In this document: positions 1-64,000 of the stretch, in pieces | Numbering within the stretch: the stretch's first letter is position 1 | How the letters are laid out: each line of letters begins with the position of its first letter | Origin: Beroe forskalii | Taxonomy: Eukaryota > Ctenophora > Nuda > Beroida > Beroidae | Length of the DNA: 64,000 nt | Direction of reading: 5' to 3' | NCBI GenBank assembly: GCA_011033025.1 | Contig: WFMF01000088.1 | Location: forward strand, 248,001-312,000 | Made by a program: the position numbers and the translations under genes | Notes under the pieces: generated by a model | Databases searched by the model: none | The model's input: the letters and a program-made list of their open reading frames with translations, nothing else | Told to the model about the DNA's origin: nothing

Positions 1-770
1 ATTGGTACTTGGCAAAAAACGATTAAGGGGTTCCTAAATACCAAGTTAAGTTTTGTATATATAAATAAATAAATTGTCGAATAAATAAACAAATCTTTCG
101 TTGAATATTTTACGAAATAAAAATAAGTTTGAGGTGGTAACAAATTTCTCTTTATTATCCCACTAAGGCTCAACCTATGAAATACTTTCCCAGTTTTTTA
201 TCCTTCCAAATAAAATTCAGTTATACACCTGACTGAATATTACATTAATATATCATGTTCATAATATGTCTCGAATATTTTGTGTTATCTAAGGCGTTAT
301 CGTGAAACATCAATAATAACATTAAATTTTATGGAATCAGGCACATAGGGACTTGCATTTGATAATTCTGGGATTTGAGAAACTAGACCTATGTTTGGCA
401 TCTGACTGGCATTGGCTTACAGCGGACTTTAGTCCAACGTCTGCCATTCCTTATCACTTATGTTACCACCATAGGTTGCATTATCCTAGAGGAAAAATGA
501 ACAAGTTCACATGGTTCCCAAACCTGTGTTTCGATACTTGCTAAGCAATTCATATACCATAGCACCATTTATCAAAATTTTTACTTTTGATGGCGTCACC
601 AATTTTCGCATATGGACGGAAAAAAAGTTGTCAAAGGACAAGTCTGTAGCGAGGTTTCAGTCATTTCATCTATCCGACCGATGCAACAATCCAACATTTT
701 CTCCTGATTATTTCAATTTGACCTTGGATATTGATCCATATCTGGATAACGTGAATGTTTCTTACCGTTT
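1..770. other. AT-rich non-coding stretch, nothing recognised
   Basis: No reading frame here shows a recognisable domain, and I see no convincing exon flanked by splice sites on either strand. It could hold 3' exons or an intron of the minus-strand Ig gene, whose last recognised exon is at 2812-2882, but I cannot support any. Confidence 0.4.
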
Positions 771-1060
771 AGCCACACATTTAACCAGGCATTCAGCCAC
801 ACATTTCGCCACACATTTAGCCACGCATTTAGCCACACATTAAGCCACGCATTCAGCCACACATTCAGCCACACATTTAGCCACACATTTAACCAGGCAT
901 TCAGCCACACATTTAGCCACACATTTAGCCACACATTTAGCCATTCAGCCACACATTCAGCCACACATTTAGCCACACATTTAGCCACACATTTAGCCAG
1001 GCATTTAGCCACATTTAGCCACACATTTAGCCACGCATTTAGCCACATTCAGCCACACAT
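771..1060. repeat. 12-bp minisatellite, unit AGCCACACATTT
   Basis: About 24 imperfect tandem copies of a 12-bp unit (AGCCACACATTT and variants such as AGCCACGCATTT, AACCAGGCATTC). Because 12 is a multiple of three, both strands stay open and produce artificial repetitive peptides (Trp/Leu/Asn-rich on the minus strand); these are not genes. Confidence 0.95.
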
Positions 1061-2811
1061 AGCAGAATATGGAAGGGAATACAGAAGGAGCAGAAGGAGA
1101 GGTAGTTGCCATAGTGAAGGTGTAATTCATGGCCTACATTTGACTTTAATTCATGATAATATAGGAATATTACCTGCTGTACGCGTTGGCAATATATATA
1201 TTATGTAATATATTATGTGTATACATAATATCATTAGACGAAACACATTACACAACTTTCTTTTTTAAATCTGAATGTTTGACAAAGCATTACAATTTCT
1301 TGCAGTATTAAAGAAGTCACTACACTGGCGCGGGTTTAAGATTGGTAGACAAAAGGCAAATTAAAAATCACACAGACACGCCCTTTTTGGAGAGCATTGA
1401 CATTACGAGTAATGCTGTGAAAGAGAGACACGATGGCACTCGATAGATGGGCGATTCAGCGCCATAAAACACCACAGTAAATCATGATAATGACGTAACA
1501 CTCCATAACCTCTGATTGGTGATAGCCACATTTCGGTGGGTGATTGTGCGTGGTGCCACCTTGGTAAGATTAGCAGTATTTCTGAAGATATACTGCTACC
1601 ATGGTATTGTACGCAAACGTACAATACCAGAAGGGGGATGGACCTGCGAGGGCCCAGGCAGTGCCCAGGAGAGGAAGCTACTGGCCGATGCAAGCATTTT
1701 TCGTGCTCAATTAAGGCAACTTTTTGTTCCATTTTCGGATGGGACTGGATTGAAAAAGCCCTGTCTTTACCTCACCGTACGTGTAGGGGGATGAATCTCA
1801 ATTAACAGCAATTTTTGTCCCATTTTCCAGTAAAGACTTAGATAGACTCTCGTCATTAGTCTCTACTTTTTACAGCAATTTATCTCAAGGGATCTGTAAG
1901 CATGTTCTTACTTTCTTAATCTAAGAATTACGCCTAATTTCCAGAAATTTCTCGTCTTTATAACTTCCTTCAATCACAGCACTGGTGTTGTGCCTAGAAA
2001 CCGGTGACCGAAGAAGAAGAAGAACTTCCTTCAAGAAGTTCGGCGACACCCAACCCCTGTCTCTTGAGATACAGACAGAATGCGACACCATTGAACCTTC
2101 AGCTGTTGTTGATTCTATGGGTATCAATATCGTTATGTGCCACCCGCCATGAATAAACGAATATAACAAAATAAACCGACATTCGAATACCTTGGATGAA
2201 ATTCAGTGCACTTAAAATTAGGTTTATACCGACTAAACTCACTAACTATCGAGATCCTATTCTAGATAAACAAATACTAACAAGATTTGCCGATAGTTAT
2301 TAAACGTTTGGATGCATTACAAATTAGGTTTATATCTCAAATAAACCCAATACCTGTCTAGGTGTCATTGCCCATACTTTGTCTACTACAGACAGAGGTG
2401 CATTCATTGTTCATATATTGATTCGGGTAGGAAATTCACGCACAACTCTCCTACATGACAAGATTTAGAACTATTTACTTATTTATTTGATATGTTATCT
2501 GAACCGTGTTAGAGGTCGTATTGTTCCCTCAGATGGCATGGAATCATTGAATGAGGAAAATGAGCGCCAAGGAACAATTTAGTAGACAGAGCTCTGCCCC
2601 GGCCAACTCATGATTCCAGAAATGTGGTGAACAATTTTATTAAATGGTATTATGTATAATGTTCAAATATTATATATTATTCAAACCACTTCGAAGTCAT
2701 CAATAAGCAATGACAAATCCCTAATAGCCTAATGTACAGACGAAAGCCAGCATTTGTATATATACAAGTACTGATTTTTTGGCAAAAAAATATCAAAAAA
2801 AACTTAATTAC
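1061..2811. other. Non-coding stretch; expected location of further Ig-gene sequence
   Basis: The Ig gene must continue downstream of 2812 with an exon starting in phase 1 on the minus strand. I looked here for an acceptor followed by a Cys/Trp Ig pattern and found none I trust. A GATAATGACGTAA motif is at 1486-1498. The open frames here lack recognisable features. Confidence 0.35.
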
Positions 2812-2882
2812 CTGATTTGACATTGATCCTGGTTTCGTGAGATTCGGATATCGTTCCGAGTTTACGATTTCGAACACCACAT
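2812..2882 (-). CDS. Ig gene exon 7: end of Ig domain 2 (F-G strands)
   Basis: Acceptor TTTCAG ends at 2883; donor CAG|GTAATT begins at 2811. The exon opens with the third base of a Lys codon left by exon 6, so the junction reads DSGTYK|CGVRNR, restoring the F-strand Tyr-x-Cys of the domain. The remainder (GTISESHETRINVKS) is a typical G-strand ending. It is 71 bp and ends in phase 1, as Ig domain-boundary introns usually do. Confidence 0.85.
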
Positions 2883-5800
2883 CTGAAACGAAATTAATTT
2901 TCCAGATCTTATGACAACTTTATCAATGAGTCAATAACTAATGGCGTGAGGCGTAATAAAAATGGCGCAAAATTAATATGTTAATCTGGGTGTATGTTAA
3001 TCTGAGTTGAATTTATTAATCCGAACCCAAATCAAGCTCAAATTTGGATATCATGCATTCCACCTCATTGAATTGCATTTATTCAGCTGATTTAAATGAA
3101 GTTCGTTCATTTTTGGTAAAGTTATTACTATAACAATCTAGTGGCCTTTCAGCCATTCTCAGGCCTATCAATTATTAAAACCAAAATCCTCACTACCCCA
3201 TGCATTATGTAAGAATATATGAAATAAACGATTAAATTCATTTATCATAATTATTTGTACTTTTCCCGAGAATAATTCACCTAAAATTGCTAATGACTAA
3301 GCGCATTTCATCGTAGCACATAATGATTTTAGCGTTAAATTCCGCTAAGCTGAAAAGACAGAGAGATTTTCTGATTGAATTGCTAGACGATTTACACCGA
3401 ATTCCAGACATAAACATCAAATTGGCAGAGTTCACGACCATAATCGGTCGAAGAACAGGTGTTTTGTTGGTGTAAAGCGATGTCATGATTTTATGATTTT
3501 ATAAGATCGCCAATACTCCAAGTGAGATTAGGGGCTAAGAGATCTACAAGCAACAAGGGTCTAAATAGACAAAATTCAACAAAAAACTAACTTGTAAGTT
3601 CCAGAGTCGTGGTGCCGGCTCTGAGAGATGACTATGGTCCCACTCCGGGATATAAACCGGATATAAACCGGATATAAACCGGATATAAACCGGGTATAAA
3701 ACTTACTTGTAAGTTCCAGAGTCGTGGTGCCGGCTCTGAGAGATGACCATGGTCCCACTCCGGGATATAAACCGGTTAAACCGGATATAAACCGGATATA
3801 AACCGGATATAAAACTTACTTGTAAGTTCCAGAGTCGTGGTGCCGGCTCTGAGAGATGACCATGGTCCCACTCCGGGATATAAACCGGATATAAACCGGA
3901 TATAAACCGGATATAAACCGGATATAAAACTTACTTGTAAGTTCCAGAGTCGTGGTGCCGGCTCTGAGAGATGACCATGGTCCCACTCCGGGATATAAAC
4001 CCGTTATAAACCGGTAATAAACCGGATATAAACCGGATATAAAACTTACTTGTAAGTTCCAGAGTCGTGGTGCCGGCTCTGAGAGATGACCATGGTCCCA
4101 CTCCGGGATATAAATCGGATATAAACCGGATATAAACCCGTTATAAACCGGTTATAAACCGGATATAAACCGGTATAAAACTTACTTGTAAGTTCCAGAG
4201 TCGTGGTGTCGGCTCTGAGAGATGACCATGGTCCCACTCCGGGATATAAACCGGTTATAAACCGGTTATAAACCGGATATAAACCGGATATAAACCGGGT
4301 ATAAAACTTACTTGTAAGTTCCAGAGTCGTGGTGCCGGCTCTGAGAGATGACCATGGTCCCACTCCGGGATATAAACCGGATATAAACCGGATATAAACC
4401 GGATATAAAACTTACTTGTAAGTTCCAGAGTCGTGGTGCCGGCTCTGAGAGATGACCATGGTCCCACTCCGGGATATAAACCGGTTTTCTGATGACTCGA
4501 TCGTCTCGAACCTGCTCTGGTCTATTAGCTGGAAACGGGGTTGTTAAATACGTGCCAAAATCGTCAAAAAATACGTATTTCAACGTATCTTATTTTTGCC
4601 GTATTTTTAAAAAATACGTATTTAGGGTATTTAACAACCTTGGCTGAACAGGAATATTATTGGTATTTCTGCTACCCCATTCGGAAACGTTAAGAATTTC
4701 ATGGTGTTTTTCGGGTTTTTTCGGTTTAACTTGATCTGACATTAGAGTGATCTTTCATTTTTAGACGGTACTTATTATTATCTATTTTTGTAACTAAAAA
4801 TAGTTATGTAAAGAAAGGCTTGCGAATTGAATATTTTTGTTATGCTAAATTTGCGTTTATTTAATAATAATTCTTGTTATTGAATCAAGAGGAGTATACA
4901 TTATTTAGTAAGGCACTTGTACTCAGGAAATAAAATTTCAGTTTGAGCTCAACAATTCAACGGACATGATATGCATAAAAAGTTTTCTATAATCTTATGA
5001 ATTAATGATTTGAATAAATAATTCTTGTAAAGAGGGATTAAATCGGAGTTAAAGCTCTGATTTCCACGCCAATGACGAGCGTTATATTAATTTATTATTA
5101 TTATTTTTTGCCTACTAACTATGAACACATGTACTGATCAGGGTACAGCAATTTTGTACTGTGGTAAGTAGATAGAAATATTCAAAATATTCATAACATT
5201 CATAGCATAATACGATGCTTTACGGTTCGTTAAAAGTACTTTAATTGGTCGTATGAAAGTATACCAGCAGAGGGGTCAGTAGGGGGTCAGTAGGGGGTCA
5301 GTAGGGGGTCAGTAGGGGGTCAGTAGGGGGTCAGTAGGGGGTCAGTAGGGGGTCATTGGTATACTTTTATACGGCCCTTTAAATTAATAGAAAATACCTT
5401 TCGCCAGAAGACTTGGACTTCAGGCCAAGACGCCCTGGAATCGAACTGACACGGAATAATGGTTCCGGTTCCGGGTAGGATGGTGTAAGTGGAGTTGGGG
5501 GATTTCGTGAAGTAGTCTTTGTCGATTAGGAAATCTGAAACGAACGTTTTGTTGATATCTTAATATATAACACTTATTAACGAGTGAGTTTAAGTCCAAG
5601 ATTAAGTCCAAGATTTAAGTCAAGACTTGGGGGATTTCGTGAAGTAGTCTTTGTCGATTAGGAAATCTGAAACGTACGTTTTGTTGATATTTTAATATAT
5701 AAATAACATTATTTTCCGCCTTTTAGATCAGCAAGCAAGTTTTGTTTTTTGATTTATCACGATTACCAAGAAATTACTTTTCCTAGGTATTCATTCATTA

Positions 5801-8800
5801 ATAAACCTTCGCATAACCGCATTTAGAATTATATTCCAGCTTTCAATTACTGATTACTAATCAAACCTTTTGCCTTTACTTTTAATGAAAAGTGGTAAGT
5901 TGAATAACTAGATTGAATTACGGAATTATCGGGACAGACACTTATTTTTAGGAAACAAGCCCTCACAGAATAACGGAATTCCAGAAGCACCTGCAGAATC
6001 TAAGTAATTTCACTTCGAAAGCCCATGTTTCCTGTGTCCTTACGAGGTATTTCCACACAAACATGTTCGATCACGTAACACATTTTCCACGGCACCCGTT
6101 ATGAAGTGCCTAAAACTGATGGGTGTTGCCAGGGTAACTGTAATGGTAGTCCGGAAATCTGCTTTTCTTCTGACGAAGTTCAACCGAAATTCGTTTTTTT
6201 GGGCTAGAAAAAGAAGCCATTGTTAACCTATCGGCACCCCACGGGACAGCGTGTCAGACCTTTAGGTACACAATGCTATTACATCGGGACATTTTAATGA
6301 ACAGATTAGTTTAGAATTACAATCAAGAAGTCCCACGATGGACTGGAATTTTCCGATAAGCCACAACAGTCTCCTTTTTTAGTTCTTCGAGGCGATAACC
6401 AAACCACATGAATATTACAGAGGTAAAATGATATTTTTCATTAATTTTCCAATGTCGGACAGTTAAAACAGTACGCCTTTCACTTTGCCAGCACGTAACG
6501 CCTGAGCTATGGGAGGGCTGTTGGGAGAAGATATCATTTATCAAAATGATCGATATACGTGGTTGTCATGTTTTAAGTCGGACGAAAGGAGCCGAGCGAT
6601 TTGGTTGAAAGCAGCTCCTGGTTATAATCAGATAAAACACCCAGAGAGTATCATGGGGATGGGGGCAGATCTGAAAATTTAGCTTACCTGGTACGAATAA
6701 ACTCGTACTAAGCAGGCAACTCGATTTAAATATAACAGCTGAATAAATTCGCTTTGAAATAACAGGAAAATATCGGGAGATTATGGCCAGATTTGATACG
6801 TAATTGGCAAATGAAATGGGCCTCAAGCTGAAAGGATGACTTACAAGGGGCTGTGAGTTTTGCTGATCTCGATTTTATGACTCCGGCTTTGTTATCAGCT
6901 TCACAAGAGTACTCTCCTCCGTCCTGAGGATGTATAGGAGCACATTATACAATATACAATTTACATTATACATTATACAGAGTACATTATACATTATACA
7001 ATTTACATGAGTACATTATACCTACGTTATACAATGTACATGAGTAAATGACTAAATGTACAATGTACAGGATTGCATTAAACATCATACGATGTAGAGG
7101 AGTGCATTATACAATGTACATGAGTACATAATACATTGCAGAATGTATAGCTATAAAAGTGACTCGATGTAGAGTATGAACATCCCACTTTGTACATTGG
7201 GTGCATCGTACAGCAAGAAGAAACGTAAATAAGAAGTAAAAGATAAGAAAACGAAAATAAGAAACAACTAACTACGTTACAACAAAACACGGAAAAGAAA
7301 TAAATAACCAAATATCAAAATATAACACTGTTGCTTGCAAAAAATCTCAAAATTCGGGGAATCACAATTTTCCCTAGAAATCGGATTGAGTCCGTATTCG
7401 ATGAAAGAAAAATAAACTATTTCTAAAAATAAAGATAGAGAGTGATCAAATAGATTTTCCAGGAATAGCACAGGATTTCTTGTGTGTCAATATGGGTAGG
7501 AACCGCAATATAGTAACATAAATTGATCATATTATGGCAGCTAATTCTTTTGTTGAATAGACAAAATTGATAATTTTAATAAGAAATGATAAAATAAAAC
7601 GTTTGATAACCATCCTATAAAAGACATTGCCTATTTGAATATTGAAAAAATGACACATCTGAGTGCCACTTATCTGTACTGTTTTTTAGATTTAAATAAC
7701 AGATGGAGAGTTTAGCCAACCTCATCATCCCATAATCCAACTATTTATCTTTATCCATGAACCACAGCACGAAAGTGCTGCGCTCTGATCAACTATGTTC
7801 ATGATAATAATGACGACGATCAGCTCAGTTTTTACGTTTAAATTTCGACCTCTTGAGGGGATAAATGCTAGAAATTAAACGAGGTAGGTATATGCAAAGA
7901 AACAAATTACAAAAGCCAATAATCTAATCTAACTGATAAAGAAACTTTGGAAAGACTCACCACTTCGTGCCGTACCCGGGCTATCCGCAGCTTCTTGTGG
8001 TTATACAGGATGCTGTCCTGACTGATCTGACCTGCAGTGAAGGGTGCATTTAACTTATTGCACGAGGGAAAGCTGAGTGCTGATTGACCTGCAGTGGGGG
8101 TGCAGTAGCAAATTGAAATTATGCTAATTTAAAGTGGGAATAGTTGATCAAGTGAAGGAATACCAACTTAATAAATTGCATCAAAAGACCCGGCCTTTTA
8201 TAATTGGCCCTTTTGGACAAAAATTTCAAAGTCGTTTAGACCGGTTAAATAAATGCCAATAAATTAGGTAACAGACATGATTCGCAGCTTCCTCTGGCTT
8301 TTGGCACACCTACATGATGATATCCTGACAGAGTTGAGCTGGGATGAATGAATATTTTGAATGATCTCGAAGACCACGTACCTAGGATGATTGTATAATG
8401 TGTTAATGGATAATGTAAATGATAAAAAATTAACTCCAATGGGTTTAGAAATTATTGGGAGTAATTAAAATTCTTAATTCTATTTAAAAGAGTGATCATT
8501 GACCGATTCCTTGATCCTTCTACAACTTGAAATAATGCATATTTGTAGAACATTCAGAAAGAATATACCTTAGTGGTAGAAATTATGATGCGTACTAATT
8601 ATGATTATTTTCGCAAAATGATCATAATTAGTACGCATCATAAATTCTACACATCATAATTTCTACAGATCATAATTTGTACTTTCTCAAAATTCGACCA
8701 TTATTTAGACTTTTAGAAAACATGTTGAAACAACCAGGATGACCATGTTGCCCAAAAATTATGGTTGGCTCCAAGGCCCTTTTCACATCTTTGTAACACA

Positions 8801-11484
8801 ACTTCAATCAGCAAATTTTCAAAATCAAAGGTTGCTCTGCTATCATATCATGGAGTTGCCATAAATTACGGAGTTGAACTCAACTTAGTTGGTACCAATA
8901 ATCAAGGCCCTAACCTCCAAATAAGCTACCTTTCTGCCAGACCTTATCAAATACCAAATTTACATTTGATCCAAAATGAAAACACAGAAAACATTGGTCG
9001 AAAAACAATATGTGAATGTGCAGGCATGATATTCACAGAACATTAACTTCCCAATCACCATGAATCATGATGTTGAAAGTTAGCGAAATAATGGATGTAA
9101 ATCAAGCTAAAAGAAATGATTTTGTCAGAAAATAGCCGGCATCAAGGCTTATTTCATATTTTTGACCAAATTTCGGAGGACTCAGGAAAATTTTGGTTCA
9201 AAGGGTCGGGTAAAATGGTTAAATAATAATGAAATTTCGTTCCACTGGTAGTTCGCCAAAAAGGTTCTGTTTGTCCCAAAATTTTGTTAATCATAATTAG
9301 TACCGATCATAATTTCATTCGTCATAATAAGTACACATCATAATTTCTACCACTAAGGTAATGAAAACAAGACCTCAAGTTCATTTCCGGTTTCAACTTT
9401 CCATTCTTTTTGTAGTTCTAAGAGATTGATCATCGTCTGTCAATCAATGATATATGACGTTTGTCTCTTCCACAATGAAATTAAACTGTGACTTTTGGAA
9501 AGCTGTGTATCCTTCAAGTAGCCGAAAAAGGTCCCAACATATTGACAAAAGGAACCCGCTCATAACTTGACCCAAAACTTAAAAGAAACGCGTGAGACAC
9601 AGCTCATGAATATTATGATACAATTTTAACCCTCATTAATAACTATTATACACAAATGAATATTCAAACAAATTTCATCCCTCGCAAATTATGTTGAGCA
9701 TGACATAAAATATGCTAGAGAGTTGTGTGATTCGTCATAGGCACAGACTGGATCAGTCTTTCTTCAATCTTACGAAAGCTCGGATATTGGCTCCCTGATC
9801 ACCCTGAATTTTCCCGCGAGTTGAAGCCGAATGCATGTGAAATTCATCGTCCGTACGTGAAAGATCATATTTTATTCCAGAGAGAAATTTACTTGAACAG
9901 CAAACCCATTATTAATTATTTCGTTCAATTATGTATAAATTGAATTCCCATATTCGTCGGGCACGAGTTGGATTATTAAATCATAAAACGATTTAAACTG
10001 GACGCATATTTCTTCAGAACTTATTGAATAATTGGAGCGTGAAGTGATGAGTCGTGCAGAATGGTACTATACGGTAGGGTGGACACAACCAAGGTTCAAC
10101 TGTCCAAGTGATAGGAATTTGAAACTTTGAAACCCGCCAGAGTCATCTGTTGATCATAACATTGCAGCACTTCTGTAAATTTACACTACAATGTAGAAAT
10201 CACGCATAATTGTGGAAGTCCTTAGTCCTAGAAACACCCTCTAGGACTAACAAGGACAGCGAACTAGCGATAATATTATCACGTGATATATACCATTTCA
10301 CATGGTATACCACATGATTAGTGATACTACTCGCACGGGCTTCGGCCCGTCCCCCAAGAGAAATATCTCACGATAGATGAGAGATCGGTTTATTTACAAA
10401 GTTCAATGGTTCTCTATCGCGCGTAGGGCAACTCCAACACAGTAATTAGGTAATAAGTGATTAGTGAATCATACCTTTATGTCCGGACTTTATGTTAGTG
10501 ATGAATTTTGTGAATAAAATATGTATAATCTATCTGTTTCATTATTGATGAAAGTGAAAATGAACCTTTGAAAGTTGAAACCCTTTACTCCTTTGATAAA
10601 TGATAAATGTCCCACTCGACAAACACGTACAATCCTGAAAATCACGAAAGTTTCTTAAATATCACGGGACCTGAATCACACTTTGAAAGGATGATTTTCG
10701 AAATGGTGAGTAAATTAAGTATCATCTGATGAAAACGCCATTTTCATGATCATAGCTTACCATAACAATGGCGAGTAAGCCATGAAAACGTTTTATAGCG
10801 CCATTATCATAATTTAAAACGGACAGTTAATGACGTATTGAGGCATAACCAAATAAGCAACTATAACGTTACCTCTGATGAGGTATTGAGGCATAACCAA
10901 ATAAGCAACTATAGCGTTACCTCTGATGAGGATTCGTTGGGAGTCTCGATACCAAACAATCCGGGGTGGTGGGATTCCTGATGCTGCGCACTCAAACTCA
11001 ACCACGTCGCCCGTACTGGCGAACACTGGCCGAGGTTCTATCGTGAAAAACGGCCCTGGGGTAATATTGTTAAGTTGTTATGTCAACCACGTCGCCCGTA
11101 CTGGCGAACACTGGCCGAGGTTCTATCATGAAATTTTCACGATAGAACCTCGGCCAGTGTTCGTCACTGAAAAACAGAAAACGCACAAACGGTTTCATCG
11201 AGACATTCAATAACATGAATAATCTAACAATTTGCAGCTTTTTATTCGAAAAAATAGAAAAGGGCGAGACAAATTTCCATCTTCTAATGTTCGTAACAAA
11301 ATTTAAAAGTGCAATTGAAATTTGAAGATGAGAAGATGGCATTGAAAAATTAAACAATTTTGAGTTGCCAAAATGACAAATAACAAAAATACAATAACAA
11401 AATCTGAAGATAATCCTTACCGGATTCAGCAAGAATAAAGGCTAGTAGTATCTGGAGATATGCAGCATAATGGAGTAAACTCAT
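2812..11484 (-). CDS. Ig-superfamily secreted or membrane protein, 5' part, seven exons
   Basis: Gene-level entry. Joining exons 11421-11484, 10921-11055, 7961-8031, 6845-6923, 5398-5534, 4416-4528 and 2812-2882 gives 670 nt with every splice phase matching (1,1,0,1,0,2,1) and no stop. The product is a signal peptide followed by two I-set-like Ig domains, each with the B-strand Cys, C-strand Trp and F-strand Tyr-x-Cys: EFEC/IVWYRD/EYSC, then IIPC/VFWRK/TYKC. Ig domains of this kind act outside the cell in adhesion or ligand recognition. The protein should continue, since the last exon ends in phase 1 with no stop, so transmembrane and cytoplasmic parts are unknown. The DCC/neogenin/protogenin, sidekick and PTK7 families also start with a signal peptide and Ig domains; I cannot choose among them. 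Introns are 365, 2889, 1037, 1310, 869 and 1533 bp. Exon joins are inferred from sequence only. Confidence 0.85.
2883..3586. other. Intron 6 of the Ig gene, distal part
   Basis: AT-rich intronic sequence between the decoy-donor array and exon 7. I see no other feature here. Confidence 0.5.
3587..4490. repeat. Eight-copy tandem array of an Ig exon end plus its splice donor
   Basis: Each unit (about 105-135 bp) contains the last 61 or so bases of exon 6 (encoding SGTMVISQSRHHDSGTY), its donor, and a variable number of an 11-bp unit ATATAAACCGG. Donor copies begin near 3590, 3707, 3818, 3931, 4047, 4182, 4307 and 4411. Seven read AA|GTAAGT; the most distal reads AA|GTTAGT. Only the copy at 4411 is joined to an acceptor, at 4529. 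The 11-mer matches a stretch present once in exon 6 itself (CCGGTTTATAT), so the array probably grew from the exon. Reading through the first donor gives TAC AAG TAA, an immediate stop. Confidence 0.95.
4416..4528 (-). CDS. Ig gene exon 6: C'-F strands of Ig domain 2
   Basis: Acceptor CGTTTCCAG ends at 4529; donor AA|GTAAGT begins at 4415. The 113-bp exon starts in phase 0 after ...VFWRK and encodes LIDQSRFETIESSENRF, then SGTMVISQSRHHDSGTY. That is the typical E-F strand pattern of an I-set Ig domain, with the F-strand Cys supplied by exon 7. Its 3' 61 bases and donor are amplified seven more times immediately downstream. A 101-bp MITE ends about 10 bp from its acceptor. Confidence 0.87.
4539..4639. 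mobile_element. 101-bp palindromic MITE beside the exon 6 acceptor
   Basis: Terminal inverted repeats GGTTGTTAAATACG and CGTATTTAGGGTATTTAACAACC enclose ATACGTATTT-rich sequence that itself folds back. The element sits within intron 5, and its end (ATTTAACAACC on the minus strand) lies directly upstream of the acceptor CCCCGTTTCCAG. Superfamily and target duplication are unclear. Confidence 0.65.
4640..5239. other. Intron 5 of the Ig gene, middle part; contains a short dispersed repeat copy
   Basis: AT-rich intron. At about 5108-5172 is one copy of a short dispersed repeat (CCTACTAACTA ... TACTGATCAGGGTACAGCA ... TGTACTGTGGT ... GTAGATA) that recurs near 7.74, 13.2, 22.85 and 23.1 kb. Confidence 0.5.
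5240..5382. mobile_element. MITE-like element with a 12-bp minisatellite core
   Basis: Terminal inverted repeats of about 26 bp (TTTAATTGGTCGTATGAAAG at the left, its imperfect complement at the right, both including GTATACCA) flank roughly seven tandem copies of GTCAGTAGGGGG. The element lies in intron 5, ending about 15 bp from the exon 5 donor at 5397. Confidence 0.7.
5398..5534 (-). CDS. Ig gene exon 5: N-terminal half of Ig domain 2
   Basis: Acceptor TTTCAG ends at 5535; donor AAG|GTATTT begins at 5397. The 137-bp exon starts in phase 1 and ends in phase 0. It encodes FLIDKDYFTKSPNSTYTIL, then GTGTIIPCQF with the B-strand Cys, then SWPEVQVFWRK with the C-strand Trp. A copy of its first 40 bp with acceptor lies just upstream at 5627-5703. 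Confidence 0.87.
5627..5703. repeat. Duplicate of the exon 5 acceptor and first 40 bp
   Basis: Near-identical to 5495-5571 (exon 5 start, acceptor, polypyrimidine region). It provides a second competent acceptor. Splicing there reads ...KSPKS then TGA, so it would truncate the protein after the first residues of Ig domain 2. Confidence 0.9.
5704..6844. other. Intron 4 of the Ig gene
   Basis: Mostly featureless AT-rich sequence. A 51-bp segment at about 6688-6738 (minus strand, TTCAG acceptor, CCAG|GTAAGC donor, phase 1 at both ends, no stop in that phase) could be a cassette exon, but its peptide (VIFKSSCLLSTSLFVP) has no recognisable pattern. Confidence 0.35.
6845..6923 (-). CDS. Ig gene exon 4: F-G strands of Ig domain 1
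   Basis: Acceptor CATCCTCAG ends at 6924; donor CTT|GTAAGT begins at 6844. The 79-bp exon starts in phase 0 and encodes DGGEYSCEADNKAGV, with the F-strand Tyr-x-Cys, followed by SRSAKLTAP, the G strand. It ends in phase 1 and joins exon 5 as P-Y-FLID. Confidence 0.88.
6930..7200. repeat. Degenerate TACATTATACA / GAGTACATTATAC repeats
   Basis: Imperfect tandem and mirror copies of ACATTATACA and TGTACATGAGTAC over about 250 bp inside intron 3, prone to cruciform folding. Confidence 0.6.
7201..7960. other. Intron 3 of the Ig gene, proximal part
   Basis: Nothing coding recognised. At about 7738-7800 is an inverted copy of the short dispersed repeat also seen near 5.1, 13.2 and 22.9 kb (here as CCACAGCACGAAAGTGCTG, a perfect-looking small hairpin). 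Confidence 0.45.
7961..8031 (-). CDS. Ig gene exon 3: C'-E strands of Ig domain 1
   Basis: Acceptor CACTGCAG ends at 8032; donor GTG|GTGAGT begins at 7960. The 71-bp exon starts in phase 1 (G|GT CAG) and encodes QISQDSILYNHKKLRIARVR then HEV. The KLRIARVRHE segment is the E strand, leading into DGGEYSC of exon 4. Partial, decayed copies of this exon or its acceptor lie at 8081-8105 and 8281-8340. Confidence 0.87.
8032..8567. other. Intron 2 of the Ig gene, with decayed exon 3 duplicates
   Basis: 8081-8105 repeats the acceptor (TGACCTGCAGTG). 8281-8340 is a diverged copy of the exon body: minus-strand GTCAGGATATCATCATGTA and GAAGCTGCGAAT match exon 3 GTCAGGACAGCATCCTGTA and GAAGCTGCGGAT. It carries an insertion and a stop in the exon 3 phase, so it is a pseudo-exon. 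Confidence 0.55.
8568..9358. mobile_element. 791-bp MITE with TA target duplication
   Basis: Terminal inverted repeats CCTTAGTGGTAGAAATTATG... at 8568 and its complement ending at 9358, continuing imperfectly for about 40 bp and flanked by TA at 8566-8567 and 9359-9360. Internal subrepeats CATCATAATTTCTAC occur near both ends. A 93-codon frame (8765-9046, plus) has no recognisable domain and is likely chance. TA duplication fits a Tc1/mariner-like non-autonomous element; that assignment is inference. Confidence 0.85.
9359..10834. other. Intron 2 of the Ig gene, remaining part
   Basis: Non-coding. It includes two short hairpins, AGTCCTAGAAACACCCTCTAGGACT near 10222-10248 (arms AGTCCTAGA/TCTAGGACT) and a CACGGGCTTCGGCCCGT-type stem near 10333, but no gene. 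Confidence 0.45.
10835..10930. repeat. 48-bp tandem duplication spanning the exon 2 donor
   Basis: Units 10835-10882 and 10883-10930 are identical but for about one base. Each holds the last 10 bases of exon 2, the donor GTAACG, and 38 bp of intron. The two donors are therefore exactly 48 nt (16 codons) apart and the sequence between them is open in frame. Confidence 0.95.
10921..11055 (-). CDS. Ig gene exon 2: N-terminal half of Ig domain 1
   Basis: Acceptor TTACCCCAG ends at 11056; donor AGAG|GTAACG begins at 10920. The 135-bp exon is phase 1 at both ends. It encodes PFFTIEPRPVFASTGDVVE, then FECAASGIPPPRIVWYRD with the B-strand Cys and C-strand Trp of an I-set Ig domain. Use of the duplicated donor at 10872 instead would lengthen it to 183 bp, phase kept. 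Confidence 0.9.
11082..11163. repeat. Partial exon 2 copy ending in a 59-bp palindrome
   Basis: 11082-11130 duplicates exon 2 positions 10998-11046 in the same orientation. It is immediately followed by an inverted copy of its end, so 11105-11163 forms a near-perfect palindrome (arms CGAACACTGGCCGAGG...). It lies in intron 1. Confidence 0.9.
11164..11420. other. Intron 1 of the Ig gene, proximal part
   Basis: AT-rich intron, no separate feature recognised. Confidence 0.5.
11421..11484 (-). CDS. Ig gene exon 1: start codon and signal peptide
   Basis: ATG at 11484-11482 with A at -3 (CAACCATGA). The 21 codons begin MSLLHY and contain a hydrophobic core LQILLAFILA ending AES, a classic secretory signal for ER entry. 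Donor CCG|GTAAGG begins at 11420. It ends in phase 1 and the junction with exon 2 reads AES-G-PFFTIEP. Mature Ig domain 1 therefore begins directly after the signal. Confidence 0.85.
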
Positions 11485-11555
11485 GGTTGATCAGGAAGGG
11501 TCTCATATTCTGGCTCGAGTTTAGTTGCATCTTCTTCTGATTCACATCTTACCAT
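11481..11555 (-). promoter_or_regulatory. Possible upstream ORF overlapping the Ig start codon
   Basis: An ATG at 11555 opens a 24-codon frame whose TGA overlaps the signal-peptide ATG (CCATGA). If the transcript starts upstream of 11555 this uORF could lower translation. The same ATG is followed by GTAAGA, so it could also be a splice donor. No transcript start is visible. Confidence 0.3.
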
Positions 11556-11564
11556 GCTAGAAGC

Positions 11565-11805
11565 GGGGTTGGTTTTAGGGAGGAGAGGGAAGGGAGAGGA
11601 AGGGGCTTGGTGGGGAGGGAAGAGGTTGGGGGGTGGGAGGGAGAGGGAAGGGAAGGTGGGAGGAGGATGGAAGGGGATTTGGGGAAGGGGTTAGTGGGAA
11701 GGAGGGTTTTGGTGATTAGGTGAGTAGGTGGCCGGTGGGAGAGGGAGTCGGTTAGAGGGGAGGGGGAGGGAGTCGGTTGGGGGTGGGGGAGGGGAGGGAG
11801 GGGTT
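11565..11805. promoter_or_regulatory. G-rich tract just upstream of the Ig gene start
   Basis: About 240 bp of the plus strand is almost pyrimidine-free (runs of GGG/GGGG with A and T), about 80 bp upstream of the Ig start codon. Multiple G-runs could form G-quadruplexes, and polypurine tracts are common near promoters. Function is inferred from position only; it could be plain simple sequence. The minus-strand Pro/Ser-rich frame through it is compositional. Confidence 0.4.
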
Positions 11806-14180
11806 CGCTACTGGCTAGTACCTTCGCTAGGAATTCCGCCTTTTTGCTTTTTTGAAAACACGGAAAAAGTTTGTAATCAATTATTGTGTAACAAGTGATT
11901 GACGTCATCGGTCAGGAATTAAATTTTGCAGTCCATATCTGAAAATGATGTCAGAGTACCTTAACCGCATTACAGTTACACATTGTACATTCTTGGAAAA
12001 TGATGACATGCTGACATAGGTATTTCCATTTTTATACCCCTTTGTTATATTATGTAAAAGAAAAATCGAACTGAAATGAATGAGAAATTCTAACATATCC
12101 AGCCCACAAACCTCAGTCCACAAGATATTCCTGATATTTCATAGCCTGTGTGAAATACCTGGATGGATGGATGATATTTTAATTTCATTTAGCACGATCT
12201 CGGGGGTAAAAATGATAGCGATATTGTCCGAAATGTCCGAACCAAACTTCCCTATTTCAGTTCCTCGTTTTGCTTTCATCGCTGTCATCTGTGTTTTAGC
12301 GTTTCGTACATGAAAAATAGATACCAATATTCTTCTTTATTATATTCCTGTATCGTCGTCAAATTATGGAAAATAAACAGCTATCTTCTTAATTTAATTG
12401 AGGAGTTTGACAACAATACTATGTCTAACGCTTTTCGGCATGAAAAGCAAATGCTAGACGTTTTCTTAGGTTTTTAAATTACCTTATTCTCTTATTGTAG
12501 ACAACAGTTCAGAATATGATTAACGCTTTTCTACAGTTGTTTGTCTAGACGTTTTCTTGGGTTTTTAAAATTTCTCAGATAATTTTCTCGGTAAATAGAT
12601 AAATATGAGTTACCAATATCCATAATCCAGCATAAATAGATATTCACACTTTTACAGCATGAATCAATGGGATACGATTTATGCAAAACAGTGATTAAAA
12701 GTGAAACAAAATCAAGTAACTAGGAAGGAAAACTTCCCAGATACAGCAAACTCCTATCACGGAACAATCAAACCTGTACTGAGAGTTCCTTAATTAGTTA
12801 ATTAGGTCACGCAGCATGGCTGCGGTCAGCAGAGACATGACTATCATAGTTAAAAGCTGGTAATTAATGATGTCACACCGATGTTAACCGATCTCATTAA
12901 TGGTAATGGGGCATATGCCTAATGATATTACACTCACTATACATCTACACAAAGGTGTATCTTGTCTGGTGATTGTCAAAAGCCGTGAGGTGAAACATGA
13001 GTCAAACAACTTCCATGAGTAAAAGTCTGTCAATTAAATCAATTAGCGAGGGTCTCTTGATACCGCGAAAATTTTATGAATATAGCAGACAAATGCATCC
13101 TTAATCGAACATCCTATTGTATCCTGAAAGCGAAGGGTTTAGTAAAAAGTAAAAACTGCAAACCGTTTATTCTAATTAATACAATTTAACTGTTTTTCCT
13201 ACTAACTATTGAGACACAGTTGATTGCTGATCAAGATTCAGCACTTCAGACTTCCGTCCTGTAATATATAGATTGTAGATAAAGATATTACAAAGGAGTA
13301 GCCGAAGACCCGTGTCCCGTTTGGAATGATTCTGAAATCTGAATTTTTGATTTCCAGAATCATTCCATTATCAGTTTTTTAGAAAGTTAGAAGAGAGATA
13401 TTGATTGAAACTAATGCTCCACTTCTAAAGCATTATTTGTTTAATTAAAATCAACCATAAGGAGATTGCTATAAATTGCTAACGCATGGATGAACGTACC
13501 AGATAAGCGGGGAGGGGGCTCAGAATAACTTTGACAGAAGCAAAAATGTATCATATATCACTGGTCCAAACGCACTGAACCACACCGTGGTCCACGCATC
13601 ACGGATAATGGAACTACGGTTAGATTATGTGATTCTGCTAGACGACACGTAACATTTCGGTCTTCAAGGAGAGTGTTGAACAGTTTCGAGTGAAAAATTA
13701 ACAACATACCTTCACAAAATATAATTTTTTCGCAAATTCGATTGTCTAGAGACTGGAACGCTGGTCACCAGGTCACGTTGGTCATCTGGAACGCTTTGTC
13801 CTGCATGCACCAGACACCTGTTAAATTCTACTAAATAATAAACCATAACTGAGTAATTGCTTTTAAAACATTCCTAAATTGTCTTCATTGACTGATGAAA
13901 AACAATTTCAAGAAATGACATTACCTGGAATCATGCTAACTAACTATTCTCTTTTCCCAGTAGTTTGCTTTTTAAATTATAATCTACAGTAACACATCTC
14001 AAATGATTAATCACCTTATTTTTCCAAACAACTCTAGAGCTTCTGCATGGTTGATTTGCATAAAACGCGCTGAAAATGACGAAAACGTGCATTGAGTACT
14101 TTAGAAAATTGCACGATCATTACTATTTATTTTCTAACACATCCACTCAAATTCTATGAAACCTAATTACCAGTACTGGG
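11806..14180. other. Non-coding DNA upstream of the Ig gene
   Basis: A TGACGTCA palindrome is at 11900-11907. A diverged duplication sharing AACGCTTTTC ... CTAGACGTTTTCTT ... GGTTTTTAAA occurs at about 12428-12480 and 12520-12575. A short dispersed repeat copy lies at 13195-13290 (CCTACTAACTATTGAGACA ... TGATCAAGATTCAGCACTT ... GTAGATAAAGATA). No exon recognised. Confidence 0.4.
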
Positions 14181-14483
14181 TTGGAAATTTACAAAATGCA
14201 TAGACATGCGCATATCAGGTCAATTTCGGGATACTTCCCGAGGGATGTTTTCAGTTTTGACCCGAAACCCGAATGGCGAGTGTCTGTGCCAATATGGACC
14301 CAATCACGCAAGTTTTTACGTATTATAGACAGTATTATAGACAGTGATGATAACATCAGAGAGTTTCATGAGAAGGTTACAAAGGTTCCACATGGCGGAT
14401 TAGTAGATCAAAAAGAAAGAAACATAAGGTACCGATGTTATAAAGAATTCAATTCAGTAATTGCACTGAAATACAGAAAATGA
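14181..14483 (+). CDS. Unrecognised 100-codon open frame
   Basis: Begins MEIYKMHRHAHIRS and contains a stretch of mixed, protein-like composition (RDVFSFDPKPEWRVSVPIW, then FHEKVTKVPHGGLVDQKERN). No known motif, no signal peptide, no homology I can name. A short direct repeat (ATTATAGACAGT, twice) lies inside. It may be an exon of an unknown gene, a transposon remnant or chance. Confidence 0.2.
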   Translation: MEIYKMHRHAHIRSISGYFPRDVFSFDPKPEWRVSVPIWTQSRKFLRIIDSIIDSDDNIREFHEKVTKVPHGGLVDQKERNIRYRCYKEFNSVIALKYRK

Positions 14484-14783
14484 AAAAAGAAAAATTCCAG
14501 AAATAAGTAATGAAATCCTCGTCGTGAAGAAAAATTAGATTTTGCATTAGATTATGTTACAAAATGAATAATGGCTGATTCACCAAGAGAGGGGTCAAGG
14601 AGCTTGTCCGTTATGGTTTTGTTTAGTTGAGTAGTTCTAAAATAATCTTGTTATTCATCTTTATTGCACATAATCAAAAAAGAAACCGCAAAAATCGAAC
14701 TTGAATAAGTGAATAATAGTTTGATTATCACGGGTCAAACTCGTAATAACTATTTCCAACCATATCAGGCCTCCTGACAGGCG
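14484..14783. other. Non-coding, nothing recognised
   Basis: AT-rich spacer without visible features. Confidence 0.4.
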
Positions 14784-15140
14784 GTGCCCTGTCCAATCCT
14801 GTCCAAAATTCTGTCTAAAACCTGTCACAAACCTGTCGAAAACGTGTCCCTAACCTGTCACAAAAATAGTTCAATGGCAAACCCGTCCAAAGCCTGTCAC
14901 AGAATTTGTAACAGAAGATGCCAATCTTGCTCGAAATCATTTCAAAACCCCGCCAAAACCTGTCTTTGAATTGTCGCAAAGTTAGATTTGAAATGTGGCA
15001 AACCCGTCCAAAACCTTTCAAAGAGTTGATACCCTGTCAAAGAGTCAAAGATTCAAACCCTGTCCAAATTCTTTTCTAAGCCCGTCCAAAACCTGTCTTT
15101 GAATTATCAAAAACCCCGTCGCAACCTGCTCAGAGCCTGT
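14784..15140. repeat. Degenerate AACCTGTC / CCTGTCCAAAA array
   Basis: Irregular tandem copies of a 12-24 bp motif built on CCTGTC(A/C)AAAACC. Short open frames across it are compositional. Confidence 0.75.
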
Positions 15141-17149
15141 CAACAAAAAGTGGACGGGGTACCGCGTGTCAGAAGGCCTCATTTCCTCAGTTAATTCTCT
15201 TGTATAGCTACCAAGGTAAACATAAAAACGAGGAATTGGAGAAAAACAAAGAATGGAAAGCGTGAGGAAAGAATACTGAGAAAAATTGTTACACGTGGAT
15301 TGTAGGAAAGGTATTCTCGTTAACATACCATGAAAGGATGGGATTAGATGTACCATGGGCATTGAGACTCCAAAGGACACTGGCAATAATATGACGAGTA
15401 TTCGACAGCATTGAGATTCATATTATAGTGCATATTAGACGAAGCAAAGCCGAGAATCATACGCACAATATGCATCGAAATGATGGCCAATTCTAATGTT
15501 AGTAGGTGGGCAGAAAATAGTAGTGCATAAGAAAACATAAAATCATGTTTGTGAAAAGTGAGGGAACCTACTAATATAACAAAGTAACAAACGATGTTTG
15601 ATAAACGGAACAGAACAAAGAAAGAACGCGACAGAAAGGGAAAATTAGCAATCCCAGCCATACAACATGGTAGTGTACAGTCTGCATCATTGTATATCAC
15701 ATTATTAAATTCAGGTGTTTACACAGTACTACTAATTGGCGATAATGTTATACAGTCTGAGTTGCTAGATGAAGGTTGTGCAAAATATAATTAGGTCTAA
15801 ACCCAATTAGGTCGATAGTCTATACCCAATCAGTGAGTGTCTGTGTGTATATCGAGAAAGTGGCATAGAATAAACATTAAACACATTCCCTCATCTCCAT
15901 TCTCCAATTTGATTAACAGTATCTCGTCAATAGGTTCAATGTTGTTCCTAAGAAGTGAAAACGTAGTACTGTAGTAGTGAGTACCAAATCTCCAAAGTCC
16001 TTCAGTCCAAACCACAGAACAAAAGTGGTTTGATTTGAACCGTTTATATCTTTGTGGTGAAACTGATCAATTTCTCATGTCCATCATCATAATATATCCG
16101 TCCCATGGTGGTGAAATGTTGTCTTAGCCCAATGAGTGGGATATGACTGGAATTTAAACAGAAGGAGAAATGAAAGTATGATATAAGCTTCCTGGTGACG
16201 GGTTTTAATTTTCAGAAGACCTAGGTGTGATGACCAGGTATCAAAACAAAGTGCAGTAGTGTCAATAATCAACGGAGCAAAAGAACTAATATTAGCCTGC
16301 ACAGTTAATTTTGTCAATTTTTTGCATTTTTCCGTTGTCAGGTTGTCTCTGTGCCAAACAGCGGCATATACAAAATTATTCCAAGGTCGAAGTTTCATCA
16401 TTATATTATACTTATATCAGACTCTTCTAGAACCTAACAAATGCGTAAATATTTGCCAAGATCGGCTTATTCTATGAGATTTCACTATATTTACAAGAAA
16501 GTAGGACATTCATAATAAAATCTGTTAGTTGCGAATAATATTTGACAACAGAAGTACCGAAAGATTGAAGTAAAGAAACTATTATACGCCGTAATAATGC
16601 AATATAAATCATCGTGTCACCAGGAAATGGCGTAATTTTATTTTTGACTTATATTAATAATACTTTGTATTCAATTTCATAACAAAATTACATCAAACGA
16701 GTCAAATTCGAGTACCACGGAAATTCCCCGAGTAGGTAGGTACTATAGCCCGATAGCCGGGATTTTCAAACTAGACAACACATCTCTCGCTCCTTATACA
16801 TTACAAAGCTAATTTAAATGAAGAGGATTATTTAATATTTTCGAATCAGATGATATATTAACACAATGAAGTTCCGATAACGATGCTTAGAAATTAATTA
16901 CCAGTAACATAGCAGCCTTATTTTATCTCCCAACAAGGCACGTAGAGAATAACTAGAAAATTAAATATTAGCCAGGATTCATAATGATTATAATATAATT
17001 AATGAAAATATAATATATTTTAGTAAAATCAATAATATATTAGAATACGTGTTTTAGTAAAATAAATGATAAATATATATACTAAACTTATCTAATTCAA
17101 ACCAGTTTATAGTTGGTGCTGCGGAGGGATAAAAATTTATCCTCACGCA
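15141..17149. other. Non-coding, nothing recognised
   Basis: Several overlapping open frames (for example 16087-16401 minus and 15594-15794 plus) show no domain or splice context. 16.7-17.1 kb is strongly AT-rich with ATATAATAT clusters. Confidence 0.35.
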
Positions 17150-17460
17150 CAGAAACACAGACGTTTCTACGTCATCAATTCCCCACTCCACGCTGTAACA
17201 ATGACGTCATCGCTTCCCGCGAGCTAGTCCCGCACACGTATTAGTTAATTGGCTAACTACTCTCCGCAGTTCAAGTGTACGCTGTACGGCTTCACATTTT
17301 CACCATTAACAGTTGGCGGGGCCCAGGTGGGGGGAGGTCGTGCGTATGAAACGGTTAGACGGTCGGAGTGATGTCATTGTCATGCTTTAAAACGCTCATT
17401 TAGTGACGTCAGAGAGCGGTTAATATGGTCGCGCGCGCAGCATGCGCTACTAGGTGGCAC
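17150..17460. promoter_or_regulatory. GC-rich island with CRE-type palindromes
   Basis: A locally GC- and CpG-rich stretch in AT-rich surroundings. It contains two exact TGACGTCA sites (17202-17209, 17404-17411), a TACGTCATC and a GCGCGCGC run. CREB/ATF factors bind this palindrome. It could be a promoter, but no adjoining gene is recognised; similar islands near 22.1 and 62.1 kb suggest it may be part of a dispersed repeat. Confidence 0.35.
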
Positions 17461-18384
17461 ATAGTGACACACATACACACACAAAAACATGATCTGATAC
17501 TAATAGTACAACAATAATATAGGTGTCAGCCAGTTGTGATGGTGTATGTTATTCAGAAAAATTTTGATTTACATTCCATTTACTCTAATACATCCTTTCA
17601 TCGTGATAGAATTATAATTTGACAAAAAGCGAACGAAAAATATAAAACATTATGCGAATAATTGGAAGTCAAGAGTGGCGTGATTTTCATGGTTCAGAAA
17701 ATCATTAATTTTGTCAAATGATGACACCTTGACATCAAACGCAACGTTTCTATGAGCCGATGCACTAATTATCGAATGGGCACGAGAAAATCGGAATTTC
17801 GGCGTGTGCATCATATTCAAATACAACCACAAAGAGGAAATATTCTAGGCATTTGGAAGTAAGAGTGTACAGCTGCTGATAAGGTATCTAATACAATCAC
17901 ACATTGTCTGGAGTAATAGTACGTGGATTGTGGAATTTAATCGGATGTAAACCAAAAGCGGGGCGAGTGGTAATCATGTTATCATGTTATCATGTTATGA
18001 TATTATGATATTATGATACTATCATGTTATCATATAATCACAGAGCAGGGATATTTGACGAGTGCTTCATGGAGTCATGGTGTGTTTAACAACGCCAAAT
18101 ATTATGTCTCCCGAGAGCGGAGCAATCAGCAATGTCAACTGTCGAGCATCAAATGCGAGGGGTGGTATGCTCATTAAAAGTGTGTCAAATAAATAACATT
18201 CGGGGGGGACCGTATGTGAGTTTCGATAAATGACAAAGGGTGACATTTTCAAATATTCACCGTCTGAACATCTACAATTTGACAACTTCAACAAAGGGTT
18301 TATCACCCGGAGAGCTTGCATTGATCAGTGCAATTAACGATTTAATAACGATGTCGAATTATTATTTTGTTGATGTTAGTAATA
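17461..18384. other. Non-coding with an ATCATGTT/ATGATATT microsatellite
   Basis: 17974-18040 consists of repeated TATCATGT and TATGATAT units. The rest holds nothing recognised. Confidence 0.5.
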
Positions 18385-19371
18385 CAGGGTGTTTCATAAA
18401 TAGTGTGACTATTTTGAAACTGTACTGGAAATTCGATGAAAGATTTAGCACTGATTTATAATCTTTTTGTTATGCCAATATGTTTGGAATTTATGCCCAA
18501 AAAGTTTCCAGATGATTGCATTTGTATATTTTTCACAAATTGACCTTCTTGCTAGGGCATGGTTTCAGAAACTGAAAACTTCCAAATTTGATGCATGCCA
18601 AGAGATTCGCTATTTTGCATATCTTTTAGACACTCTACTAAATTTTGTTGGTCCAGCTAAGGCTGTATGGTTTCTAAACTATCAAAAATACACATCTAAA
18701 GGTTTAAGGTCATACTGTGACCAACTTCATGATGAAAAATTTTGATCTGCCGCTGCAGTATCGAAGTGCCGCACTGACTAGCCACAAACAAAAGCACACT
18801 TCATACGTTTCTAAAGGCATGTTCTACTAAAATTGAGGATGCTAAAGGCCAGTTTGCGCGTTCGAAGTGTAGAATTGTCCATACCATGAAGTATCAGTTT
18901 TGTATAGGTGAATCAGTAACTATAAAAACCTTTGTAGGTCGGGTCTCAGGTCCAGTTTATTCTGTTAACAGACTTTATTGGTTGCGACACTTTGCAACTT
19001 TCTAGGCAGATCAATATTTTTCATCGTGAAGTTGGTCACAGTATGTCCTTAAACCTTTAGATGTGTATTTTTGATAGTTTAGACACCAAACAGCCTCAGT
19101 TGGACTAACAAAAATTATTACAATGTTTAAAAGGTATGCAAAACAGCGAATCTCCTACCATGCATCAAATTTGGAAATTTCCAGTTTCTGAAACCGTGCC
19201 CTAGCAAGAAGGTCAATTTGTGAAAAATATACAATTGCAATCATCTGGAAACTTTTTGGGCATAAATTCCAAACATATTGACATAACAAGAAGACTGGTA
19301 ATCAGTGCTAAGTCTTTCATTGAATTTCCAGTACAGCTTCAAAATAGTCACATTTAATATGAAACACCCTG
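18385..19371. mobile_element. 987-bp foldback element with TA target duplication
   Basis: Ends CAGGGTGTTTCATA (18385) and its complement TATGAAACACCCTG (19371), flanked by TA on both sides. The two arms (about 18385-18755 and 19005-19371) are near-complete inverted copies around a loop of about 250 bp. A 92-codon frame in the left arm (18467-18745, plus) has no known domain and is matched by degenerate sequence in the other arm. It behaves as a non-autonomous DNA transposon. Confidence 0.88.
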
Positions 19372-19654
19372 TAGTTGAGAGTTGTCACGATTAATGAATA
19401 AACTCCGGACTTCAAAGTTCATGAGGCTGACACTTAAATCGCCAAAACCACACCATTTTGTTTTGTGTTATCCTGGCGACTGAATGAATGCTATCATGTA
19501 CTCCACCTAAACATGAAACAAATTTTGCCGCATCTTTAAAATAAAAGAAGTTTTGAATTATCTGTAATGTGGCCGCAACAGTTTTATCATAAGATCATAG
19601 TATCACTTATAGTATCGCTTGTAGCTGTAAAATTAAGATCGTCCAGAGGTTAGT

Positions 19655-19830
19655 GGCTGGGGCGTAGCCGGGGGAAGGCGGCACAGGCAGCTGCCTTTCC
19701 CTTTTCGGACAGACAACGTCAAAATCTTATTAAGATGACACTTTTAAGCCAAGCGAAATAAAAAATCAGCAGGTTATATTGAAAGTCGTCGCCTCTTTTT
19801 CAAAAAACTGGCTACGCTCCTGGTAAGTGG
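19655..19830. mobile_element. Possible small MITE with GGGGCGTAGCC termini
   Basis: GGCTGGGGCGTAGCCGGGGG at the left and GGCTACGCTCCTGG at the right are imperfect inverted repeats about 160 bp apart. The termini are short and no target duplication is evident. Confidence 0.4.
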
Positions 19831-19844
19831 TTCGACTGATAGTC

Positions 19845-20075
19845 GTGCCTATCGTGTTAAGGGTGAGAAACCTCAACTGAGCAGCCACACGGTTCATTCA
19901 GCCGAATGTTCAGGAAACTGAGCAGGAGGGTTATTAAATGAGGAGCTGAGCTTTACAGCGAAGTTTCGGGCGAATAAAGAATTTATTACACTTCCTTAAG
20001 CGTCACTTGCTTGATTACACGTGAATACTACGATTCCTGTCATTGGCTGTTACAGCAGTTGGAATATAAGTTAAA
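19845..20075. repeat. Dispersed repeat, copy A
   Basis: About 230 bp related along its length to 31330-31575. Shared blocks include GATTCCTGTCATTGGCTGTTA, ATTAAATGAGGA, ACAGGAAACTG and GGGTGAATAAAG-like sequence. No reading frame; probably an old transposable-element fragment. Confidence 0.75.
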
Positions 20076-21374
20076 TCTTTATTAATAAAATAAAGATAAT
20101 TATCCAAAATTCCAAACTACAATATGAAAACAGAACAGCAAATTTAGAAGAGAATCTACGAATCTTGAATGAGATAATACTTGCATCACTAATTTGTACT
20201 TATATGAATTGTAATTTACTCGAATTAAGTTAAGTGCGAAGTGCGAACTGTTTTATGATATTTGGAATGGGTTCCGTCTGATTTTCGTTAGTTCTTACGA
20301 AAGTAATTTGAAATAATTATGTACATTCTTACATTGAAAATATCTAAATAAAAACGGAAATTTCAAAGGTTGCTTATTACTAAAAGTAGATTGCTTATTA
20401 CTAAAAGTATGCCGAAAAATTAGGTTTACATATTCATAAAGATATGAAAATTCGTCCTCTCTACAGAACTAGGCCGAGATGAATACAATTCACAGTTTCA
20501 GACGTTCGTCGTTCCCTCTGCCGTGCGTCATAGTACATAAACCCACTTAAATTGGATGCCACATGGTATAAGTCTTCTGACTATCATGCCCCCAGAAGGT
20601 TAATTAATGTCTTCATTTCTTCTTCATTTTGGAAATTTTGGAGAAATTGAGAATATCAGGATTTTTCAATTTACTTTGTGCTTCCGCACCGAATTAAATT
20701 TGAGCTTGCCAAGAAATTATCAAGAGAAACGAAGGCTAAGATGCGCATTATGGTACCGTTGCTATGGAAACCAATTTTAGTGCACGTGCAGATTACGACC
20801 AGTTCTAAGCGAGTGCTTTCTATTACGCTACAACTGTTAAATGCTGTGCTGTAGGTTTAGAAAATTTGACCTTTTCTTTACTTCAAAATCAAATTATAAC
20901 AAAGAATATTCCAGATGGATTGCTTTCCGAGTTCGGCCGATAATCAATGCTGAATCGGTGATAACAGTAGTAACTGCAGTTGTGAAATTAACTGTTAAGT
21001 TACGAGGTGTGTACAATTCTATCGAGTCGAATGTAGGTGTAGCAGATTACGGAGACAGTTCCTGGCCTGGATCAAAACAAAACAAAGTTATATTATGTCA
21101 GTGACAGTATGAGAATCAGTTGTCAGAATTAACATCATCATGCAATCAAAACGGAACGCTGGAACAAAACTCACATGGTTTAGCAAGTCTAAGACTAACC
21201 GACGAATTCTATTTTCCATTCCGCTCCTTCGTAAATTGTTTTGGAATATTTGATTTTATGATGCGGTAAAAGGTGTCCTATCAATTTGAATGGTAGTGTT
21301 TAGAAAGCTGTGTTTGCAGGCCCAAAGGGCCTGCTAATTCATTATAAGTTTGTAAACGCAATCATTTGAAGAGT
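20076..21374. other. Non-coding, nothing firm
   Basis: A tandem duplicate TTGCTTATTACTAAAAGTA occurs at about 20369-20408. An 87-codon frame at 20841-21104 (plus) has no recognisable features. Confidence 0.35.
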
Positions 21375-21490
21375 TAAGAGTGAGATGAGAGATAAAAACG
21401 AACCGAGGGATAAAACGAACCGAGAGATAAGAAATGAGACAAAACGAACCGAGGGATGAAACGAACCGAGAGATAAAACGAACTACTATA
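21375..21490. repeat. Tandem AAAACGAACCGAG(A/G)GAT repeats
   Basis: About five imperfect copies of a roughly 18-20 bp unit (GATAAAACGAACCGAGG). Confidence 0.8.
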
Positions 21491-22060
21491 TCTGCATTTT
21501 GTGGTGTATCACATTACTCACAGGTCCATCCAACGTTAACCAGTCCACACTGATTGGACGATGAAGATTCCGGAATCCTATGGGAAAGCTCTGATATAAA
21601 AACGGGGATAGTAACTTGATGATTAGATAATAATAACTATGACTTGATTTAGATAACCTAAGACTATAGTCGACGAGACGCCCAACAGACGTTTTTCTGT
21701 GTATAAATTAAAATATATATTATAAGCTAAGTCTATTCAACTGAAATTTTAACATTTAAAGCTAAATACTCACTAGGGCGAGCGGCACTACGGAATTTCA
21801 GAAGATAGGCCGTACAACGCCATCAAGTAACCGATTGAGCAGTGATAATCACGTCTTCTCAACCTGCCAACCGACTGAATTAACAGCCGCTATTAATGAT
21901 CCCAATGAAACTGAGATAAAGAGAATTAACTCAAAATGATGTACATAATAATATTTCTAATAATAATATAAGACTAAGTGTCCGGTGATAAGTTTTTTTC
22001 GAGGGGAGCTTGTACAATAAAGTAAGTGGAATATTCCACCGTCACCGATTTAACACTTTA
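21491..22060. other. Non-coding, nothing recognised
   Basis: AT-rich sequence without exon-like signals. Confidence 0.35.
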
Positions 22061-22340
22061 AATCGTGATAATGACGTCACATGAGTCCGCCTATATGCGA
22101 TCTGCGATGGTGTTCCATATTTGAGAGTACTAGAATTTATGACATCTCGCCGTGAAAAGTATGCGGATCAGTGTCATCAACTTTCTCTATTGCGCTATGA
22201 TAATGACGTCATCTATTAACCGCTTATTTCTCGCGGGGGTGTATTGATGCTGTGGACTCTCAAGTCTGCCGTCAACATTAAATATGTGCACGGCGGTAAG
22301 CCACGTCATCAAGACACCACACTCGATCATGGTAATGACT
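22061..22340. promoter_or_regulatory. Cluster of GATAATGACGTCA-type motifs
   Basis: Exact TGACGTCA at 22072-22079 and 22204-22211, each preceded by GATAA, plus GGTAATGACTCA near 22330. The segment GATAATGACGTCATCTATTAA with following CCGCTTATTTCTC closely matches the reverse complement of 62167-62200, so the sites may belong to a dispersed element rather than a local promoter. Confidence 0.4.
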
Positions 22341-22844
22341 CATAGAACTTATTATTATTAATATTCTTTTGGCGACCCTTATAATTCGGTTCCTAGAGTA
22401 AGCGATTGATGCGTTGCAGCTATTTAAAGGTACGCTCAGAATAAATAGGCCTTCAAAATGAAGTCATTTAAATGTTTAAATTGTGCGCGCTGCCAAATTG
22501 TTAAAAATAATCGTCAATTTCTCGAACGTGAAATATACAAATTCCAGAGCTCCAATGGAACATTCCACTAATGCTCGATAATTTGATATATCAATCGTAT
22601 ATTTATTAATAAATAAATATACAGTAACAATGATGTAAATAATTGATGTCTGAGTTTAAACGATCACGTTAGGTTGGCTAAGCGTATAGTTGCACGAACA
22701 GCTGGGATGGTAAAATGTATGACTTGAAAACCGAATGGTGAATTGATGACAGAGTACCTATGTAGGCATTCTTTCAAAATTACATGTAATCTCAATTTCT
22801 ACTTCCAGTAAATAGGACATTTCCCATTTATACTTTTGTTTACT

Positions 22845-23285
22845 TTTTAGCATAACTACTATTACTGACATGGTTGATCAAAGTACAGCAATTCTGTATT
22901 CTTTATCTACAAACCACAGTACAGAAGTGCTGTAATCTGGCCAATCCATGGTAACAAATATGATTTGTAGATAATTACACACCTTTTTATAAATTCTAAT
23001 AACTTTTATCAATAACTTTTTATGCGACATTTGATTTTATTGCCTTAAATTACTAAATATTTTTGCAGCATACTTTTTTGCTTTTCCTACTAACTACTGA
23101 GACACGGATGATTGCTGATAAAGTGATAAGCACTTCCATACTGTAGTATGTAGACAAAAATATGATAGACCAAAACAGCTAACGCAAATATTAAAGCATG
23201 AAGAAATTAAAGCAAAATACGACATAACACTATTATTACTACTCTGTACTGTGGTTTGTAGATAAAGAAATACTCTCATCTTTCG
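22845..23285. repeat. Cluster of short hairpin-type dispersed repeats
   Basis: Copies at about 22850-22940 (two halves facing each other around TTTATCTACAAACCACAGTA), 23086-23155 (CCTACTAACTACTGAGACA...) and 23240-23275 (TGTACTGTGGTTTGTAGATA). The same family is near 5.1, 7.74 and 13.2 kb. Non-coding. Confidence 0.65.
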
Positions 23286-26200
23286 TGCACCGAGTTCAAA
23301 AAACCAATATTAGAATATTCCAGCGACAGTCACACATCCCAAGGGAAGGATTAAAATAGGATGGGTAACAATCAGACGAACGGATACATAAAACAATAGA
23401 CCATTGTACAATGTACGTCAGAACCTATCGGATTTAGAAGATTCTGCTTATCAATTGATTCGAGTAAATTCTGATATTCCTCTTATATTTAGATGATTCT
23501 GCTTATCGTTCAAAACTTTAAAAGAACCGAACGATTAGTCATAATGTGGATTACTTAGTTTAAACTTTAACTTAAACTGAGTTCATAATTCTGATCAGAT
23601 CAGAATACACAATGTTCTACAGTTCAAACTTCAAGGTGCTCCATATTAAGTAAGAAATGGATCACCTTATGCCCCAATTGAATGTGGACAAACTTTACTT
23701 CATAACTTCCAATTATCTTCAAAATCATGAAATCTTGATTCACAAAATATTATTCTAAACGAGAGACATACTGCTTAACTTGCAAGAAATCGTATCTAGT
23801 CTTCCAACGCTCCTTCCTATGTAACATGAACCTTGCGGGTCTGTAGATGGGAACAGTTCTAAACAGTAAAGCAGTCAACGACATAGCAGGTACCAAAAAG
23901 TACCTAGAAGGTGCCTAGAAGCACTTCAGAAACTTCCTGAAGCGCATGACTTCAATTGAATAGAAGATGGAGTGACTGAGTGAGAAAACATTGACACAGA
24001 TCTGCGAGCTGAAACTTGTACATGCACCATGTCTCCATGTAACTTGTACTAGAAGGTACACAGGCTGCACTTTAACAGTAGGTAGAAGTGAGTGACGTTA
24101 CTAAGAGAAAAAGTGCAGACTATCAAACTTCAAAGCGCCTATTATTCCGTCGTGACAAATATCGGCTTCGTTTATTGTAACTGTTCAGCCCTAACAGGCA
24201 AATGATTTGGATCTGGAATGAGGAAAAGGGGAGTTTATGCATAGACTTATGTGATTATCTAGTCGACTAGTCAGACATCCTCATACAATAACGATGTAAT
24301 CAAGTGTAATTCTAGGTCGTTTACCCTATGAAGCCGATACCTAGCGATCTACTGGAAAATGAATAGAAAGCATTGGTACTTTACTTTTGAAGAAAAACGA
24401 CCATATTAAACCAAATGAAACTCCAATATGAGGTACATTAGAAGCCTTACCACTTATTAGGATATGTGACAAACCTCCTATTGGATCATTTCATAATTAT
24501 ATTGAAAGTTTGACATTCAATAGCTGTAAAATATAATGCGGGTAATGTCAGCCAGTGGCATGGATCAAAGGACATGTCCTATAATATAGGTGAATGATGA
24601 CAGTCAGGTACCGAAACTATATGACCAGTTTCAACTGCCGTACCCCAAGAGCTGGAGCTCTTTCACGAATGAAAATCCCAAGTGCAGCCTAAGAAACCAT
24701 CTAGGAAAGCAACTGAGGATGGTTAGAATCTAGGATTTCGACGGTACGAGACTTCGCTGCAATGGCTGCTAAAATGAGAGTGCTCATCGGTAAGAATGAA
24801 CATCCAATCCTGTGTGAATAGCACTGTCAAAGCACTTAAGTATATAACTATGATTTAGTCTGAAATCTAATGAGTGAAAAAAAGGATCGAGGATGCTAAT
24901 AAATTTTACTGACTCGAACGATCGGACCGAAGTAAGACAAAAGATTACAATTACAATTACGTTTTTAGACAGCTAAGGTGTAAAATGCGTTATTCAATAC
25001 TGTTGGTGTTGTTACAAAATAAGTCTCGTTTAATTCACTTGAAAGACAAATGAAAATCTAACTGATAACTCCTATTCACTTATTAAATACTGTGATTAAA
25101 TTAAAACAGACCATGGACTGAATTGGTATGATAGTAGATTTAATACAAAAGTAAATTCCGTGAGGCGTGCGCTTAATCTAAACATTTGTCGAAATATTGA
25201 ATATAAAAGAATAATATGAGCAGTACGCACTGGAACGAAGGGTGGTTAGGGTGCAACGTCATTTTCATAGCTCAGAATAGCTAAGTGTTGCTGCAAAGTT
25301 ACCCGCCCCACGCGAGTGTCATAAGCTGGGGACTAAATAAGAGTAGTTTCGTTAATATCCAATCATCAGCGATGCTTCATGGATCATAACTCAGAAGTAT
25401 TTGATCCGGAATTGTGACGAAGTTAGAAAATAGTTTGTTAAATTTTTATCAAATTCCGTGATAGATGTACGAGACTACTTCAAAATTAAAAATCATTAAC
25501 CCGGATTCTTCCTAAGCATCCTACATGCATGTTTGATTTAAACTAACTATAGCTGCTAAAACCGCATTTATCAAATATTATGACAACTATACAACGTCAG
25601 CAAGTTGAGGAATTAAGAAATTATTTTCGAGAAATTTAGAAGAAATTCGGCGTTACTCTGTACTCAACTCCGAGAGAAGTCCCGTTTATAAAGAAAAATG
25701 TGAGAGAGCAAACTGCTCAATTCCCAGTTTCAACTTGAAAAAGGTGTGTCAACATGAGGTGTCTGGCGTGTACATCGCAACATAATTACCAGAAGTTCAG
25801 AAGGTGCAGAACAAACCCTGTAGGGAGCCCTACGGTTTTAGGACATCCCCCGCATAAAGCCAGGCAAGGCAAGTGGGTTCTCTCCACTCCTTCCTAGCCA
25901 TCCGCAAAGTGTAGAGCGCAAAGAAAGTTTATAAACTATCAAAATAGCATAAATAATTCATAAATCTAGTATATTATGTTATATGTATTATGTATAGTAG
26001 TAACAAATAATTTTATTTCAAAAATGATCAATTTTATCGCTATACATAATATTACTATAAATAATTGTCTTTGTTACATTTTAGTAACAAATGACAAAAT
26101 AACAAATTAATAACAAATGACAAAAATAATGAATTAGCAAATTATCAAAAGATTAATTACCTATAGTCACAACCATTGTCAGGGTGCATCGAAGTATATT

Positions 26201-26639
26201 TCTTCTCACGATGTGAAATAAAATCGCCAAATCGTGCAATATAGCTTAAAAAAATAAAGACTGAATTAATAAACGTTCATAAATTGTGATTGAAAACGTC
26301 GCCAGAACTCTAGAGTCCAAACCTAGCCACATTTCAATTTTAAGTTTATACATTATCCCAAGTTTATATTATTATTACGCTTGTGTCAGCTTTAAGCAAA
26401 GCTTCCATGGCGAAGGTATAAATAAAATCAAAGTGGTCTGAACCACGGATTTCTCAGACCGGTTGTCTTACCCTAAACTATTTCCATGAGTAGCAGACAG
26501 TGAAGTATGACGTCATCATCAGGGTTGAAAATCAGTCAATTAACGACGTTGGACGGCCCATTTCTCTCACGCAAATCCAATTGCGTTTCGGTCTAATTTA
26601 TTGCATCTTTTTTATGTGTTAATTGTACCATTACAGAAT
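23286..26639. other. Long non-coding stretch
   Basis: No coding pattern or transposon end recognised. A TGACGTCA site is at 26508-26515. 25820-25890 is locally GC-rich with a small hairpin (CCCTGTAGGGAGCCCTACGG). Confidence 0.35.
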
Positions 26640-26646
26640 CACCATC

Positions 26647-26727
26647 ATGAACGGATACCTCGTTAAATTTGTAGTGATCAATGCCTGTCTCGCAGTGTCT
26701 TGCTTGCCTCCACCTAAAGGAGAATAA
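26647..26727 (+). CDS. Possible small secreted peptide or first coding exon
   Basis: A 26-codon frame beginning MNGYLVKFVVINACLAVSC and ending PPPKGE-stop looks like a signal peptide. The ATG has good context (CACCATCATG), and ACCATTACAG just upstream resembles an acceptor. A CRE palindrome lies 130 bp upstream. No donor is evident and nothing downstream confirms it, so chance is quite possible. Confidence 0.2.
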   Translation: MNGYLVKFVVINACLAVSCLPPPKGE

Positions 26728-28239
26728 TCAGCTCAAAGCAGAATCTCTTTCTTTTTCATCACAGTAGACGGTGGTTACTGCTAACAGGATGTGGAAATGC
26801 TGGTGATTTAACAGCATATAATAATCATAATGCTTTAATGGCCAGGCATTGGATTGTTCAGAATGTCCATTCCTGGTCGTGTTCTTCTAGAAGGATGACG
26901 TATTATTACAAGAATAGGTTTTGTAAAGGAAAACTCAAAAAGCTTTAAATGTGTTGAATCTGGACGATGGTCATTAGACCCCAGTGGTAGAAGAACTGAT
27001 GACTGACATAACCTTGGTTCCGACATAACCTAGTTTAAGGTTTCAGCTGTGACCGTATGCCTTTGATAATGGGACGCCTCATGCATTATACAACATAAAA
27101 AATCTAGGCTTCGCCTCGGCTAAATAAAGTCACTACTTCGCCATGTAAACTTGAAACCACTTATTAAAAGTTATGCGAATGCGGAAGGAAAGTTCATTCA
27201 GGTTTTTCATGCAGTACTAAACTATAAGATAGCAATGGCATATTCAATCAAAGACATTAGTAAAATTATATTATGTACAAAAAAGTTTACGGTTACATCT
27301 TCATAATCAAAATACCCGAAGAAAAGAGAGTAGATAATTGGGAAAGAGGTGTTCCGCTGTCATCACGTAGTTGGGTTATCATTAAAGAAAGAAGGCACAT
27401 TTCACATATCGAATATAATTATAATCAAAATATTTCATATAATTGTGAAGGGATGAAATGTCTTCCTTAACTTCATAGATGTCTGTTTTTTTTCTTTTGT
27501 AATTAGTCGTACAGAAAAACAGGAAAAATGGATGTGAAACGTCATTAATTCACTGTGCTAAGCCATGATAATTGCTTAGCAACCGATAATCTATTGTGAG
27601 TGGAGAATAGAGAACGTCCTCCTAGAAACCATGACACTTGTTATACATGACACAGCCTATGCTTCTCGATAAATTACAGGCTCTGTATTTTGAAATTCTA
27701 AGCAATAATAATTATTTCCAGAACAATTAAATAGATTTTGAAAATTATCCATAATACTATAGTATATCTAATTTCGTTATAGTACAATGCGCGATTGAAC
27801 ACCGAATGAGAGTGGGTTATCGATAATTTACTATTACTTACTATTATTTACTATTTACTATCACGAGACGTTAGCCAAGAGGGATAATTATCGATTCCAC
27901 ACAATCCATGAATTATTTAATTGTATCATCAGCCGACAAACATTAATCACTACCCCTTGTGTCCGACAACCCTCGCCCGAATTCAATGCTTTTATAGATT
28001 ATTGAGTGATTCTTCAGAAAGAAATTAGATGTTAAGCTTTTTTACCATAATTGCGCCATTATTATACAGTAGGTATTACAGTATTGTAAATTTTTTTTCG
28101 TTACGTTTCATAAGCTCTTGCTGATCAGCTTGTACAGCTTATCGTTACTGCAGTGCTAAGTGTTTGATCTTGTGAACAGGTTCAATACTTGGTAAATTGT
28201 ACATTGGCACTGCAATTGACAGAGCTTTTAAGCAAACAA
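26728..28239. other. Non-coding, nothing recognised
   Basis: A 65-codon frame at 27273-27470 (plus) has no features. TAGGCTTCGCCTCGGCTA near 27106-27123 is one of several scattered GAGGCGAAGCC-type palindromes. Confidence 0.35.
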
Positions 28240-28399
28240 CCTGATCGAAGGACAAATGGATCAAACACTGAGAACTGTGAAGGAGCACACGAAATGCGAT
28301 GACTGGAGGAAAGTAACATCGGTGATGTTGAAGAAAATGACAAAACGTCAGTTAGTCTTAGGGGGCAAGTTTAAAACGTTAAATGATACGATTAAAGGT

Positions 28400-29110
28400 T
28401 GAATCGGAAGCTTTCAAAAACCATTTGATTATCGTCATCAGCTAGTCGAATGTCTAAACGAGGCAATTATAGCCGTGGGGTGGGTTAAAAAGCCTTGAAG
28501 ATGCAGTTGCCGACTATGGCAGATTGTTGGAAAACCAGATAAGATTATTAGCAGAGACGAGGAACTATTGAAATGCAAGAACGAGCAACTTGAAGCAATT
28601 CAAAGCATCGTGAAATCTGAATTGAAAAGTTATAGTGAAGTCACGAAAAAACGGTTGGAATGACAGCACAACAGGTGAAGATGGCAGTAAAGACCGCAGT
28701 GAATGAGGACGACAGAAGTCGTAATGTGATAATGTAGGCGTTCCAGAGATGGCAGCGGAAGATTTAAATTCTAAGGTATCCGAGGTATTTGAACAGCAAG
28801 AGGAAAAGCCTGAAGTTCTCGAGTGCCACAGAGTTGGAGTGCAGAAAGAAGATGCTTCTCGACCGGTCAAAGTCACTCTCTCGAGTTCTGATACTGTCGG
28901 GCAGGTCTTGGGTGAATCAAGACAGTTAAGGACCACTGATCGATTCAGTTGCATGGTTATATCTAGAGATCCGACTATCGAGGAATGAAATGAACGACAG
29001 AAATTGGTTATGGAGATGAAACAGAAAAGGGAAATGAGCTGGGACTCTACCATTTTATTAGAAATGTAGAAATGGGACATTGATCAGCCGCAATCATGCA
29101 GGATCATGAC
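28400..29110 (+). pseudogene. Decayed non-LTR retrotransposon ORF1 remnant
   Basis: Read across several frames and stops, the plus strand gives a charged coiled-coil-like part (KCKNEQLEAIQSIVKSELKS), then EDDRSRNVIM, GVPE, VSEVFEQQEEKPEVLECHRV, ASRPVKVTLSSSDTVGQVL and ERQKLVMEMKQKR. That order resembles ORF1 proteins of some animal LINEs (coiled coil followed by an RRM-like domain). It differs from the SGNH-type ORF1 at 47-56 kb, so it is another LINE family. A frameshift before GVPE and stops after IEE and LLEM show it is dead. No reverse transcriptase follows. Confidence 0.6.
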
Positions 29111-31100
29111 ACTTAAACAAAGTTGAATGCGTTTATAATATTATTCCAAAGTGTTTGTGCTGATTATATATTTTGATAGAACTTAATTAAAAACGTATTA
29201 TTATACAAATTTTCAAATCAATGCCGCAATCTCACACTTAATCATGCTTGATTGAATACTATAATAGCCTATATCCATTCGGCAATTAATAAAGCACTGA
29301 TTTAAAATCACAAATGCTTTTATACATGCGAGATCATAACAGGAAAGTGACAGGTTAATGAGTGCTGTAGGACAGATGTTTGATTAAGACTCTTGAGTAA
29401 AAATTACTGCACGACGATAATTATATGATATTCGAAAGTTTCTGATTTTCAACTTTAAACTTCATCTCTAAGTTATACTGCACTAAGATAACAGTTGAGA
29501 AATCTAGAAATCTAGAATAAGAAATTATAAATTAAAATAAATCAATAAATCAATTTCATTGAGAAATGTTCTCAAAATGCTCCGCAATGTTCTTTGGACA
29601 AAATGTAAATCATTGAAGTATTGAGAGAAAGAGAGACCAAGAGACTCAAAATTTTTCATGAAATTATGGCAATTATTCAATTTTAAAACGAAATATTTTC
29701 TTTGCTTGCTTAATCTTGAATATGGAGTTAGACTCTTGTGTTACTTTGCTTGCTTAATCTTGAATATGGAGTTAGACTCTTGTATTACTGTCTATCTATT
29801 TCAAAGCAATGAATCATCATCATGGCAAGACTCAGGTTTGGTTAGTTAAACTATCACAATGAAGTTTAAAACTTTCAAAATCTACATAGAAATTTCTTTT
29901 ATTAAATCATTTTAGTTGCTAGGAGATGAATATATTTTACCCAGTACTGAGTACATGCATCAATGGCCAGAGAAAAAAGAACAAAACTTCATCCTGCCAT
30001 TTGACATTCTACATTGCTTCTCCTGTCATCAGATCATTGGTCATGTATGAGTAGCATCTCTTTTTGAACTTAGCTCAAGAGAAAAATGCAATACAAGACA
30101 TGCATGCAATAATAGATTCATGATATGGAACTGATATTTAAAAGTGTTTTTTTTAAAGCTGGTGAGATCTTAGTTGGATAAATGAACAGGATAAAATAAG
30201 CTGCTTTTTCAATTTTCAATCATCAATCATTTCTTGATTGCATTGACAATTAAGCTTTGAACATGATATGGAACTGATGTCTTCAAAAGTGTTTTCTGAC
30301 AAGTTTTAATATTTTAGTCAAATTAATAATGAATTTTTGGGGCCATACTCTGGTGAGATCTTCTATGATGGAGTTGGATAAATGAACAGATAAACATTAG
30401 ACAGACTTCTTTCAGATAAGCCATATTGAAATGTAAATCTGGGCTTCATGTAAGAATCGTGACTTATCTGGGTAAAACCAAAAACATAATTTTAAAAAGA
30501 TTTCACATTTTTTGAGGCCATTTGAATGCTAGAACTTAAAATAGTGCCCTCCATGATTCTAATTGGGATATAATATGATTAATTTGGCATAATATAAGTA
30601 CCTACTAGGAGGCCAAGTCATATAAAAGAATGGTCAGAGAAGGCTGTCGCCCTCTTACTTAATTATATAATTGTTTGAAGGAATAACAGAGCTGTGAAAC
30701 CCACGATGGGGCTGGCAATGTGCCGAAATGCAAAAATTATAATTTCATAAAATAAATATCAAAAATAGCATTGGTGAAAACATTAAGTTTAATAAATTAA
30801 ATTTACCATTTTCACCATTTCCCAGAGATCACCTCAAATGCATGTTTATCTGAGTTGTGCTGATTAATTTGTCAATTTGCATGCTAAAAAAGAGCTAGAG
30901 GGATGATCTTGGTCATAAAATGTCAAACACAATGGTAAAAATATGGCCCATGGCCAGTTGGTTGCCCAAGAAGTCTATAGAAAATAAAAAGAATGGGATG
31001 GTGGTATCCAAAACGAAACCAAATCTGGGAGTATTTGGGGCACTGTGTTTTGGGCAACAGTGTTTTGGGGCACAGGGCACAGGAAAATATATAGTGGCAA
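29111..31100. other. Non-coding with local duplications
   Basis: 29699-29785 holds two copies of a 43-bp unit (TTTGCTTGCTTAATCTTGAA...). 30122-30210 and 30262-30400 are diverged direct repeats (GATATGGAACTGAT ... AAAAGTGTTTT ... GGTGAGATCTT ... TTGGATAAATGAACAG). GGGGCTGGCAATGTGCCGAA at 30709-30728 recurs inverted near 53155-53175. Confidence 0.5.
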
Positions 31101-31106
31101 GGAAGT

Positions 31107-31325
31107 GCAATGGTTAAGGCCTAGTTCTTTCAATCAAGAGGTTGGTGGTTTATGGTGGCATGTTGAACTCATATGTGCGCTGCTTTTCAATGAGCAGCAT
31201 AATCATGCACAGCTCACTGCCAGTAATTACCAGGTAGTGAGCCATGGGCCGCCCACAATCACGCCTTGCATTGAAAAGCCATGCACATATGAGTTCCAGA
31301 GTTTGACACGACCTGTCAATTCCTA
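31107..31325 (+). repeat. Possible tRNA-derived SINE
   Basis: GCAATGGTTAAGGCCTAG followed 20 bp later by CAAGAGGTTGGTGGTTTA resembles the A-box/D-arm and B-box region of tRNA-Ser/Leu-type SINEs. The B box is imperfect. Downstream is a foldback (GAACTCATATGTGC ... GCACATATGAGTTC). No poly-A or target duplication identified. Confidence 0.35.
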
Positions 31326-31329
31326 GCCA

Positions 31330-31575
31330 TACCTATCATACTAAGGCGAAAACTCTCACCTAAGCAGCTACAATCAGGAAGTGTACAGGAAACTGTGCAA
31401 TAAGATTAAATGAGGAACTGCCCATTGCAGTGACGTCTTGGGTGAATAAAGTATGGATTATTCTTCCTTTATAACCATCACTGGCTTGATTTGTTGAATA
31501 CACTTGAATCCCTCAATTCCTGTCATTGGCTGTTAGAGCTATTGAGCTATTGGAATAGGAGTGAAACCTTCATCT
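31330..31575. repeat. Dispersed repeat, copy B
   Basis: Diverged partner of 19845-20075, ending in TTCCTGTCATTGGCTGTTAG. Confidence 0.75.
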
Positions 31576-33549
31576 TGGTGTGACTCAATTAGATACTACT
31601 GCTCTCCACATTGCATTACCTGAAGGAGTTAAGGGATCATGTTGTTATTGGGTATTCAAGTACGGAGTTGGAGAAAAGTCTTCCAGATTTATGTCTTGAA
31701 GAATTAGAAAGATTTCTCTATAATTCAAATATACTCACGAATAGGCAAATGCTGAACTTAGTGATATTGTTGGCTCAACAGAATTGAGAATTTCATATCT
31801 ATCTTATGATTATTTCAAAAGATTGTAGCTTAATTCAATGGATTAAAGATTTCCAGACCAGTCTATAAGATGATACATAGCACCCTCTGCATGCCAACTA
31901 GAGAACAATTGGATAGACCTTAAGGGGTTAGATAGATATAAATATGAGTAGGTAAATATCAGCAGGTTATGTAGGAAAGTAGGAAGGGATACGAGTCTTT
32001 TGATGCAATTCATTGAGCATCAATGGGTTTAGCTTTAGTACATATTTATGAGTTCATGAGTATTCAGTATAAAGCATAAAGTAAAGTTATGAGTCACAGC
32101 TAAACAACTATTGACCTATAGTCTCAGAGAGTAAAAGGCCAATTAAGTTGGCTCAAAAATGTCTTTATTTTGACGATGGTGCTGCTTATAAAGTCTGGCT
32201 TGGATTTAATGGATATCAACTGAAATTGAGGATCTCAGTCAGATCAAGAAAACTGCGACTTTGACGACAAAATTATAACGTAAGTGTAAGCACAAAGCAG
32301 CATGAGCAAGTACAATATGCAATAACTCACCGCATCTTCCATGCCAAAGCATGGAGCTAGTCAAATATGATCAGACTGATTCGTGGGATGTTATTGCCAG
32401 GCATTGCCTGTTCCTAAGCCCGCATAGCATTAGGGTGCACCAAAAAAATTAAATTTTTGGTGCTCAACCCCTGAGCGATAGATCTCGGTGAGACAAGACC
32501 GAGGATATTCGGTTTTTTGAAATTGGACCCCGGGAACCCCTGGAGCGTTGACGATTTGTATCGGCCATACTTGTATGGAAGGCGCGGTATGGCGTGACCA
32601 TCCGCGGATTCTACGCGCGCGCATATATCCGCGCGCGCAAGATTCTGCTGTAGTTCCGCGAGATATAGATCGAAGTAGGGTGTACTTGACCGATATTTGC
32701 TAGATCGAAGTAGGGTGTACTTGACCGTTATTTCAAGGAATTTTCAAATGTAGTTTACAACAGAGGCGGAAGGCCGTGTTTATTGAAATATCACACAATA
32801 GCTCCGAATGTTAATGAGGGTGAAGTGCAGTGGTGATGATGCTGAGCATTTGATAAACTGATCGACATAGTATGGCCATGGGCTTGGGCTATTGGGGTGG
32901 GATGAAGCAAATGACAGGACCAGTATGATATGCTGCTGTGCATGTAGAACGGCAGGGGACAATCCTGCTCACTAGGGGACAATGTACATTGTATTTGTAC
33001 TCCCGTGTGTAGTGTCGGTGTGTAACTGTAAACTTGTGTAGGTTGGATGTAATCAGAAAATTTATAGATTTATCGCAAGCACACATAACATATAAATCAC
33101 ACTCAAAATTAATGATTCTTGTGAGTAAGGTTACTGCTTTACTGCGAATGATTCGCTCCAGGTTTGCTGTCAGGGTGAAGGAGGCTGTACATCACTTCTT
33201 CTTCTTCAAACAGCGGAAGAGCACTGCACTGCAACTGTTCCGTTCTGGTTCTTCCTGAACTAGTGGAAGGAAGCATCATCAATGCTTGAAGACGGGTTTG
33301 AAGACGGGTGAAGGCGCGGGTTGGGGCTGAGCTGTCCCGGAAGCTCAGCTCAACTGCGAGGGGGAGCAGCAGCTGCAGGGGATCGGAGGTGAAGGGCAGG
33401 CAGTTACGTGAGGTGATGGGGGAGGAACCTTGAGGTAACCATAGGCATAACTTCAGTGCTCGTTACTGACAGGATGAAATGTGATCTGAGAGCTTATTCA
33501 GGCTTAGAACTTCAGGTATGTCAGCGGCACTAAAAGGGTTCGGATATCC
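31576..33549. other. Non-coding; GC-rich patches and a 35-bp tandem duplication
   Basis: 32590-32645 contains alternating CGCGCGCG. TAGATCGAAGTAGGGTGTAC plus flank is tandemly duplicated at 32666-32700 and 32701-32735. 33290-33440 is G-rich. No exon or transposon end could be confirmed; this is pre-insertion DNA left of LINE copy 1. Confidence 0.4.
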
Positions 33550-36500
33550 TACAGAGAAGGAAGTAGGTCAGGAGGAGTGGCTATCTTAGTCAAGAAGGAT
33601 CTATCGCAAGGTGTGGAGTTTATCAAGAACAAGGAGTGGCCAGATTATCTGACTTGTCGTCTCAAGCGAGACTTCTTCAGATTAGACAAGGACATCTTCT
33701 TAGTCAACGTGTATGCTAGACCTCATAATTCTACTGACCAAAGTCAGCAATCAGTGCTTCAAAGTGGTAAGGAGGTTATCAAAAAGGTTGAGGAGGATAT
33801 CAACGACCTGCGTGAATTGGGGGAAGTAATCCTTTGTGGAGACCTGAATGCAAGAATAGGAAACAGAACTGGCATGGTTCAGTATGACTCCGACCAATTT
33901 GTACCCATGCCAGAAGATTACTCACCAGACGAGGTATCAACAAGGTTTTCGCAAGATGCAACTAGTAACACATATGGTACTCACTTTCTTAACTTAGTAA
34001 AGAACAACCAACTCACTATCCTTAACGGCAGAACACTTGGAGATATGACAGGGAACTTCACTAGTATACAGAAACAAGGATGCAGTGTTGTTGACTACTT
34101 TGTTACATCGCAGGCTATCAATAAGGATGTAAGTTTTATGAAAGTCCTGGATTTCACACCCTACTCTGACCACAAGCCACTCAGCATGGAACTTCGCTGC
34201 AAACCAATGAAGCTAGAGTGCTTGAGACCGTTAGAGGACCAATATGAAGAAGCTCCAAAGAGATTCATCTTCAATGAGGAAAATCGAGAGGCATTCATTG
34301 AAGCACTGAACAACGAGGCATCGACTCAGAAGTTGACTGAACTTCGAGACTTCCTTGACCAGCTCCCCAGGACTAGAAACACAGATGACAGTGGGATAAG
34401 CAAATCAATTCATGACATTAACAACAAATTTACTGAGCATTTACGTGACATAGCATCAAATTGCTTCAAACAGACAAAACAGATCAAAACAAACAAAATA
34501 AACAAGAAGCCATGGTTCAACGGACACACCCGAGCTGCCAAACGTGAACTGAGACAAGCAACCAATACCGTTTCGAGTCACCCTAACAGCGACTTCCTAC
34601 GTGAAAACTTCTACAAAGTCAAGGGATCATACAAGAGACTCATAGACAGTACGAAAAATAAGTTCTTTGGGAAGCTAAACGAAGACATTGAAGGAGGTAA
34701 AGTATTAAACTGGCAGGCATTTAAGAAAATCAAAGGTCACAAGGAGGACAAGATTCCACACGACAGTTATGACATGGACAGATTTGAAAGGTTTTTCAAG
34801 GACCTGTACTCAGACAAACATAAAACTGTAGACGCTGAGAAAAAGGATGAACTACTGAGGGAAGCTGACACAATCAACGATAACGCATCAACACACTCAA
34901 CAGTTCTTAATGATAAATTCACATCTTCAGAAGTTTTATTAGTTATCAAATCATTAAAAGTAGGTAAAGCCTCTTCTAAAGATATGATTAGTAATGAGAT
35001 AATCAAAAGCTTAGATGCTAACCACATTAACTTTTTGACATCGTATTTCAATACCTGTCTAGATTTAGGAATTTACCCGTGGAATGAGAGTATTATTACT
35101 CCTTTACATAAAAAAGGAAACAAATCTGACCCAGATAATTATAGGGCAGTCGCCGTCAGTAGTGTAATAGGGAAGCTGTTTTCTACTATATTACTGGAGA
35201 GATTGATAAAGCATCGTATCGGCACGAACCCAGATCCTCCTAATCAATTGGGATTCACAAAAAACGCGCAGACATATGATCACATCTTCACAATGCAAAC
35301 TATAGCATCAAAGTATAAGAAGCTCAAAAAACGAGTGTATGCTGTCTTTGTAGACTTCAAAAAAGCCTTTGACTCAGTATGCCGTCAGGCATTGTTCTTA
35401 AAATTGGCAAAAAACGGAATAACTGGCAAATTTTATGATATATTGCGGAATATGTACTCTAACTCGAATGCCTACATAAAACTATCAGGGCATGTTAGCA
35501 ATAGGTTCAGAATATCAAAGGGCACTGAGCAAGGTCACCCACTCTCACCAGATCTTTTTAAAATTTTCCTCACTGACCTCTCCAGCTTGCTCGAGATCAA
35601 AGACTGTCCCAGCCTCTCAGGCATTCCTATTAGCCACCTGCTGTGGGCAGATGACTTAATTTTACTGGCGCTAACTCCAAAGGCAGCACAAAAGCAAATA
35701 GATATCTTAGCTAAATTTTGTAATGATTGGGGGATCGAAGTAAACCTGTCAAAAACTAAAGTTGTAGAGTTTGGAGGCTCCAGGAGCCCTAACACTGTCG
35801 ACAAATTTTACCTACAGGGGAAAAGCTTAGAAACTGTGGATTCTTATTGCTATCTAGGGATTGAACTCCATAAGTCTGGTGAATTACGATCGGCGCAGGA
35901 CAGTCTTAAATCAAAAGCAATGCGAGCATTTTTCGGCCTTAAAAGGACTATCATTCGGTCAAAAATATCATACAAAGCTTCAGCAACACTTTTTGATTCT
36001 CTAATTAAACCAATAGCATTGTATGGAGCACCTATATTTACCCCATCGAGTGCTATTATGAAGACAATTGTCAATAACATCAAAAGCAACAAACCATATA
36101 CCAAAAACTTTCTCCCGAAAGTAAGTAGATCACCATCTGAGAAAGTCCATCTCTCTTTCCTGAAATGGGCATTGGGCGTTCATCGTAAATCTTCTAATGT
36201 AGGAGTATGGGGGGAGACTGGGCGGTATCCACTGGTCTACCAGGCTATTAGACTTACTTTGAACTTCTACAAACGGCTGCAAAACCTAGCTGACAGCTCC
36301 TTTGCTAAAGCTGCTCTTCGAGAGCAGAGGTCACTCAAACTACCTTGGTTCAGTAACATTGAGAAACTCGCTGAATTAGACGAAATCTATCACTTAGATC
36401 ATGTCAGTGCTTATCGCATTCTTACTTCTAAAGATAAATCCAACAAGTCATGTGACTTGCCCATCTGTAATCCTCCTCTTAAAGCGCTTAGTAACCTCAG

Positions 36501-36690
36501 AGAGGTTAAACCCCTACCCAGTAGAAAATTCCGAGTTGAGGAAGTTATGAAAAACCTCACCAATAAGTTTATTCAAAGTTGGGAGGATGGGAAATCATCA
36601 TCCAATAAATTGTCGTACTACAACTCAATAAAGCAAAAATTTGCACGCGAACCTTATCTAGACTGCTCAAAGGGCTTTGCACATACCTAG
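33550..36690 (+). pseudogene. LINE copy 1 ORF2: endonuclease and reverse transcriptase, 5' truncated
   Basis: An open frame of about 1040 codons starts inside the endonuclease (homology to the other copies begins near 33550, so there is no native start). Endonuclease motifs: GDLNARIGN near residue 87 and SDHKPL near 197 (counting from 33577), the catalytic Asp/His region of AP-type LINE nucleases. RT motifs: NYRAVAVSSVIGK, VFVDFKKAFDS near 590, GTEQGHPLSPDLF, and the active-site box WADD near 690 in place of the usual F/YADD. The product would nick target DNA and reverse-transcribe its own RNA. The frame ends at 36690 because of a 4-bp insertion (CACATACCTAG versus CACATAG in the 51.9-kb copy). 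Without it the reading would continue into the C-terminal domain. Family: CR1/L2-like, from ORF1 type and motif order. Confidence 0.92.
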
Positions 36691-37210
36691 ATATTACACA
36701 ACACAACTTAGAATAAGTGCACATGACTTGCACATTGAAACAGGGAGGTATTCAGACACTGCTCGTGATCTGAGAGTCTGTCACTGGTGTAATACGAGCA
36801 TGGGAGTGGGTACAGTTGAATGTGAACAACACTTTCTATTTGAATGTGACATGTACGCCAGCCTGCGAGATAAGCTTAACAGGAGATTGAATAGCATCTC
36901 ATTTGATAATAACACATCACAACTTTACATAAACAATGCAACTCTGAGGCAGAATCTCATGAACCTCCTTTCACCATACACACACAACAACCTAAACGAG
37001 GCAGACACAAATCAATTCAACATACATCACAAAAACGTATTATGCAAGACACCTCATGACACCGACATAGAATCTAAAAAGCAGCACCAATCCTACATAA
37101 TAAACTGCATTTGTTCATTTATTTGCAATGCGTTTAAAACTCGGGTCAAGTATAATAAGTCGATCAGGGAAACCAGAATTCTCCCAAGCGTGATTTCGAT
37201 AAACCTATGA
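36677..37210 (+). pseudogene. LINE copy 1 ORF2 C-terminal domain
   Basis: Out-of-frame continuation of copy 1 ORF2. YTTQLRISAHDLHIETGRY is followed by CHWC, then VECEQHFLFECDMY, giving a CCHC-like C-x2-C...H-x4-C pattern that may bind nucleic acid. The matching copy on the minus strand at 51.5-51.95 kb reads from the RT end straight into this domain, which shows the frameshift is specific to copy 1. It ends at a stop at 37208-37210. Confidence 0.88.
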
Positions 37211-37885
37211 AGCTGGATTATGAATAGGGTATTTAACGCGCACACAGTTAACGACACCATGCAAGTGTGAACTCTAAGCAACTGGGGTTATCCGCTTTGG
37301 CAGTGAAAATGAAATTACCTGTAGGTGCATTGTATAAACGAGAGAATGTGCCTCGCGCAATGAATGATGAAATTTTTTGCATTGAATCTATTATGTACAA
37401 AATGCCGGAGAAAATATACATTTGGAAATGAGAATTATTAATTGTTGGTAATAATTGGTATAATTGATTTTAAATACACTTTAAACTAGACATTTGGGAT
37501 ACTTGATATTTCAAGTGAACTGAGACAAATAGAGACATGGAAATGAATCTTGATAAAATGAACGATTGAGGTATAATTATGATTGAATGAAGTATTGGGA
37601 GATTATTTGAAACCAATCGAGACATGAAAACAAACCTTTCTAAAATTAATGATTTTGAAATGACTTTATCGTTATGAATGAATGAAGTATGACGTGATGA
37701 ACTGAAAAACACCGAGACGTGAAACAATTCACGACAAAGTTTGTTTAAATAAAGTATTGTGTGCTTAGAATTTGAAATATTTATATTTACAATATGATTT
37801 TGTAATATGGCGGTTAGCGTTAGCTAGCCAATATTTGAATTTTAAACCTGTGTAAAACCTGTGTAAAAAAACCTGTGTAAACCTG
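37211..37885 (+). mobile_element. LINE copy 1 3' untranslated region and tail
   Basis: Closely matches the reverse complement of 50754-51490 and, less well, 59240-59690 and 59896-60340. It ends with ATTTGAATTTTAAACCTGTG and short tandem ACCTGTGTAAA units, the tail structure shared by the copies. Confidence 0.88.
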
Positions 37886-38099
37886 ATATGGAACAGATCA
37901 CATGACCCATGATTGGTCACGCGTCTGAATCGACTCGTGATACAGTATGAATCGAAAAATATTGCGTATTTCGCCCATGTTGTGCTCAAATTTAATTTTC
38001 TTAACACCCTTTTAATTTTCTTTCGCTCAGTACTCAGATAATAAACCTCGCGCTGAACTTAGCCGGTAGTAAGCGTAAGAGAACTAGCGATTTTCGTTG
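37886..38099. other. Spacer between LINE tail and minisatellite
   Basis: No feature recognised. Confidence 0.4.
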
Positions 38100-39245
38100 C
38101 TTTCACTCACGCTTTATCCATCTACCCATACACTGATCACGCTACATCCATCTACCCATACACTCACGCTACACACATCTACCCATACACTCACGCTACA
38201 CACATCTACCCATACACTCACGCTACATCCATCTTCCCATACACTCACGCTAGATCCATCTACCCATACACTCACGCTACACTCATCTACCCATACATTC
38301 ACGCTGCATCCGTCTACCCATACACTCACGCTACACTCATCTACCTATACACTCACGCTACACTCATCTACCCATACACTCACGCTACACTCATCTACCC
38401 ATGCACTGATCACGCTGCATCCGTCTACCCATACTCTCACGCTACATCCATCTACCCATACACCCACGCTACACTCATCTACCCATACACTCACGCTACA
38501 TCCATCTACCCATACACTCGCGCTACACTCATCTACCCATAAGCCCATACACTCACGCTACACTCATCTACCCATGCACTCATGCTACACTCATCTACCC
38601 ATACACTCACGCTACACTCATCTACCCATACACTGATCACGCTGCATCCGTCTACCCATACACTCACGCTACACTCATCTACCCATACACTGATCACGCT
38701 ACACTCATCTACCCATGCACTCACGCTACACTCATCTACCCATACACTCATGCTACATCCATCTACCCATACACTCACGCTACACTCATCTACCCATACA
38801 CTCATGCTACACTCATCTATCTATACACTCACGCTACACTCATCTAACCATACACTCATGCTACATCCATCTACCCATACACTCATCTACCCTTACACTC
38901 ACGCTACACTCATCTATCCATACACTCACGCTACATCCATCTACCCATACACTCACGCTGCACTCATCTACCCATACACTCACGCTACACTCATCTACCC
39001 ATACACTCACGCTACACTCATCTACCCATACACTGATCACGCTACACTCATCTACCCATACACTCATGGTACATCCATCTACCCATACACTCACGCTACA
39101 CTCATCTACCCATACATTCACGCTGCATCCGTCTACCCATACACTCACGCTACACTCATCTACCCATACACTCACGCTAAATCCATCTATAACCCATACA
39201 CTCACACTACATCCATCTACCCATACACTGATCACGCTACACTCA
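38100..39245. repeat. Minisatellite built on CTACCCATACACTCACGCTACACTCAT
   Basis: More than 40 imperfect copies of a unit of about 27 bp combining CATCTACCCATACACTCA and CGCTACA(C/T)(T/C)CA, with variants carrying CACTGATCACG. All frames are artefactually open; no protein is implied. Confidence 0.97.
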
Positions 39246-39259
39246 TCGGCTATATACTG

Positions 39260-39665
39260 GGTGAACTGCAGTTCACATGAAGTCGCCGCGCACTTCATAT
39301 GAATTCATATGAATTCATATGAGTTCATATGAATGCGTTTACCAGTTCAATAAATTTTTATATGAATGAACTTCATATGAACTTCATATGAATTCATATG
39401 AACTTCATATGAACTCCACCAAGTTCATATGAACTTCATATAATTCATATGAATTCATTAAACACGGATGAACTAGTTCACCAAAATTTAGTGAACTGAG
39501 ATGCATATGAATTCATATGAACTCATACGCATTCCAGTTCTGTGAATTCATATGAACTAGGAAGTTCATCTCGCGGACTCAGTTCAGCAGGTTCAACGCA
39601 GTTCAACGGAGTTCAACGCAGTTCAACGCAGTTCAACGGAGTTCAACGAATTCATCTCGAAAGTT
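39260..39665. repeat. Palindromic GAATTCATATGAACTTCATAT repeats grading into GTTCAACG(C/G)A repeats
   Basis: A field of TTCATATGAA palindromes in variable spacing (39285-39560), then seven or so copies of CAGTTCAACG at 39580-39650. Non-coding, strongly self-complementary. Confidence 0.85.
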
Positions 39666-39699
39666 CATCTAGAAGGTCAAAATGATAACTTAACAGATA

Positions 39700-39995
39700 T
39701 TTCGGGCATGGATCAAAACATGGAACAGCGACGCCACGAGGGCGGCACCGCAGTGCCGCGGTGACGCCAGGGCAGTGCCATGGTGAAGCCACAAGGACGC
39801 CACTACTGGGCAACGATGAAGCCACGAGGGCGCCACGGTGACATCATGGCAGTCAGCAGTGCCACTGTGAAGCCATGGCATCTTCATGGCTTCGTCGTGG
39901 CGCCACAGTGGCGTCCTCGTGGCTTACACCATAGCACTGCCCATGCCCTGGCGTCAACATGGCGCTACCAATAGTCAATACCATGGGGCCCTTGT
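39700..39995. repeat. Degenerate GCCACGAGGGCGCCACGGTGA-type array
   Basis: Imperfect copies of a GC-rich unit (GCCACnAnGGCGCCACnGTG) on both strands, with repeated CATGGC. Confidence 0.75.
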
Positions 39996-40319
39996 GGCGT
40001 TGCTGCTCTGATCTATGCCCGATAAGTCTCTCATTCCGGTTGACTGCTGAGTGACGTCACCTATTGAAAGGCTTTTTTCAATTTTAAATAGGCCGTTAAA
40101 CTTCACCAAATTAGCTGCATCTTGATCCATTTCACTAAAAGGGCTTCTAAAATCAAATATTGGCCATTAAATTTAAACCCCTCTTTAAACAGTTAAATCA
40201 GACTCAAGTCTTGAGCTCTTCCATAAACGGTTTTTCGTTTTCTTGTTAAGTGTACAGTCACGTGACAACTAAAAAATTTCACTTTTTACGTCATGAATTA
40301 ACTCGAGTCACTCTACAAC
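39996..40319. other. Spacer
   Basis: Unique-looking DNA, nothing recognised. Confidence 0.4.
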
Positions 40320-40573
40320 CAGTTTCTCGACGACTCTAATCGACTCGATGACTCAACTCGACGACTCGATTTGACGACTCTCTGACTTGTCTCGACGACT
40401 CGTCTCAACGACTCGTCTCGACGACTCGACTCGACGACTCGACTCGACGACTCGACGACTCGTCTCAACGACTCGTCTCGACTACTCGACTCGACGACTC
40501 GACTCGACTCGACTCGACGACTCGACGACTCGACGACTCGACGACTCGACGACTCGACGACTCGTCTCAACGA
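40320..40573. repeat. CTCGACGA minisatellite abutting a truncated LINE
   Basis: Repeats of CTCGACGA and CTCGT/CTCAACGA. The boundary with the LINE reverse-transcriptase sequence is abrupt at about 40574. Confidence 0.93.
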
Positions 40574-41793
40574 CCCGAATGATAGTCCTTTTAAGGCCGA
40601 AAAATGCTCGCATTGCTTTGATTTAAGACTGTCCTGCGCCGATCGTAATTCACCAGACTTATGGAGTTCAATCCCTAGATAGCAATAAGAATCCACAGTT
40701 TCTAAGCTTTTCCCTGTAGATAAAATTTGTGGACAGTGTTAGGGCTCCTGGAGCCTCAAACTCTACAACTTTAGTTTTGACAGGTTTACTTCGATCCCCA
40801 ATCATTACAAAATTTAGCTAAGATATCTATTTGCTTTTGTGCTGCCTTTGGAGTTAGCGCCAGTAAAATTAAGTCATCTGCCCACAGCAGGTGGCTAATA
40901 GGAATGCCTGAGCTGGGACAGTCTTTGATCTCGAGCAAGCTGGAGAGGTCAGTGAGGAAAATTTTAAAAGATCTGGTGAGTGGGTGACCTTGCTCAGTGC
41001 CCTTTGATATTCTGAACCTATTGCTAACATGCCCTGATAGTTTTATGTAGGCATTCGAGTTAGAGTACATATTCCGCAATATATCATAAAATTTGCCAGT
41101 TATTCCGTTTTTGCCAATTTTAAGAACAATGCCTGACGGCATACTGAGTCAAAGGCTTTTGAAGTCTACAAAGACAGCATACACTCGTTTTTGAGCTTCT
41201 TATACTTTGATGCTATAGTTTGCATTGTGAAGATGTGATCATATGTCTGCGCGTTTTTTGTGAATCCCAATTGATTAGGAGGATCTGGGTTCGTGCCGAT
41301 ACGATGCTTTATCAATCTCTCCAGTAATATAGTAGAAAACAGCTTCCCTATTACACTACTGACGGCGACTGCCCTATAATTATCTGGGTCAGATTTGTTT
41401 CCTTTTTTATGTAAAGGAGTAATAATACTCTCATTCCACGGGTAAATTCCTAAATCTAGACAGGTATTGAAATACGATGTCAAAAAGTTAATGTGGTTAG
41501 CATCTAAGCTTTTGATTATCTCATTACTAATCATATCTTTAGAAGAGGCTTTACCTACTTTTAATGATTTGATAACTAATAAAACTTCTGAAGATGTGAA
41601 TTTATCATTAAGAACTGTTGAGTGTGTTGATGCGTTATCGTTGATTGTGTCAGCTTCCCTCAGTAGTTCATCCTTTTTCTCAGCATCTACGGTTTTGTGT
41701 TTGTCTGAGTACAGGTCCTTGAAAAACCTTTCAAATCTGTCCATGTCATAACTGTCGTGTGGAATCTTGTCCTCCTTGTGACCTTTGATTTTC
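40574..41793 (-). pseudogene. Minus-strand LINE copy, ORF2 RT part (3' truncated)
   Basis: Matches copy 1 from KKIKGHKEDKIPHDSYD through the palm motifs (HLLWADDLILL) to the residues before TIIR, where it stops at the CTCGACGA array, so the RT end, C-terminal domain and 3' UTR are missing. Losses of one or two A residues in A-runs (for example the codons around VDFKKAF, AAAAAA to AAAA) break the frame. Continues upstream at 42410 beyond an inserted MITE. Confidence 0.9.
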
Positions 41794-41797
41794 TTAA

Positions 41798-42405
41798 AGG
41801 CCCCCGAACGCAAAATTTTGACTTTGGCTAATTCCAGAGATCTTAGGGCGTGAAGTACAATGTACTATGTCCCACCCTCTAACTCTAATTAGTTTAGCTG
41901 CTATGGGCGATTGAAAATAGGTCGGGCAGCAGAGAATCCATGTTTACATACCATAATTTGAATAAAAGGCTATCTTTGATGCCTCATAAGTAGACTTCTG
42001 AACAATCAATTTTGACCAACGTTTTTTTGGTCTTTTAGGTCGGAATGGTGTCTAAAAAGATTAAGTGGTTGCCGAGTATGTCAAATCATTTTAACCGATC
42101 AATAATTGCATTTTGATTTACTGCTTGAATATCCGCTGTTGCCCTGCATATATTTTGTTAGAATAACATGCGACATGCACTGTAATGTGATACGTATCAT
42201 CATCACGTTCGGGGAAATATCCGCTCTACTACTGGGAAAATTCTGCTGCCCTTTGAGGAATTTCGTAACTAAATTAGCTATTAGCGGCTTGGAGCATCAT
42301 ATAGAAACCGGATTTTCGCCCTTATTGTTCATACTTTACCTATAAGAACACATTCCGCCATAAAAAATGGAAAATTAAAATTTGAAATTTCATGGTCGGG
42401 GGCCT
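41798..42405. mobile_element. 608-bp MITE inserted at TTAA in the LINE
   Basis: Imperfect terminal inverted repeats starting AGGCCCCCGA, exactly flanked by TTAA (41794-41797 and 42406-42409). Removing the element and one TTAA restores the uninterrupted LINE sequence seen at 34718-34730 in copy 1 (GCATTTAAGAAAATC), an internal empty site. TTAA duplication is typical of piggyBac-type transposition. No transposase inside; a 79-codon frame is unremarkable. Confidence 0.92.
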
Positions 42406-42409
42406 TTAA

Positions 42410-43799
42410 ATGCCTGCCAGTTTAATACTTTACCTCCTTCAATGTCTTCGTTTAGCTTCCCAAAGAACTTATTTTTCGTACTGTCTATGAGTCTTTTGTA
42501 TGATCCCTTGACTTTGTAGAAGTTTTCACGTAGGAAGTCGCTGTTAGGGTGACTCGAAACGGTATTGGTTGCTTGCCTCAATTCACGTTTAGCTGCCCGA
42601 GTGTGACCATTAAACCATGGCTTCTTGTTAATTTTGTTTGTTTTTATGTGTTTTGTTTGTTTGAAGCATTCTGAAGCCATATTACGTAAGTGTTCAGTAA
42701 ACTTGTCGTTAATTTCATTAATTGCTGTGCTGATCCCACTATCCTCTGTGTTTCTAGTCCTGGGGAGCCTGTCCATTGCATCTTGCAGTTCAGTTAGCCT
42801 CTGCTTTGATTGCTCACTGTCTAGAGCTTCAATGAATACATCTCTGTTTTCTTCATTGAAAATGAATCTTTTTGGAGCTTGTTCATATTGGTCCTCAAGT
42901 GGCCTCATGAACTCTAACTTCATTGGTTTACAGCGAAGTTCCATACTGAGTGGCTTATGGTCAGAGAAGGGTGTGAAGTCCAGGACTTTCATAAAACTAA
43001 CATCCCTGTTTACAGTCTGTGAGGTCGCGAAATAATCAACAACACTGCACCCTTGCTTCTGTATACTTGTGTAATTCCCTGTCATGTCCCCAAGTGTTCG
43101 GCCGTTAAGGATTGTGAGTTGATTGTTCTTTACTAAATTTAAGAAGTGAGTGCCATATGTGTTACTCGTTGTATCTTGTGAAAACCTTGGTGATACCTCG
43201 TCTGGTGAGTAATCTTCTGGCATGGGTACATATTGGTCGGAGTCATACTGAACCATGCCAGTCCTGTTTCCTATTCTTGCATTCAGGTCTCCACAGAAAA
43301 TGACTTCTCCCAATTCACACAGATCATTGATATCCTCCTCCACCTTTTTGATAACCTCCTTACCACTTTGAAGCACTGATTGCTGACTTTGGTCAGTAGA
43401 ATTATGAGGTCTAGCATACACGTTGACTAAGAAGATGTCCTTTTCTAATCTAAAGAAGTCTCGTTTGAGACGACAAGTTAGATAATCTGGCCACTCCTTG
43501 TTCTTGATAAACTCCACACCTTGTGATAGATCCTTTTTGACTAAGATAGCCACTCCTCCTGACCTACTTCCTTCTCTAAGACTTGTCACTGTACTGTAAC
43601 CTGGTAGGTGAACCTCCTCCCTAACTTCCTGTAGGCAAGCAAAGTCGTGTTCAATGATAATCTTTTTGAACTCTTTGATACTAAACTTGTTCCCTTCAGT
43701 CGTTGATGAAGCTTGAATGTTCCACGAGAGAAATTTTAAATTTTGCTTCGTTGTAGAGATACGGCTTTTGTTTGATTTTGTTTTGTTTGTCATTGTCAT
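42410..43799 (-). pseudogene. Minus-strand LINE copy, ORF2 N-terminus: endonuclease
   Basis: Native ORF2 start (MTMTNKTK; ATG at 43799-43797). The AP-type endonuclease domain follows: KFLSWNIQASS near residue 22, ACLQEVREEVH near 54, GDLNARIGN near 170 and SDHKPL near 280. About 460 codons are intact until the TTAA MITE interrupts the linker before the RT. Compared with copy 1 this preserves the missing 5' part of ORF2, so together the copies show ORF2 as endonuclease, RT, CCHC-like C-terminus. Confidence 0.92.
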
Positions 43800-43803
43800 G
43801 TTA

Positions 43804-46800
43804 TAGTAAGGGATTGACCCGTAACCCCCTGTGAACTAAATCCTCCCAAAGATGTTAGAACGTTTTTCGGTAGTTCATAGGTCATAGAAACCCCCTAAGA
43901 AAGTTATCCAAAATTCCTTGGGAACCCTGATTTTTACCCCTTTTTACCCGCGTGTGGGTTAAAACTTTAAATGGCGATATCTCGGCTTCCTTTTGAGATA
44001 CGGAGCTCAACAACCGCACTAAAATATGCGCAATGGACACATTTAGTTGGGCGGGTCATGGTCCCAGGTCGCTATTTTGATCCGTTTTCGAGATAATCGC
44101 CAAAACCCCTTTTCATATGCGCGAAGGGGTAAAAAAGTGGTCCCGGTAAATACAGCTGTACTGTGAGTAGATTGGCACTTATTATGATCACAGACACGTC
44201 TATCAGTTCTTCATAGCCTAAAGTAACACCAGAAAAAAGTTATCCAAAAAATTCCATAATTTAACCCCCTTTTCACCCCTTTTTCAAGCCCCTGCATAAG
44301 CCAAATTTTCAAATGGGGATATCTCGGCTTCCTTTTGAGATACGGAGCTCAGTAACCACTTTAAAATATGCGCAATGGGCACATTAGGTTGGGCGGGTCA
44401 TGGTCCCAGGTCGATATTTTGAACCGTTTTCGAGATAATCGCCAAAAACCCCTTTTTTCGCTATGTGCGAAGGGGTAAAAAAGTGGTCCCGGTAAATACA
44501 GCTGTACTGTGGGTAAATTGACACTAATTATGATCATAGACATGTCTATCAGTTGATCATAGCCTGAAGTAACACCAAAATAAAGTTATCCGAAAAAATT
44601 CCATAATAAAACCCCCTTTTCGCCCCTTTTTCAAACCCCTCAATTGACTTTCAATTGAGATATCTACAGAGGTCAACAACCACTCTAAAATGTCTAGAAT
44701 GACCACATTTGGTGGGGTAGAACAAGGTTGCAAGTTTCTATCTCATATCTCATATCGATTTGATGGAATTTGGAAATTTTTACCAAATTCAGGGGGCTAA
44801 ACGTATGAAAGAGGTCAAAATACGTCTTAGGTGAGTCATCATTTTGATATACAGTGACCATTTCTGATTGACCATTCGTGGTATTCAGGTAAAATTTTAG
44901 AGCTGGCCATACCATAAAGCAAATTCACATAGAGCAAACCCACCCATAAAGTAAACTGCAAAATATTTTGGATGAAAATTCTGTGATAGATGTACAGTAA
45001 TCATGGAAAGTATGGATACTCTAAATGAGACCATTCATCATAATGACACTTCAATATTTTTGACCTTGGCCAAACAAACACAGTTGAAATGAAAATACAA
45101 ATACAAGTTCCACTTGCATTTTAGGAAGCTTTTGTCCCAACATATATGGTTTTTCAGATTGGATTCATCCCTTCCGGTAGAGAGCCATGCTCAAATATTA
45201 TGCTGCCAAACGTACTGGCCAGGAAAGATGGGGGTTTCTACGGAATTTAATGTCAATCCGACAATGCATAGATGGCCTTAAAGCATCAATTTCGTGCTCT
45301 TGCCTTAATAATGTATTCAACATAACTTGTCCATTCATGATATCGCATTGCAAGCAATTGTCAACTTTCATTATGGGTGGTGGCATACTGGCATATGGCT
45401 GGCCACAAACCACAGTTCTATTGCTGTGAGTCTAGCTGGGCGTCGGAGTATGGTTACCATAAATGTATAAATGGGTGTGCCCTTGGATTTTGGAATGGTT
45501 TCTCAAGAATTTAAGTTAAATTAAAGGTAAATTCCCAAGCACTTACCACAAGATATTATACCCACCTGAAAAAAATGACTCTTCAAGCAGATATTAATCC
45601 CAACTCTGGCAGCAAGGAAGATATGGGATATACTTGGTTGGATATATCCCATGTTAAAACACTCTTTAGAGAATGACATCATGAAAGCAACTATCCAACA
45701 TCTATGAGGCTTATCTGATAAAGAGAAAAGCTTTGGCAAACTGTCAAAGAGGACAGAAATTTCCTTACTGGCAGCATTTATGTTGTTTATTGTTGTAAGC
45801 ATTATTCTGTGTGCTTTCTGCTGGAGAAAGAAGTTCAGACCTTATGGGTTTGAAAGATAAGTAGCATCTAAATCTGAAGGACCCTTATAACTTGATAAGA
45901 TGAAAAGAAGTGATTTTAGTTGCTTATTTTGTAATTTCGAAACTTAAAATTACTGCTTCCCCATTTCAGTACGATGTATTTATGGATTATAATAGTGTTT
46001 TATGTTTTGTTAACAATCAGAAATGGTCATCTTATGTGAAAATGATTACTCGCCTAAGACGTATTTCGGCCTCTTTTATGCGTTTAGCCCACTGAATTTG
46101 GCAAAAAATGGGGTTTTTAGAAATTTTCATCAAATTGGTATGATATAAAGACTTGAAACCATGTTTTAACCCACCAAATATGCTTTTTCTAGACATTCTA
46201 GATTGGTTGTTGACAGCTGTAAGACCTCCATATCTCGATTGTAAGTCAAAATATCCCAATTTCAAAATTTGGCTTACACAGGGGTTTAAAAAGAGGTGAA
46301 AAGGGGGTTTAATTATGGAATTTTTTGGATTACTTTATTTTGGTGTTACTTCAGGCTATGAACAACTGATAAACATATCTATGATCATAATTAGTGCCAA
46401 TTTACCCACAGTACAGCTGTATTTACCGGGACCACTTTTTGCCCCTTCGCTCATGATAGCAAAAAGGGTTTTGGCGATTATCTCGAAAACGGTTCAAAAT
46501 ATCGACCTGGGACCATGACCGCCCAACCAAATGTGACCATTGCGCATATTTTAAAAGTGGTTATTGAGCTCCGTATCTCAAAAGGAAGCCAAGATATCCC
46601 CATTTGAAAATTTGGCTTACGCGGGGGTTTGAAAAAGGGGTTAAATTATGAAATTTTTTGGATAACTTTTTTCTGGTGTTACTTTAGGCTATGAAGAACT
46701 GATAGACGTGTCTGTGATCATAATAAGTGCCAATTTACCCACAGTACAGCTGTATTTACCGGGACCACTATTTTACCCCTTCGCGCATAGCGAAAAAGGG

Positions 46801-47115
46801 GTTTTTGGCGATTATCTCGAAAACGGATCAAAATAGCGACCTGGGACCATGACCCGCCTTCTAAATGTGTCCATTGCGCATATTTTAGTGCGGTTGTTGA
46901 GCTCCGTATCTCAAAAAGAAGCCGAGATATCGCCATTTAAAGTTTTAACCCACAGCGGGTAAAAAGGGGTAAAAAATCAAGGTTCCCAAAGGAATTTTTT
47001 GGATAACTTTCTTAGGGGTTTCTATGACCTATGAACTACCGAAAAACGTTCTAACATCTTTGGGAGGATTTAGTTCACAGGGGGTTACAGCCTGGGGCAG
47101 ATACATCCCTTACTA
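43804..47115. mobile_element. 3.3-kb foldback element inserted between LINE ORF2 and ORF1
   Basis: Long inverted arms (about 43804-44885 and 46010-47115), with ends TAGTAAGGGAT / ATCCCTTACTA, and a loop of about 1.1 kb. The left arm carries about three tandem diverged units of about 335 bp, with recurring GATATCTCGGCTTCCTTTTG, GGGCGGGTCATGGTCCCAGG and CGAGATAATCGCCAAAA; the right arm mirrors them. It replaces the short ORF1-ORF2 spacer seen in the 54-kb copy (41 nt). Flanking TA or TTA may be the target duplication. The loop has only short frames and no transposase motif, so it is non-autonomous or holds unrecognised sequence. Confidence 0.88.
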
Positions 47116-47157
47116 TTATTGTATGTTTAATAAGTTGATAAGAGAAAGTTAAAGTGT

Positions 47158-48756
47158 TTACCTGGGTCTTCTTGATGGGCGGGTCTTTGGTGGTCTGTTG
47201 AGGATTTTCCGAGTCAGCTCGTGGATGTGATGCCTGAAGTTTCCGAGGATCTTTGTTTTTCCCGAGTCAGACAGATGCAGGTTGTCATGGCTGCAGTTCT
47301 CTGGAGATAGTCCTCCATCATCTCCCAGGTTCTCGTTCACGTTCATGAGGATGCTGCAGTCCTTGAGAGGGCGATCATGGGGGCTGAGACTGTCGACGTA
47401 GGCTTTCAGGGCATCCCGGAGAAGCATGATATCCTCATTCACCCTGTTAGGTCCAGGTCCTGCTCTTCTTGTCCTCAGGGGAAGGGATATGAAGATCTTG
47501 TTGCCTGGGAGCTTCCTGTCTGCATAAGTCTTGAAGTCTCTGAGATCCTTGATGACGTCCTCGGGTCTCCTGTGGTCCATCATGTCGTTGACCCCGAGGT
47601 GGATGTAGATGAAGTTGGGGTGCAGGTGTTCCAGCTTTCTCATAAGGTCTCGGTGGGAGAGACCTGATGTTCCTCGTTTGTTGAACACCTCCAAGATGTG
47701 ATTCTGCCCGAGAGCTTCGTGCTCTCCCATGTCTCCAATGTGTCGCATCATGGAGTCAGTTATCAGGACGGTTTTGAATACTGGCCTCCCAGCTGGTGCA
47801 GGTGGTCTAGCAGGGACTTCAGCTGATGTTTCTTGATGCGTAGATGACTGGGTAGCTGGCTGAGATGAAGGAGGTAAGACGCTAGGAAGAGGTAGCCTTT
47901 CCACTGCCGAAGTCATGCTAAACCCACAGCTCCGTCGAGAGTCACTCTGCTGCTGGGGTCTCTCTTCTGATGGTCCTGAGTGACGTCTCACCGCAAGTTC
48001 CACAGGGGCTGATGACGGTTGGTGCTCGGAGTTCCTGAGTCTGAGTTCCTCGAGATGTTCTTGAGCTGTCTGCACTGGTTCGCCAGGACTTTGGGTGATG
48101 ACAGGTTCTTCACCTGGTGAACTCCTCCTTGGACAGACTCGTGAGTGGATCTCCTTGATCAGGTTCCCATCCTCCCTGAAGAAAGCGCTGTTGTAGTAGT
48201 TCTGTAGGTCCGTCTTCATCTTCCTGATGCTCTGGTTGATCTCTTCTGACTTCTTCTGAGCTACATCAAAGTTGTGGATGGCGGTAGTGACCCTGGTGTT
48301 GACCTGCTCAATGGCTCCGGTGTTCTGCTGCCAGAGTTCCCTCAGCTCCTTTGTCACTGCCCGTACCACCCTCTCCTTCACTTCGGTCTGATCAGAAGAT
48401 TTGGGACTCGACATAAGGCCGACTTCGTTCTTCAGTCCGCTGACCTCGTCTGTTAAATGCTGCATGTCTTTCTTGATATCCAACAGAGCTTTCTCCATGA
48501 CAGATTGAACCCATTCCAGTGATACAGACTGAGAGAGATGAGTGGTTGCTACCTCCTCTATGACTGTCTCGTCAGGTGTGATCCTGGGGATGACAGTGAC
48601 ATCAGCTTCTTCCTCTTTGGCATCTTCTTTGGCATCTTCCTCCTCTTCTTCTTCTTCCTCTTCTTCTTCCTCTTCTTCTTCCTCTTCTTCTTCCTCTTCT
48701 TCTTCCTCTTCTTCCTTGACTGGTGATGTCGCCGTCATCTGTTCCTCTTCATCCAT
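47158..48756 (-). CDS. LINE ORF1 with SGNH-hydrolase-like (esterase) domain
   Basis: From ATG at 48756 (LA-MDEEEQ, context GGCAATGG) to the stop at 47158: about 533 codons. The open frame extends further upstream without an ATG. Order: an acidic run of about 27 Glu from a (GAAGAGGAA)n tract, a charged helical region (EWVQSVMEKALLDIKKDMQ...), a Pro/Ser/Gln-rich linker, then an SGNH domain. Block I is LITDSMMRH near residue 330, block III GVNDMMD near 390, block V DNLHLSDSGK near 489, so the Ser, Asn, Asp-x-x-His set is present. Esterase-type ORF1 proteins are known in CR1-clade LINEs and are thought to aid RNP or membrane functions. The frame is intact; the same protein is at 54409-55986. Confidence 0.9.
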   Translation of the reverse strand: MDEEEQMTATSPVKEEEEEEEEEEEEEEEEEEEEEEEEEEDAKEDAKEEEADVTVIPRITPDETVIEEVATTHLSQSVSLEWVQSVMEKALLDIKKDMQHLTDEVSGLKNEVGLMSSPKSSDQTEVKERVVRAVTKELRELWQQNTGAIEQVNTRVTTAIHNFDVAQKKSEEINQSIRKMKTDLQNYYNSAFFREDGNLIKEIHSRVCPRRSSPGEEPVITQSPGEPVQTAQEHLEELRLRNSEHQPSSAPVELAVRRHSGPSEERPQQQSDSRRSCGFSMTSAVERLPLPSVLPPSSQPATQSSTHQETSAEVPARPPAPAGRPVFKTVLITDSMMRHIGDMGEHEALGQNHILEVFNKRGTSGLSHRDLMRKLEHLHPNFIYIHLGVNDMMDHRRPEDVIKDLRDFKTYADRKLPGNKIFISLPLRTRRAGPGPNRVNEDIMLLRDALKAYVDSLSPHDRPLKDCSILMNVNENLGDDGGLSPENCSHDNLHLSDSGKTKILGNFRHHIHELTRKILNRPPKTRPSRRPR

Positions 48757-48926
48757 TGCCAAGATGTCAGAGACACGCTCAAGAGTTGAGTCAAGATTTA
48801 TTTCTCCTTGAGGTTCAGTTGCAGATGGTGTGCAGGTCTGTAATGTCAGATTACCAAGGAGGGACAATTCCACCACTTCGCTGTCAGCTTCCCGTTCACT
48901 GCCTGAAGTCTCGTCCTCAGATGTAG

Positions 48927-49988
48927 TTAATGCTCCTGCGCTCGGCTCCGTGGGGGCTTCAGGCTCAGATCCAGGTTGGTGCTCGGAGTTCCAATGAAGA
49001 AGAGCAGTAACTGCTCCTGATGATCTGTTCCATCGCCTCTGGGAACTGAGTGCCTGTACTGAAGGGACGCCTCTCCTGCCAGGGTGGTCAGAGAGCCAGG
49101 ATAGAGTGCGACTCTATGAGAGGCGTTGGATCCCTTCTTCAGGTTGAGTGGTCGTGCAGCTCCAAATGACAGGATAGAGACGACAGGGTTGGGTCCTTTG
49201 CCTTCCACTCCAGAGTATGACTCGTAAGAGATGTGCTCCTTGGATGAGGCTAAGCGCTTAATCTCGACTTTGAAGATGGTTGAGTCGATGTGGAACATGA
49301 ATTGTAAGGCCTTTTCGACTTTCTTCTGAAGTGACTTTATAATCCTCATCAGCTCCTCTCGTCCAGGTTCTGAAGCCTCCAAGTTGACTTTAATCCCAGT
49401 CTTGGCACTGCCGAAAGATGAGTTTTGAATCCCTATGTTGAGACCATCGAGTGTTGATTCTGCTTCTTCGGAGCTCAGGAAGTCCTTGATGTAGTTGAGC
49501 GAGCAGAGCCTCTTCATGGGGTCCATGATGTACTTTCCGCTGGAGTCCACAGCCTTGGGTTTGTAGTCCCTGGTCTTCTTCTGCTTGGTGGAGTCTGGTT
49601 CTGAGCCAGAGGGTACGTCACTTCGCTCAGAGAATGAACGTACCCGTCTTGCCACCTTCTCGTTCGGCGTAAGAGACTTCCCCATGGTGGGCTGACTGCT
49701 GGTGCTCCTATTCCTCGTACGTCCTGAGACAGGGGTCTGAGGGGGTGTACTTGGAGGCTGGGTTGAGAAGTCAGTAGAGTGCACCATGTAGACTGCGTGC
49801 TCTGAGTGAGAGAGAGTCCATGAGCCAACGTCCAGCTGCTTACTAATCAAATGAGAGGGTAGCTCGAGACCCTTCGGATTCAAATTGAAAACAAAGTGAG
49901 AGACTGAGATAAGGGCGAGAATTAAAAGAATCCAGCTGATTTTCAGCGCTCGATGTTCATGTAATGATTGTATCATGTACGTGTACAC
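48927..49988 (-). CDS. LINE 5' ORF with a degenerate AlkB-like dioxygenase domain
   Basis: A 353-codon frame just upstream of ORF1. The last 170 residues match the AlkB 2-oxoglutarate/Fe(II) dioxygenase pattern: NYIKDFLSSEEAE, KEHISYESYSG, GPNPVVSILSFGAARPLNLK, YPGSLTTLAG, YRHSVPRG. In active AlkB enzymes the HxD iron motif lies where this protein has E-S-Y (ISYESY), and the final RxNLTFR-like strand reads EQLLLFF. Only the distal His (RHSVPR) is kept, so catalysis is doubtful. The N-terminal 120 residues are Ser/Thr/Pro-rich after a hydrophobic stretch (ISWILLILALISVS) that may be untranslated. It ends at 48927, 170 nt before the ORF1 ATG, in a different frame that overlaps open ORF1 sequence. 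It may be a separate ORF or frameshift-fused to ORF1. Confidence 0.6.
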   Translation of the reverse strand: MYTYMIQSLHEHRALKISWILLILALISVSHFVFNLNPKGLELPSHLISKQLDVGSWTLSHSEHAVYMVHSTDFSTQPPSTPPQTPVSGRTRNRSTSSQPTMGKSLTPNEKVARRVRSFSERSDVPSGSEPDSTKQKKTRDYKPKAVDSSGKYIMDPMKRLCSLNYIKDFLSSEEAESTLDGLNIGIQNSSFGSAKTGIKVNLEASEPGREELMRIIKSLQKKVEKALQFMFHIDSTIFKVEIKRLASSKEHISYESYSGVEGKGPNPVVSILSFGAARPLNLKKGSNASHRVALYPGSLTTLAGEASLQYRHSVPRGDGTDHQEQLLLFFIGTPSTNLDLSLKPPRSRAQEH

Positions 49989-50748
<760 letters not shown>

Positions 50749-51513
50749 GGTTTACAGGTTTACACAGGTTTAAAATTCAAATATTGGCCAGCTAACGCTA
50801 ACCGCCATATTACAAAATCATATTGTAAATATAAATATTTCAAATTCTAAGCACACAATACTTTATTTAAACAAACTTTGTCGTGATTTTTTCACGTCTC
50901 GGTGTATTTCAGTTCATCACGTCATACTTCATTCATTCATAACGATAAAGTCATTTCAAAATCATTAATTTTAGAAAGGTTTGTTTTCATGTCTCGATTG
51001 GTTTGAAATCATCTCCCAATACTTCATTCAATCATAATCATACCTCAATCGTTCATTTCATCAAAATTCATTTCCATGTCTCTATTTGTCTCAGTTCACT
51101 TCAAGTATCAAGTATCCCAAATGTCTAGTTTAAAGTGTATTTAAAATCAAATACCAACAATTAATAATTCTCATTTTCAGATGTATATTTTCTCCCGCAC
51201 TTTGTGCATAATATATCCAATGCAAGAAATTTCATCATTCATTGCGCGAGGCACATTCTCGCGTTTATACAATGTACCTACAGGAAATTTCAATTTCACT
51301 GCCAAAGCGGATAACCCCAGTTCACACTTGCATGGTGTCGTTTACTGTGTGCGCGTTAAATAGCCTATTCATAATCCAGCTTCATAGGTTTATCGAAATC
51401 ACGCTTGGGGGAATTCTGTTTTCCCTGATCGACTTTTTATACTTGACCCGAGTTTTAAACGCATTGCAAATAAATGAACAAATGCAGTTTATTATGTAGG
51501 ATTGGTGCTGCTT
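50749..51513 (-). mobile_element. LINE fragment: 3' UTR and tail
   Basis: Reverse complement of the copy 1 3' UTR (37211-37885). On the minus strand it ends ...TTTTAAACCTGTGTAAACCTG then runs into (CA)n. Confidence 0.9.
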
Positions 51514-52192
51514 TTAAGATTCTATGTCGGTGTCATGAGGTGTCTTGCATAATACGTTTTTGTGATGTATGTTGAATTGATTTGTGTCTGCCTCGTTTAG
51601 GTTGTTGTGTGTGTATGGTGAAAGGAGGTTCATGAGATTCTGCCTCAGAGTTGCATTGTTTATGTAAAGTTGTGATGTGTTATTATCAAATGAGATGCTA
51701 TTCAATCTCCTGTTAAGCTTATCTCGCAGGCTGGCGTACATGTCACATTCAAATAGAAAGTGTTGTTCACATTCAACTGTACCCACTCCCATGCTCGTAT
51801 TACACCAGTGACAGACTCTCTGATCACGTGCAGTGTCTGAATACCTCCCTGTTTCAATGTGCAAGTCATGTGCACTTATTCTAAGTTGTGTTGTGTAATA
51901 TCTATGTGCAAAGCCCTTTGAGCAGTCTAGATAAGGTTCGTGCAAATTTTTTGCTTTATTGAGTTGTAGTACGACAATTTATTGGATGATGATTTCCCAT
52001 CCTCCCAACTTTGAATAAACTTATTGGTGAGGTTTTTCATAACTTCCTCAACTCGGAATTTTCTACTGGGTAGGGGTTTAACCTCTCTGAGGTTACTAAG
52101 CGCTTTAAGAGGAGGATTACAGATGGGCAAGTCACATGACTTGTTGGATTTATCTTTAGAAGTAAGAATGCGATAAGATTTCGTCTGACATG

Positions 52193-52193
<1 letters not shown>
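51514..52193 (-). pseudogene. LINE fragment: ORF2 C-terminal domain, 5' truncated
   Basis: Minus strand begins after a (CA)n tract with TCATGTCAG...TATCGCATTC and reads AYRILTSKDKSNKSCDLPI-like RT-end sequence into YTTQLRISAHDL, CHWC and HFLFEC. A base change or indel splits it near 51935 (KICTNLI versus KFAREPYLD in copy 1), but the RT end and C-terminal domain are otherwise joined as FAHRYYTTQ. This is evidence for the ancestral continuous ORF2. Confidence 0.88.

Positions 52194-52268
<75 letters not shown>
52194..52268. repeat. (GT)37 microsatellite at the truncated LINE 5' end
   Basis: 75 bp of pure GT joined to the LINE sequence through a short non-LINE segment. Confidence 0.97.
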
Positions 52269-52269
<1 letters not shown>

Positions 52270-54117
52270 GCCTGGCTGTCGCCTTGTCTTATTATCATGA
52301 TGCCTGAGCAGATGTAGTGGTCACAGGGAGACTTGGTTCGGTGTACTTGTATGTGGGACACGTATTGGAATGTGGGACACGTAATAATGTGACGTATCTG
52401 AATGTATTACACGTAATAATGTGACGTATTGGGATCTTTGACGCGTTATTTTATGATACGCAATATTATTCACCATGTGGTGGGGTTATTCCGGTTGAAT
52501 AAAAACGTGTTATTTAGAGTTTTTTGTCGTATTATTCCACCTTTTTTAGTATTATTCACACGTTTACCATGTTATTCCACTCTTACACCGTGTTATTTGC
52601 CATTTTTATGGTGTTATTCAACACTTTTCCCAAATTAGTGATACGACAGAACGTCCTTTTCTGCTGGGAGAGCTGGCACACAGCTAATTTGGCCTGATCA
52701 GTAGATAATTGCTTTCCACCAAAAAGTGATACAACGGAACGTTCCTTTTCTGCTGTGAACTGCGTACAGAATGTTAAAATCTCAGCCTTTTAAAGGCTCA
52801 AAGCTTTGTACGTTTGTACACTTGGTGAATAATATCGTTACACAACTCATAAGGCATGAAAGTAACAGCTTGTTGTTTTCGCTCGGGCTACGCCCCTCGT
52901 TGAAAATCATCGTTCAACCCAGCCTTGGCTTCGGTGAATAATGCGATTTATGCAACTCGCTTCGCTCGTGGCATAAATCATGTTACTTCACACTTATTCG
53001 TTGAGTAACTCTATATTACGACGTACCCGGTACCGGTGTGAAGAACTCGCAATGTAATGTATTGATATTTGTTGCGATATGTCTTCAATGTAAAATCTAT
53101 TGTACTTTAAACCGTATTGTATATTAAGTTTTGTTTACTAACTTTGTATACTTCGGCACATTGCCAGCCCCACCATGGGTTTACAAAGACAACAAAGGTT
53201 TGAATGTTTAATAACGAGTATTGAATCTAGACACATTTTGATATGAGCTAATTTGGGCAAGTCGGAATCAAATTCTAGAAATTTCTAGTTGACACGATGA
53301 AACTGTGTTTACACGTTGGATCGGTCACTAGATTTGTCCTTAGGTAATACGATCCTGTGAGGTACTTCCATCAAGGGTAAACATTCTCCTGTGTACTACT
53401 GTACTACAATACATAATGTTGTAAACGTTTTATGACAAAATATCCATGCATATGATACGCATATAGGTACTTACTCCGAATATTATTATAGTATTATGTT
53501 CACTCACTTTATTATGCATTTTTATGCAGAGGACGTTCTCTGCTCACCTAATAATATCGTTATTGTCCTATTGTCCTATTGTTTTGATGTATTATGTGCA
53601 TATGAAACTCGGCTTCCCCTCGTTCTATATACACTCTCAACGTAGCGCTGTTAACGACACATCAGTGCATCATGGGTGTATGAGGGTATATGAAAACAAT
53701 TAATATTACGCAATCGATACGCTGTTTTCCTCCTCTTCCCATTAAGCAGTTATGGAACATTCGAGAAGATAATTAGCCATCCAGTTCTCAGTAAAATTAG
53801 TGTTTCGCTATGATATGTATGTACGAGAAGGTATATGTACACGAGCACAAGAAATTAAATAATTGTTTGAATTAACTTTGCCATTCTCAGGTTTATTGAT
53901 TATCACTTAATGGTTGATGTGTACGGTGTTCGATAACATTCGCTGTAACTTGTATAAATTAATCATTTTTTTCAGCAATATTGAGTATAAAGTATAAGTA
54001 GTAATCCGAAAGTGCGTAATTCGAAAGTGCGTTATGTAACGATTTAAGAAGGTTTAGCTTTGAATAAATTTGTGTTTTGAATTATTCCTTACACCTCCCT
54101 TTCACACAGGATAAATT
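52269..54117. other. Non-coding DNA between LINE copies
   Basis: 52340-52420 has repeated CACGTAATAATGTGACGTAT; 52490-52640 has degenerate repeats of GTGTTATTC-type sequence. 52880-53010 carries GC-rich palindromic words (CGCTCGGGCTACGCCCCTCG, CTCGCTTCGCTCGTGG). GGCACATTGCCAGCCCCACC near 53155 matches 30.7 kb inverted. No gene. Confidence 0.45.
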
Positions 54118-54361
54118 TCGACAAAGAATTAGATTTCAAGCTCCAGCCAGATGAGCACAGATTCCTAATCGTAGAAGTGGGTCAAAACAAGCGGTTGGTG
54201 GTGGTAGTCAACTCCTTACCTCGGTCCAGTCTTCACTTGTCGGGCTCAAACACTGGTATTGCTTTGAATGTGACTAGACGGTGCAACAGTTCTTTGTTTT
54301 GTACTGAGTGTACGAGTGTGTGTGCACGTTCGTACATGCGTGCGATGAATTCTTATAATTT
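54109..54361 (+). CDS. Possible exon of an unidentified gene, cut by a LINE
   Basis: A strong acceptor (pyrimidine-rich CACCTCCCTTTCACACAG) at 54091-54108 is followed by an open, protein-like frame: NFDKELDFKLQPDEHRFLIV then EVGQNKRLVVVVNSLPRS. I cannot name a family. No clear donor precedes the LINE ORF1 homology that begins near 54362. The LINE may have inserted in or just after the exon, or this may be LINE-unrelated chance. Confidence 0.25.
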
Positions 54362-55986
54362 TATTAAATCTCGACTCAACTCTTGAGCGTGCCTCAGACA
54401 TCTTGGCCATGGACGAAGAGGAGCAGAAGACGGCGGCATCACCAGTCAAGGAAGAAGAGGAAGAAGAAGAGGAAGAAGAAGAGGAAGAAGAGGAGGGAGA
54501 AGAAGACGTCAAAGAAGAAGATCCCAAAGAGGAAGAAGCTGATGTCACTGTCATCCCCGTGGTCACACCTGACAAGGCAGTCATTGAGGAGGCAGTCACC
54601 ACTCATCAACCTCAGTCTACCTCACTGGAATGGGTTCAATCTGTCATGGAAAGAGCACTGTTGGACATCAAGAAGGACCTGCAGCAGTTGACAGATGAGG
54701 TCAGCGGACTGAAGAACGAAGTCGGCCTCATGTCGAATCCCAAGCCTTCTGATCAGACCGAAGTGAAGGAGAGGGTGGTACGGGCAGTGACAAAGGAGCT
54801 GAGGGAACTCTGGCAGCAGAACACCACAGCCATCGAACATGTCAACAACAGGGTCACTACTGCCATCCGTAACTTTGATGCAGCCCAACTGAAGTCAGAA
54901 GAAATCAACCAGAGCATCAGGAAGATGAAAGCTGACCTCCAGAACTACTACAACAGCGCTTTCTTCAGAGAGGATGGGAACCTGATTAAGGAAATCCACT
55001 CAAGAGTCTGTCCAAGGAGGAGTTCACCAGGTGAAGAACCAGTCATCACCCAAAGTCCTGGTGAACCAGTGCAGACAGCTCAAGAACATCTGGAGGAACT
55101 CAGACTCAGGAACCCAGAGCATCTTCAGTCACAAGACCCTACGGAAGCCACAAAGAGACGTCACTCGGATCCAGGACCTTCAGAGGAGAGACACCAGCAG
55201 CAGAGCAACTCAAGACGGAGCTGTGGGTATAGCATGACTTCGGCAGTGGAAAGGCTACCTCTTCCTGCAGTTATACTCCCCTCATCAGAGCCAGTAGTCC
55301 AGTCATCTGCGCGTCAGGAAACATCAGCTGAAGTCCCTGCTAGGCCACTGCCTGGAAGACCAGTATTCAACACCGCCCTGATTACTGACTCCATAATGAG
55401 ACACATTGGAGACATGGGGGAGCACGAAGCTCTCGGGCAGAATCACATCCTGGAGGTGATCAACAAGCGAGGAACTGCAGGACTCTTCAACCGGGATCTC
55501 AAGAGAAAGCTGGAAAACCTGCACCCCAACTTCATCTACATCCACCTTGGAGTCAATGACATGATGGATCACAGGAAACCGGAGAACGTCATCAAAGATC
55601 TCAAAGACTTCAAAGCATATGCAGACAGGAAGTTCCCAGGCAACAAGATCTTCATATCCCTTCCCCTGCGGACAAGAAGAGCAGGACCTGGACCTAACAG
55701 GGTGAATGAGGACATCATGCTTCTCCGGGATGCCCTGAAAGATTACGTCGACAGTCTCAGCCCTCACGATCGCCCCCTCAAGGACTGCAGCATCTTGATG
55801 AACGTGAACGAGAACCTGGGTGATGATGGTGGACTATCCCCAGAGAACTGCAGTCGCGACAACCTACACCTGTCTGATTCTGGCAAGACAAAGATCCTTG
55901 GCAACTTCAGGCACCACATCCACGAGCTGACTCGGAGAATCCTGAACAGACCACCAAAGCCTCGATCATCAAGAAGACCCAGGTAA
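54362..55986 (+). CDS. LINE copy 3 ORF1, SGNH-hydrolase-like
   Basis: Homology to the minus-strand copy starts at about 54362 (TTAAATCTCGACTCAACTC), so the copy is 5' truncated and lacks the AlkB-like ORF. The ATG at 54409 (MDEEEQ) opens about 525 intact codons: a shorter Glu run, the conserved helical region (EWVQSVMERALLDIKKDLQ), a Pro/Ser-rich linker, then the SGNH domain with LITDSIMRH near residue 323, GVNDMMD near 381 and DNLHLSDSGK near 484. Stop at 55984-55986, 41 nt before the ORF2 ATG. Conservation of both the domain and its catalytic residues between two diverged copies suggests past selection on the protein. Confidence 0.9.
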
Positions 55987-56027
55987 TCTTTTTTAACTTT
56001 CTCCTATCAACATAAACACACAACAAC

Positions 56028-57744
56028 ATGACTATGACAAACAAAACAAAAACAAACAAAAGCCGTTCATCCATAACAAAGAAAAGTCTAAAATTTCTCT
56101 CGTGGAACATCCAAGCTTCATCAACGACTGAAGGGAATAAGTTTAGTATCAAAGAGTTCAAAAAGATCATCACTGAACATGACTTTGCTTGCCTGCAGGA
56201 AGTAAGGGAGGAAGTTCACTTAGGAGGGTACAGTACAGTGACAAGTCTTAGAGAAGGAAGTAAGTCAGGAGGAGTGGCTATTTTAGTAAGAAGGATCTAT
56301 CGCAAGGGGTGGAGTTTATCAAGAACACTGAACAAGGAGTGGCCAGATTATCTGACCTGCCGTCTCAAGCGAGACTTCTTCAGATTGGACAAGGACATTT
56401 TCTTAGTCAATGTTTATGCTCGACCTCATAACTCATCTGACCAAGGCCAGCAATCAGTGCTTCAAAGCGGTAAGGAGGTTATAAACAAGAACTCCTCCAC
56501 CTTGGTAAACAAGAACTCCTCCACCTTGGTGGAGGAGGATATCAACGACCTGCGCGAATTGGGGGAAGTTATTCTCTGCGGAGACCTGAATGCAAGAATA
56601 GGAAACAGAACTGGCATGGTCATGCATGACTCCAACCATTTTGTACCTATGCCAGAAGACTACTCACCAGACGAGGTATCACCAAGGTTTTCACAAGACA
56701 CAATGAGTAACACATATGGCACTCACTTCTTAAATTTAGTAAAGAACAATCAACTCACAATTCTTAACGGCCGAACACTTGGGGACATGACAGGAAATTT
56801 CACAAGCATACAGAAACAAGGCTGCAGTGTCGTTGATTACTTCGCAACCACTCAGACCGCCAACAGGGATGTTACGTTTATGAAAGTCTTGGACTTCACG
56901 CCCTTCTCAGACCACAAGCCACTTTGTGTTGAACTCCGATGTAAACCAATGAAGTTAGAACTCATAAGGCCTCTAGAGGACCAATACGAACAGGCTCCAA
57001 AGAGATTCATTTTCAATGAAGAAAACAGAGATGCATTCACTGAAGCTCAAGATAATGAGCACTCCAAGCAGAGGCTAGCTGAAATGCAAAATGCAATTGA
57101 CAGGCTCCTCAGGACCAGAGACACAGAGGACAGCGGGATCAGCGCAGCAATCAATGACATTAACGACAAGTTTACTGAACACTTGCGTAACATGGCTTCT
57201 GATTGCTTCAAACAAACTAAACACATAAAAACAAACAAAATTAATAAGAAGCCGTGGTTTAATGGGCAAACTCGGGCAGCTAAACGTGAGTTGAGGAAAG
57301 CAACTAATACCGTTTCGAGTCACCCTAACAGTGACTTCTTACGCGAAAACTTCTACAAAGTCAAGGGTTCATATACTTAAGAGACTCATAGACAGTACGA
57401 AAAATAAGTTCTTTGGGAAGCTTAATGAAGACATTGAAGGGGGCAAAGTTTTAAACTGGCAGGCATTCAAGAAAATTAAGGGCCATAAGGAAGATAAGAT
57501 TCCACACGACAGCTATGACATGGACAGATTTGAAAGGTTTTTCAAGGACCTGTACTCTGACAATCACAAAACAGTAGACACTGAGAAAAAGGATGATCTA
57601 CTGAGAGAAGCAGACATAATTAACGACTCCACATCAATTCACTCAACTGTTCTGAATGATAAATTCACATCTTCAGAAGTTCTCTTAGTTATTAAATCTT
57701 TGAAATCAGGTAAAGCCTCTTCTAAAGATATGATTAGTGGTTGA
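56028..57744 (+). pseudogene. LINE copy 3 ORF2: endonuclease and start of RT
   Basis: Native start MTMTNKTK at 56028. Endonuclease motifs as in the other copies (SWNIQASS, ACLQEVREE, GDLNARIGN, SDHKPL). Damage: a compensated frameshift around 56285-56335 (LVRRIYRKGW versus LVKKDLSQGV), a 24-bp unit inserted twice at 56483-56530, and a frameshift at about 57372 (TCATATACTTAAGAG versus TCATACAAGAG) after which the frame resumes at 57378. At 57743 about 230 bp present in copy 1 are missing and unreliable sequence begins. Confidence 0.9.
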
Positions 57745-59715
57745 TGTTTAAAAGGGAAAACGATCCCCAATAATTGGGATTACAAAAAAGAATATGATAA
57801 TCTTCACAAAAAACTATAGCATCAAAGTTAAAATCAAAACGAGGTATCTTCTTTTTGACTTAAAAATTTTCTATGCCTCAGGTTTTTTCAAAATTCAAAA
57901 CGGTCTGGCAAATTTTAGATTTTGGAAATGACTTAATAATGCCCCAAAAACCCCCAAAGGGCAAAGGGAATGGTTCAAAAAAAGGGCATTTAAAGGTAAA
58001 CCCACCAGTTTTTTAAAATTTTTTCACTGCCCCCAAACCCCGGAAAAGCGCCCCGGATTCCTATTGACCTGGGGGAATGACTTAATTTTACTGGCGCAAT
58101 CCAAAACAAAAGCAAAAAGATTTTGCCAAATTTTGTAAATTATCAAAAAAACCTTTTTCAAAAACAAAGTTGAGGAGTTTGAGGCCCAAGGAGCCCTAAC
58201 ATCCACAAATTTTTTCTAAAAAAAAAAAACTTTTCTTTATTGTATCTAGGTTAACTCCCCAATTTGGGAAATTAAGTCCCGGAAGTCTTAAATAAAGAAA
58301 CGGCATTTTTGGGCCAAAAAGGGCTTCTTTTAAAATTCTACAAAGCTTCGAACCTTTTTTTTCTTAAATTAAAAAAATTTTTGATAAAAAAAAAAAGAAA
58401 CCCATTTCCCTTTCCCATTTCCCCAAAGTTTCCCTTTTTTTAAAAGGGCATTGGGGGTTCCCTTTAAACAAAAAAGGGGGGAACAAACCCTTCTAAAAAC
58501 TTTTAAAATTAAACCTGAAAATTCACTTTTTCTAAAGGGGGAAAAAGTCCTTTTTTTAATGGAAAACGTGGGAATTACCCAAAACCTAGATTTATTTTTG
58601 ACTTCTTCAAATCCATAAATTTTGTTTCCCCCGTAATCCCCCTTTGGCAAACCCGAGGTTAAACCCCACCCAGTAAAAAATTCGAGTTGGGGGAAAGAAA
58701 ACCTCACCAAAAAGTTTTTTCCCAAAGTTGGGGGGAGGGGGAAACCAAAATAAATTTCGTACTACAACTAAATAAAGCAAAATTTGCTGTTTCAAACCCG
58801 GGCTTTGCAATTTTTAAAAACACTTAAATAATTTAAAAGGGATTTTCAAATGGGGGGTTTCCCAAACGGCTAGGTGATGGAAAATTTTGGGGGGGTTTTT
58901 TAAAACCCTTTTGGTGCATGCCACCCGGGGCAAAGGTTGAAAACACTTTTAGTAATAACAATCCCCTTATAAAAATGCCTCGAGGCGAACTCTAACCTCC
59001 CTTTTCCCCCAAAACCCAAAAACCCCAAAAGGGAAAAAATAACCCAAAAAAATTTTTTTGAAACCCTAGACCCCAAAAAAAAGGAAACCCCAAACCCAAA
59101 AATTTTATTTTTTAAAATTTTTTAATGTTTTAAAAATTCTAAAAATCGATTGGGGGAAACCCCGGGTTTTAAAACCTTTTTTTTTAAATTTTTTTTAAGG
59201 CACACTAAAAGAACCCGAATTAATGGGGATTTTATGAAAATTAAAATTTGGTAAATTTTAACCCAAATGCATGGATGAAAGTAAATTTTTTAGAATATTT
59301 AAAAAGTGGAGAAAATATAAAAAAGAAATTAATTTTTGGTATTTTTTAAAAATTTTAAACAGACTTTTGGGATATTTGATTTTAAATAACTAGAAAAAAA
59401 AGACTAAAATGAATTTTGATAAACGAACTTGAGGTAATTTGATTAAGAAGTATTGGGAGATGTTTTTAAACCAATCGAGACATAAAACAAACCTTTAAAA
59501 AAGTTTTGAAATACTTTTCGTTATGTGTTAAATGGGATAAACTGAAAAAAACCGGATAAAAAAAATCACACAAATTTTTTAAAAAAATATTGGTTAAATT
59601 TGAAATTTTATTTACAATTGTTTGTAAAATGGCGGTTGCGTTTTGGAATATTTGAATTTTAAACCTTTTAAAACCTTTTAAAAAAAACCGAACCCCATAC
59701 CTCCACCTCCCCTCC
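57745..59715 (+). pseudogene. LINE copy 3 remainder: indel-saturated RT, C-terminus and 3' UTR
   Basis: The order of copy 1 can be followed (ATTGGGATTAC, TATAGCATCAAAGT, TGACTTAATTTTACTGGCGC, GGAGCCCTAAC, ACCAATCGAGACAT, then TTTGAATTTTAAACCTTTT), but nearly every few bases there is an indel or a lengthened A, C, G or T run. Other copies in the window have only scattered changes. Assembly or sequencing error is the simplest explanation. Confidence 0.85.
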
Positions 59716-59895
59716 CTTATACACACACCCCATCACCCCTCCCTTCATACACTCATACACTCATACACTCATACACTCTCACACTCACACACTCTCACAC
59801 TCACACACTCACACACTCATACACCCATGCACTCATACACTCATACACCCATGCACTCATACACTTATACACTCTCACACTCACACACTCACGCA
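59716..59895. repeat. (CACTCATA)n / (ACACTCTC)n simple repeats after a LINE tail
   Basis: CACTCATACACTCATACAC-type units immediately downstream of LINE copy 3 tail. Confidence 0.93.
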
Positions 59896-60345
59896 ATGAA
59901 TCTTTTATGTGTAATGTACGGGAGAAAATATCTGGAAATGAGAATTATTCGTAGGCAAATGATTTTAAATACAGAAACGAAAGTTGGGATTCTTGATGTG
60001 ATTTGCTATTTTTCAATTCAATGACATGACGATATGTAAGGGAAGATATAGGAAACATGTAATGAACATAATTTAGTGAGGTGAAATGAACTGCCTATGA
60101 TGGAGAATTACACCAATAAGGCAAAAAAAGTGATCACTTCATATGAGAATGAGTATTGCACATCTGATTATGAAACGTGCGAAAAGAAGAAATTAAAATC
60201 CTTCAATGAAAGCGTAATTTGAAACCGAATATTTTAATAAAGTTTGCTTTAAATATTGATTTATATACAATATGAATTCTAATATGGCGGCTAACGTCAG
60301 TTAGCCATTTGAATTCTGTGTAAAAACTACAACCTGCCGCAACCT
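59896..60345 (+). mobile_element. Additional LINE 3' tail fragment
   Basis: A diverged copy of the 3' UTR: AATGAATCTTTTATGTGTAATGTACGGGAGAAAATA, then GGAAATGAGAATTATT, ATTTTAAATAC and ATGGCGGCTAACG, matching 37365-37830 in order. Preceded and followed by CACTCATA-type arrays. Confidence 0.8.
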
Positions 60346-61515
60346 CCCTCGCCTTTTACACTACGCACTCTCACACTCACACACTCACACACTCTACTTA
60401 CCACTCCCTCACACACTCCACTCACACTCACCTCTCACACTCTCACTCTCACACTCGCCCACACTCACACTCACATTTTCCACTTCCCTCACCTCTTACT
60501 CACACTCTCCCACACTCACACTCACTCCTTACTCTTCTCACGCCTCCCTCTCACACTCATACAGTCCTCCTCATACTGTCTCACCTCTCCTCTCCTCATA
60601 AAACACACCTCCTCACCTCCTGCCTCTCCTCCACACTCACATACACTCTCACACTCATACACTCTCACAGTCACACACTCATACACTCTCACACTCATAC
60701 ACTTATACGCTCTCCCCACTCTCCACACTCCCCCTCTTACCTCCTGCACCACCACACTCCATACCTCCCTCATCTACACTCTCACACTCTACTCACACCC
60801 GCCACACTACACACACTCATATACTCATACACTCATACACTCATACACTCATACACTCACACTCTGCACACTCACACACCACACACTCATGGCCACCCAT
60901 GCACTCATGGCTGACCTTACACTCATACACCCATGCACTCATACACTTATACACTCTCACACTCACACACTCACACACTCACACTACACACACTCCTTTT
61001 ACCCATGCACACACTCACACTCATACACCCATAACCCACACACTCATACACTCTCACACTCACCTCACACTCACACTCACACTCATACATATACACTCTC
61101 ACACTCTCACTCACACACTCACACCTCCTTACCATAAACTCACACTCACACACTCACTCACACACTCACACACTCCCACACACACTCTCACCTCTCTCTC
61201 ATACACTCCCTCTCACACTCACCTCATACACTCTCACACTCTCACACTCACACACTCACACACTCATACACCCATGCCATACATACACCCATACACCCTT
61301 ACCCTCCTACACCCATACACTCTCACATACACTCACACACTCACACACACTTTCATACACTCACACACTCATACATGCCCTCATACACTCTCACACTCAC
61401 TCACACTCCATACACTCCCCATACACCCATACACCCCATACACTCCTTCACACTCATACACTCACACACTCATACACTCATACACTCACACACTCATACA
61501 CTCATACACACTTAG
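60346..61515. repeat. Long (CACACTCATACACTC)n-type low-complexity array
   Basis: About 1.2 kb of C/A/T-rich repeats (CACACTCA, CATACACTC, ACACTCTC) with no fixed unit length. Thr/His/Ser/Leu-rich frames in it are compositional. Confidence 0.95.
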
Positions 61516-61639
61516 AGCTCAGTAACTCAGAGCGTTAGAGACTGTCATTCTCTAATGCTCTCAGAATAGGTGCATTCGATGCATGGTGTGTGACTGCAGG
61601 GAGTTTACACAAATGGTATGTACAGAAAGAGTGCGTCTA

Positions 61640-61805
61640 CTGTACTATACAGTGTAGAGTGTATACTGTATAAACTGTGTACACTGTGCACTGTGCACAG
61701 TGTACACTGTACACTACACCGTACCCTGTACACAGTACACTGTGCCCTGTACATAGTACACTGTATACTGTATGTACAGTTACACTGTGCCCTACATACT
61801 GTGAG
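61640..61805. repeat. Palindromic TGTACACTGTGC repeats
   Basis: Degenerate runs of GTACACTGT and CACTGTGCAC, self-complementary. Confidence 0.8.
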
Positions 61806-63166
61806 TTGTAATCACGCACTTAAACAATCCCAGTGTTACGTATCCTCAGTCCGGCATAAAGTTAAACTATCACAAACTGAGTAGCTTCATCCCCCCTTTT
61901 CTTAGGGGGGGGGAATGAAGCTCTATGTCACAAACTGCCGTTCAAACGCCCTCTCTCGGCGCGGCAGTTTTCAGCAATGCTCTCAAAGAAGTTATCAATT
62001 TATCATACTAGTTCTAATATGCTCACAGAATTTAATGACAGTCAAGATGCCGACGTCATTATCAAGGCTTAAGATGGCGCGCTGATCACATGTAACCAAC
62101 TATTGTTTATGCACATACTACTCGCTTACTAAGTTACTAGAATGACCCAGAACTATTACGAACACAGGAGAAATAGGCGGTTAAGATGACGTCATTATCA
62201 CAGCAGAATGTAGCAGGTTGATGACGTTGAACCTGCTGCTATTCCCGCGTGTTGTTTATTGTGTTACTGGGGGTTATCAGATCACCAATTGTTAACTCAC
62301 CAGATGTGCCCTCTGAGTGTTATGCCTTGTTGTGGTACACTGCTTGGTATGCTACTTGTACTTTATAATGTAGTTCGTTAGGTCCTGAGATCAAGTGATT
62401 TGATGTCTCAACTGCTAACACTCGCAGGCTAAACTCAGCATTCCAGCAACAACCCATATCTCAGCAATACTTATTCTACAGTGTACCCTAGTACTTGTAC
62501 AAGCTGGTTGATTATGTGACGTACCTGGTTGTCTGGGCTGCTAACTGATCTTAGAATGTTAGAAACTAATTCCAACCTGTTACTGGCTTCTCCCAAACGG
62601 TGCCAAGGGAACTGGAATGTTCCCAATTTACTGATAAGTTTAGTGTTTACAGTGCGTTTACAGTGGGTTCTAATTTACTGTGAGTCACATACATTGCGCT
62701 GTGAAACGTGAAAGTATCTTTTTTGTTTTCGTTGCAATTTTGAAAGTTTCATGCTGTATGCACATTACATGACATATTAGGTATATCATGCAACAGGGCA
62801 GGTAGAATATGAGAGGAATTTTACTTCACTTTGAGTTGTTGTATTTGTTTGGGTTGCTAAGGGTTGCTTTTGGTCACTGTTGGTTGCTTTGGGTTACTAA
62901 TTGAGTCCCTGATCGATATCATTGGGAACGAAGGTCTAAATGGGGACGACAAAATCTCACAGAATTTTATGTCATATTACTGAGTATTTATTGAAAAAGT
63001 TCTAAAAAAAACTCACTTTCGCTCTTTGGAAAATTCTACGCCATGCTTGATAGGTAGGTACATGTCATCCTATTTTCCCCCGTTCCATATCTCACAACAT
63101 GACGTTATTTTTAGAGCTTGATGCAGTGATCGTGGTAAGGCATAATATGCCACATAATAATATAGA
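61806..63166. other. Non-coding with GATAATGACGTC motifs
   Basis: CGACGTCATTATC at 62051-62063 and TGACGTCA at 62187-62194, the latter inside a segment whose complement matches 22199-22230. Repeated TTGGTTGCTTTTGG-like words occur near 62850-62900. No gene. Confidence 0.4.
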
Positions 63167-63337
63167 ACTATTAACCGAAGTAGAGGTAAGTAACATGATA
63201 TATGTTGCGAGCGCCAGCGAGCGACATATATATGCATTATTGTACGAGGCGAAGCCGAGTTCAATAATGATGTGTTTTGTACGAGGCGAAGCCGAGTTCA
63301 AAACTAGATGTTACTTATCTCTACTGAGGTTAATAGT
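63167..63337. mobile_element. 171-bp MITE with ACTATTAACC termini
   Basis: Imperfect inverted ends ACTATTAACCGAAGTAGAGG and its complement (CTCTACTGAGGTTAATAGT). Inside, TACGAGGCGAAGCCGAGTTC occurs twice (63243, 63279) and GCGAGCGCCAGCGAGC once. Frames across it are chance. Confidence 0.7.
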
Positions 63338-64000
63338 GATATTATATGGCGAAACTACTCATTAAAAACGTAGTTAAAACATGGAAAATAATGGTCTTTC
63401 GATAGGAGCTGCAGACTTCCGGAAGCAAGAGCCATTGGTAATCTTATTCACAGGGCTGATTACATTAAGTTTTTAAAGTATCGAATACTCAAATACAGTA
63501 CAGAATTTACAGGCCGAATGAAAATGAATTACACCGGATTATAGTTAGATGTTTAGATAATTCGTTCATCTTCATGTGTTGAATCGATAACTTAATGAAG
63601 CGATACCCTTTTCCTCTTCACCTGAACATCATGGTAATTCTTAAACTTCCATCAGAATTAGCCTGGGCTATCACATAATTATAAGGGAGCTTGGTCGGTA
63701 CTTTGAATTCGCTACTTATACGTTTATACGCATGATAATGACGCTATAAGAGTCTACCACTAATTTGTTTGGCAGAAAGTTTTAACATTCTAATTGTGGT
63801 TCATGATTCATCTCGAATCTCGATTCTCGAGTACAGAGTCATGTCAAACCGTGATACCGGAAATAAATTGTAAGCCCGGATGAACAGTATGTGTTTCAAT
63901 CGCCGTTTGCTATCATGGATTTCGTTAAGACTGATTTAGAGCACCTAATTTTTGACTCCTCTGATTTTGAGAAGCTCTAATTGCTGTTGCGACGAATGTG
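63338..64000. other. Non-coding, nothing recognised
   Basis: Contains CATGATAATGACGCTATAAG near 63730, a near match to the dispersed GATAATGACGTCA motif. No exon or element seen. Confidence 0.4.

Follow-up and report, generated by a model that had tools for sequence, protein, structure and literature searches.

Several retrotransposons and ORF1 proteins described before come close to the element studied here. Ty3/Gypsy elements of the orchid Phalaenopsis contain an AlkB ORF with a functional m6A demethylase domain, and a mutant of this AlkB that lacks demethylase activity retains RNA binding, according to a report in which the domain was proposed to help the elements escape host control via RNA marks (PMC9289625). 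Esterase-type ORF1 proteins (ORF1ps) of LINEs are said to be membrane-binding and to be without defined RNA-binding domains (PMC3905857). Metcalfe and Casane described the reticulate evolution of ORF1 (PMC4120745), and an AlkB-SGNH ORF1 fits such an evolution. The ALKB2 that appears in another article is a host gene (PMC11294593).

The window analysed in this study is a stretch of 64,000 nucleotides of the ctenophore Beroe forskalii (contig WFMF01000088.1, positions 248,001 to 312,000), which holds a minus-strand LINE. A sequence-only reading of this DNA had noticed an AlkB-like frame in the place of a 5' ORF next to an SGNH ORF1. The minus-strand frame is real and runs from stop to stop over 48927-49997 (356 aa); it makes up the N-terminal and AlkB part of ORF1 in the window copy (48930..49997; ORF list and Pfam search). 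The AlkB-like (pseudo-2OG-Fe(II) oxygenase) domain of ORF1 occupies 48975..49532 on the minus strand (PF13532, 4.1e-5; hhalign), and a hydrophobic TM-like segment was located at 49890..49946 on the same strand by a Kyte-Doolittle scan. The TM-like segment was present in five of the six copies scanned (window, L009, L010, L011 and L012) and absent from L015. Further N-terminal homology to ORF1 of L009 lies in another frame at 49976..50303 (minus strand; copy comparison), beside a (GT)n array. The C-terminal frame of ORF1, with the acidic linker, the coil-like stretch and the SGNH esterase, covers 47161..49113 (minus strand; ORF list, Pfam and copy comparison) and is read in a different frame from the AlkB part, as a frame break splits the two in the window copy. 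Its SGNH (Lipase_GDSL_2) domain lies at 47260..47712 (minus strand, E 4.5e-9), and the SGNH blocks DS, GxND and DxxH are invariant across the four rows of alignment A5. The order of ORF1 is an N-terminal part with the TM-like segment, the AlkB-like segment, the acidic linker, the coil-like stretch and SGNH.

In the window LINE, a 3.3-kb insert lies between ORF1 and ORF2; it has inverted termini of about 1.1 kb and a probable TTA target duplication (43803..47115, unstranded; sequence comparison). The endonuclease part of ORF2, belonging to the same copy as the window ORF1, was found at 42393..43835 (minus strand; copy comparison), and what is left of a reverse transcriptase, probably from this copy too, at 40784..41758 (minus strand; blastn to L010, L011 and L012). 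Two more copies lie on the plus strand. The second copy (54365..58787, its end approximate; ORF list, Pfam and copy comparison) is 87% identical over ORF1 and starts within it, at a point beyond the AlkB-like segment, and the third (33508..36687; copy comparison) consists of ORF2 only, open over 1060 aa. Pfam recognised Exo_endo_phos in the plus-strand window copy, and Exo_endo_phos_2 together with RVT_1 in L012, giving an ORF2 with an endonuclease (EN) of the EEP/APE type and reverse transcriptase (RT). A match of about 200 bp to the AlkB region in L014 (about 4854-5198) abuts sequence that lies about 1.2 kb away in the window (49291-49492 and 50687-50845), and this juxtaposition represents either a composite repeat or a rearrangement.

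Whether the segment belongs to the element was examined in the 216-Mb assembly (1134 contigs). The window frame found eight places including the window itself, among them a fragment (C325) and a short piece (C192). At five other genomic copies, the AlkB-like segment and the SGNH esterase are in frame in one long ORF1, with fused stop-to-stop frames of 1982 (C305), 1383 (C409), 1460 (C580), 1195 (C423) and 952 aa (C492), which are 37-75% identical to the window frame. Because the segment and SGNH share frames at these five places, we concluded that the AlkB-like segment is part of the LINE and forms the middle of ORF1. The earlier assignment to a LINE whose ORF1 carries SGNH was thus upheld, and the separate 5' ORF had to be given up in favour of a segment inside ORF1. 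A host ALKBH exon or an unrelated insertion that adjoins the LINE by chance, to which the separate AlkB and SGNH frames of the window copy would correspond, is extremely improbable and was rejected, as it is contradicted by the fused copies; furthermore, 41 of the 92 SGNH (PF13472) places in the genome have a same-strand AlkB within 1.5 kb, compared with about 0.1 expected by chance. The order among these 41 neighbours was AlkB then SGNH in 39 and reversed in 2.

A search with the ORF1 of C423 gave 28 places. The AlkB-like protein segment was present in six of 12 SGNH- or coil-bearing family copies, a set that omits C336, C160 and C295 (distant, SGNH only), the C356 N-terminal fragments and the C325 fragment. 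Protein matches of the other six did not extend N-terminally beyond residue 647, a position downstream of the segment, and DNA was compared for five of them, the sixth being the plus-strand window copy. In C514, the DNA of most of the AlkB-like segment is still present, and four copies (C409b, C436, C580a and C1002+, the last being the window plus copy) begin abruptly downstream of the segment, like 5'-truncated ones. C691, the remaining copy of the 12, was assigned to neither class. C409b and C436 begin at nearly the same position of L010 and are 93% and 98% identical to it from there, and C580a begins at 4300 of L011, to which it is 99.4-99.6% identical, a value that points to recent activity. 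The comparison of copies, proposed in the sequence-only reading as a search for full-length copies without the segment, therefore favoured that reading, with C691 left unplaced. Two observations on these copies are added here. The start points of L104 (C409) and L105 (C436), 5885 and 5890 in L010, lie within 5 bases of each other, which may reflect a shared truncation, a duplication or an internal start. L106 (C580:1740800-1744900), the copy so similar to L011, contains an insert of about 1 kb flanked by an 8-base overlap of L011 coordinates.

The AlkB homology, claimed from the letters of the frame, was borne out at the level of the family. A search with the profile named in the sequence-only reading, PF13532 (2OG-FeII_Oxy_2), matched residues 270-328 of the window frame with E 1.3e-4 and 22.7 bits, which falls under the curated cut-off of 31.2, and this was the sole Pfam match of the frame at E up to 10. 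The matching stretch (GPNPVVSILSFGAARPL ... YRHSVPR; 49014..49190, minus strand) aligns to PF13532 positions 122-180. L010 and L012, like the window copy, score under the cut-off, and a search with the complete ORF1 of L015 did not report PF13532 at E 0.05. In alignment A1, PF13532 matches all seven rows at E up to 1, with a best value of 7.5e-8 and 4.1e-5 for the window stretch (below the curated cut-off). When the profile of the seven copies was compared with the PDB, ALKBH3 ranked first (E 7.2e-4), and coiled-coil proteins were among the weaker matches. Alignment of A1 by hhalign gave 94.8% with A3 (12 active AlkB segments of the same genome), 96.1% with A4 (five standalone AlkBs) and 0.1% with the SGNH alignment A5 as a control, and the matches span A1 core columns 60-173 at most. 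It is very unlikely that the AlkB similarity is spurious and that the segment is a beta-rich domain of another kind: the sub-threshold score of the window frame, the coiled-coil proteins in the profile search, a phmmer search in which the single window frame had no AlkB among its PDB matches and an AlphaFold model of the segment from a single sequence with a pLDDT of 36 would agree with it, but PF13532 is found in seven of seven copies, the sole match to another family came from one member, at E 0.15, ALKBH3 tops the profile search, and the control alignment stayed at 0.1%.

In an AlkB tree, the six window-family rows group together in a single clade (100/100), and its stem is long (2.82). A joint clade of these dead rows and 14 LINE AlkB rows was disfavoured (p-AU 0.024), a value obtained with long branches and with LINE labels given by the analyst. 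No relative of the window family appeared in a search of viral contigs; a viral-contig search with the active LINE alignment A2 found two standalone AlkBs, and a genome-contig search yielded a single one, from a Bacteroidetes MAG.

The catalytic site has been lost in the window family. As had been noticed before, ESY replaces the HxD iron site of the window copy, at 49215..49223 (minus strand) in the alignments. HxD occurs in none of the seven rows of A1, where E or G is found at the first ligand position and Y, L or T at the second; the place of the third ligand, an iron-binding His, varies between H, F, C and R, with His kept in three of seven rows (window, L009 and L011). Nothing equivalent to the 2-oxoglutarate (2OG) arginines (RxxxxxR) was found in the seven aligned rows, and the window and L009 rows are unaligned at H and D in a separate catalytic-residue alignment. 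The lid region that precedes HxD is unrecognisable in the family alignment. The suggestion that only this copy had lost HxD was therefore rejected, since all seven aligned copies are without it. The segment cannot be a normal Fe/2OG enzyme, and catalysis is unlikely, judging by its sequence.

Values of dN/dS (NG86) for the AlkB-like segment were 0.13 (L009/window), 0.17 (L011/L012) and 0.10 (L010/L013), with dS of 0.94 and 1.19 in two of these three pairs, and those of three SGNH pairs were 0.14, 0.13 and 0.10; no ratio was obtained from two more pairs of each domain, AlkB and SGNH, whose dS was saturated. The N-terminal part of ORF1 gave 0.21 and 0.32. The segment is thus under purifying selection about as strong as that on SGNH. 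Because HxD is lost in all seven aligned copies and yet dN/dS is close to that of the esterase, we propose, with a probability of roughly 60%, that the middle of ORF1 in this esterase-type LINE is related to AlkB, has lost the iron and 2OG residues, and has been retained as a non-catalytic module, in line with the pseudoenzyme option raised earlier. There is a slim chance that the segment is active with a rearranged iron site, in which Glu stands for His and other ligands lie nearby; strong purifying selection and the invariant polar residues R93, S122, H139 and S162 (first-row numbering) would suit such a site, but the ligand positions vary between copies (E/G; Y/L/T; H/F/C/R) and the 2OG arginines have no counterpart in the seven rows.

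Returning to the non-catalytic module, the segment has most likely been kept for nucleic-acid binding or for a structural role. In the LINE RNP, the dead AlkB may provide ORF1p with a surface that binds single-stranded nucleic acid or acts as a scaffold, and the TM-like segment and SGNH may bring the RNP to membranes. Binding or scaffolding is the simplest reading of the dead AlkB because the orchid Gypsy AlkB mutant still binds RNA and because esterase-type ORF1ps are said to be without defined RNA-binding domains; the idea of nucleic-acid binding is the weaker for the unrecognisable lid region and for the restriction of the hhalign match to core columns.

AlkB sequences with an intact site are frequent in the same genome. 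At least 150 places match PF13532, as all 150 scored candidates (of 189) were above the curated cut-off, and 99 of the 150 lie in open frames of at least 400 aa, some of which resemble ordinary host AlkB genes. The residues H, D, H, R and R are intact in 79 of the best 80 places of the 150, and one has H for the first R, the 80 having been taken by score, a choice that favours intact sites. A LINE endonuclease ORF was found near the AlkB ORF at 10 of the 20 loci L016-L035, two of which are the query loci themselves. L017 and L032 carry very similar AlkB genes on the same contig (C592); the frame is open over 440 aa in one of them and broken in the other, and no LINE endonuclease match was found near these genes.

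L036, the best example of a LINE with such an AlkB, combines an open ORF1 of 522 aa carrying AlkB with an ORF2 of 995 aa, likewise open, that encodes EN and RT. The ORF1 has matches at 84 places, 16 of which extend over almost its whole length (residue 105 or before to 486 or beyond); 14 of these 16 are without a stop, and they are 41-71% identical, L036 itself excepted. In the active group, dN/dS was 0.09-0.11 for the AlkB and C-terminal parts, at dS of 1.4-2.1. L037 encodes an 805-aa AlkB ORF1 with a weak SGNH match (0.0066); the ORF after it matches PHD and an endonuclease, in both cases below threshold. Pfam recognised SGNH in two of seven active ORF1s and none in L036, where SGNH rests on alignment with L023 and L038, and the active ORF1s (A2) aligned weakly with the SGNH of the window family in hhalign (7.7%). 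Because the RT of L036, the one complete example compared, is 25-27% identical to those of L012 and L010, AlkB-bearing ORF1s accompany at least two distant ORF2 lineages.

The AlkB domain of L036 is nearest in the PDB to ALKBH3 (1.4e-12) and then to ALKBH2. Both of these enzymes remove m1A and m3C, and reverse transcriptases are stalled by such lesions. A putatively active AlkB bound to ORF1 could clear such RT-blocking methyl lesions from LINE RNA or cDNA. The LINE AlkB might instead strip m6A-type marks of the host from RNA to evade host control, with the window family retaining only the targeting or binding part; this is possible, if rather unlikely, for a domain nearest to ALKBH3 and ALKBH2, whose substrates are m1A and m3C and not m6A. 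The intact catalytic residues at 79 of the best 80 AlkB places agree with removal of m6A, as does the functional m6A demethylase domain of the orchid Ty3/Gypsy elements (PMC9289625).

The combination of AlkB and SGNH also occurs outside LINEs. In a Helitron (L039:1266-7343, plus strand), SGNH, AlkB, a proline-rich stretch, DUF6570 and Helitron_like_N (7e-24) follow one another in one open frame of 2026 aa, and the catalytic residues of its AlkB are intact. L022:682-3408 (plus strand) has the SGNH-AlkB order of L039, only this part having been compared. A Helitron passes through single-stranded DNA. Tentatively, and at less than even odds, AlkB with SGNH may be a recurrent module of mobile elements in this genome, arranged as AlkB-SGNH in distant LINEs and as SGNH-AlkB in the Helitron; active AlkB would clear lesions or marks from single-stranded RNA or DNA intermediates, and the window family would have made it a dead RNA-binding part of a membrane-anchored ORF1p.

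RNA binding by esterase-type LINE ORF1ps is an open question, for which the conserved AlkB-like domain is a testable candidate; if the proposed role is true, the dead AlkB supplies the RNA-binding domain that these proteins were thought to lack. AlkB, whose catalytic residues are kept at numerous loci but lost in the window family, forms a natural series of active and inactive domains for experiments, and it would connect nucleic-acid dealkylation both with retrotransposition and with a rolling-circle transposon of the same genome.

The orchid Gypsy elements already provide a known case of AlkB in a retrotransposon. Among the papers listed in a literature search, judged by title and opening of the abstract, none described AlkB inside a LINE ORF1 or a Helitron, and an earlier description is possible; 'AlkB' and 'oxygenase' do not appear in the text of PMC4120745, nor does 'AlkB' in that of PMC3905857. 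With the esterase-type (type IV) ORF1 of CR1/L2 elements such as ZfL2-1 (PMC3905857, PMC4120745), the window family shares SGNH at the C-terminal end of ORF1, the coil-like stretch before it and an EN-RT ORF2 downstream; it adds the AlkB-like domain, the TM-like segment (in five of six copies scanned) and frames of 952-1982 aa. The Phalaenopsis Ty3/Gypsy element likewise is a retrotransposon carrying an AlkB domain, but it is an LTR element with a separate, active ALKBH5-like ORF (PMC9289625), whereas the window family is non-LTR, with AlkB fused into ORF1 and the catalytic residues lost. ALKBH3 and ALKBH2 (PF13532) share the PVVSILSFGAARPL-like and HSVPR-like core stretches with the window family, which differs from them in the loss of HxD in seven of seven copies and of the third His in four of seven, in having no 2OG arginines and in its unrecognisable lid. 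Closest to hand, L036, L037 and L038 of the same genome also have AlkB followed by SGNH (weak by Pfam) in one ORF1, and L036 and L037 also have an endonuclease ORF downstream of it; unlike the window family, these three retain intact catalytic residues, and L036 and L037, the two scanned, are without the TM-like segment.
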